IMG/VR virus record: IMGVR_UViG_3300042691_028200 | Location: 1-36,570 of that record | Direction: 5' to 3' (one strand) | Source: a virus | Length of the DNA stretch: 36,570 nucleotides | Shown here: positions 1 to 36,570 of the stretch, in pieces | Numbering within the stretch: the stretch's first letter is position 1 | Layout of the letters: each line of letters begins with the position of its first letter | Position numbers and translations under genes: made by a program | Notes under the pieces: generated by a model | The model's database searches: none | What the model was told of the DNA's origin: nothing | What the model saw: only the letters and a program-made list of their open reading frames with translations

Positions 1-2
1 CA

Positions 3-158
3 GATTATGAAACCGAAATGTCACAATTTGATGGACATAAGAAAGACTTTATAATGTTCATTGAAGAGTATGAAAAACGTAGAGGTATGAATTGTGAAGA
101 GTATTATCCTGAATTAATTGACTTTATTAAAAAAATAAAAGATGAAAATAAATTATAA
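3..158 (+). CDS. C-terminal fragment of a radical SAM (twitch-type) protein, 5' truncated
   Basis: An open frame runs from the window edge to a TAA at 156-158 and gives 51 residues with no start codon in view. The end of this fragment (K-x-DF-x3-F, Y-x3-RR, N, YPEL, DF) matches in order and spacing the end of the complete radical SAM protein at 911-2359 (FKSFYTQYDIRRNKNF and FPELEDWF). I therefore infer a paralogue of that protein; the cluster-binding region lies upstream of the window. The next gene starts inside it, with a 17-nt overlap. The family call rests on one short tail only. Confidence 0.5.
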   Translation, partial: DYETEMSQFDGHKKDFIMFIEEYEKRRGMNCEEYYPELIDFIKKIKDENKL

Positions 159-873
159 ACAACCATATTGGGTTAAGTTTAATTGGGAGATTGATAGTCA
201 TCATGATAATCAATACGTTACCGAATTTAATAAGTTTGAGAGTGATGAAATTCTAAGCTTTCAACACGAGAAATCGTATACGATAACTTGCGATTTTAAA
301 ATCGATGAGTCATATAAAACTGATAAAATCTTTATGATTTTTGGTAAACCTGGTAAAAATTTAGGTTTAGCATATAACACCGAAGCAAAGGTATTATCAT
401 TTGAATTTTGGACAACGGTAAATGGTGAAGATAAATTTAATTATCTTTTATTTGAAGATTGTGAATTGAATTCTGAGTTCAATACCGCAACGATAATAAG
501 AAATGAGAATGAGTTTAAAGTATTTTTGAATTTCAAAGAAATCAATTCAATTGTATTTGAAGGTGAATTAATTGAAGATTATAAACATTCTGAAATATTT
601 TTAGGGTGTGGTAATCCAGGTTCACCTGTTGAGGAACATCGTTATTATGGTGAAGTGGATATTAACCATTTCTCAGTTATTAAGAACTCAACAATCATTG
701 CAAATAGTAAAAGTATCTATAAATCAAAGGATTATGATATAATTAAAAAAAGATTCTATAATGATATTCTATTCTTTTATGATTTTGAAACAACAAATAA
801 TATTGGAGTAGTTTACGATAACTCAAAAAATACACACTTTTTAGAAAAAGTACCTAATCAGTTTGTGTTGTAA
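142..873 (+). CDS. Hypothetical beta-rich protein, possible concanavalin A/LamG-like fold
   Basis: This is a 243-residue soluble protein with no signal peptide or membrane segment. I recognise no named family. The alternating hydrophobic pattern, a YTITCDFKID strand near residues 46-55, the LGCGNPGSP turn near 153-161 and the following YYGEVDINHFSVI strand resemble laminin-G/concanavalin A-like lectin domains, where a G(N)NP-type loop precedes the closing strands. That would suit glycan binding but is fold-level inference. It lies between two radical SAM genes and overlaps the upstream one by 17 nt, so it is probably cotranscribed with it. Confidence 0.6.
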   Translation: MKINYKQPYWVKFNWEIDSHHDNQYVTEFNKFESDEILSFQHEKSYTITCDFKIDESYKTDKIFMIFGKPGKNLGLAYNTEAKVLSFEFWTTVNGEDKFNYLLFEDCELNSEFNTATIIRNENEFKVFLNFKEINSIVFEGELIEDYKHSEIFLGCGNPGSPVEEHRYYGEVDINHFSVIKNSTIIANSKSIYKSKDYDIIKKRFYNDILFFYDFETTNNIGVVYDNSKNTHFLEKVPNQFVL

Positions 874-896
874 ATAAGAAAAAAATAACGTATATT
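868..896 (+). promoter_or_regulatory. Promoter-like element P1
   Basis: TTGTAA (868-873, overlapping the upstream stop codon), a 17-nt spacer, then TATATT (891-896). The ATG at 911 follows 14 nt later across an A-rich stretch without a Shine-Dalgarno sequence. The same TTG-N20-TATATT arrangement recurs ahead of 11127, 25862, 30512 and 35307. Confidence 0.6.
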
Positions 897-910
897 TTAA
901 AAAAAAAGAA

Positions 911-2359
911 ATGTCAGAACAATTAGCAAATTGGAGAGATAAAAACCTGAACTCAGTGAGTTGTAGTTTTTGTGCTGCCAAATGGTACAACGTAAGTTTA
1001 CACTTAGGTCATGGTTTTACAAACTCATGTCACCTACCACTCCCACACCCAATCGATTTAGAAAAAATTAAAACAAATCCATCAGCGTTACACAATACTG
1101 ATTTCAAAAAAGAAATTAGAAGAATGATGTTAGAAGGAACTAAACCCGCAGAGTGTTCATACTGTTGGAAGATTGAAGATATTGGTAGAAATAACATTTC
1201 TGACCGTGTATACAAAAGTCAAATCTATAGTGAAGAGGAAATTGCGGCTTTAAAAGAACTTCCTTGGGATGCCGACATCACACCAAAAACAATTGAGGTT
1301 AGTTTTGACCGTACTTGTAACTTTGCTTGTTCATATTGTAATTCAGGATATTCAACAACTTGGGGTAAAGACATTAAAAAGAACGGAGCATACCAAAAGT
1401 TTAAAACAACGAGTGCCGGAGCATATTATGCCGATGGATCTTGGTCAGAGATATACGGTAAACAAAATGAGAACAACCCATATGTGGCAGCATTTTTAGA
1501 GTGGTGGCCTGAGTTAACAAAAACCTTACAAGAGATTAGAGTTACTGGTGGAGAACCATCACAGAGTCGTAACTTCTGGCAGTTCATGGAAGAAGTTAAG
1601 AAATACCCATCACCAAATCTAAGAGTTGCTATCAACTCAAATTTAGGTTTGAATCAAGAAACGGTAGATAGACTTATCAATGTGACACACGAGATTGATG
1701 TTAAGGAATTTGACATCTATACAAGTTGTGAAGCGTATGGTAAACAAGCTGAGTACATTCGTGATGGTTTAAACTATGAACAATGGAGAAACAACTTAGT
1801 ACAAGTTATTGAGAAGGCAAACATTAGACAAGTTGTTATTATGATGACAATTAATAGTCTATGTTTATTCAGTATCACAGAATTCTTAGATGATATGTTG
1901 GAATTGAAAGCCAAATATGGTTGGAACAAACCAATCGTTGACTTTAACATTCTTAGATGGCCAGCATTTATGTCACCGTTAACATTACCTGATGACATTA
2001 AACATGATTTACACGGCAAATTATCAATGTGGTGGAGAAAGAATAAGAAGAACCCTTTAATTAACATGCATGAGGGTGCTCAAATCCAAAGATTAGTAGA
2101 TTATATTGAAGTTGTTAACAGAGGTCATAATACGACTGAAATGGACATGGAAATGCAGTACCACGATTTCAAGAGCTTCTACACCCAATATGACATTAGA
2201 AGAAATAAGAATTTTGTTGAGACATTCCCTGAATTAGAAGATTGGTTCAACTCAATTGAAATTGATAACACTATACCTGACGTAAGAGTAACCGACGGAA
2301 GAATTACTCACTATGAACCTGGTGAATACATATCAGACAAGGAAAATTATAATTTATAA
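911..2359 (+). CDS. Radical SAM protein, twitch/SPASM-type
   Basis: The 482-residue protein has the radical SAM cluster motif CNFACSYC (CX3CX2C: Cys136, Cys140, Cys143), followed by the family's strand and helix pattern, including RVTGGEPS. The N-terminal 90 residues carry a second cysteine set (Cys18, Cys21, Cys40, Cys82, Cys85, the last two in AECSYCW), typical of twitch-type accessory iron-sulfur domains. It should bind one [4Fe-4S] cluster for SAM cleavage and probably an auxiliary cluster. The substrate is unknown; a peptide, sugar or nucleotide is possible. It is the first gene after promoter P1 and shares TAATG with the next gene. A second complete member of the superfamily sits at 34212-35279. 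Confidence 0.88.
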   Translation: MSEQLANWRDKNLNSVSCSFCAAKWYNVSLHLGHGFTNSCHLPLPHPIDLEKIKTNPSALHNTDFKKEIRRMMLEGTKPAECSYCWKIEDIGRNNISDRVYKSQIYSEEEIAALKELPWDADITPKTIEVSFDRTCNFACSYCNSGYSTTWGKDIKKNGAYQKFKTTSAGAYYADGSWSEIYGKQNENNPYVAAFLEWWPELTKTLQEIRVTGGEPSQSRNFWQFMEEVKKYPSPNLRVAINSNLGLNQETVDRLINVTHEIDVKEFDIYTSCEAYGKQAEYIRDGLNYEQWRNNLVQVIEKANIRQVVIMMTINSLCLFSITEFLDDMLELKAKYGWNKPIVDFNILRWPAFMSPLTLPDDIKHDLHGKLSMWWRKNKKNPLINMHEGAQIQRLVDYIEVVNRGHNTTEMDMEMQYHDFKSFYTQYDIRRNKNFVETFPELEDWFNSIEIDNTIPDVRVTDGRITHYEPGEYISDKENYNL

Positions 2360-4461
2360 TGGTTATTAGTAAAAAGGTACCGGTAATTCAAAATATTTCA
2401 CAATCGAATAAAGTTTTAAAATTCGGATCAACTGATACAGAAGAGAGTTTTTTATTAAACAAGGAAAGATTGGGTGAGAATTGGGAATATTTCAATAAGG
2501 AAATTGAATATAGATACAATTCTTGGGGATATAGAACTAAGGAATTCGAGGAACTAAAAGATGATTATATGATTGTCTTTGGTTGCTCGTTTACCGAAGG
2601 TATTGGATTACATTATGACGATTTATGGTCGACCAAATTAGGTAAAGAACTCAATCTTGATGTATTGAACTTAGGTATGGGTGCAACTGGAATTGACTTC
2701 CAATTTTACAATACCATATTAATACATAGCTACATTTTAAAGAGAGGTAAACTGCCGAAAATGGTGATTTACCAATGGCCAAATAAATATAGAAAGACAT
2801 TTGCATTCAAGGGGGAAAACACTAGTGGTGATAGAATTAATTTGGATTTATTTTCTATCACATATCCTAAAAATGTTTATCCTAAATCGGTAAATGATTA
2901 TTTTGAATGGTATAAGGCGAGTTATGTTGAAAATCAAGGCGAACAAATTAAAGATATTGCGTTAGGTATCACTCTATGTAATAATTTATGGGAATCATTA
3001 AATATTCCTGTAATAAATTGGCAATGGGCTGATGATGTTGGTTATGAATTTAATTTTATTCACGAAAATAAAATAAAAATACTTGGAATCTACGATAATA
3101 CTAACATTAAGGCTAGAGACTGCTCTCATAATGGTTCAGTTGTTCAAACATTAATTGTGGATGAAATATTAAAATCTTTGAGAGATGATAAAAGAGTTTA
3201 TTGTTCACTTGAAGATTGGGATAGTGTTTTGAATTATTATAGACCCAACGGTTCTTCTAAATCTTGGTATCTTAATGAAACAGGGAATTTTGATTATCCT
3301 AAAATGTGGGGAGTTTGGAACCTATTCAATATTGAAGACGGAAATAAGCCGTTTGGTCATGATGTGATAGTGGAAAATACGACACCAAAGTATGGTGATG
3401 ATGTTGTATTTCAAACAAAAGATGAGATTAGAGGAAAGAAACATCTATACATCATCAATGTATATGATAATCAATTCTTTAAGAAAAATGAGGAGATTGG
3501 ATTTAAATGTATATCTGAACAATATATCAATGACATCAAAAATGGTAAATGTAAAATAGTGATGATTCATCAATTCGAAGGTTATAGTGCGTCATCATCA
3601 AAGAACAACGATTTAGATATAATTGATTCTTGGATTAGAGAAATAGACTTACCTCACGAATCGGTATACTATATTCACGGCAACTTATTGGTAGATGAGG
3701 TTAGAAAAGAAAAAGGGTTTAAATTTAACTGCGTTCCAATTTCCATTTTTGATTCTTGGATTGATTACCGAGTGTTTAAAGATGAAATGGTCGAATTTAA
3801 ACCTGTAGATAATGGATTTCTTTTCTTATCTTATAATAGAAATCCAAGATACCATCGAGTTTATTTAGTTTCCGAGTTTTTAAGACAAGGATTATTGAAT
3901 AAAGGTAGAGTGAGTATAGGTAAGTTCGATAGTGATGAAACAGAATCAATTAAATTGTTATCTGAAATGTCACCATTAATTATTGACAGAACATTAGACA
4001 TTAATTGGGCGGGAAATCTTGAATTGCCGGACCATGAAGCAACTTTTATGTCGATTGTTACTGAAACATTAATTGACGAATCTGTTCTTTTTATTTCTGA
4101 AAAAATTTGGAAACCGATTGTTGTCGGACATCCGTTTATGATTTTAGGTAATGTTGGAACATTAAAATACATCAAAGACTTAGGATTTAAAACATTTGAT
4201 AAATGGTTTGATGAGAGTTATGATAACGAAACGATTCATCACAAAAGAGTGGATATGGTTGTTAGTGAAATCAATAGATATAGAGACAAATCGATTGATG
4301 AATTAAAAGCAATCAGAGAGGAAATGAGAGAAACTTGTGTTTATAATAGAAATAGATTTTTGGAAATTATTAAAGACAAGTACGACTACGACGGAATTGG
4401 TGGAAGTAATAATAAGAAACCATTAGTTGAAATTTTTAAAGAGATATATAAAACCTTTTAA
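2359..4461 (+). CDS. Fusion: SGNH hydrolase-like domain plus SEK-family glycosyltransferase-like domain
   Basis: The 700-residue protein has two parts. Residues about 65-275 look like an SGNH/GDSL esterase or acyltransferase: FGCSFTEG puts the nucleophile at Ser77, NLGMGATG resembles the block II glycine, and DCSH at 254-257 fits the D-x-x-H dyad. Residues about 360-700 match the C-terminal part of the gene that follows: SYNRNPRYHR (491-500), SIVTET, SEKIWKP (580-586), HPFMILGN and FKTFDKWFDESYD. This second module recurs in the genes at 4464, 6914 and 16912. A combined glycan O-acylation and sugar-transfer role is inference. Coupled by TAATG to the gene before. Confidence 0.7.
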   Translation: MVISKKVPVIQNISQSNKVLKFGSTDTEESFLLNKERLGENWEYFNKEIEYRYNSWGYRTKEFEELKDDYMIVFGCSFTEGIGLHYDDLWSTKLGKELNLDVLNLGMGATGIDFQFYNTILIHSYILKRGKLPKMVIYQWPNKYRKTFAFKGENTSGDRINLDLFSITYPKNVYPKSVNDYFEWYKASYVENQGEQIKDIALGITLCNNLWESLNIPVINWQWADDVGYEFNFIHENKIKILGIYDNTNIKARDCSHNGSVVQTLIVDEILKSLRDDKRVYCSLEDWDSVLNYYRPNGSSKSWYLNETGNFDYPKMWGVWNLFNIEDGNKPFGHDVIVENTTPKYGDDVVFQTKDEIRGKKHLYIINVYDNQFFKKNEEIGFKCISEQYINDIKNGKCKIVMIHQFEGYSASSSKNNDLDIIDSWIREIDLPHESVYYIHGNLLVDEVRKEKGFKFNCVPISIFDSWIDYRVFKDEMVEFKPVDNGFLFLSYNRNPRYHRVYLVSEFLRQGLLNKGRVSIGKFDSDETESIKLLSEMSPLIIDRTLDINWAGNLELPDHEATFMSIVTETLIDESVLFISEKIWKPIVVGHPFMILGNVGTLKYIKDLGFKTFDKWFDESYDNETIHHKRVDMVVSEINRYRDKSIDELKAIREEMRETCVYNRNRFLEIIKDKYDYDGIGGSNNKKPLVEIFKEIYKTF

Positions 4462-4463
4462 TA

Positions 4464-5753
4464 ATGAATTTTGTATTTGAAGATGTTTCTACGTGTAGAA
4501 ATTTTATAAATAATTGGGAAATGAATGGTGTTGGTTCATATAGATTTACTATATCACCACTATTCAATAGAATGTTCATTTTAGGACACATAATTGAGGG
4601 GTTCGATGCTAACGTTAAAATATTCGACATCAACGATAAACCTGAAAATTATATTGTGCCGGTCGGTGTACACAATGACCCACACATTTGGGCTGGAGGC
4701 GAACACTCATCCAATCAAGAAGTAAGAAGTTTATTTGAATTTATAAACGAAACCTATTTGGATGATTTAATAAATCGTAAAGCACACCTTTTAATTGACT
4801 CAAGTTTAGAGGGTTATCATGAAGATTGGGTATTTGATTTCTTTCACAAAGAATGTGATAAAAGAGGTATATCGGCAGACAGAATGATTTTTGTTACGGG
4901 AAATTCCATCGTTGAAGAAAGATACGAAAACTGGTTGATAGAAAATCCAAAAGAAGTGAGAATGGTACCACTTCCATATTCACATTTTGAGAATGATGTT
5001 TACTTAACATCCAAACAAATGTTAGAAAATAATGACCTACCAACTTTTGAAGAACAAGTAAAACATAAAGAAAATAACTTAAATGCTGTTAGACTTTATA
5101 ATAACTTAAACAAGAAACCAAGAGAGCACAGAATATGGTTCTATAGTAAATTATTTTATAATGATTTATTGGATAAAGGATTGGTTAGTATGAATCAAAT
5201 TCATGTTTCACAAAGAAGATATTGCGGTGAGTTTATGGAACAGGAGTATGTTGAGAATTTCGCCCATACTCTACCTTCACTGATATATGGAACATCGAAT
5301 GAAATTGAAGACACTGGTTATTATATCAATAGAGTTAACCATAAAGTTTGTGATGATAGTTGGATTTCAGTGATTAGTGAGGCAAGATTTGAAGATGAGG
5401 AAGGTACCGTCTTCTTAAGTGAAAAGGTTTTTAAACCGATTGCATCTCATCACCCATTCATTATTATGGGTAATAAACATAGTCTAAGAGAAATGAAAAA
5501 GTTAGGTTATAAAACATTCTCAGATTGGATAGATGAAAGTTATGATGAGTTGGATAATTTAGAAAGAATGGATGCTATTATCAAAGTCTTAAAGGATATT
5601 GATAAGATTGAAAATAAATTAGAATGGTTCAAGGGTATGGAAGAGGTATTAAAATTTAATTACCAAGTCCTAAAACGAAATGTGATTAAGACATACCCAT
5701 ATGCCTTTAATAAATTAACCGAAATATACGGGGAAAAGAAAAAATTGATTTAA
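4464..5753 (+). CDS. SEK-family glycosyltransferase-like protein
   Basis: The 429-residue protein is a paralogue of the C-terminal half of the preceding fusion. Shared landmarks are NKKPREHRIWFYSKL (215-229), SVISEA, FLSEKVFKP (317-325), HHPFIIMGN (329-337) and YKTFSDWIDESYDE. The T/S-E-K-x-F-x-P followed by a nucleotide-sugar-type loop resembles the donor-site region of GT10 fucosyltransferases, which use GDP sugars, but the match is short. There is no signal peptide or membrane helix, so it should act in the cytoplasm. It starts 2 nt after the previous stop and is followed immediately by a sugar-nucleotide dehydrogenase. Confidence 0.65.
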   Translation: MNFVFEDVSTCRNFINNWEMNGVGSYRFTISPLFNRMFILGHIIEGFDANVKIFDINDKPENYIVPVGVHNDPHIWAGGEHSSNQEVRSLFEFINETYLDDLINRKAHLLIDSSLEGYHEDWVFDFFHKECDKRGISADRMIFVTGNSIVEERYENWLIENPKEVRMVPLPYSHFENDVYLTSKQMLENNDLPTFEEQVKHKENNLNAVRLYNNLNKKPREHRIWFYSKLFYNDLLDKGLVSMNQIHVSQRRYCGEFMEQEYVENFAHTLPSLIYGTSNEIEDTGYYINRVNHKVCDDSWISVISEARFEDEEGTVFLSEKVFKPIASHHPFIIMGNKHSLREMKKLGYKTFSDWIDESYDELDNLERMDAIIKVLKDIDKIENKLEWFKGMEEVLKFNYQVLKRNVIKTYPYAFNKLTEIYGEKKKLI

Positions 5754-6914
5754 ATGAAAGTTGGATTTATTGGTGTAGGTAAATTAGGTAAAGATGCTGC
5801 TGAGGTAATGTATGAAGCAGGGCACGATGTTTTAGGATATGACACTAGAATAGTTGAGGGTTGTAAACATGAAATGACATGGTTAATTGAGGATGTTTGT
5901 ACACATGGTGAAATTATTTTTATTGCGGTACCAACACCACACGACCCATTATATGATGGGAAATATCCGACATCACATTTAGACCCTAAAGACTTCGATT
6001 ATACAATAGTAAAAGACGTTCTAACTGAGGTTAATAAACACACAAATAAAAATCAATTAGTCGTTTTAATTTCGACAGTTTTACCTGGCACAATACGTAA
6101 AGAATTCATACCATTATGTACTAATTTTAGATTCATTTATAATCCATATCTAATTGCTATGGGTACCGTTAAAGAGGATATGATAAATCCTGAGATGTTA
6201 ATAATTGGGACTGAAGATGGTAGTAGAACTGGCGATGCTAATATATTAACAGAGTTTTATGGAACATTTATTTATCCAAAAACGAGATGTGAGATAGGAA
6301 CGTGGGATGAAGCTGAAGCCATTAAGATATTTTATAACACATTTATATCAACTAAAATTGCGTTAGTTAACATGATACAAGACGTTGCTGAAATTAGGGG
6401 TAATATTAACGTTGATGTGGTAACAGGAGCACTTGAAAGGAGTACGAAAAGAATTATAAGTCCCGTCTACATGAAAGCTGGTATGGGAGATGGTGGAGGA
6501 TGTCACCCAAGAGATAATATTGCATTAAGAACATTATCAAATGAATTAGGATACGATATATTTGATTCTATCATGAAGGCTAGAGAAGTACAGGCTGAAA
6601 ATTTAGCAAAAAAGTTAGAAAAATTATCAAAAGAATATAATCTACCTGTAATTATTTTAGGTAAATCTTATAAACCTGATGTTGAATATACCGAAGGGTC
6701 AACGTCAATACTGACAGGATACTTTTTGGAAAAAAATGGTATATCTTTTAAGTTTGATTCTGAACCTGAAACGGCGGTTTACTTATTAGCACATAGAGGT
6801 AAATTCTACGATTATCAATTTCCAAATGGTAGTGTGGTGTTAGATGTGTGGAGAGAATTTAAGACTAACAATAATAATATAAAAGTTATCCATTACGGTA
6901 ATACCAGAAATTAA
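5754..6914 (+). CDS. UDP-glucose/GDP-mannose dehydrogenase family protein
   Basis: The 386-residue protein is an NAD-dependent four-electron nucleotide-sugar dehydrogenase, making a uronic acid. GVGKLG (7-12) is the Rossmann loop, STVLPGT (107-113) and NPEML (145-149) are family motifs, Lys191 and Asn195 sit in EAIKIFYNTF, and GGGCHPRD (247-254) supplies the catalytic Cys250. The family usually has CFPKD or CLPKD, so His-Pro-Arg is a mild variant. The C-terminal nucleotide-binding domain (LGKSYKPDVEYTEGST) is shortened to about 85 residues. The sugar (UDP-glucose, UDP-HexNAc or GDP-mannose) cannot be decided here. It shares TAATG with the next gene. Confidence 0.88.
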   Translation: MKVGFIGVGKLGKDAAEVMYEAGHDVLGYDTRIVEGCKHEMTWLIEDVCTHGEIIFIAVPTPHDPLYDGKYPTSHLDPKDFDYTIVKDVLTEVNKHTNKNQLVVLISTVLPGTIRKEFIPLCTNFRFIYNPYLIAMGTVKEDMINPEMLIIGTEDGSRTGDANILTEFYGTFIYPKTRCEIGTWDEAEAIKIFYNTFISTKIALVNMIQDVAEIRGNINVDVVTGALERSTKRIISPVYMKAGMGDGGGCHPRDNIALRTLSNELGYDIFDSIMKAREVQAENLAKKLEKLSKEYNLPVIILGKSYKPDVEYTEGSTSILTGYFLEKNGISFKFDSEPETAVYLLAHRGKFYDYQFPNGSVVLDVWREFKTNNNNIKVIHYGNTRN

Positions 6915-8257
6915 TGAAAAGAAAGTTAAATTTAGTGTACGACGATTGGGTAACCGGAGAAGAGAACCCAAAACCTAACGGTGTTAAAATATACGGCAAC
7001 AATTTATTTTGGGATGGTGAAATGTTAATTAGGAACTACTATGATAGAGGATTAGCATTTGGGTATTATGAAGATTTATTTCCTGAAGAATCCGATAGGT
7101 TTGAAACTGTAAAATGTAGAATGGAGGATGTTAAAAAAAATCCAAACCGAAAATACTATTACGTAATGGACTATTTTAGATTTGATTTATGTAAAGCATT
7201 ATGTTGTGGTAATATAGAACACGGAGAATCCATCGACGCAGTTTTAAACAGAATTCCACCTATGAGTGAAGAAGTTTTAAACTCATTGAGAGAAGATAAT
7301 AACTTCTTCCTTTTAATGTTAACCGCTCATGAACCAGAAGGTGTTAAGTCATTCGAGTGTGTAAATGAATTTATTAACAAGCATTCAATTAATCCCAAAA
7401 AAATATTCATTGTAAACAACAATAGTAAATTGAATGAATTAAAGCACACATTTGCACCTGATGTAAATGTACACTCAATAAAGTTTATTCCAAGCACATC
7501 AAACTATAGTTTAACGAGAGTCAACTCAAGATTCAACTCAAACAAAGAAGGTAAATTCTTTTTATGTCATAATAGATCACCCAAAGTCCATAGATATGGT
7601 ATTCTAACATTACTTAAACATGAAGGGATTTTAGAAGACGTAAATTGGTCATTAGTGCCAAGTTATAGTGCCGCTGATAAAGGTTTTTTCGGTACCCTAT
7701 TTAACAGACAAGATTTTAAAACATATGAAGAAGAAATTGATTATTTTAGGTCCGTTGATATAAAAAGAAGTGATTATGAGGTAGACGAAAAATGGTTTAA
7801 ACCAAATACACCAGAAATAAATGTTGACGGATTACCAACATGGATGAGAGTACCTGAAAAAGAACTTACGTTCGAAAACTCCTACATCAATATAGTAACA
7901 GAATCATCATATATTGATAGTGATTTTATTGTTCACATCACAGAAAAATCATTCAGGCCATTCTACCACTATCAACTACCTTTATTTGTTGCATCACATC
8001 ACCACATTAAACTTTTAAAGGAAATATATGGTTTTGATATGTTTGATGATATTATAGACCATTCATATGATGATATTTTAAATCATAGAGATAGGTTATT
8101 TAAGATTGTTGAGGAGATAAAAAGACTGAACGGGAAGAAAGAAGAAATTAAAGAGTTCTATAAGAACAATTACGAAAGATTTGAAAAAAATAAAATTATA
8201 ATTTATAACATCTTGAAAAATACAGATGATTATTTATTTTTTAGAAATTTAATTTAA
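6914..8257 (+). CDS. SEK-family glycosyltransferase-like protein
   Basis: The 447-residue protein belongs to the same family as the genes at 2359 and 4464 and is closest to that at 16912. The N-terminus has LNLVYDDW; the core has HNRSPKVHRYGIL (219-231), SYINIVTESS, HITEKSFRPFYHYQLP (341-356) and YGFDMFDDIIDHSYDD. The T-E-K block followed by a P-hydrophobic stretch recalls the TEK..(A)..PIYWG donor-binding region of alpha-1,3-fucosyltransferases (GT10). I infer a cytoplasmic glycosyltransferase, possibly using a GDP sugar. It starts in the stop codon of the dehydrogenase gene. Confidence 0.65.
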   Translation: MKRKLNLVYDDWVTGEENPKPNGVKIYGNNLFWDGEMLIRNYYDRGLAFGYYEDLFPEESDRFETVKCRMEDVKKNPNRKYYYVMDYFRFDLCKALCCGNIEHGESIDAVLNRIPPMSEEVLNSLREDNNFFLLMLTAHEPEGVKSFECVNEFINKHSINPKKIFIVNNNSKLNELKHTFAPDVNVHSIKFIPSTSNYSLTRVNSRFNSNKEGKFFLCHNRSPKVHRYGILTLLKHEGILEDVNWSLVPSYSAADKGFFGTLFNRQDFKTYEEEIDYFRSVDIKRSDYEVDEKWFKPNTPEINVDGLPTWMRVPEKELTFENSYINIVTESSYIDSDFIVHITEKSFRPFYHYQLPLFVASHHHIKLLKEIYGFDMFDDIIDHSYDDILNHRDRLFKIVEEIKRLNGKKEEIKEFYKNNYERFEKNKIIIYNILKNTDDYLFFRNLI

Positions 8258-8259
8258 TT

Positions 8260-8997
8260 ATGAATACGTTATGGGTTTTTGGAGATAGTTACACGGCGGA
8301 ATATTTTCCTGTTGGGGAAGAATTCACCGTAAGTAATTACGACCATTACAAAACATTTAAAGGTGGTAGATTACCCGACATTTGGCCCAATATTTTGGGT
8401 AATAAACTTGGATGTGAAGTTAAAAATTTTGCAAAGGGAGGTTCCGCCAACACAAACATATTTTTAAGTTTCTTAAATGTGTGTGAACAATTAAATGAGG
8501 GTGACCGAGTTATCATTGGGTGGTCAAATAATAAAAGATTCGTCGCAGCAAATTTCAATATCGACATTTTCAATGATATATTACCGTGTGACAGTGAATT
8601 TCATGAAACACATCTCTCAAAGAGAACAATTGATGAAATTTTTTACAATAGAACACATCCAATATGGGTAGAAGAAGTTTACGGATGGATTAAATTAATT
8701 AATCTTTATTGTGATTTGAAAAAAATTAAAGTACATCATTGGACAAGTGACGATGACATGACTTGCCAATTTAATAAGTACGATGATGAAAAATATATAA
8801 GTGTATTAGAATCTGCAAATAGATGTTTAGGACTTATGGAATATATTTCCGAATTAAATTATGAGCAAAACGGAACACATAGTAGAATTATATATGAAAC
8901 TAATAACCAAATTAGTGATGGTCATTTTGGTGAATATGGACACATAGCACAAGCGGAACATTTCTATAATTTCATTAAAAAACGCGAACAATGTTAA
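8260..8997 (+). CDS. SGNH/GDSL hydrolase-like protein
   Basis: The 245-residue protein begins with WVFGDSYTAEYF, placing the catalytic serine at Ser10. FAKGGSANTNIF matches the block II glycine and asparagine region, IGWSNNKRF lies where the block III asparagine is expected, and the tail has DGHFGEYGH (220-228), a D-x-H pair. Family members are serine esterases or O-acyltransferases; without a signal peptide this one is cytoplasmic and could add or remove acyl groups on a sugar. It is the first of three consecutive SGNH genes. It starts 2 nt after the previous stop, and the next gene begins inside its end. Confidence 0.75.
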   Translation: MNTLWVFGDSYTAEYFPVGEEFTVSNYDHYKTFKGGRLPDIWPNILGNKLGCEVKNFAKGGSANTNIFLSFLNVCEQLNEGDRVIIGWSNNKRFVAANFNIDIFNDILPCDSEFHETHLSKRTIDEIFYNRTHPIWVEEVYGWIKLINLYCDLKKIKVHHWTSDDDMTCQFNKYDDEKYISVLESANRCLGLMEYISELNYEQNGTHSRIIYETNNQISDGHFGEYGHIAQAEHFYNFIKKREQC

Positions 8998-9737
8998 ATA
9001 TTGGTGTTGCTGGTTGTTCCCATTCAGGAGGTGGTTATGGACATGCTTGGACATACTATATGTCACATAAATTAGGTTGTAGATTAACCGATGTAACCGC
9101 ACCCGGTGTTGGTAACGAAATGATGGTTGAGAAGATTAAGAAAAGTTTAGAAATTAAAGATGAACATGATGAAGTGGACTTCTACGTATATCAAATAATC
9201 GAACCTTCAAGATTAGTGTTAGGTCTAAATGGGAATAATCCTGAAGATGAATATAAAAAGTATCAAACAGGATTACAATATTTTGAAAACAATATAAATT
9301 GTCATAGACAAACTAACGGTATTTCATATTTTACATTTCAACAGTCATTCACAAACAATGATATGAATAGAATTATAGATAAAAAATATGATATTGAAAA
9401 ATTTATGAGGGAACACATTATAATTTCAGATTTTAATATGAATATAAAAGTGTTTCACACATTAATGGCAATTCAAAACCTGTTCAATTTTCATAAAAAG
9501 AAAGTATTATTTTTTTCTTGGTCAGTTGATATTAAAGAATTGGCGAAAAACGTCGGATATGGAGACATTATCGATTCTATGTATGTTATGGATGGTAATG
9601 TTGAAACATTTGCGAAGAGTAGAGAATTAAAAACCGTGAGTGAATTTGATTTTCATTATGGATCCGAATCACAGAGAATAATCTATGAAGATTTTCTTCA
9701 CAATAATATTGTCGACTTCATAAACAATAAATTATGA
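8991..9737 (+). CDS. SGNH hydrolase-like protein, divergent
   Basis: The 248-residue protein has GVAGCSHSGGGYG at its start (candidate nucleophile Ser10), a block II-like VTAPGVGNEM and a tail DFHYGSES (Asp220, His222) that aligns with the end of the previous gene's product. The overall plan therefore matches the SGNH family, although GDS is replaced by GCS and sequence identity to its neighbours looks low. It overlaps the upstream gene by 7 nt and the downstream gene by ATGA. The substrate is unknown; a glycan ester is the contextual guess. Confidence 0.65.
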   Translation: MLNIGVAGCSHSGGGYGHAWTYYMSHKLGCRLTDVTAPGVGNEMMVEKIKKSLEIKDEHDEVDFYVYQIIEPSRLVLGLNGNNPEDEYKKYQTGLQYFENNINCHRQTNGISYFTFQQSFTNNDMNRIIDKKYDIEKFMREHIIISDFNMNIKVFHTLMAIQNLFNFHKKKVLFFSWSVDIKELAKNVGYGDIIDSMYVMDGNVETFAKSRELKTVSEFDFHYGSESQRIIYEDFLHNNIVDFINNKL

Positions 9738-10372
9738 GACTGTTAACTTTTGGTGATAGTTGGACTGCTGGACATGGAATCGAAACTGATATAACATACA
9801 AAGAAAATGCTCACCCAACACAAGGAAAAGGTTTTATTGTTAATTTAAGAAGGTTTAATTCGTGGCCAAGATACGTTGCGGAAAAACTTGATTGCGTCTT
9901 CGTTAATAACGGTTATTGTGGTGCAGGTAATCACGACATCTATGGTGAAGTTAAAATATTATTTGATGACAAAATGATTGAAGATGATGATGTATTTATC
10001 ATCATGTTTTCGTACCCACATAGATATAGAGTTAAGAAACCGGAAAACAACCCAATTAAAGTTTTTGAAAAATTAGAAGAATTATTAAAATCACATAAAC
10101 GCTTTTACTTCAATAGTTTTTACCCAACATTTAAAGATGAGGATGGTTTCGATACTTCAACGTTACCCGATTATTTTATTAATCCAAATGGTACAATGGT
10201 TGATATGTTAAGGGATTATGAGATTTCAAACGACGTATCAGTTTGGGAATATGAAAGTAGAAGTGTTTGGGAAAATGAACATAACCTTTGGTGGGGCGAT
10301 TATCACCCTAATCTTTTAGGATATAAATTGATTGCGAATGAAATCGTAAATCAAATTCAGAATAGATTGTAA
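9734..10372 (+). CDS. SGNH/GDSL hydrolase-like protein
   Basis: The 212-residue protein starts with LLTFGDSWTAGHG (Ser9 as nucleophile), has a block II-like VNNGYCGAGNHDIYG segment and ends with GDYHPNLLGYKLIANEI, where Asp189 and His191 fit the dyad and HPN..GY is the usual follow-on. This is the most canonical of the three consecutive SGNH genes. It is similar in head and tail to the gene at 32178. Overlaps on both sides (ATGA upstream, TAATG downstream) suggest translational coupling. Confidence 0.78.
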   Translation: MRLLTFGDSWTAGHGIETDITYKENAHPTQGKGFIVNLRRFNSWPRYVAEKLDCVFVNNGYCGAGNHDIYGEVKILFDDKMIEDDDVFIIMFSYPHRYRVKKPENNPIKVFEKLEELLKSHKRFYFNSFYPTFKDEDGFDTSTLPDYFINPNGTMVDMLRDYEISNDVSVWEYESRSVWENEHNLWWGDYHPNLLGYKLIANEIVNQIQNRL

Positions 10373-11085
10373 TGTATAACGAAATCAATAACGGATTGTT
10401 TATCAATCATTTATCAAAACAATTTGATAAATTAAAATACTATACACCAAATGTTACTACTGATTCTAAACTTGTTGCCGTTATTGTTGAGTGCCGACCA
10501 TTACCCTACCTTTTAACAGTAATTAAAACGGTGATGTTTTATTTAGGTAATAAATGGTCATTACAAATATTTCATGGATTAGAACATGAGGAGGAATTGA
10601 AGGGCGAGATGAAATCTTGGGGTGATGTTCACTTTGAAAGTATGGGTGTCGACAACATCACCAAAATAGAATATAACAACTTACTGAAATCACCAAGTTT
10701 TTGGAACAAGGTTAAAGGTGAAAAGGTTTTAATATTCCAATCTGACGCAATTCTTCTTAGAAAGGGTATTGAGGAGTTTTTAGATTACGACTATATCGGT
10801 GCACCATGGATAAAACCCAAAGAAAATAGTTATGTTGGTAATGGTGGACTATCTCTAAGAACAAAAGATGTGATGTTAAAGATTGCTGAAGAACATACCG
10901 AAGACAACGACCCACAAGAGGATATATTCTTTATAAAGTACTTGAATGGTTATAAGGTCGCAGATGTTAAAACCGCAATGAAGTTTAGTGTCGAAGACGT
11001 ATACTTCCCAAATCCATTGGGATTACATAATCCCGTTAAAATCAATCCAAGTCTATTGTTTAATATTTTGGAAAATAATGAGTAA
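10372..11085 (+). CDS. DUF5672-like, glycosyltransferase-related protein
   Basis: The 237-residue protein shows the DUF5672 pattern: VIVECRPLPYLL near the start, then KVLIFQSDAILLRKGI, YDYIGAPW and YVGNGGLSLRTKDVML. DUF5672 proteins have a GT-A-like arrangement in which FQSD would take the place of the metal-binding DxD; the family is found in surface-polysaccharide loci and large viruses. The donor and acceptor are unknown. It is the last gene before promoter-like element P2, so it probably ends the first transcription block. Confidence 0.78.
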   Translation: MYNEINNGLFINHLSKQFDKLKYYTPNVTTDSKLVAVIVECRPLPYLLTVIKTVMFYLGNKWSLQIFHGLEHEEELKGEMKSWGDVHFESMGVDNITKIEYNNLLKSPSFWNKVKGEKVLIFQSDAILLRKGIEEFLDYDYIGAPWIKPKENSYVGNGGLSLRTKDVMLKIAEEHTEDNDPQEDIFFIKYLNGYKVADVKTAMKFSVEDVYFPNPLGLHNPVKINPSLLFNILENNE

Positions 11086-11099
11086 ATACATTTGTATTT
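11084..11099. other. Inverted repeat overlapping promoter P2
   Basis: AAATAC (11084-11089), a 4-nt loop ATTT, then GTATTT (11094-11099), followed by a T-rich run. It begins in the stop codon of the upstream gene and covers the -35 box of P2. It could be a weak terminator or a repressor site. With no G/C-rich core it would be a poor hairpin. Confidence 0.3.
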
Positions 11100-11120
11100 T
11101 TGACATTTTTTCATTATATT
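11092..11120 (+). promoter_or_regulatory. Promoter-like element P2
   Basis: TTGTAT (11092-11097), 17 nt, TATATT (11115-11120). The ATG of the ColD-like gene starts 6 nt after the -10 box, so the expected transcription start falls on or next to the start codon. An overlapping TTGACA at 11100 has only a 9-nt spacer and is less likely to be the -35 box. Confidence 0.6.
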
Positions 11121-11126
11121 TTACAT

Positions 11127-12326
11127 ATGTATCAAGATTTTAATTGGCCGTTAATCAACGATAATATATCTAAAGAAGATAGAGAAGTCCTTGCTGATTT
11201 TGTTCTGAATGGTAAAAGATTCACCAACGGAGAAAAAGTTAGAGAATTCGAATCTATTTGGTCCAAATGGTTAGGTGTGAAACACAGTACTATGGTTAAC
11301 TCCGGTAGTTCTGGTAATTTTATATCAATGGCAATGGTTAAAGAATTAAGAGGTGTGGGTGAAATTATTGTACCACCACTTGGTTGGGTTTCTGACATAT
11401 CATCAGCATTACAATTAGGTATGACCGTTAGGTTTGTAGACATCTCAATTAGAAACCTTTCAATTACCGCCGATAACATTAGAAAAGCAATCACACCTGA
11501 AACTAAAGCAATCGTATTAGTCCATTGTTTAGGATTCAATGCGATTAATGAAGAAATTATCAAAATTGCTAAAGAACATAATCTATTATTAATTGAAGAT
11601 TGTTGTGAAGCACACGGAGCAACATTCAACGGTCAAAAAGTTGGTTCATTTGGTGACATATCAATATTCTCATTTTATTTTGGACATCACATAACAACTA
11701 TTGAGGGTGGTATGGTTTGTGTTAACGATGACAAATTACATGATTTAGCTCGACTATTTCGTTCACACGGAATGACAAGAGAGGCATCAACTGAATTACA
11801 AGCGAAGTATAGAAAATCACACCCACATTTAAATCCACTATTTACATTTTCGGTACCAGGTTTTAATATGAGAAGTACCGAACTCAATGCTGTTTTAGGT
11901 ATTGAACAAATGAAGAGAATTGACAACAACATTGAGAAACGTAGACACAATTTAAAAGTTTGGTTGGAGAATTTAGATAATAGAAAATACGTCACAAATT
12001 ACAATACAGAAGGTAATAGCAGTTTCGCTTTACCATTAATAATTTTACCTGGTTATTCATCACAGTTCAAAGTAAATGATGATTATTCAAGTGTGTGTGA
12101 TTTGTTGAATTTTGAAAAAGTTGAGTATCGTTTAGGGACTGCAGGTGGAGGTGACCAAACATCACAACCATACATGGAGAAGTTCACGTATTTTGTACAT
12201 GGTAGTACCGCAAACATTGATTGGGTACATAATAATTCATTATATATTGGTAACCATACTGATTTAACTGATGAACAAATAATTAATTTGTGTAATAAAC
12301 TAAATAAGGTATTCGATGAGTTTTAA
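11127..12326 (+). CDS. ColD-like GDP-4-keto-6-deoxymannose 3-dehydratase (DegT/DnrJ/EryC1/StrS fold)
   Basis: The 399-residue PLP protein of the sugar aminotransferase fold has NSGSSGNFISM, PPLGWVSDIS, EDCCEAHGA and SFYFGHHITTIEGGMV. In ordinary sugar aminotransferases the residue before this last turn is the lysine that binds PLP. Here it is His188, as in ColD, where this substitution turns the enzyme into a 3-dehydratase that removes the C3 hydroxyl. A GDP-mannose 4,6-dehydratase two genes on would supply ColD's substrate. I chose ATG 11127 because a longer TTG start at 11100 would place the -10 box of P2 inside the gene. RfbH-type CDP-sugar dehydratase is the main alternative. Confidence 0.8.
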   Translation: MYQDFNWPLINDNISKEDREVLADFVLNGKRFTNGEKVREFESIWSKWLGVKHSTMVNSGSSGNFISMAMVKELRGVGEIIVPPLGWVSDISSALQLGMTVRFVDISIRNLSITADNIRKAITPETKAIVLVHCLGFNAINEEIIKIAKEHNLLLIEDCCEAHGATFNGQKVGSFGDISIFSFYFGHHITTIEGGMVCVNDDKLHDLARLFRSHGMTREASTELQAKYRKSHPHLNPLFTFSVPGFNMRSTELNAVLGIEQMKRIDNNIEKRRHNLKVWLENLDNRKYVTNYNTEGNSSFALPLIILPGYSSQFKVNDDYSSVCDLLNFEKVEYRLGTAGGGDQTSQPYMEKFTYFVHGSTANIDWVHNNSLYIGNHTDLTDEQIINLCNKLNKVFDEF

Positions 12327-13290
12327 AAATAAGAAAATATTAATTACAGGTGGTTGCGGAATGATTGGAAGATCATTGGTAGATAAACTACTAAAAGAGG
12401 AGTGTGAAATAACTGTGGCAGATTTAACCGCACCAACAGACTTACCCGATGGTGTTAAGTTTGTTAAAGTTGACTTAAGAGATTTTCACGCATGTTTACG
12501 CATATGTGCCGAAAAAAACTATATCTTCCATTTAGCAGGTGTTAAAGGGTCACCAAAGATGGCTTTAGAACAACCTAAAGATTTTATGGTACCAATGTTA
12601 CAGTTTAACACTAATATGATGGAGGCCGCATTTCGTTCTAACGTTGATTGGTATCTTTATACTAGTTCAGTCGGTGTTTACTCACCGGCAGAAGTGTTTT
12701 TTGAAGATACAGTATGGTCAACATTCCCATCACCAAATGACAAGTATGCTGGGTGGGCAAAAAGAATCGGTGAACTACAAGCTGAGACATATAAAATACA
12801 ACACAGTTGGGACAGAATTTCAATAGTAAGACCAGCGAACGTTTATGGTTTGTATGATAACTTCAACCCAAAAAATGCAATGGTTATCCCCTCACTAATA
12901 AGAAAGGCACAAGAGAATGATGTACTTGAAGTATTTGGTGACGGTAGTCAGATTAGGGATTTTATATTTGCCGATGATGTTGCAAATGGTATGATTCATG
13001 CCGTTAAAAATAAGATAACACAACCCATAAATTTAGGTTCAGGAAAGGGGTTTACAATAAAAGAAATTGTGGATATTGTTGTAAAATATTCAGGTAGAGA
13101 CATTGAAGTTAAATGGTTAACAGATGCACCTGCTGGTGATAAAATTAGATTGTTTGATACAACTCGAGCTAAACTTTATGGATTCGAAGCGACAATAGGT
13201 TTAGAAGAAGGAATTGGAAACACAACTAATTGGTTCATCAACAATAAAGAAACATTAGATAAAAGATATAACGCATTTGTTAATGGATAA
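12316..13290 (+). CDS. NAD(P)-dependent epimerase/reductase, extended SDR
   Basis: The 324-residue protein has the Rossmann motif TGGCGMIG (11-18), FHLAG, LYTSSVGVY and RPANVYG, all typical of nucleotide-sugar extended SDRs. The catalytic pair appears as Y144-AGWA-K149, that is Y-x4-K rather than Y-x3-K, so either the register is shifted or this is a family variant. With the ColD-like enzyme just upstream (11-nt overlap), a ColC- or WcaG-like role (C4 reduction with or without C5 epimerisation of a GDP-keto sugar) is a reasonable inference. The next gene starts inside its end. Confidence 0.82.
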   Translation: MSFKNKKILITGGCGMIGRSLVDKLLKEECEITVADLTAPTDLPDGVKFVKVDLRDFHACLRICAEKNYIFHLAGVKGSPKMALEQPKDFMVPMLQFNTNMMEAAFRSNVDWYLYTSSVGVYSPAEVFFEDTVWSTFPSPNDKYAGWAKRIGELQAETYKIQHSWDRISIVRPANVYGLYDNFNPKNAMVIPSLIRKAQENDVLEVFGDGSQIRDFIFADDVANGMIHAVKNKITQPINLGSGKGFTIKEIVDIVVKYSGRDIEVKWLTDAPAGDKIRLFDTTRAKLYGFEATIGLEEGIGNTTNWFINNKETLDKRYNAFVNG

Positions 13291-14236
13291 TTTTTTTAAA
13301 GATAAGAAAGTAGTTGTCACCGGTGGTTCTGGTTTTATTGGTACCCATTTTTTAAAGGAACTAATAAACAGAGGTGCTAGAGTGAGAACATCAACGAACA
13401 ACGCACAATTACAATTTGAAAGTGACGAACTAATAGTATATAAAGGTTTAAATTTATTGTCATTAGATGATTGTCTTAAACTTACTGAAGACGCAGATTA
13501 TGTTATTCATTGTGCTGGAGAAGTTGCACATCCATCATCAGTACCGACTGATGTTCAAATATCCCTAAAACAATTAAACTTAATTGGGAATGTATTAGAA
13601 TCTTGTGCTAAGAATGGTGTTAAACGATTCTTAGATTTGAATAGTTCGACGGGTTACCCTGATATTAGACGACCATTAACTGAAGACGAATATTGGGTCG
13701 ATGAACCGTATAAATCTTATTATGGTTATGGTTGGATGAGAAGATATAGAGAGAAGTTAATGGAACATGTTTCTAAGTTCTCAGGATTAGAAATTGCACT
13801 CGCAAGATGTACCGCAATATTTGGTCCACATGATAACTTTGACCCTAAAACTTGTCACGTAGTTCCGGCATTAATTAAACGAGTACTTGATGATGAAAAT
13901 CCTTTCACCGCATGGGGTTCACCTGATGTAGTAAGAGATTTCTTATACGTTAAAGATGTTGTTGACGGAGCATTATTGATTTTAGAAAAAGGTGAATCGA
14001 TGAGACCATATAATTTAGGTTATGGTGGAGGAATTACCATCGGTGAAATATTAGATACCATATTAAAAGTAACGGGTAAAACTCCTGATATTGTGTGGGA
14101 TAATACTAAACCAACAACAATACCATATCGTGCCGTTAGTACCGATAGAATTCAAAATGAATTAGGATTTAAACCGAAATACACATTTGAAGAAGGTATT
14201 AGGGAAACAATAGAATATTATAAAAATAAAAGTTAG
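13283..14236 (+). CDS. NAD(P)-dependent epimerase/dehydratase, extended SDR
   Basis: The 317-residue protein has TGGSGFIG, IHCAGEVAHPS, DLNSSTGY, RCTAIFGP and VRDFLYVKDVV, marking a nucleotide-sugar SDR. The catalytic Tyr region reads YGYGWMRRYRE, with Arg where Lys is usual (Y-G-W-M-R), so its catalysis may differ from canonical members. It resembles the preceding SDR in layout, suggesting an old duplication. I use ATG 13283 rather than the TTG two codons upstream, which leaves an 8-nt overlap. It may be the second reductase or epimerase for the dideoxy-sugar path. Confidence 0.78.
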   Translation: MDNFFKDKKVVVTGGSGFIGTHFLKELINRGARVRTSTNNAQLQFESDELIVYKGLNLLSLDDCLKLTEDADYVIHCAGEVAHPSSVPTDVQISLKQLNLIGNVLESCAKNGVKRFLDLNSSTGYPDIRRPLTEDEYWVDEPYKSYYGYGWMRRYREKLMEHVSKFSGLEIALARCTAIFGPHDNFDPKTCHVVPALIKRVLDDENPFTAWGSPDVVRDFLYVKDVVDGALLILEKGESMRPYNLGYGGGITIGEILDTILKVTGKTPDIVWDNTKPTTIPYRAVSTDRIQNELGFKPKYTFEEGIRETIEYYKNKS

Positions 14237-14239
14237 AGT

Positions 14240-15247
14240 ATGAATGTATTAATTACTGGGATTTGTGGAATGGTGGGATCACACTTAGCTGATTTTCTTT
14301 TAGAAAACACTGATTGGAAAATTTATGGGTTTACAAGATGGAATGATTCACTTGAAAATTTAGAACACCTATCGGATAGAATAAATAAGAAAGATAGAAT
14401 CGAATTGGTATATGGAGATTTAAACGACCTCGTATCAATATCAAATGCCGTCGAGATTTCTAAACCTGCGTATGTTTTTCATTTAGGGGCACAATCATAC
14501 CCACAAACAAGTTTCATATCACCAGTAGAAACATTACAAACTAATATCATTGGTACAACTAACTTGTTAGAGGCATTAAAGAACTCAAGATATAAAGAGG
14601 CTTACATTCATGTTTGTGCCTCAAGTGAAGTGTTCGGTAAAGTACCAAAAGAAAAATTACCGATTGATGAGGAGTGTAGTTTTCATCCAGCGTCACCATA
14701 CGCAATTTCAAAAATTGGAACTGATTTGATTGGTAGATACTATGGTGAGGCTTTTGGGATGAATGTGATGACAACAAGAATGTTTACACATACAGGGCCA
14801 AGAAGAGGTGATGTGTTCTCCGAATCAACATTTGCAAAACAAGTTGCAATGATTGAGGTTGGATTACAAGAACCAAAAATTTATGTGGGCAATTTAGAAT
14901 CATTAAGAACTTACGCGGACGTTAGAGACGCTGTTAGAGCATATTACATGTTATTAACTATCAATCCCACTAAAGGTGAGTACTATAACATTGGAGGTAG
15001 TTACACTTGTAAAATTGGTGATGTGTTGAATTACTTCATCAGTAAATCGACGGTTAAGAATATTGAAATTGTAATTGACAAAGATAGATTAAGACCTATC
15101 GATGCTGATTTACAAGTACCAAATACTAATAAGTTTAAACAACACACTGGTTGGGAACCAACTATACCTTTTGAAAAGACAATGAATGATTTGTTGGAAT
15201 ATTGGAGGGATAGAGTGAAGACCGGTAGAAAATTTTTAAATAGATAA
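14240..15247 (+). CDS. GDP-mannose 4,6-dehydratase family SDR
   Basis: The 335-residue protein carries TGICGMVG (6-13), FHLGAQSYPQTSF, CASSEVFG (Ser128-Ser129-Glu130) and the canonical YAISK (Tyr154, Lys158). The aligned string HTGPRRGDVF is characteristic of GDP-mannose 4,6-dehydratases and related GDP-sugar enzymes. It would convert GDP-mannose to GDP-4-keto-6-deoxymannose using bound NADP as internal hydride carrier, feeding the ColD-like dehydratase. Length is close to the family norm. Closely related 4-reductases (RMD) share many motifs, so the exact reaction is less certain than the family. Confidence 0.85.
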   Translation: MNVLITGICGMVGSHLADFLLENTDWKIYGFTRWNDSLENLEHLSDRINKKDRIELVYGDLNDLVSISNAVEISKPAYVFHLGAQSYPQTSFISPVETLQTNIIGTTNLLEALKNSRYKEAYIHVCASSEVFGKVPKEKLPIDEECSFHPASPYAISKIGTDLIGRYYGEAFGMNVMTTRMFTHTGPRRGDVFSESTFAKQVAMIEVGLQEPKIYVGNLESLRTYADVRDAVRAYYMLLTINPTKGEYYNIGGSYTCKIGDVLNYFISKSTVKNIEIVIDKDRLRPIDADLQVPNTNKFKQHTGWEPTIPFEKTMNDLLEYWRDRVKTGRKFLNR

Positions 15248-15248
15248 A

Positions 15249-15683
15249 ATGAAAGAGAGAAAGTACTTGCCAACATTGGCAGAATTAATTGACCGAATGA
15301 GTATTTCACAACTTAAAGAAGTATTCATCACAGAACATAAAGAAGAGTACGGTAAAGAGATTAGTGATATTCAACACGACGTACAACTTTTTTTAGATGA
15401 TAACCCTAACTGTATAACTGCGGAAACTATCAGAGCAATTATTGTTTTGGCTCAGACTAATTTACACATTTGGCACAATGAATCTAATTACCGTAAAGGA
15501 ATTAAAGAAGGGAATAACCTTGAATTAACACATGGTTTGAATGGTGTTAGAAATACTGCTAAGAATAGAATACAAGAAGTTGTTGGTGGTAGAAAAGATT
15601 ATAAGTTAGATTGTTTGGCCGCTGAATTTCAAAATTGGGGAATTAGTTGGGAAGGTAATAAAGCAGAAGAAAACGAAGGGTAA
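15249..15683 (+). CDS. Hypothetical helical protein
   Basis: The 144-residue protein is predicted to be mostly helical, without signal peptide or membrane segment. Notable stretches are LPTLAELIDRMSISQLKEVF at the start and LAQTNLHIWHNES followed by LELTHGLNGVRNTAKNRI. The latter looks like a conserved helix pair with two histidines and an Asn-Glu-Ser turn. I do not recognise a named family, though similar small proteins occur in large phage genomes in my recollection. It sits between the GDP-mannose dehydratase (1-nt gap) and an oxygenase (TAATG overlap). Confidence 0.7.
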   Translation: MKERKYLPTLAELIDRMSISQLKEVFITEHKEEYGKEISDIQHDVQLFLDDNPNCITAETIRAIIVLAQTNLHIWHNESNYRKGIKEGNNLELTHGLNGVRNTAKNRIQEVVGGRKDYKLDCLAAEFQNWGISWEGNKAEENEG

Positions 15684-16294
15684 TGTATAGTAAAAATAAA
15701 ACTGATTTAGTTGAATTAGGTTACACGATTATCGATGATTTCTTACCAACAGATGTTGCACAAAAAATTCATTCATTATTTGTAAATGAAACGAATTGGG
15801 ATTTGAAACATCAGGTTCGAGACCATCATTATGAACATGTTTTTAAAACCGAATCACCGTTTCTCCCAAAAGGAGATGAGTCGTATTCAACACGATTCAA
15901 TAGGTCAGTTAATTTGGAACAAAACGAAGATATTAAAAATTTATATAATGAATATTTTGTTCCGATGTTAAAAGAAGTATCACCATTTGAGTTGAACGAA
16001 TTCGATGTGAGATGTCATAAGTCAGAGAGAGGTGATTATTTTAGAACACACATCGATGATTATGGTGGAAACATTAATCTAATTTACTACGTCAACGAAA
16101 AGTGGATGTGGGATTGGGGTGGAATATTGAACATCGCCGACGACAAAGACTTCGATTTTAATAAACAAATATTACCAAAATTTAATAGAGTTACATTATT
16201 GAATAACAAGGTTTTTAGATCTCCTCACTTCGTAACATCTGTTGAGGAATATGCACAATTCCCGAGATATTCGATTGTATCATTTAACAAATAG
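15683..16294 (+). CDS. 2OG-Fe(II) oxygenase
   Basis: The 203-residue protein has a jelly-roll dioxygenase signature. RTHIDDYGGN gives His123 and Asp125, SPHFVTSV gives His182, and RYSIVSF provides Arg195 for 2-oxoglutarate. It should hydroxylate a substrate with O2 and 2-oxoglutarate, releasing succinate and CO2. The EKWMWDWGGILNI strand before the distal His is typical of the prolyl 4-hydroxylase-like group. In this context the substrate could be a sugar, peptide or amino acid side chain. It is one of five such genes in the window and ends with TAG. Confidence 0.82.
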   Translation: MYSKNKTDLVELGYTIIDDFLPTDVAQKIHSLFVNETNWDLKHQVRDHHYEHVFKTESPFLPKGDESYSTRFNRSVNLEQNEDIKNLYNEYFVPMLKEVSPFELNEFDVRCHKSERGDYFRTHIDDYGGNINLIYYVNEKWMWDWGGILNIADDKDFDFNKQILPKFNRVTLLNNKVFRSPHFVTSVEEYAQFPRYSIVSFNK

Positions 16295-16297
16295 ATT

Positions 16298-16927
16298 ATG
16301 ATTAAGAATTTAGAACAATACCCAATCGTAAACAAACCCTTATGGGACACACACGGACTTATTGGGTTTGAGAAGAAAATTGCAGACCATTGGGAAGCTG
16401 GAAGAATACGAGGACCAATTCACTTAAGTGGTGGTAATGAAGAACAACTAATTGAGATTTTCAAAAGAGTTAAAAATACTGATTGGGTATTTTCAACATG
16501 GAGATCACATTATCATGCACTATTAAAAGGATTACCTTCAGAATGGTTAGAACAAGAAATATTAGAAGGTAGGTCAATTACTATTGTTAATAAAGAAGAA
16601 AAGTTTTATAGTTCCGCAATTGTTGGTGGAATCATACCAATTGCAGTTGGTGTTGCAATGGCTAATAAAAGAAAAGGTATCAATGATACAGTATGGTGTT
16701 TTGTTGGTGATATGACATATGAAACTGGAACCTTTATGGAAAACTACAAATATGCAAAGAATTTTGATTTACCTATAAGATTTGTGGTTGAGGATAATGG
16801 AGTATCTACTAACACCCCCACCATTGAAACTTGGAATAAGAAAAGTGAAATACCGGAAGATGTTATTTGGTATCAATATAAAAAAGAGTGGCCGCACTAC
16901 GGAACAGGAAAATGGGTGATTTTTTAA
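16298..16927 (+). CDS. TPP-dependent enzyme, E1-alpha-like subunit (short)
   Basis: The 209-residue protein matches the cofactor half of E1-alpha/transketolase-type enzymes. STWRSHYHALLKGLP parallels the hR-HgH segment, GGIIPIAVGVAMA precedes the TPP motif, and GDMTYETG (from 137) through VVEDN (Asn167) follows the GDG-X(~27)-N metal and diphosphate motif with Met in place of the third Gly. It lacks the C-terminal third of pyruvate dehydrogenase E1-alpha (about 360 residues) and ends at a GTGKWVIF tail that looks natural. The partner pyrimidine-binding subunit is the gene at 18111, after one intervening gene. Confidence 0.82.
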   Translation: MIKNLEQYPIVNKPLWDTHGLIGFEKKIADHWEAGRIRGPIHLSGGNEEQLIEIFKRVKNTDWVFSTWRSHYHALLKGLPSEWLEQEILEGRSITIVNKEEKFYSSAIVGGIIPIAVGVAMANKRKGINDTVWCFVGDMTYETGTFMENYKYAKNFDLPIRFVVEDNGVSTNTPTIETWNKKSEIPEDVIWYQYKKEWPHYGTGKWVIF

Positions 16928-18114
16928 ATTTAGTATACGACGAAGTTGATGTAACGAAAGTACAAATCACTAACTACATGAATACCTATGTCGGTTTTTC
17001 AATGTATAAAGTATTTGACATAAACAATATTCCAAATGATAATGAAAAGTACTATTATTTTTTTGAATATCGTTATTATCTAACGTCATATATTGTTGCA
17101 CAAAAAAAATTACCATTTAGTGACTTAGTGATAGAATTATTAAAAACTAATCCTAACTTTAATTTAATAATTAAAAACGATGCAGAATCTGATGATGACA
17201 TTTTAATTGAATCCCTCGACACCATTTTTAAAAATATCGGTATTGATACAAATAAAATTGTTGTCATCAATTGTAATGAGAGAAATAACGATTTGAAAGT
17301 TAGATTGAATAGTAACATAAAAACACAAACAACTAACAATGGTAAATGGGCAATATCGAATTTATTAACGTCATTTCCATATGATTATAAAGACGATAGG
17401 TCATCTTTATTTATGACGTATAATCGTAACGTTAAGATACATCGTTTTGCATTATTAGTACATTTGATGAAACAAAATATCATCAATAATGTGGATTGGA
17501 GTTGGATTAGAGGATTTGAAGTTAGAAATAGTTTTATACCCAAAGATATTGAACTAACAGATTGTTGGTTTTTAAAACCACTCTTTAATGATGAGGAAAT
17601 TAAAGACCATGAAAATGAAATAACAGATTTAGCTAATGTCGATGTTAAAAAAAGTGTTAATGAAAAGGATTATGAAGTTGACTTCCCACCTTACAAATTT
17701 GATTGGGATGCATCATATTCCAATAACCCTTATTCAAACTCATATATTAACATTGTCACAGAAACTAATTTTGATAAGGATGATATAATCATATTGAGTG
17801 AAAAGTCATTCATACCATTGTACTATTCACAAATACCGATAATCATGGCAAGTACTAATCATATTAAGAAAATGAGAGACCTTTATGGTTTTGATTTTTT
17901 CGATGATGTGGTAAATCATAGTTATGATAGTGAACCTAATCCTAAGAAAAGATTTGAAATGATTATTAACGAAATAATCAGATTGAACAATAAGAAAGAA
18001 GACATTATCACTTTTTTCAAACAAAACAAAGAACGTTTTGACAAGAACATTCAAATTTTTGAAAAAATAAAAAACGATAAAACAGATTATAATTTTTACA
18101 ATAGTTTACGATGA
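16912..18114 (+). CDS. SEK-family glycosyltransferase-like protein, inserted between TPP subunit genes
   Basis: The 400-residue protein starts MGDFLNLVYDEVD, matching the LNLVYDDW start of the paralogue at 6914, so I use ATG 16912 rather than an upstream GTG at 16888. Core landmarks are TYNRNVKIHRFALL, SYINIVTETN, ILSEKSFIPLYYSQIP and YGFDFFDDVVNHSYD. It overlaps the TPP alpha gene by 16 nt and the beta gene by ATGA. This suggests that the three are made together and act in sequence, for example branching a sugar and then transferring it. Glycosyltransferase activity is inferred from the GT10-like block and the context. Confidence 0.65.
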   Translation: MGDFLNLVYDEVDVTKVQITNYMNTYVGFSMYKVFDINNIPNDNEKYYYFFEYRYYLTSYIVAQKKLPFSDLVIELLKTNPNFNLIIKNDAESDDDILIESLDTIFKNIGIDTNKIVVINCNERNNDLKVRLNSNIKTQTTNNGKWAISNLLTSFPYDYKDDRSSLFMTYNRNVKIHRFALLVHLMKQNIINNVDWSWIRGFEVRNSFIPKDIELTDCWFLKPLFNDEEIKDHENEITDLANVDVKKSVNEKDYEVDFPPYKFDWDASYSNNPYSNSYINIVTETNFDKDDIIILSEKSFIPLYYSQIPIIMASTNHIKKMRDLYGFDFFDDVVNHSYDSEPNPKKRFEMIINEIIRLNNKKEDIITFFKQNKERFDKNIQIFEKIKNDKTDYNFYNSLR

Positions 18115-18650
18115 ATCAAGACACAAGTTATAAAGACGCATTAACAAATGCTATGACATTTTTGGGTGAGAAACCCAACACCATTTTTATTGGACAACAA
18201 ACATTGTTCCCTGGCAATCCTATGAGTACCACGTTAGGTAACGTACCGAAAGAAAAAATTATTGAATTACCCGTAATGGAGGATTCACAAATGGGTATGT
18301 CTTTAGGTATGGCAATGACGGGTGATTTTGTTGTCACCTTTTACCCGAGATGGGATTTTCTTGTTTGTGCAACCAATCAACTACTTAATCACTTAGATAA
18401 GATTAAGTTAATGAGTAATAACCAATGGAACCCAAACATTATAGTACGTTTAGGTAAGGGGTCCGATAATCCAATTGATCCAGGACATCAACATAAAGGT
18501 AGTTATTTTTTAGAGTACCAATCTCTTTGTAGAAACATAACGTTCCATAATTTATCATCATTCGAAGCAATTGAAGACACCTACCAAGAAGTTTATGAAC
18601 AAGGTGGAATACACATTATAGTCGAATATCCCGAACTTTATACACGATAA
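18111..18650 (+). CDS. TPP-dependent enzyme, E1-beta-like pyrimidine-binding subunit
   Basis: The 179-residue protein matches the Pyr domain of E1-beta/transketolase proteins. ELPVMEDSQMGMSLGMAMTG places Glu57 as the residue that activates the thiamine aminopyrimidine, and RWDFLVCATNQLLNHLDKI corresponds to the conserved F-x-D-F...NQ-x-N-x-x-K region. The C-terminal transketolase domain of full E1-beta (about 330 residues) is absent. Together with the alpha-like gene at 16298 it should form one heteromeric TPP active site. Its place in a deoxysugar cluster suggests carbon-carbon bond formation on a keto sugar rather than central metabolism. Confidence 0.82.
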   Translation: MNQDTSYKDALTNAMTFLGEKPNTIFIGQQTLFPGNPMSTTLGNVPKEKIIELPVMEDSQMGMSLGMAMTGDFVVTFYPRWDFLVCATNQLLNHLDKIKLMSNNQWNPNIIVRLGKGSDNPIDPGHQHKGSYFLEYQSLCRNITFHNLSSFEAIEDTYQEVYEQGGIHIIVEYPELYTR

Positions 18651-19699
18651 TGAAAATAGTACATACATATGTACCAACTGAAAATGGGGGTAATTTAAAT
18701 CGATACACGATGTATTGTATGTTGTTATCTGCACTTCTTGCCAAGAAACATCATAAACATGTATTTCTTTATACAAACAAAGAAATCGAAAAAATCGTTA
18801 AGAAAATTGGTATACCGTACAATGTAATTGATACGGAAGTATTGGACGGGATTGATGTCAAAACATTCAGTATCCCTAAATTAATTGTCTATACCAAACA
18901 AACACAACCATATCTTCATATTGATTTAGATAGTTTCATATACCAACCTATTGAAATTAAACTGGTTGATAAAATTCATTCGTCATTTGCTGAAGGTTCG
19001 GGTGACACCTTATCCTTTGAAATGAATAACTCGGTTTTTTTTAAAACATATCTAAAAGGTGCGTTTGAAATTCAAGATAAATTACCCGAGGAGTTTTTAA
19101 AATATGTTAAGTTTCAAAATATACCAAACATGTCAATATTTGGCGGACATTCTTGGGAGTTAATCGCGGAAGCCACAGAGTACTGTTTGAAAATTTATAA
19201 TGAGAATAAAGAATTCTTCGATTCAAATTACTACAACGCTTGTATAATTGAACAACTATTCATACCTGCGGCAATTAGAATGATTCTTGATAGGGATAGT
19301 GAGGAAATTACTATGGATAAAGACATATTTAACTTTATTTTTGATAAAAATCCTACAGTATTAGAATTTTTAGATGAAAAATGGGACTATCCCTTTATCA
19401 TCCAATCAAATACAGATGTATTGAAAATAGATACACAAAATGACTTATTTAGAAACTTAAACTATAACTTTAATGGATTCTTACATCTAAATGGATATAA
19501 GACATTTGATGAGGTTATTTTTATGATTAGACAACGAATCATTGATGAATTCGAAGGAATTCATTATATTCATAAAATAGATAAACTATTCACTGAAGAC
19601 ACAAAAACGGATAACCTTTTTGATTCTTATTGTGATTATTTACGAACCAAATTAGATAAAATGGTTAGTATGAAAAATAAAAATTTCGGAATAATATAA
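18650..19699 (+). CDS. Putative GT-A-like glycosyltransferase (DUF6734-like)
   Basis: The 349-residue protein starts with MKIVHTYVPTENGG and has a YLHIDLDSFIYQPIE segment whose DLD fits a metal-binding DxD at the end of a GT-A beta strand. The layout (short N-terminal Rossmann half, DxD, then GGHSWELIAEA and a helical C-terminus) resembles DUF6734 proteins, which I associate with glycosyltransferase folds. The gene at 24899 has the same plan (LFLDLDFIV). No signal or membrane segment is present. It follows the TPP beta gene through TAATG and precedes the carbamoyltransferase by 9 nt. Confidence 0.62.
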   Translation: MKIVHTYVPTENGGNLNRYTMYCMLLSALLAKKHHKHVFLYTNKEIEKIVKKIGIPYNVIDTEVLDGIDVKTFSIPKLIVYTKQTQPYLHIDLDSFIYQPIEIKLVDKIHSSFAEGSGDTLSFEMNNSVFFKTYLKGAFEIQDKLPEEFLKYVKFQNIPNMSIFGGHSWELIAEATEYCLKIYNENKEFFDSNYYNACIIEQLFIPAAIRMILDRDSEEITMDKDIFNFIFDKNPTVLEFLDEKWDYPFIIQSNTDVLKIDTQNDLFRNLNYNFNGFLHLNGYKTFDEVIFMIRQRIIDEFEGIHYIHKIDKLFTEDTKTDNLFDSYCDYLRTKLDKMVSMKNKNFGII

Positions 19700-19708
19700 T
19701 TATTAATA

Positions 19709-21331
19709 ATGTATATAATTGGAGTATCAGCATATTATCACGATTCCTCAGCTTGTTTGTTTAAAAACGGTGAGTTATTGTTTGCATGCGAAGAAGAAAA
19801 ATTCACAGGAATTAAACATGATTCCTCGTTCCCACATAAAACCATCGACTATATTTTGACAACATATAAGTTATCTAAAGATGACATTGAATGTGTGTGT
19901 TATTATGAGGACCCAGCGTTAAGATTTAAAAGAAAAAAATCATTCTTCACTTCTTTATTGAATAACATCAAAGTTAGATATAATTTAAGTAAAATATCAA
20001 ACAAGATTCACTATACACCACATCACTTATCGCATATGGCATATTCGTACTATTCATCCAATTACAATGAATCGGTGATAGTCTCCATTGACGGAGTTGG
20101 TGAAACTTCAACAGTTTCATTTGGTAAAGGTGTTGGTGATAAGATTAAACAATTAAAGACAATCGAATATCCACATTCAGTTGGTTTATTTTATTCCGCA
20201 ATGACTGCGTTTTTAGGATTCAAACCAAATGAGGGAGAATATAAGGTAATGGGATTAGCGTCTTATGGTAATCCATCAAAATATCGAGATAAAGTCAGTA
20301 AACTTATAAAATACAAACAAGAAGTATTAACGTGTAATATGGATGTTTTTGTTTGGGATAAAGAGGATACTATAATGTTTAACCATCAACTTGGAGAGGT
20401 ATTAGGTTTACCAAATAGATTACCAAACGAACCACTTACACAAGACCACAAAGATTTGGCAGCATCAGTACAAGAAAGATATGAGTATATCTTTTTCAAA
20501 ATTTTAAAAGAGGCTAAACATTTATTTAAATCTGATAATTTATGTTTGGGTGGTGGATGTGCGTATAACGGTAAAGCGAATGGATCAGTAGTTCCAAGTG
20601 GTTTATTTAAACATTTATGGGTACCACCAGCACCTTCTGACGCAGGTAATGCAATTGGTAGTTGTTTATATTACCTATCATTGAATAAGGCAACTAGAAT
20701 AAACCCAACACCATTCTTAGGACCATCGTACACAGAAAGTGAAATTTATAATGCGTTAACTGATTACAAACCGTTAGTGACTTTTGAACGATTAAACGAG
20801 GAAGTAATTTTAAATAAAATTGCAAAATGTTTGAATAATAATTTGGTTGTTGGATGGTATAGAGATAAGATTGAATTTGGAGCTAGAGCATTAGGTAATA
20901 GGTCAATATTGGCAAATCCAACACATCCTGATATGAAAGATAGGATTAATCGAGTAATCAAGAAGAGGGAAGGTTTTAGACCATTTGCACCAATGGTGGC
21001 ATTTGAAGATCAAGAGAGATACTTTAAATCAAAAGAGTATGTTCCTTATATGAATCAAGTTGTTGAAGTAAAAGATGAATATAAAGATAAATTACCATCT
21101 GTAACACATATTGATGGAACCGCTAGAATACAATCTGTTACACCATATAATAAAATCTATCTATTACTAAAAGAATTTGAAAAATTAAGTGGGTATCCAA
21201 TTTTATTAAACACATCTTTTAACGTAAAAGATAAAACCATGGTCCTAACTCCTGAAGATGCATTATTTACATTTGTAGATACTGAAATGGATGTTTTGGT
21301 TATGGGAAATTACATAGTATATAAAAAATAA
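19709..21331 (+). CDS. Carbamoyltransferase, NodU/CmcH/TobZ family
   Basis: The 540-residue protein has the full two-domain plan. The N-terminal Kae1-like part has GVSAYYHDSSACLF (5-18), HHLSHMAYSYYSS (from 105, metal-binding histidines) and SIDGVGETST. The C-terminal YrdC-like part has LGGGCAYNGKANG, EFGARALGNRSILA, EGFRPFAPMV and LNTSFNVKDK. The family makes carbamoyl-adenylate from carbamoyl phosphate and ATP and transfers the carbamoyl group to a hydroxyl, often on a sugar or antibiotic. Length is close to the family norm and all signature motifs are intact, so it is probably active. It would decorate the glycan built by its neighbours. Confidence 0.93.
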   Translation: MYIIGVSAYYHDSSACLFKNGELLFACEEEKFTGIKHDSSFPHKTIDYILTTYKLSKDDIECVCYYEDPALRFKRKKSFFTSLLNNIKVRYNLSKISNKIHYTPHHLSHMAYSYYSSNYNESVIVSIDGVGETSTVSFGKGVGDKIKQLKTIEYPHSVGLFYSAMTAFLGFKPNEGEYKVMGLASYGNPSKYRDKVSKLIKYKQEVLTCNMDVFVWDKEDTIMFNHQLGEVLGLPNRLPNEPLTQDHKDLAASVQERYEYIFFKILKEAKHLFKSDNLCLGGGCAYNGKANGSVVPSGLFKHLWVPPAPSDAGNAIGSCLYYLSLNKATRINPTPFLGPSYTESEIYNALTDYKPLVTFERLNEEVILNKIAKCLNNNLVVGWYRDKIEFGARALGNRSILANPTHPDMKDRINRVIKKREGFRPFAPMVAFEDQERYFKSKEYVPYMNQVVEVKDEYKDKLPSVTHIDGTARIQSVTPYNKIYLLLKEFEKLSGYPILLNTSFNVKDKTMVLTPEDALFTFVDTEMDVLVMGNYIVYKK

Positions 21332-21335
21332 AAAT

Positions 21336-21455
21336 ATGATAAAGAAACTTATTAATTGGGTGAAAGCCAAAATCGCAAAAAGAAAAAAAGAAAAAGAATT
21401 CAAAAAGAAATTAGAAGAACTTAGAAAGAGAGATCCATTTATCTATAAACACTAA
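21336..21455 (+). CDS. Small basic hypothetical protein (39 aa)
   Basis: This 39-residue open frame fills the space between the carbamoyltransferase and the next oxygenase, starting 4 nt after one stop and ending 3 nt before the next ATG. It has a short hydrophobic start, a lysine-rich helix and the ending LRKRDPFIYKH. Similar tiny proteins ending in DPFIY are, from memory, recurrent in marine phage genomes, which supports it being real. Its function is unknown; a nucleic-acid-binding or membrane-associated helix is possible. Confidence 0.6.
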   Translation: MIKKLINWVKAKIAKRKKEKEFKKKLEELRKRDPFIYKH

Positions 21456-21458
21456 TTT

Positions 21459-22187
21459 ATGTATTTTGATAAACCATTAATACCAACCAATCAAGAGAAT
21501 ATTTTTCATCTTGCACCTATTCCTGTATTCTATAAAGAATATAACGACCACGATTTGCACGATGAAGTTTTTAATTTAGGATTCAATGAATTGAGTGAAA
21601 AAGAAAAACTCATGGGTCAAGAATTACCTGAACAATATGATATTGAAAGGCAATCAAATTACAAGGTTGAGTATTATAGATATGACCAATGGGTTGAACC
21701 AACTGAGTTCAATCCAATAGGTAGTCGTTTTTCGGTCCCACCTAATAATTTCTTAAATCGAAAAGAAGAGTGTGTTAAATTAATACGAAAACGATGTGAA
21801 GAGGGTTACACCGAACTATTGGATAAAATTAACAAATCCCATAGTGATAATCCGAAAATAACCGAGAGTTGGATACAATTTTACAATCCAACATCTGGTA
21901 GAGGTCACAATAAACATAACCATTGTCGTTGGTCTCCTGAAGAGGAAACCCCACTTAGTTTTGTTGGTGGTTATTATTTGTCAGATGGTGACCCAATTGC
22001 GGACCATCCATATAGTGGAGTCTTTACATTTCATATTAGAGGGATGTCATATTTCATACGTCCTAAAAAAGGAGCACTTATAATTTGGCCTTATGACATT
22101 GTCCATTCAGTGAAACCATTTTACGGTAAAACCCATAGATGTGTAATCAACTTCAACATGGAGGACGGAGGGGTAAAGTTATTATAA
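21459..22187 (+). CDS. Putative 2OG-Fe(II) oxygenase
   Basis: The 242-residue protein has the distal part of a jelly-roll oxygenase. HNKHNHCRWSPEE (150-162) would supply the first metal ligand, SFVGGYYLSDGD is the following strand, PYDIVHSVKPF gives His216 and THRCVINFN gives Arg227. The usual H-x-D is not clear-cut (H-N-H-C is seen), so the iron site may use another carboxylate nearby. Family members of this shape are common in marine phages. It sits between a small gene and a GT-A-like gene, 1-3 nt from each. Confidence 0.68.
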   Translation: MYFDKPLIPTNQENIFHLAPIPVFYKEYNDHDLHDEVFNLGFNELSEKEKLMGQELPEQYDIERQSNYKVEYYRYDQWVEPTEFNPIGSRFSVPPNNFLNRKEECVKLIRKRCEEGYTELLDKINKSHSDNPKITESWIQFYNPTSGRGHNKHNHCRWSPEEETPLSFVGGYYLSDGDPIADHPYSGVFTFHIRGMSYFIRPKKGALIIWPYDIVHSVKPFYGKTHRCVINFNMEDGGVKLL

Positions 22188-22188
22188 C

Positions 22189-22956
22189 ATGAAGATTATC
22201 AGAATATTATGGGGTGACTTTGAAAGATATTCAAGTCAAATAATCAACGCAAAGAAATATAATTTTAACGAAAAGGTATTTGTTTGGGGTAATGAAAATT
22301 ACAATAAACTAATTTCATTAGGGTATGACTGTCATCTCATTAATGACGAACCATATGATTATAGTATTGCAAATAATCATACGTTTGTTAGTTATGGTAG
22401 TCTGACTCATAAAATTTTAGGTATTAAAATTGCGTTACAATTATTTGACGAAGTATTATTTTTAGATTGGGACTGTGTTCCAACAAAACCTTTAGATGAG
22501 AACTTCTACAATCAAATAAAAGCAAAAGGTTCATCATTACAAGTACCATTATATTGTTATCCAATAAGTGCGTTTGACGTTATGAAATCACAAACGGATG
22601 ATGAAGTGATGAATAGATTTTTTGATGTATTAAATAAAAATATATCAAGACACTCACATATTTTAGGTGATTCATATGTTTTACCCAACACAGGATTTTT
22701 CTATTGTAATGACATTGAGATAATTGAAGATTTATTGAAAATTATAAAGTTTAATGATTTACAAGGAATACCCGATGAGTTGTCTGTGTTATTATACACT
22801 AAACCATTTGGATTAGATTGGTACATAAATAACGTTGAACCTACAGTAATTTCAGGTAAGAATCATAATTTAGATTTTTGGAATGACGAAGAAAAAAAAC
22901 TATCGAACTTTATCAAAACTAAAATAACAAAAGATAATTATTTTGAACACCTTTAA
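22189..22956 (+). CDS. Putative GT-A-like glycosyltransferase, ILWGDF family
   Basis: The 255-residue protein starts with IRILWGDFERY and has VFVWGNENYNKLISLGYDC, then VLFLDWDCVPTKPLD, whose DWD fits a metal-binding DxD. A later VLPNTGFFYCND and a P-T-V-I-S-G segment complete the pattern. The gene at 23487 repeats all of these landmarks (ILWGDF, VYVWGSNNYNKLIDLGYKC, FIFMDWD, VLPNAGFIYC), so the two are clear paralogues flanking a GT25-like gene. The donor and acceptor are unknown. It overlaps the next gene, which begins at TTG 22943. Confidence 0.65.
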   Translation: MKIIRILWGDFERYSSQIINAKKYNFNEKVFVWGNENYNKLISLGYDCHLINDEPYDYSIANNHTFVSYGSLTHKILGIKIALQLFDEVLFLDWDCVPTKPLDENFYNQIKAKGSSLQVPLYCYPISAFDVMKSQTDDEVMNRFFDVLNKNISRHSHILGDSYVLPNTGFFYCNDIEIIEDLLKIIKFNDLQGIPDELSVLLYTKPFGLDWYINNVEPTVISGKNHNLDFWNDEEKKLSNFIKTKITKDNYFEHL

Positions 22957-23506
22957 AACTTTTTGTATATCACTTAAGAAAGATGTTGATAGAAGAAGTC
23001 ATATGTTAACCATTAAAGATAAGATGGGAATCGACTTTGATTACTTCGATGCCGTTCAACCAAATGAAATTAGTGAAGAAATTGAGACGAGGTATTTCTC
23101 AAATACAGATTTTTATGAATGGGACATAAATCAGAAAGCGGTTATGGCTACATTCATGAGTCACATAAATTTGTTGGATTATTCGTGTAAAAACAAAACC
23201 AATCTTTTAATTATTGAAGATGATATTGATTACGTTGGTAATATCGATTTTAACAATATTGATTTTAATGGTTTCGATATTTTTAATGTAGGAACACCGT
23301 TTGGTTGTTACTCATATTTTGTTTCACACCAAGGAGCCTGTAAAATACTTAATGAGATTGGTTCTAAACAAATTACACAAGCATATGATTGGGAATTAAA
23401 CAAATTAACCACAGTAAGAAAACAAACAACGAACATACCACAATTTACACAAGTGGAAAATAAATTCACATCAAATATTTCACCCAATGGATACAAGAGG
23501 TATTGA
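22943..23506 (+). CDS. Glycosyltransferase family 25-like protein
   Basis: The 187-residue protein begins CISLKKDVDRRSHM, followed by GIDFDYFDAVQPNE, KAVMATFMSHINLLDYS and LLIIEDDIDY. This order matches GT25 (LPS galactosyltransferase-type) proteins, where I-S-L-x3-x-R, the SHI motif and EDD near the metal site are typical. The start must be TTG at 22943, because the next in-frame ATG falls after the first conserved block; this overlaps the previous gene by 14 nt. It ends 20 nt inside the following gene. It is shorter than most GT25 enzymes, so the C-terminal part is reduced. Confidence 0.72.
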   Translation: MNTFKTFCISLKKDVDRRSHMLTIKDKMGIDFDYFDAVQPNEISEEIETRYFSNTDFYEWDINQKAVMATFMSHINLLDYSCKNKTNLLIIEDDIDYVGNIDFNNIDFNGFDIFNVGTPFGCYSYFVSHQGACKILNEIGSKQITQAYDWELNKLTTVRKQTTNIPQFTQVENKFTSNISPNGYKRY

Positions 23507-24233
23507 GTTTGTTAGAATTTTATGGGGTGACTTTAAGGATATTAAACCTACACCACTTTATAACGAAACAGTGTACGTTTGGGGTTCAAATAACTATAAT
23601 AAACTAATTGACTTAGGTTATAAGTGTGTATTAATGTCAAATGAGAATACAATACACAACAATGAGAACACTAAGTTTCTACATAAATTAATTGGATTAA
23701 AAGAAGCGTCGTTAAATCATAATAAGTTTATTTTTATGGATTGGGATGTTGAAATTGAAAGGGATTTGGATGATGATTTCTTCAGTGAGTTTGACAATAA
23801 AGAGTTTTTGATGCCGACATATTCATACCCAAATGAATATCTTTCATTAACCGATAAATTATTGGATACTGGTGCAAAAAATTGGACCAACCAACAAATA
23901 ATAGAAATGGAAAAATACGGTTGGAGGGAGGAGGATATTATTGTCTTACCTAATGCTGGTTTCATTTATTGTGCAAACAAATCCATACCAAGTAGATTAT
24001 ACGACATTGCAATAGAGTATAAACTAACAACGTTAATAGAGGAATTTGCAATGTTCATCTATTCACAATCCGATTTTAAGAGTTATATTTTAAAATACGA
24101 ACCATCGGTAATTTTTGGGAGACCTGTCGATACCATTTTTACAATTGGTGACATTAAAAGAAATACCGAACTAATATTACATAATAAAATTGAATCGTTA
24201 ATAAAAAAGAATGTCTACTTCACCCATCAATAA
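23487..24233 (+). CDS. Putative GT-A-like glycosyltransferase, ILWGDF family
   Basis: The 248-residue protein is the second copy of the family at 22189 (shared landmarks are listed there), with FIFMDWDVEIERDLD as the DxD strand. It differs by an extra YGWREEDIIVLPNAG segment and a divergent C-terminus, consistent with a different acceptor or donor. ATG 23487 lies within the end of the GT25-like gene and there is no later plausible start before the conserved ILWGDF, so a 20-nt overlap is real. The next gene begins 23 nt before its end. Confidence 0.65.
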   Translation: MDTRGIEFVRILWGDFKDIKPTPLYNETVYVWGSNNYNKLIDLGYKCVLMSNENTIHNNENTKFLHKLIGLKEASLNHNKFIFMDWDVEIERDLDDDFFSEFDNKEFLMPTYSYPNEYLSLTDKLLDTGAKNWTNQQIIEMEKYGWREEDIIVLPNAGFIYCANKSIPSRLYDIAIEYKLTTLIEEFAMFIYSQSDFKSYILKYEPSVIFGRPVDTIFTIGDIKRNTELILHNKIESLIKKNVYFTHQ

Positions 24234-24918
24234 AATTTGGACCTTCGGTTGTTCATTTTCAACGGATCATTATATGAGTATGAGTGAGACTTACACAGGA
24301 GTCCTCTCAGAAAAATTAGGAGTAGAGTATGAGAATCATGCCGAAAGTGCAATGTGTCATGAAGAATGTTTCAATCGATTGACATATAATATGAACCGTT
24401 TTAATAAAGACGATTTGATTATATATCAATTCACTGCTGGTACAAGAGAAGGATTTAAATTAAATAACGATTTCTATTATACCAGTGCTGGTTTAACGAG
24501 AGATTTAAACTTGATGTTTGATCTTATGAACAAATACTCAGGAGGTAGAGATAGATTCCCAATTACTAACGACCAGTTCATACTATTATGTGACTACATG
24601 AATCATTGGGCACCACATACCATATATCACAAATACCATAGAGTTTTTAATACCTTAAGTTTTTTGCAGAGTAAGATTGGTATTAGGTATAGAATATTAT
24701 GTTTGGATAACGACTTTAAACCATTTAGGACAGAACACTTTATTAATTTCCCAACAAGTACAGATGAAGATAATTTATCAATAATGAATTGGGTTGATGA
24801 GAATAAATGGACCTTGGGTGATACAAAACCAGACCAAGTAATGAAAAGTGATAAACACCCGAACGAAGAGGGTCATTATAATATAGGAATACGTTTATAT
24901 GAAAGCAATATTTGTTAA
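24211..24918 (+). CDS. SGNH hydrolase-like protein
   Basis: The 235-residue protein begins KIWTFGCSFSTDHYM (Ser15 as candidate nucleophile), has a block II-like YENHAESAMCHEECF and ends DKHPNEEGHYNIG, with Asp214, His216 and the family's HPN..GH continuation. GCS replaces GDS, as in the genes at 2359 and 8991. No signal peptide is present, so a cytoplasmic role on a nucleotide sugar or nascent glycan is likelier than secretion. It overlaps both neighbours by about 20 nt. Confidence 0.7.
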   Translation: MSTSPINKIWTFGCSFSTDHYMSMSETYTGVLSEKLGVEYENHAESAMCHEECFNRLTYNMNRFNKDDLIIYQFTAGTREGFKLNNDFYYTSAGLTRDLNLMFDLMNKYSGGRDRFPITNDQFILLCDYMNHWAPHTIYHKYHRVFNTLSFLQSKIGIRYRILCLDNDFKPFRTEHFINFPTSTDEDNLSIMNWVDENKWTLGDTKPDQVMKSDKHPNEEGHYNIGIRLYESNIC

Positions 24919-25825
24919 TTGGACCGCACCATTTTTTTATAAAAAGGATGCACAAGGATATAACCATCTTAAGATGTTTGAATTACCTGACAATGAATAT
25001 GACATTGTCGATTATGAATTATTAATACAAGAAGTTGCAGTTAGAAGTGCGAAAAAATATATTGGAACAACTAAACTATATACCGATAAAGTAGGTTATG
25101 AATTCTACGAAAAAAAGGGTATGTTGAATTTATGGGATGAGGTTGACATTGATACCTTAGAAAATTTTAACAACGAGTACCCTGAAGTAAATCCTGGTAG
25201 ATTTTGGACAACAGGAAAATCAATAGTAATCGGTAAAGAGCCAACACCTTATCTATTTTTAGATTTGGACTTTATAGTCAGAGGACATCTACCATCTTGG
25301 GTTAACAATTATGATTTAGTCCACACTCAATGGGAAATACAAAGAGGAGAGTTCTTTGTATTTGAACATCAATTAGACAAGATTGGAGGTATTCCTGACT
25401 TTGCTCAAAATATGATGATGCCAAACACATCTTTCATATTAATGAATTGTGAGAAACTTAGAGATGAGTACCTCAAAAAACACATAGATTTAATCACACG
25501 AAAATATGACGAAATACCCGAATGGTTATGGTTATTAGCCGACCAAGGTATTATGGGTTATAGTGTTAGAAAATGTGAATCAAAAGTTGAGACAATTGAG
25601 AATAGGTTATATATGTCATATCCCGAACTACCTGTTTTGGGACCTAAACTACCTGGTAAAGGTTTGTTTTGGGTTAAAGATCCAAATAGAGTTGACCACG
25701 AGGAAAATTTAGACTATTATCATGTTTGGCTTGAGAAGTATTATTATAAAACAGACGCGAGATTTAGGACCGAAAAAATGAATGAATTAACAATTGAACT
25801 GAATAATCTTAAAAACAAAATATAA
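24899..25825 (+). CDS. Putative GT-A-like glycosyltransferase (DUF6734-like)
   Basis: The 308-residue protein starts AIFVNWTAPFFY and has YIGTTKLYTDKVGYEF, then PYLFLDLDFIVRGHLP with DLD as the likely DxD metal site, and MMMPNTSFILMN further on. The plan matches the gene at 18650 and DUF6734-type proteins. It closes the second transcription block: promoter-like P3 starts 2 nt after its stop. There is no membrane segment. Glycosyltransferase function is inferred from the fold-level pattern and the surrounding sugar genes. Confidence 0.62.
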   Translation: MKAIFVNWTAPFFYKKDAQGYNHLKMFELPDNEYDIVDYELLIQEVAVRSAKKYIGTTKLYTDKVGYEFYEKKGMLNLWDEVDIDTLENFNNEYPEVNPGRFWTTGKSIVIGKEPTPYLFLDLDFIVRGHLPSWVNNYDLVHTQWEIQRGEFFVFEHQLDKIGGIPDFAQNMMMPNTSFILMNCEKLRDEYLKKHIDLITRKYDEIPEWLWLLADQGIMGYSVRKCESKVETIENRLYMSYPELPVLGPKLPGKGLFWVKDPNRVDHEENLDYYHVWLEKYYYKTDARFRTEKMNELTIELNNLKNKI

Positions 25826-25826
25826 T

Positions 25827-25855
25827 TTGACTTTTAGGATTATTTTTATTATATT
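25827..25855 (+). promoter_or_regulatory. Promoter-like element P3
   Basis: TTGACT (25827-25832), 17 nt, TATATT (25850-25855), then 6 nt to the ATG of the APS kinase gene. The predicted transcription start coincides with the start codon, so the mRNA would be leaderless. Confidence 0.65.
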
Positions 25856-25861
25856 ATATTC

Positions 25862-26299
25862 ATGATATATTGGTTTACAGGTCAGCCTGGTGCAGGTAAG
25901 ACCACATTAGCAAAACACTTGGTTGCGTTTTTAACGAACACAAGTAAAGTCCTACACATCGATGGGGATGACCTTAGAGACATTTTTAAAAATAAAGACT
26001 ATTCCGAAGCGGGTAGAAGAAAGAACATCGAAAGAGCACAAGACATTGCTCTTTTCATGAATGAAAAAGGTCATGATGTTGTTGTTTCATTAGTTTCACC
26101 TTACAGAGACCAACGAGAAGATTTTAAAGACAAATCTGAGGCGGTTGAGATTTACGTTCATACCACAGAAGAAAGAGGTCGTGAGAATTTTCACGTTGCC
26201 GATTACGAAAAACCTGAAGAGAATTACGTTGATGTGGATACAACAAACGTATCTGACGTAGAGTCATTTATTGATTTAATTAAAAGAATAGATTTATGA
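25862..26299 (+). CDS. cysC: Adenylyl-sulfate (APS) kinase, compact
   Basis: The 145-residue P-loop kinase has GQPGAGKTT (7-15, Walker A), HIDGDDLRDIF (33-42), GRRKNIERAQDIA (51-63) and SLVSPYRDQRE (76-86), the ordered signature of APS kinases, which make PAPS from APS and ATP. Typical enzymes have about 180-200 residues; the region after residue 110 is shortened, with part of the lid and dimer segment missing. It is the first gene after P3 and overlaps the nucleotidyltransferase gene by ATGA. Two sulfotransferase-like genes at 29358 and 33559 are plausible users of the PAPS. Confidence 0.88.
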   Translation: MIYWFTGQPGAGKTTLAKHLVAFLTNTSKVLHIDGDDLRDIFKNKDYSEAGRRKNIERAQDIALFMNEKGHDVVVSLVSPYRDQREDFKDKSEAVEIYVHTTEERGRENFHVADYEKPEENYVDVDTTNVSDVESFIDLIKRIDL

Positions 26300-26676
26300 G
26301 TAAAAAGTATGCATTGTACGTAGGCCGTTGGCAAAATTGGCACAAAGGTCACGAATGGTTAATCAACCAACAATTAGAAAAAGGTAAAAATGTTTGGGTT
26401 GCAATTAGAGATGTCCCTCAAGATGAGAACAATCCTAAAACCGCAATTCAAATTTTACATGAATTATCAAACGAACCTTTTTTCAAAGATAATTTTGATA
26501 GAGTGTTAATCTCAATCATTCCCGACATTGAAAGTATCAACTACGGTAGAGGTGTTGGTTATGATGTAATCTATCATGAACCACCCGCAGATGTTGCGGT
26601 TATTAGCGGTACGGCAATTCGAACTGGTCATATGAAACCAGATGGAACAGTTACTTACGATGAAAACAAAGGGTAA
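26296..26676 (+). CDS. Small HxGH nucleotidyltransferase, possibly acting with the APS kinase
   Basis: The 126-residue protein has GRWQNWHKGH (10-19) and ISGTAIR (103-109), the HxGH and ISSTxxR-type motifs of the nucleotidylyltransferase superfamily (NMN adenylyltransferase, cytidylyltransferases, ATP sulfurylase). Known NMN enzymes are about 165-180 residues and ATP sulfurylase about 390, so this is a minimal catalytic core. Tight coupling to the APS kinase makes adenylylation of sulfate attractive, but NMN or phospho-sugar activation is equally compatible with the motifs. It is followed by DUF2061 through TAATG. Confidence 0.75.
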   Translation: MSKKYALYVGRWQNWHKGHEWLINQQLEKGKNVWVAIRDVPQDENNPKTAIQILHELSNEPFFKDNFDRVLISIIPDIESINYGRGVGYDVIYHEPPADVAVISGTAIRTGHMKPDGTVTYDENKG

Positions 26677-26900
26677 TGATAGTAGAAAGAAAAAGACACA
26701 TCGCCAAAACAATATCTTACCGTATTATATCTACCTTAATTGGATTTGGTATAATGTGGTGGGTAAGTGGTGATGTTAAAGTAGGTGCAGCCTTCGGTGT
26801 TGCAGAATTGGTATATAAACCCATCCAATACTATCTACATGAGAGAGTATGGTATAAGTGGATTAAGTTTGGACTAAGAAAAGAAAATAATAAAAAATGA
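26676..26900 (+). CDS. DUF2061 small membrane protein
   Basis: The 74-residue protein fits DUF2061: basic start HIAKTISYRIISTLIG, a membrane stretch about 16-31 (IISTLIGFGIMWWVSG), a second hydrophobic segment about 36-55 (VGAAFGVAELVYKPIQYYLH) and the family ending YLHERVWYKW. Its function is unknown. I recall DUF2061 being encoded next to, or fused with, sulfate-activation genes in bacteria, and its position right after the kinase and nucleotidyltransferase genes fits that. It overlaps the halogenase gene by ATGA. A role as a membrane anchor or transport accessory for the sulfation genes is speculative. Confidence 0.85.
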   Translation: MIVERKRHIAKTISYRIISTLIGFGIMWWVSGDVKVGAAFGVAELVYKPIQYYLHERVWYKWIKFGLRKENNKK

Positions 26901-28129
26901 AAAATGTAGTTATTATTGGTGGTGGTACCGCTGGATGGTTAACATCACTTTTTATACAGAAAAATTGGGCAGATGTTAATATTACATTGATTTCTAGTTC
27001 TAACATTGGAATACTTGGTGCTGGTGAATCGAGTACAACTAATTTTCCTGATCTTTTAATGGGATTAGGTATAGACGAAGTTGATTTTATAATAAAAACC
27101 AAAGCAACAATAAAAATCGGTAATGAATTTGTAAATTGGAGGGGAGACGGTAAAAATATGGTACACCCATTTGTCGGTGGACCCAAATCATTACATGGAT
27201 TTCATTTTGATGCAAAATTAGTCGCGGATTATTTACAAAACATAAGTTTAAACAGAGGCGTAAAACATATTGATTCAGAAGTAGTTGGATTCAATCAATT
27301 AGATAATGGAGATGTAAATGAAATTTTATTGACCGATGGGACTAAAGTACAATCTGATTTTGTATTTGATTGCAGTGGTTTTGCAAGATTAATTATAGGT
27401 AAATTGTACAACCAAGAATGGATTTCATATAACAAATACCTTAATATCGATTCAGCAATTGCTTTTTTCCTACCACAAAAAGATAATTTAAATCATGAGT
27501 CAGAAACCACAACCAAATCTATTGGGATGAAATGTGGTTGGATGTGGAATGCACCACTACAACACAGATGGGGTTGTGGATACGCCTTCAACTCAAACTA
27601 CATTAATGATATTGAGGCAAAAAAAGAGGTTGAGGATTACATTGGAGAGGAAATTACAATTGTGAAAAAATTTAATTTTAATCCTGGCACATATAAAAAT
27701 TCTTGGGTTAATAATTGTGTCGCAATCGGACTCTCTTCGTCATTTTTAGAACCACTTGAGGCAACTTCTATGTTAACATCAATTATGTTGTTAAGAAAAT
27801 TAAAAAAATTCGATTTTAATCCAATCAATAAAAATGAGTTTAATGACTATTTTAATCACTTAAATGAACAAAATTTATTATTCATCAAGTATCAATATAT
27901 GTGTGATAGAGATGATACTAAATTTTGGATAGACCAAAAAACGGTAGATGTTCCTGATAACTTATTAAAGTTGGTAAATAGAAAGGGTGAATTGATTGTT
28001 AAATCGAACGATGAAATTAAATCGGCATTAAATATTATAGACGATAGCCGTAGTTTAGTTTTTGGGTTTTATAGTTATAACACAATGTATAAGAAAAATT
28101 CAAAAAAATTTAGTAATACGTTAATTTAA
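26897..28129 (+). CDS. Flavin-dependent (tryptophan-type) halogenase
   Basis: The 410-residue FAD protein has GGGTAGW (8-14), GILGAGESSTTNF, IKTKATIKIGNEFVNW with Lys73 at the place of the halogenase lysine, GWMWNAP (213-219) in place of the defining W-x-W-x-I-P, and FLEPLEATS (282-290) near the chloride and FAD sites. The family oxidises halide with FADH2 and O2 and halogenates electron-rich substrates. Its length is at the short end (PrnA about 540), as for the phage-borne VirX1 halogenase of cyanophage Syn10. The Ile-to-Ala change in the signature and the short length leave the substrate open; a related flavin monooxygenase is the alternative. Confidence 0.82.
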   Translation: MKNVVIIGGGTAGWLTSLFIQKNWADVNITLISSSNIGILGAGESSTTNFPDLLMGLGIDEVDFIIKTKATIKIGNEFVNWRGDGKNMVHPFVGGPKSLHGFHFDAKLVADYLQNISLNRGVKHIDSEVVGFNQLDNGDVNEILLTDGTKVQSDFVFDCSGFARLIIGKLYNQEWISYNKYLNIDSAIAFFLPQKDNLNHESETTTKSIGMKCGWMWNAPLQHRWGCGYAFNSNYINDIEAKKEVEDYIGEEITIVKKFNFNPGTYKNSWVNNCVAIGLSSSFLEPLEATSMLTSIMLLRKLKKFDFNPINKNEFNDYFNHLNEQNLLFIKYQYMCDRDDTKFWIDQKTVDVPDNLLKLVNRKGELIVKSNDEIKSALNIIDDSRSLVFGFYSYNTMYKKNSKKFSNTLI

Positions 28130-28135
28130 AAAGTT

Positions 28136-28789
28136 ATGGAAAAGTTATATTTTGACGAAACCACATATATTTGGAAAACAAAACTAAATAAATTAAATGA
28201 AAAGTCATCTTTTTTAAAAGAGGCGTATTCAGTTATAGAATCTCAGCCAGATGTAAAAACTGACGGATTTGGTTATAAGAAAGAATGGAATAATAATTTA
28301 AATTTTATCGGTGAAATTGAGGTTGAAACAAATTTAGATTACGTGGTTCAAAAAGGTATGAATCTTTGTAAAGAACTCTATGAGGAAAAAAATATACCTT
28401 ATAATAAAATAAACACCGACTCTTGGGTTAATGTCGTTCGATCACAAAATCCAGTGCAACTACAATTTAGACATGAAGAATTAAAGGGTATTGATAAATT
28501 CCATGTTCATACCGATATTAATAGAGATACTAAAACATTTGTACCTCATTACACATACGTATACTATATTCAAATGCCGGATGTGATGAACGGAGAAGAT
28601 GGTGTTCTATATTTTAAAGGTAAGGATAACCAAGAGTTTTGGATTAGACCTGAAGAAGATGATTTGATAATAATGGAAGCTGATATGCCACATTCACCAA
28701 ATAACGCACCCGATTCAACAAATGATAGAATAGTTTTAGCTGGAAACGTTGGGTTTGAATTTATTAAAAAAGAAAAATCGTTAATATAA
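28136..28789 (+). CDS. 2OG-Fe(II) oxygenase
   Basis: The 217-residue protein has KFHVHTDINRD (His125, Asp127), a YTYVYYIQMPDVMNGEDGVLYF double strand, EADMPHSPN (His186) and NDRIVLAGNVGF (Arg198). This is the His-x-Asp...His...Arg iron and 2-oxoglutarate site of the superfamily. The N-terminal 95 residues look helical and match nothing I know. It lies 6 nt after the halogenase gene and shares TAATG with a second oxygenase, so the two oxidative enzymes are probably expressed together with the halogenase. Confidence 0.8.
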   Translation: MEKLYFDETTYIWKTKLNKLNEKSSFLKEAYSVIESQPDVKTDGFGYKKEWNNNLNFIGEIEVETNLDYVVQKGMNLCKELYEEKNIPYNKINTDSWVNVVRSQNPVQLQFRHEELKGIDKFHVHTDINRDTKTFVPHYTYVYYIQMPDVMNGEDGVLYFKGKDNQEFWIRPEEDDLIIMEADMPHSPNNAPDSTNDRIVLAGNVGFEFIKKEKSLI

Positions 28790-29358
28790 TGTTTGTAAAA
28801 TACGTTGAGGATTTTTTAACAAAAGACGAATGTAATCAGATTATCCTTTTAGGTGAGTCCGTGGGATTAATACAAATGAAATCATCATTAATTGTAAATG
28901 GTAAACTTGTTGAATCTAACGTAAGTTATGACGGTAATAAAAGAATGGGATGTTATTTTTACGATGATTTATTAGAAAATGAAATATTAAAAAATTTGAC
29001 AAATAAGACTATTGAGTTGTCAAATAACCTAAATCCATTCAAAGGAGTGAATTATTTTAAAGTACCAAAATATTCATTTAACAGATATGGTGAGGGGGAT
29101 TTTTTAGATTGGCACCCCGATAATCATGAAATTTTAAATGGTGCAACTGTTACATTTATCATTCAACTTAATGATGATTATGAAGGTGGGTATGTTAAAT
29201 ATATTACAGATGGGACCAACCACACCACACCAAAAAAAGCTGGAAGTGTATTAATATTTGATTCAAATATAGTTCATTCAGTCGACGAGGTTATAAAAGG
29301 AACCAGATATTCATTGAATGTATGGCCAAGTAAAACAATTAAACAATCGATATTATAA
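28789..29358 (+). CDS. 2OG-Fe(II) oxygenase, prolyl 4-hydroxylase-like
   Basis: The 189-residue protein has YGEGDFLDWHPDN (His109, Asp111), TFIIQLNDDYEGGYVKY, AGSVLIFDSNIVHSVDEV (His163) and GTRYSLNVWP (Arg173). This is the classic P4H-type double-stranded beta helix order and is close in length and motifs to the gene at 32996. It should hydroxylate a protein, amino acid or small molecule; the substrate cannot be assigned. It couples by TAATG to the gene before and the gene after. Confidence 0.87.
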   Translation: MFVKYVEDFLTKDECNQIILLGESVGLIQMKSSLIVNGKLVESNVSYDGNKRMGCYFYDDLLENEILKNLTNKTIELSNNLNPFKGVNYFKVPKYSFNRYGEGDFLDWHPDNHEILNGATVTFIIQLNDDYEGGYVKYITDGTNHTTPKKAGSVLIFDSNIVHSVDEVIKGTRYSLNVWPSKTIKQSIL

Positions 29359-30149
29359 TGTTAGTAGATAATAAATTTATTTATTTAAGTTTACCGAGAT
29401 GTGCGTCAACAGCATTTAATTATTCGTGCATTCTTAATAAAGTAAATTTACAAACATTCAACGGGGAGTGGGAAAAATCTAATTTAGATATTGACTTCAA
29501 CTCAATTGATAAGTCTAAAATTATGAATTACATTTATCATGGACACGAATCAATTTTAGATTTACAAAATAAATTTGGTAATGAGTATCCGGTTATAGCG
29601 GTTAAAAGACAAAGACATGAAAGATTTTTTTCTTTATATAAACATGTTTTGTTTGATTTGCAACGTACAGGGTTTCACAGAATTTATGATGTTTTTAGTA
29701 ATATGACATTAGATGAGTTATTTTTCTTTACCAAAGACGATTTATCAAGTAAGAAAAAACGATGGGAAGTGATATGTGATTTACTGATAGATTTGAAAAT
29801 ATTGGATGAGAGAATTGATATTTCAGTAACATCAAAATTTAAAAAATCAGAAGAAGAGTTTTTTAAGAAAAATACCAAGGTATATGCAGTTAATATGATT
29901 GATATATTATTAACCCCATTATCGTATTGGACAAATAATAGTCAAAATATTATTTGGTTTGATTTTAATGAAATGGATAAACTTGAGAATTGGACATCTA
30001 AAACATTAAAAAAACCTTTTAAACTCCATTCCGTAAATTCAAGTAAACACATGGAGTGTAAAATCACATTAAACGATGAGTTTAAAGAAAAATATGATAG
30101 TATTTATGATTATTACGATTTTCCTAAATTAAAAAAAAGTTTAATATGA
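29358..30149 (+). CDS. Sulfotransferase-like protein
   Basis: The 263-residue protein starts FIYLSLPRCASTAF (7-20), a match to the 5'-phosphosulfate binding loop of PAPS-dependent sulfotransferases, usually P-R-S-G-S-T. VIAVKRQRHERFFSLYKHV (79-97) matches the 3'-phosphate binding segment R-x-P-x-x-R-x-x-S-x-Y. Such enzymes move sulfate from PAPS to hydroxyls of carbohydrates or other acceptors. No membrane anchor is present, so it would act in the cytoplasm. It sits in the same transcription block as the APS kinase, which supports the assignment. Confidence 0.75.
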   Translation: MLVDNKFIYLSLPRCASTAFNYSCILNKVNLQTFNGEWEKSNLDIDFNSIDKSKIMNYIYHGHESILDLQNKFGNEYPVIAVKRQRHERFFSLYKHVLFDLQRTGFHRIYDVFSNMTLDELFFFTKDDLSSKKKRWEVICDLLIDLKILDERIDISVTSKFKKSEEEFFKKNTKVYAVNMIDILLTPLSYWTNNSQNIIWFDFNEMDKLENWTSKTLKKPFKLHSVNSSKHMECKITLNDEFKEKYDSIYDYYDFPKLKKSLI

Positions 30150-30433
30150 TAGATTATAAGGAGATATTTGAAGCTTGGAAGACATCGTATAATCCGACAG
30201 ATGAACAGGAAGAACAGGCGAGAGAAAGGTTGGACATTTGTTTAGGGTGTGATCATAGAAGAGAAGTACTAAAAGGAATTAAATGGTCAGCATATTGTAA
30301 CGATTGTGGTTGTCCAATAAACAAAAAAGTATTTTCAAAAACTTTTAATGCGTGTACTCAAAAAAAATGGGAAGAAATTGATTCAAAATACATGGATGTT
30401 GTCCCAACAAAATATAATAATACATTGATATAA
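30146..30433 (+). CDS. Small zinc-ribbon protein
   Basis: The 95-residue protein has a four-cysteine set, CLGCDH near residues 31-36 and CNDCGCP about 20 residues later, plus CTQKKW. The spacing C-x2-C...C-x2-C-x-C suggests one bound zinc. Proteins of this shape (R..C..C..., C..CGCP, K, then CP..KW) are, from memory, common as unassigned phage genes. A role in binding nucleic acid or a partner protein is possible. It ends the third block, and the next gene begins after a 78-nt gap holding promoter P4. Confidence 0.7.
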   Translation: MIDYKEIFEAWKTSYNPTDEQEEQARERLDICLGCDHRREVLKGIKWSAYCNDCGCPINKKVFSKTFNACTQKKWEEIDSKYMDVVPTKYNNTLI

Positions 30434-30459
30434 CATATACATATATATAACCAAAATAC

Positions 30460-30488
30460 TTGACAAATATTATCGTTATCGGTATATT
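30460..30488 (+). promoter_or_regulatory. Promoter-like element P4
   Basis: TTGACA (30460-30465), 17 nt, TATATT (30483-30488), the closest to a sigma-70 consensus of the five. The ATG at 30512 follows 23 nt later across an A-rich leader without a Shine-Dalgarno sequence. This is the largest intergenic gap in the window (30434-30511). Confidence 0.72.
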
Positions 30489-30511
30489 TATATAATAAGA
30501 TAAAAAAAATT

Positions 30512-31996
30512 ATGAAAGCAACAATAATAGGCAGTGATTTACTTCAATCGAATGGTTCGGTTAAATTCTTAGAAATAAACACCAACACCACAATATATAA
30601 TCAGGGGGCGGATTTATTAGATTATGATTCGTTATTCACAATGTTAAATGACAACGAAATTAATGAATTTCATTTCATTTGGACGGAGTTGGACTCATAT
30701 AAACCATTAACTGAACAATTCAGATTTAAGAAAATTTTAGAAGAAAAATGTGAAGAAAATAACATTTCTTTCTCGGAATATATGGTACCGGTAAATTCGG
30801 TAACAGTACCTTATATTGAGGATTCAGCTAATAAATTCATTTTGAGACAATCTTTTGATACTACTGCATTAGTAGACGAAACATATTGTGCGGATAAATT
30901 TGAATTTTTCTCTTTAATGAGTGGGACCACATATGTTCCTAAAACATATTTTACTTCAGATTCATTATCATTAGATACATTAGATGAAGTTGACTTTAAT
31001 ATTACCGACACCCCAAATTTATTGGTTAAACCAAGAAATCCAGGTTATAGTACACTCACATACCCAGCTTTATATCGAGCATCAAGTTCTAGCGAATTAT
31101 CTACATTGAAAAGTGAATTAACAACGAGTGATTTAATACAGGAATTTATCTTCTCAGAAGATAACCTTGTTAATGGTAGATATTCAGTTATTAGAAGTAT
31201 TGATATAATATACGGTTCTAACTTGGATATTATTCATATGGGAGGTTACACACAATCCACGATAATTCCAATATCATTCACTCAAGATGAATTTGTAAGT
31301 GGAACCAACAAGTTAAATCAAAAAAGTAGATACAAATATATAACTAAGGAATTAGGTAATTCATCCCCAATTAATTACCATACTGACGATGATAGTGTCA
31401 TTTTAAAATTAGACGGTACATTAACTGATGTTGACACAATTGCGTTAGGTGATTATGTTCGTTCAATTGATTATACTGATTTTAATGATAATAAAGCATC
31501 TAAATTTGATGAAAAAATCTTCACATTTGGTTGGGATAGTAATTTAGTTAATGATAATGAAACATTAATCCAAACTGGAACTAGTTTACAACATATGGTA
31601 TCGGCAGCGGTTGATACGATTTATATTCGTATAACATTATCTGATGGTAGAACATGGACTGACTCACCGTCTGCAACATATTATATTGAGGAATCGGGGT
31701 CAACATCTACTAGATTTGAAAAAGTTAATAAAATGTATGTTGGTGATAAGTTAGTCATTACTGACGCTTCGACTAGTGAATTAACCACAGTTGAAATAAC
31801 TAGTTTGGAGATGGAACACGCACAAAAAACCATTTATAGCTTAGATTTTGAACCATCAGATTTATTTTTAGTGGATATTGGTGACGGTGATTTCAGTGTG
31901 ATGCACAACTCATGTTGGTGTCCTTGGAACTATTGTGGTCATTGGTGTAATAGTAATTATTGCCCAACATGTGATTTTAGTCCGTCAAAAATTTAA
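30512..31996 (+). CDS. ATP-grasp-like protein fused to a degenerate HINT-like domain with a Cys-rich tail
   Basis: The 494-residue protein has two regions. Residues about 1-260 include FILRQSFDTTALVDETY, LLVKPRNPGYSTL and YSVIRSIDIIYG, suggesting an ATP-grasp-type ligase core (tentative). Residues about 290-494 resemble a HINT (hedgehog/intein) domain: VILKLDGTLTDVDTIALGDY, a second GD in MYVGDKLVI (408-416), IYSLDFEPSDLFLV and SVMHNSCW (462-469) at the place of the intein C-terminal HN-S/C. The N-terminal catalytic Cys and the block B His are not seen. After HNS comes a Cys/Trp-rich tail with Cys468, 470, 475, 479, 484 and 487. It is the first gene after P4. Confidence 0.6.
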   Translation: MKATIIGSDLLQSNGSVKFLEINTNTTIYNQGADLLDYDSLFTMLNDNEINEFHFIWTELDSYKPLTEQFRFKKILEEKCEENNISFSEYMVPVNSVTVPYIEDSANKFILRQSFDTTALVDETYCADKFEFFSLMSGTTYVPKTYFTSDSLSLDTLDEVDFNITDTPNLLVKPRNPGYSTLTYPALYRASSSSELSTLKSELTTSDLIQEFIFSEDNLVNGRYSVIRSIDIIYGSNLDIIHMGGYTQSTIIPISFTQDEFVSGTNKLNQKSRYKYITKELGNSSPINYHTDDDSVILKLDGTLTDVDTIALGDYVRSIDYTDFNDNKASKFDEKIFTFGWDSNLVNDNETLIQTGTSLQHMVSAAVDTIYIRITLSDGRTWTDSPSATYYIEESGSTSTRFEKVNKMYVGDKLVITDASTSELTTVEITSLEMEHAQKTIYSLDFEPSDLFLVDIGDGDFSVMHNSCWCPWNYCGHWCNSNYCPTCDFSPSKI

Positions 31997-32033
31997 ATCG
32001 AAATAAAATAAAATAATACAAACATACTTTAAA

Positions 32034-32174
32034 ATGGCAGTAAAAGAAAGAATAGAAAGACCGGCACAAACAATTAAACCAATAATTGCACCCGTATCAA
32101 ATGTGGTCAAGGAAAAAATTGCAACGGCATTTCAAGCGGTTGTTAATGAGATAAAAACCAAACACTTGGGATAA
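32034..32174 (+). CDS. Small hypothetical protein (46 aa)
   Basis: The 46-residue open frame starts at ATG 32034 and ends 3 nt before the next gene. It has a Pro/Ile stretch (TIKPIIAPVSNVV) and an amphipathic helix (EKIATAFQAVVNEIKTK). No family is recognised. Evidence for coding is that it fills the only space available between two genes and its codon use looks like that of its neighbours. A regulatory or structural helix is a guess. Confidence 0.5.
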   Translation: MAVKERIERPAQTIKPIIAPVSNVVKEKIATAFQAVVNEIKTKHLG

Positions 32175-32177
32175 TGT

Positions 32178-32999
32178 ATGAGATTATTCGCGTTTGGTGA
32201 TAGTTGGACTGAGGGAGTTGGTGGAAATTTAAGTGAAGAACTTACCACTGAGAATCTTGAAGAAAGAACTATTATGAGACAAAAATATTGTTGGCCAAAA
32301 CACCTATCGGAATTACTTAAATGTAATGTTGAGAACTACGGTGTTGGTGCATTTTCAAATAATTTAATATTCAACACAATTTGTCATAAGTTAAAAACAG
32401 AAATCATCACCCAAGATGATTTTGTTGTTATTATGTGGAGCTCTTCCTTAAGAGATGATTTACCATTTTTTCCGAATGAAGATAATTTTAATATATGGGG
32501 TAATCGACATAAAAGAAAAGAACACTTAATCAAATATATTTTCGATGGTATTCATGGGGAAAATGTAAAATATAATAGAGTCGAGAAAGATTTTAGAAAT
32601 TTTTATATTAACAATTTGTTTAACGACACATATTATGACATTGTAAATCAAAATTACATCTTACACCTCCAATTTATATTTAAAGAATTGGGAATTAGAT
32701 ACGTTTTTTGTGATGCATTTGATATGATGATCAATAAAAAAATTAACGAAAACGTGGATAGAACCAATCTAATCGATGAATATAGATATTGGGGGTACAG
32801 ATGCAAAACAATGGTGAACTTATTAGTTGACACAAATAGAAAGGATGTATGGGAGAATAATGTACATTGGGCGGAACATACTGAGGGTAAACATCCAAAT
32901 AACAATGGATATAAATTAATTGCCGATGAACTATATAGATTTATAAATAATAATAATCTATTAACACATACCAAATCTAAAAATTCATATTTGATATGA
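32178..32999 (+). CDS. SGNH/GDSL hydrolase-like protein
   Basis: The 273-residue protein starts LFAFGDSWTEGVGG (Ser9 nucleophile), has a block II-like VENYGVGAFSNNLIF and ends GKHPNNNGYKLIADEL. The HPN..GYK tail is canonical, but the Asp normally three residues before the His is not present (TEGKH), so the catalytic acid may be a Glu or absent. The head and tail are similar to the gene at 9734. It couples to the oxygenase downstream by ATGA. Confidence 0.75.
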   Translation: MRLFAFGDSWTEGVGGNLSEELTTENLEERTIMRQKYCWPKHLSELLKCNVENYGVGAFSNNLIFNTICHKLKTEIITQDDFVVIMWSSSLRDDLPFFPNEDNFNIWGNRHKRKEHLIKYIFDGIHGENVKYNRVEKDFRNFYINNLFNDTYYDIVNQNYILHLQFIFKELGIRYVFCDAFDMMINKKINENVDRTNLIDEYRYWGYRCKTMVNLLVDTNRKDVWENNVHWAEHTEGKHPNNNGYKLIADELYRFINNNNLLTHTKSKNSYLI

Positions 33000-33562
33000 A
33001 TTATAATATAAATAATAATTTTTGTAATAGAGAAACTGCTAAAGATGTAATTGATTTTTGTCTTGAGTTTGGTGAACCGTTTTCATATAAACCAACAGAA
33101 ACATGGGATTGTAGAAGAATATATGATTTGAATTTTAAAAACAGGATTATTGATTTATTAACCACTAACTACGAAAGTAAAGATTTTAAATTGTGGTTTG
33201 ATTATTCTACATTTAATTTAAAAAATTTCAATATAAGTTTAACGTCATATTATGATGGTAGATACCTTAATCTACATAAAGATAAGACAAGTGAATTGAC
33301 AACCGTAATTGTACTATCTGATGATTTTGAAGGGGGTCAATTTGTGTTAAGTGAAGATGAGAACCCACCATATAATTTTGAAACGTTGGATGGATTGGTA
33401 ATATCCGATTTAAAATTAGGTGACAGCATTTCATTTAACGGTTCAAAAACGTTCCATGGAGTTTTACCTGTGACCAAAGGTGTAAGATATGCATTAAACA
33501 TATGGATGACCGAAACTGATTTCGATTACCCAAAACTAAAAAACAATAAAACATTGTTATGA
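32996..33562 (+). CDS. 2OG-Fe(II) oxygenase, prolyl 4-hydroxylase-like
   Basis: The 188-residue protein has YLNLHKDKTSE (His94, Asp96), TTVIVLSDDFEGGQFVLSE, SKTFHGVLPV (His154) and GVRYALNIWM (Arg164). It resembles the gene at 28789 in length and ending (RYSLNVWP there), so the two are likely paralogues. It would use O2 and 2-oxoglutarate to hydroxylate an unknown substrate. ATGA overlaps on both sides place it between an SGNH gene and a sulfotransferase gene. Confidence 0.87.
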   Translation: MNYNINNNFCNRETAKDVIDFCLEFGEPFSYKPTETWDCRRIYDLNFKNRIIDLLTTNYESKDFKLWFDYSTFNLKNFNISLTSYYDGRYLNLHKDKTSELTTVIVLSDDFEGGQFVLSEDENPPYNFETLDGLVISDLKLGDSISFNGSKTFHGVLPVTKGVRYALNIWMTETDFDYPKLKNNKTLL

Positions 33563-34212
33563 GAATTGCTATTGTTTGTAATGGTCGAAGTGGGTCAACA
33601 TCATTAACATATTTTATTAATTGTTGTTTGTTGTTCGAGAACAAAAAATGTTCATTATTTTTCGAACCTTTTAATTATAGAAATTTAGATAAGGAGAAAA
33701 AAATTAAAAAAATAGATGAGATAGTAAACAAACAAAACGTACTGGTTAAGACTTTTATTGATAGAGACAACTTTCCACACGAGTCATTTAAAAATGTTGA
33801 AGAGTATTGGGATTGGTTTTATACCTTTTTTGATAAAGTAATTGTATTAGAAAGAGAAAATAAAAGACTCCAATCTGAGAGTTTATTGTATCATTTAAAA
33901 ATATCTGAAAACCGAACAGTAACACCCCATTGGCATAAACAAAAATTTTATGATTTGTCCATTGTCGATGAAGATGAAATTATTGGATTAACTAAACATT
34001 TAGAATCTGAATCTAATTTTTTAAAATCAATATCAGATAAGGGTTATCCACATTATACATATGAGAAGATATTTGTGGATAAATGCTCAGAGACCATAGC
34101 AGATTTATTAAATTATTTAGGTTTATCTTTTAATCAAAATTGTGTCGATAAATGGATTAATTCACCATATAAAAAGGTGAGGTTAAATGAAAAAACAAAT
34201 AAATTATTATAA
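33559..34212 (+). CDS. Sulfotransferase-like protein, second type
   Basis: The 217-residue protein starts IVCNGRSGSTSLTYFI, where GRSGST (9-14) matches the PAPS 5'-phosphosulfate loop. KVIVLERENKRLQSESLLYH (93-112) resembles the 3'-phosphate segment with Arg and Ser. It is unlike the enzyme at 29358 outside these motifs, so a separate acceptor is likely. No signal anchor is seen. ATGA and TAATG overlaps tie it to an oxygenase and a radical SAM gene. Confidence 0.75.
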   Translation: MRIAIVCNGRSGSTSLTYFINCCLLFENKKCSLFFEPFNYRNLDKEKKIKKIDEIVNKQNVLVKTFIDRDNFPHESFKNVEEYWDWFYTFFDKVIVLERENKRLQSESLLYHLKISENRTVTPHWHKQKFYDLSIVDEDEIIGLTKHLESESNFLKSISDKGYPHYTYEKIFVDKCSETIADLLNYLGLSFNQNCVDKWINSPYKKVRLNEKTNKLL

Positions 34213-35279
34213 TGGTCAACCTTAAAGAATATATATGTTCAGTACCATTTAATGGTTTAGAAATACATGATAACAGTGCGTTCATGTGTTGTGCTAGTTG
34301 GTTAACAAAACCACTACCAAAAAATGGGGCAATTAAAGATTTATGGAAATCCGAAGAGGCAAAAGAAATTAGAAAATCTGTAACGGACGGTTCATATAGG
34401 TTTTGTGATAAGAAACTTTGTCCCTACCTAAGTGAATTACAAAAGTTCAATAGAACTCAAGTAGGTCCAGTAAAACACATCAATCAAGTATCCGATGAAA
34501 TTAAAAACTATATTGAAAACGGTGAGGATAGTTTTACAAGTGGACCGACGATACTTCAAATGTCATTTGATAGAACATGTAATTATAAGTGTCCGTCGTG
34601 TAGGGTGGATATGATTGTCGCTAGTAGTGATAAAATTAAAACAATTAACTTAACGATTGACGATATTGAGGAGGCCTATTCCGATTCAATCGAAACGATT
34701 TATTGTTCGGGCACCGCGGATCCATTTGCATCGGTATCATATAGAAATTTTCTCAGAAACTTCAACCCCAAGAAATATCCCAATTTAAAATCTATACATT
34801 TACATACCAACGCTAGTTTATGGAATAAAGAGATGTGGGATAGTATGCCTAACATACACAAGTATGTCCGTAGTTGTGAGATTAGTATTGATGCGGGAAC
34901 ACAAAACACTTACGAAAATGTAACGAGATTGGGAGGTAATTGGGATAATTTATTAAACAACCTTAGATTTATTTCCACAATTAAATCAATTAGAAATGTA
35001 AAATGCTCATTTGTAGTCCAACAGTCAAACTATAATGAAATGAGTACATTTTTTGATTTAATACGTTCAATTTTTGGTAAAAAAACTAAAGTCTTTTATG
35101 GTAGATTAACAAATTGGGGAACATTCTCCAATGAAATGTTTAAATTTTTAGATGTTGCCGACGAAACTCATCCAGAACATTCATTTTTCTTAGAGGAATT
35201 TAACAAAGTTGCGATAAGTCCTTTTGTCTTTCATAATTTACATGATTTTATAGAAAAAAAGGAAACTAAGTTGATTTAA
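34212..35279 (+). CDS. Radical SAM protein with N-terminal SPASM/twitch-like cysteines
   Basis: The 355-residue protein has SFDRTCNYKCPSC, giving CX3CX2C at Cys123, Cys127 and Cys130. An N-terminal cysteine group (Cys9, Cys26-27, Cys65, Cys70 in RFCDKKLCPYL) is in the style of an auxiliary iron-sulfur site. The KLKS-like block YCSGTADPFAS resembles the GGE-type strand and IYCSG region of PqqE/AlbA-like enzymes. The substrate is unknown. It ends the fourth block and P5 begins within its last codons. Confidence 0.85.
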   Translation: MVNLKEYICSVPFNGLEIHDNSAFMCCASWLTKPLPKNGAIKDLWKSEEAKEIRKSVTDGSYRFCDKKLCPYLSELQKFNRTQVGPVKHINQVSDEIKNYIENGEDSFTSGPTILQMSFDRTCNYKCPSCRVDMIVASSDKIKTINLTIDDIEEAYSDSIETIYCSGTADPFASVSYRNFLRNFNPKKYPNLKSIHLHTNASLWNKEMWDSMPNIHKYVRSCEISIDAGTQNTYENVTRLGGNWDNLLNNLRFISTIKSIRNVKCSFVVQQSNYNEMSTFFDLIRSIFGKKTKVFYGRLTNWGTFSNEMFKFLDVADETHPEHSFFLEEFNKVAISPFVFHNLHDFIEKKETKLI

Positions 35280-35299
35280 TCGATAAAATTATATATATT
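35271..35299 (+). promoter_or_regulatory. Promoter-like element P5
   Basis: TTGATT (35271-35276, in the last codons of the radical SAM gene), 17 nt, TATATT (35294-35299). Only 7 nt separate the -10 box from the ATG at 35307. An inverted repeat at 35282-35304 covers the -10 box. Confidence 0.55.
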
Positions 35300-35304
35300 T
35301 TATC
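35282..35304. repeat. Perfect 8-bp inverted repeat over the P5 -10 box
   Basis: GATAAAAT (35282-35289) and ATTTTATC (35297-35304) form perfect arms around a 7-nt TATATAT centre. It could be a repressor site or part of a terminator for the upstream block. With no trailing T run and no G/C-rich stem, an operator is the better guess. Confidence 0.4.
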
Positions 35305-35306
35305 TA

Positions 35307-36570
35307 ATGAAAATACTTGCACACGCTCCGTTTATAGGTACAACAGGTTATGCAAACCACGCACGTTCATTCTTTTGTGCACTCAACAAGTACCACACAG
35401 TAAAAGTTAGAAACCTTACCATTGGAAACAGTTGGAAGGGTATGAATAATCGTCCACACGACGGAGAACCATATTTCACCAAAGAAATTGGGGACATGTT
35501 GATTTTACAAACATTACATAAGGCAGATGGAAATGGAAGAATAGATGAACCAATGTATGATTACAAGGGTGATTTTGTACCCGATGTTCACATTGTTTTA
35601 ATGGAAACAAATAATCATTACTTCTATGAAGATTATGTTGGTTATAAAATCGCATACAACGTATGGGAATCAACACGTTATCCTGATGAGTTCTTTAATC
35701 AATTACTAAAGTTTGATGAAATGTGGGTACCAACCCAATGGCAATTTGATTGTTTAGTAGAACAAGGTTATCCGAAAGAAAAGATTTTCATTGTACCCGA
35801 AGGTGTTGATGTGGATACATTCAAACCAATTAAAAAATTCCCTAAAAGAGAAAAGGTACGTTTTGTACATTTTGGAAGATGGGATTATAGAAAAGGTACG
35901 ACAGAAATATTACAAGCATTCGCGGAAGAGTTTAAAGATGTGGATGACGTTGAACTTTTAGCATCGGTAGAAAATCCATACCCATATGATGGTATGAATT
36001 CAACGGACGAAAGAGTTAAACATTATGATATTGATACAAAGAATATTCAATTCTTAAATTTCCCATCAAGAAAAGATTATATTAATTACCTACAAACCGC
36101 ACACGTGTTTGTTTCATGTGCTCGAAGTGAAGGTTGGAATTTACCTTTAATTGAGGCGATGGCTTGTGGAACACCATCTATATATTCAAATTGGGGCGGA
36201 CAATTACAATTTGCTGAAGGTAAAGGTGTACCGGTGGCAATCAAAGGATTAAGACCTGCTAACATCGAACATAAAGAATGGCCAGGTGAATATTGTGAAC
36301 CAGATTGGGATGACTTAAAGCGTCAGATGAGACAGGCATATGACTACCACACTGCAATGTGGATAAAGGCGGTTAGTGATGCTAAAGACATTCACGAGAA
36401 ATTTAATTGGGATACGGTTGCTAAGGGAGCGTGTGATATATTGGAAAGAAATAAAAAACCATTTGCATTTGTAACAACGGGTAACTTAGGGTACATGCCA
36501 GTAATTGAGAAGTTAGTTCAATCATTATTAGAATTCTCTGAACAAAAGATTTTGGTATATGGTATTGATT
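35307..36570 (+). CDS. GT4-family glycosyltransferase, 3' truncated
   Basis: An open frame runs from ATG 35307 to the window end with 421 complete codons and no stop. It has the GT-B plan: an N-terminal glycine loop (PFIGTTGYANHAR), IVPEGVDVDTF at the domain junction, FVHFGRWDYRKGT, and EGWNLPLIEAMACGTP, whose E-x7-E pattern is typical of GT4 donor binding. After about residue 380 a new segment begins (FVTTGNLGYMPVIEKL, then LLEFSEQKILVYGID), suggesting a second domain that continues beyond the window. It is probably a bidomain glycosyltransferase and is the first gene after P5. Confidence 0.85.
   Translation, partial: MKILAHAPFIGTTGYANHARSFFCALNKYHTVKVRNLTIGNSWKGMNNRPHDGEPYFTKEIGDMLILQTLHKADGNGRIDEPMYDYKGDFVPDVHIVLMETNNHYFYEDYVGYKIAYNVWESTRYPDEFFNQLLKFDEMWVPTQWQFDCLVEQGYPKEKIFIVPEGVDVDTFKPIKKFPKREKVRFVHFGRWDYRKGTTEILQAFAEEFKDVDDVELLASVENPYPYDGMNSTDERVKHYDIDTKNIQFLNFPSRKDYINYLQTAHVFVSCARSEGWNLPLIEAMACGTPSIYSNWGGQLQFAEGKGVPVAIKGLRPANIEHKEWPGEYCEPDWDDLKRQMRQAYDYHTAMWIKAVSDAKDIHEKFNWDTVAKGACDILERNKKPFAFVTTGNLGYMPVIEKLVQSLLEFSEQKILVYGID

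Follow-up and report, generated by a model that had tools for sequence, protein, structure and literature searches.

Gene Organization of the Cassette

The window, meaning the whole stretch of DNA analysed here, is an entire IMG/VR record of 36,570 bases. Positions 11130-18650 hold a cassette in which all genes lie on the + strand and are tightly packed, with short gaps or overlaps between them (Table 1). These gaps and overlaps make a single transcription block plausible; scans for promoters and terminators gave no excess over shuffles. Family searches of the window genes return DegT/DnrJ/EryC1 (254 bits), GDP_Man_Dehyd (248 bits), Epimerase (149 and 146 bits for the two SDRs) and E1_dh, in agreement with the enzyme classes of the original prediction, all of whose genes are present.

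Table 1. Genes of the cassette and its carbamoyltransferase neighbour, with predicted functions.
Gene product	Position	Strand	Match or basis
ColD-type PLP-dependent GDP-4-keto-6-deoxy-sugar 3-dehydratase (putative), 398 aa, ATG at 11130	11130-12326	+	PDB best match ColD
SDR1, extended SDR, proposed branch-ketone reductase	12316-13290	+	Pfam Epimerase
SDR2, extended SDR, possibly epimerase	13277-14236 (or from 13283)	+	Pfam Epimerase
DmhA-type GDP-D-glycero-D-manno-heptose 4,6-dehydratase (GMD-like), most likely	14240-15247	+	7us5 371 bits
ORF of 144 aa, conserved in related phages	15249-15683	+	no family match
2OG-Fe(II) oxygenase, possible sugar tailoring	15683-16294	+	Pfam 2OG-FeII_Oxy_4 41.8 bits
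E1-alpha-like ThDP-binding (PP) subunit (E1a), proposed C2-branching carboligase	16298-16927	+	Pfam E1_dh 60 bits
ORF of ~400 aa, perhaps glycosyltransferase, lying between E1a and E1b	16912-18114	+	no family match
E1-beta-like PYR subunit (E1b), 179 aa, without C-terminal domain	18111-18650	+	profile and predicted fold
NodU/NolO-type carbamoyltransferase	19709-21331	+	phrog_1601 380 bits

The order ColD–SDR1–SDR2–GMD–144-aa ORF–2OG–E1a–(other gene)–E1b is intact at 12 loci on other viral contigs, the window excluded (about nine are distinct, the rest being near-duplicates), a recurrence beyond chance; truncated copies are also present on viral contigs. The carbamoyltransferase gene is the usual neighbour of the cassette and lies near E1b in most loci. 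The 144-aa ORF is 71-99% identical across 14 aligned rows, with an invariant core, and its predicted structure is all-helical at low confidence (pLDDT 48), while the gene between E1a and E1b differs from phage to phage. A nucleotide-level search of the phage collection gave zero matches. The phage origin of the window is indicated indirectly. No hallmark phage gene was found in its 36,570 bases, but a T4-type Gp23 capsid gene is present on two related contigs, G006 (51.7 kb) and G008 (326 kb).

The ColD-Type 3-Dehydratase

The PLP enzyme matches ColD (2gms) best among PDB entries, at 208 bits versus 153 bits for the RfbH-type 3bcx. It belongs to the DegT/DnrJ/EryC1 family, its FYFGHHITTIEGG aligns with FYSHHIATMEGG of ColD, and in SFYFGHHITTIEGG a His replaces the PLP Lys, giving a His-His pair that recurs in all ColD relatives adjoining E1 pairs. 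The 3-dehydratase of the yersiniose A pathway is of the iron-sulfur RfbH type; the window protein scores 215.7 bits against the RfbH model PRK15407, below the cut-off of 423, and has no Cys between HHITTIEGGMVCV and VPGFNMR, where the downstream Cys cluster of RfbH would lie. The reading as a plain aminotransferase was dropped in view of the His in place of Lys, and the ColD-like 3-dehydratase originally predicted is retained. Because ColD enzymes act on hexoses and heptoses alike, this gene does not discriminate between substrates.

A 4,6-Dehydratase Probably for Heptose Rather Than Mannose

The 4,6-dehydratase had been taken for a GDP-mannose enzyme. In PDB comparisons it scores 371 bits with the Campylobacter jejuni GDP-heptose 4,6-dehydratase (7us5; 53% identity), versus 196 bits with RMD and 132 bits with Escherichia coli GMD, and in a tree it falls in a clade with 7us5, itself on a long branch, apart from GMD and RMD (support 95/96). 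Its score against the GMD model TIGR01472 is 169.6 bits, below the cut-off of 415, and its identity to 1db3, also bearing on GMD membership, is 35% across the aligned part. The closest bacterial relatives (62-69% identity) mostly adjoin genes for heptose kinase (HddA), HddC or GmhB, with hddA or hddC/gmhB motifs at most about 9 kb away in L087, L089, L090, L092, L093, L094 and L097.

Related phage cassettes bear on the same question. Directly upstream of E1a, the cassettes L014-L017, L026 and L028 encode a protein homologous to 6vo6 (386 bits, with 103 for the next match), together with a cupin whose eight best PDB matches all fall in the C. jejuni heptose-pathway epimerase group; 6vo6 is Cj1427, a GDP-heptose C4-dehydrogenase (PMC10680097). 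In these sister phages, the ThDP genes are combined with a Cj1427-like 4-dehydrogenase and a heptose epimerase, which replace the DmhA route.

The window dehydratase is most likely a DmhA-type GDP-heptose 4,6-dehydratase. Its grouping, the bacterial GDP-heptose clusters and the sister-phage Cj1427-like/epimerase cassettes together indicate that the substrate sugar is probably a heptose and the product a dideoxyheptose. GDP-mannose is replaced as the expected substrate, whereas the assignment to a GDP-sugar series is upheld. Since neither GmhA-type SIS nor NTP-transferase genes occur in 13 related phage contigs, the GDP-heptose would have to come from the host.

A Minimal E1-Type ThDP Pair

The pair consists of a single PP domain plus a single PYR domain and carries the residues expected of E1-type enzymes. 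The GDM...EDN motif of the E1-alpha-like subunit supplies the metal-binding residues, Asp138 being invariant across the aligned rows and Asn167 retained in 90% or more of them, and the catalytic Glu57 and His128 are invariant in the E1-beta-like subunit. The latter scores 25.6 bits against Transket_pyr, slightly below the cut-off of 27; its profile matches PDH E1-beta at 1.4e-14 over the PYR half of that protein, and, measured over the query, its predicted fold reaches TM 0.83-0.87 with the E1-beta chains that match best. The E1-beta C-terminal domain is absent from the window protein. Adjacency of the two genes in bacterial loci, and their fusion in the phages S-SM2 and P-TIM68 and at L037 and L040, suggest that the subunits belong together.

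The score against the PDH E1 model is 91.6 bits, far below the cut-off of 393.9, and neither E2 nor E3 is among the window families found. Among plasmids, a named sugar-branching E1 pair was sought and none was found; the best match there is an ordinary PDH homologue with a full-length E1-beta and an adjoining E2. The lack of the C-terminal domain and of a nearby E2 or E3, together with the sugar-gene context, leads us to reject a central-metabolism dehydrogenase and to agree with the original prediction, which had tied the pair to keto-sugar genes. Both refuting conditions set by that prediction, an ordinary aminotransferase and a central-metabolism ThDP pair, thus turned out in its favour. 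Its appeal to YerE fared less well. YerE is an acetolactate-synthase-type flavoprotein, not an E1-type enzyme; instead of such a single chain, the window holds two separate subunits that match E1_dh and Transket_pyr. YerE represents a different ThDP superfamily.

SDR1 and SDR2

SDR1 carries a YAGWAK motif, and relatives at 44-51% identity accompany E1 pairs in L030, L033 and L097; in several SDR1 relatives the catalytic Tyr is replaced by Phe. In SDR2, Arg replaces the catalytic Lys (YGWMR), and this Arg is invariant in phage SDR2 and in its bacterial relatives at L088 and L091. These substitutions make the reductase roles unsure; SDR1 is proposed as the reductase of the branch ketone, and SDR2 is possibly an epimerase.

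Distribution in Bacteria and Other Phages

E1a, E1b and ColD occur together in L033, L034, L098-L101 and L103, and uninterrupted E1a–E1b–ColD or SDR1–E1a–E1b runs are found repeatedly in SAR11, Parcubacteria and Verrucomicrobia. The short E1 pair is found in 9 of 297 SAR11 genomes, six of which hold a Cj1427-like gene or a DmhA gene of at least 59% identity (0.76 expected, p=1.4e-5, ignoring kinship) and four a ColD gene of at least 41% (0.45 expected, p=5e-4, likewise ignoring kinship). The pathway is not phage-only, and the idea of a phage-confined gene set has to be abandoned.

Proposed Pathway and Alternatives

We give somewhat better than even credence to a pathway in which the DmhA, ColD, ThDP and SDR genes build a GDP-3,6-dideoxyheptose with a two-carbon branch at C4 from host GDP-heptose. 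The DmhA-type enzyme would form GDP-6-deoxy-4-keto-heptose, from which the ColD-type enzyme would strip the C3 hydroxyl to give GDP-3,6-dideoxy-4-keto-heptose. The two small ThDP subunits would then form one E1-like active site that decarboxylates pyruvate and transfers the acetyl group to C4, and the branch would be reduced to hydroxyethyl by SDR1, perhaps with SDR2. Later tailoring may comprise hydroxylation by the 2OG oxygenase and NodU-type carbamoylation, and neighbouring glycosyltransferases may place the product on a host surface polymer or the virion. The enzyme classes, catalytic residues, GDP-heptose context and ThDP/4-keto-sugar linkage are supported by sequence and context, whereas we infer the step order, the pyruvate donor, the C4 acceptor, the SDR assignment and the final destination.

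It is unlikely, if still deserving of some weight, that GDP-3,6-dideoxyheptose (or 6-deoxyheptose) is made and an SDR reduces its C4 along C. jejuni lines, the ThDP pair acting on a different sugar or in a different reaction within this glycan cluster. Beyond the C3-dehydratase, an epimerase and a C4 reductase are all that C. jejuni requires (PMC10440746), and SAR11 genomes such as G650, G579 and G557 hold ColD and Cj1427-like genes with no E1 pair found. However, the gene adjacencies that recur across SAR11, Parcubacteria and Verrucomicrobia, and the occurrence of the ThDP pair in phages with either type of enzyme that forms a 4-keto-heptose, speak against this reading.

A hexose version, as originally proposed, in which GDP-mannose is converted to GDP-3,6-dideoxy-4-keto-hexose and then C2-branched (a GDP-series yersiniose), is rather improbable. 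Although GDP-mannose is a common host pool, heptose synthesis genes are missing from the phage contigs, and cyanophage S-CAM7 has a true GMD, a GDP-fucose synthase and ColD side by side, the window dehydratase shares just 28% identity with the S-CAM7 GMD, as against 53% with the GDP-heptose enzyme; it is 54% identical to Bellamy gp219, which adjoins a GHMP kinase and a nucleotidyltransferase. Its score far under the GMD equivalog cut-off and the hddA/hddC context of its relatives point the same way.

Transfer of a longer or hydroxylated unit, as by the YerE relative ErwE or the miharamycin transketolases, in place of acetyl from pyruvate, is more doubtful still: known alphaKADH2-type enzymes appear to make C2 branches only, mostly from pyruvate (PMC12247030), even if sequence does not reveal the donor and a split transketolase-type pair lies near DmhA, ColD and HddA at L087. 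That the phage captured an E1 of central metabolism, of PDH or branched-chain type, as an auxiliary gene is very improbable, for although PDH E1 subunits come out as the closest named relatives, the low PDH model score, the truncated E1-beta, the lack of E2 and E3 among the genes identified, the complete plasmid homologue and the constant sugar-gene context all speak against it.

Relation to Known Systems

The favoured dideoxyheptose pathway shares its first two steps with C. jejuni HS:5/HS:11, which forms GDP-3,6-dideoxyheptose by a GDP-heptose 4,6-dehydratase, a PLP-dependent ColD-type C3-dehydratase, a C5-epimerase and a C4-reductase (PMC10440746). That route has no ThDP enzyme and no branch, whereas the window has two SDRs and no cupin epimerase. 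E1-type pairs attach pyruvate-derived C2 units to keto sugars (PMC12247030), and in the alphaKADH2 pairs (aldgamycin, kosinostatin, KbDH-alpha/beta and EvdU5/EvdS3) an E1-alpha/E1-beta-type ThDP pair lies amid sugar genes, with C2 addition proposed or shown (PMC12247030, PMC10338323). Compared by description only, these pairs belong to antibiotic clusters and act on other nucleotide sugars, whereas the window pair is a minimal PP and PYR combination in a GDP-heptose context. The yersiniose A pathway (RfbH-type E1, YerE and YerF; for the YerE and RfbH-type features see also PMC10338323) follows a shared logic of 4,6-dehydration, 3-deoxygenation, C4 acetyl branching by a ThDP enzyme and reduction, but in a CDP-hexose series rather than a GDP-heptose context.

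Among cyanophages, S-SM2 and P-TIM68 encode a 'transketolase central region' protein (phrog_34187) of the same ThDP family, with both domains fused and an alpha part 45-49% identical, near kinase, nucleotidyltransferase and phosphoheptose isomerase genes. There the fused gene adjoins a zinc dehydrogenase, and the stretch read has no ColD match, so the acceptor may differ. Synechococcus phage Bellamy combines its DmhA-type gene with GHMP kinase and nucleotidyltransferase genes, and Synechococcus phage S-CAM7 its ColD with GMD and GDP-fucose synthase; no ThDP pair is annotated within the stretches of these two genomes examined.

Significance

Each step has a separate precedent, and the combination appears to be found in no open-access description. 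A search of titles and abstracts for C2-branched heptoses, GDP-heptose in SAR11 and 7us5 specificity residues gave nothing relevant, and the passages of PMC7029224 considered discuss pelagimyophage LPS genes but not this pathway. If true, the proposed pathway would bring together dideoxyheptose formation and E1-type sugar branching, so far known apart from each other, and would offer a testable role for a ThDP family whose present annotation goes no further than 'transketolase central region' or unknown (phrog_34187). Biocatalysis would likewise gain a small carboligase that accepts ketones; for E1-type ketone-branching enzymes there is no known structure (PMC12247030). Abundant aquatic bacteria and their phages would be predicted to bear a nine-carbon branched sugar in the envelope. 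More broadly, and with a confidence just short of even, GDP-3,6-dideoxyheptoses and 4-keto-heptose relatives with a C4 two-carbon branch may form a new class of natural sugars. A family of minimal, split E1-type carboligases, distributed over SAR11, candidate phyla, cyanobacteria and the phages of these groups, would make them; host GDP-heptose would be remodelled by the phages, so that phage and host may compete over an undescribed surface sugar.

The Nine-Gene Cassette in the Window and in Related Phages

The window (36,570 bases) is an entire IMG/VR virus record, and every large gene in it lies on the + strand. Gene calls and family searches recovered the named enzyme genes of the block described in the original prediction. 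These lie in the order ColD-type PLP enzyme, two extended SDRs (SDR1 and SDR2), GDP-mannose 4,6-dehydratase (GMD)-like dehydratase, 144-aa ORF (o144), 2OG-Fe(II) oxygenase (2OG), E1-alpha-like subunit (E1a), ORF of ~400 aa, and E1-beta-like subunit (E1b) (see table). An IMG/VR search with E1a yielded 25 loci (70–90% identity). The order ColD–SDR1–SDR2–GMD–o144–2OG–E1a–(other gene)–E1b is intact in L006–L013, L019, L022, L023, and L025, some of which are near-duplicates, and is interrupted by contig ends in further E1a loci; this recurrence indicates that the gene set moves as a cassette.

Family searches found no phage hallmark gene within the window; two related contigs, one of 326 kb, carry a clear T4-type Gp23 capsid gene. 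Glycan-like families elsewhere in the window are DUF5672, DUF6734, GT25, GT4, a UDP-glucose dehydrogenase-like protein, several 2OG oxygenases, a NodU-type carbamoyltransferase, and a tryptophan halogenase. The carbamoyltransferase is close to E1b in most related phages, and one also adjoins the GDP-heptose genes of cyanophage Bellamy. o144 is as conserved as the enzymes (71–99% identity, with a large invariant core), was found only in phages among the loci examined, and varies in strand and in the side of E1b on which it lies; it matched nothing in Pfam or PHROG, and its predicted model is all-helical and of low confidence.

Features of the window and of compared phage and bacterial loci
Locus	Position	Strand	Feature	Remark
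Window	11,130-18,650	+	Nine-gene block	Neighbours overlap or lie a few bases apart
Window	2359-4461, 4464-5753, 6914-8257		Large ORFs (700, 429, 447 aa)	No match in family searches; the third is similar to the ORF after E1a in alternative phage cassettes
Window	13283-14236		SDR2	Arg throughout at catalytic Lys position
Window	14240-15247		GMD-like dehydratase	
Window	15249-15683		o144	
Window	16298-16927		E1a	
Window	18111-18650		E1b	
Window	15683, 21459, 28136, 28789, 32996		2OG-Fe(II) oxygenase-like genes	Five per 36 kb; two are weak matches
Window	19709-21331		NodU/NolO-type carbamoyltransferase	
Window	26897-28129		Tryptophan halogenase family protein	304 bits; in phage glycan region
L111 (S-CAM7)	6091-9149		GMD, GDP-fucose synthase, ColD	Consecutive
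L014, L015, L016, L017, L026, L028	around 6.5-15 kb		Alternative phage cassettes	Other SDRs between E1a and E1b
L087 (bacterial)	8678-15569		DmhA (69%), ColD with His-His, HddA	Adjoin apparent split transketolase-type pair
L033 (Parcubacteria)			SDR1-SDR324-GMD(35%)-ColD-E1a-E1b	
L034 (Verrucomicrobiae)			Cj1427-like, E1a-E1b-ColD	
L098, L099, L101, L103 (SAR11)			E1 pair + ColD + Cj1427-like	
L097 (SAR11)			HddC-GmhB-SDR1, then HddA, cupin, E1a-E1b, DmhA (62%)	
L030 (Pelagibacteraceae)			SDR1-E1a-E1b-GMD(37%)	

Substrate of the Dehydratase

The dehydratase had been read as GMD, but its best solved relative is the Campylobacter jejuni GDP-D-glycero-D-manno-heptose 4,6-dehydratase (DmhA type; structure 7us5; 371 bits, 53% identity), well ahead of a GDP-sugar reductase (196 bits) and Escherichia coli GMD (132 bits). 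In a tree, the window, its sister phages, 7us5, and bacterial relatives form one group (95/96) separate from GMD and RMD; because the 7us5 branch is long, this grouping alone is not decisive. Relatives of 62–69% identity occur in 9 of 349 Pseudomonadota genomes, and most relatives' loci with readable surroundings have, within about 9 kb, the heptose kinase HddA (RTPFRISFFGGGTD), an HddC-like nucleotidyltransferase, or a GmhB motif. L088 contains both a DmhA-type relative and a separate true GMD (STSELYG), and the two are thus distinct. In Bellamy, the neighbours of a 54% relative are a GHMP kinase carrying GGGTD and a nucleotidyltransferase. Best match, tree, and genome context agree that the window enzyme is probably for heptose.

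Sister phages L014–L017, L026, and L028 have E1a and E1b, and neither ColD nor DmhA was found within the stretch examined. The SDR directly upstream of E1a best matches 6vo6 (386 bits; next, 103), which we take to be Cj1427. A cupin is also located there, and its eight top matches make up the epimerase group of the C. jejuni heptose pathway (118–126 bits; ordinary RmlC, 87). Cj1427 is a GDP-heptose C4-dehydrogenase (PMC10680097). With a Cj1427-like SDR and cupin instead of DmhA and ColD, the same ThDP pair appears to accompany two different routes to GDP-4-keto-heptose, and these cassettes are independent evidence for heptose. L027 has the order cupin, another gene, E1a, DmhA, E1b.

The ThDP Pair and the ColD-Type Enzyme

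E1a matches the E1 dehydrogenase family, with an invariant metal-binding Asp, a nearly invariant Asn, and GDM in place of GDG. E1b consists of a PYR domain only: its profile aligns with residues 5–176 of the 329-aa PDH E1-beta (1.4e-14), and its AlphaFold model (pLDDT 90) matches the best E1-beta chains with TM 0.83–0.87 over the query and about 0.48 over the target. Catalytic Glu57 and active-site His128 are invariant, distant members included. A central dehydrogenase complex, the alternative to the non-central pair originally proposed, is unlikely because E1b has no C-terminal domain and family searches found no E2/E3 in the window; the pair also scores far below the PDH cut-off (92 versus 394 bits). 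E1a and E1b adjoin or overlap in bacterial loci and are usually one to several genes apart in these phages; a fusion of the two occurs in the cyanophages S-SM2 and P-TIM68, in a Prochlorococcus, and in a Parcubacterium.

The predicted ColD-like 3-dehydratase is favoured over an ordinary aminotransferase: ColD is the nearest solved structure (208 bits), and FGHHITT places histidine at the aminotransferases' PLP lysine site, as in ColD. This His-His is kept in every ColD relative found adjoining an E1 pair. The RfbH cut-off is not reached (216 versus 423 bits), and the sequence lacks a downstream cysteine cluster of iron-sulfur type.

Proposed Pathway

C. jejuni HS:5 offers a direct precedent for GDP-heptose 4,6-dehydration followed by 3-dehydration (PMC10440746). 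For the aldgamycin, kibdelomycin, trioxacarcin, avilamycin, and everninomicin pathways, it is known or has been proposed that an E1-type pair places a pyruvate-derived two-carbon unit on a keto sugar (PMC12247030, PMC10338323). On these precedents, GDP-heptose would undergo 4,6-dehydration and then 3-dehydration, after which the ThDP pair would acetylate C4 and an SDR would reduce the branch. SDR1, whose relatives recur with E1 pairs, is a better candidate than SDR2; the assignment of either SDR is tentative because SDR2 has Arg for the catalytic Lys and several SDR1 relatives (L014, L015, L017, L028, L091) have Phe for the catalytic Tyr. GDP-heptose should be host-derived, as the related phage contigs examined have no GmhA or NTP-transferase genes.

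Novelty and Bacterial Counterparts

The combination had been considered new for a GDP-sugar series on a phage; the GDP series stands, but it is probably that of heptose, and bacteria hold versions of the gene set as well as phages. A search of the open-access literature found neither a description of such a C2-branched heptose nor one of such a function for this ThDP family. Among named cyanophages, S-CAM7 already has ColD together with GMD and GDP-fucose synthase; this row is likely a GDP-3,6-dideoxyhexose route. Of the 62 phage records with a ColD-like match, 54 are from Synechococcus phages.

Among the matches listed for 84,980 genomes and for a SAR11 sample, members of the ThDP pair come from many lineages. 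In 297 SAR11 genomes, with p values that ignore kinship, a Cj1427-like or at least 59% DmhA gene is present in 6 of 9 short-E1-pair genomes (0.76 expected, p=1.4e-5) and ColD of at least 41% in 4 of 9 (0.45 expected, p=5e-4), and such ColD and Cj1427-like genes occur together in 11 of 15 (1.06 expected, p=1e-11), in most cases no more than 5 kb apart. In the remaining E1-pair genomes (G543, G606, G652), the pair is on contigs of <6 kb. L087 looks as if another ThDP enzyme stood in place of the E1 pair.

In further SAR11 genomes (G466, G558, G579, G624, G650, and others), a ColD-type gene adjoins a Cj1427-like gene and the E1 pair was not found there. This set would yield GDP-3-deoxy-4-keto-heptose, a novel compound that has been produced in vitro (PMC10680097).
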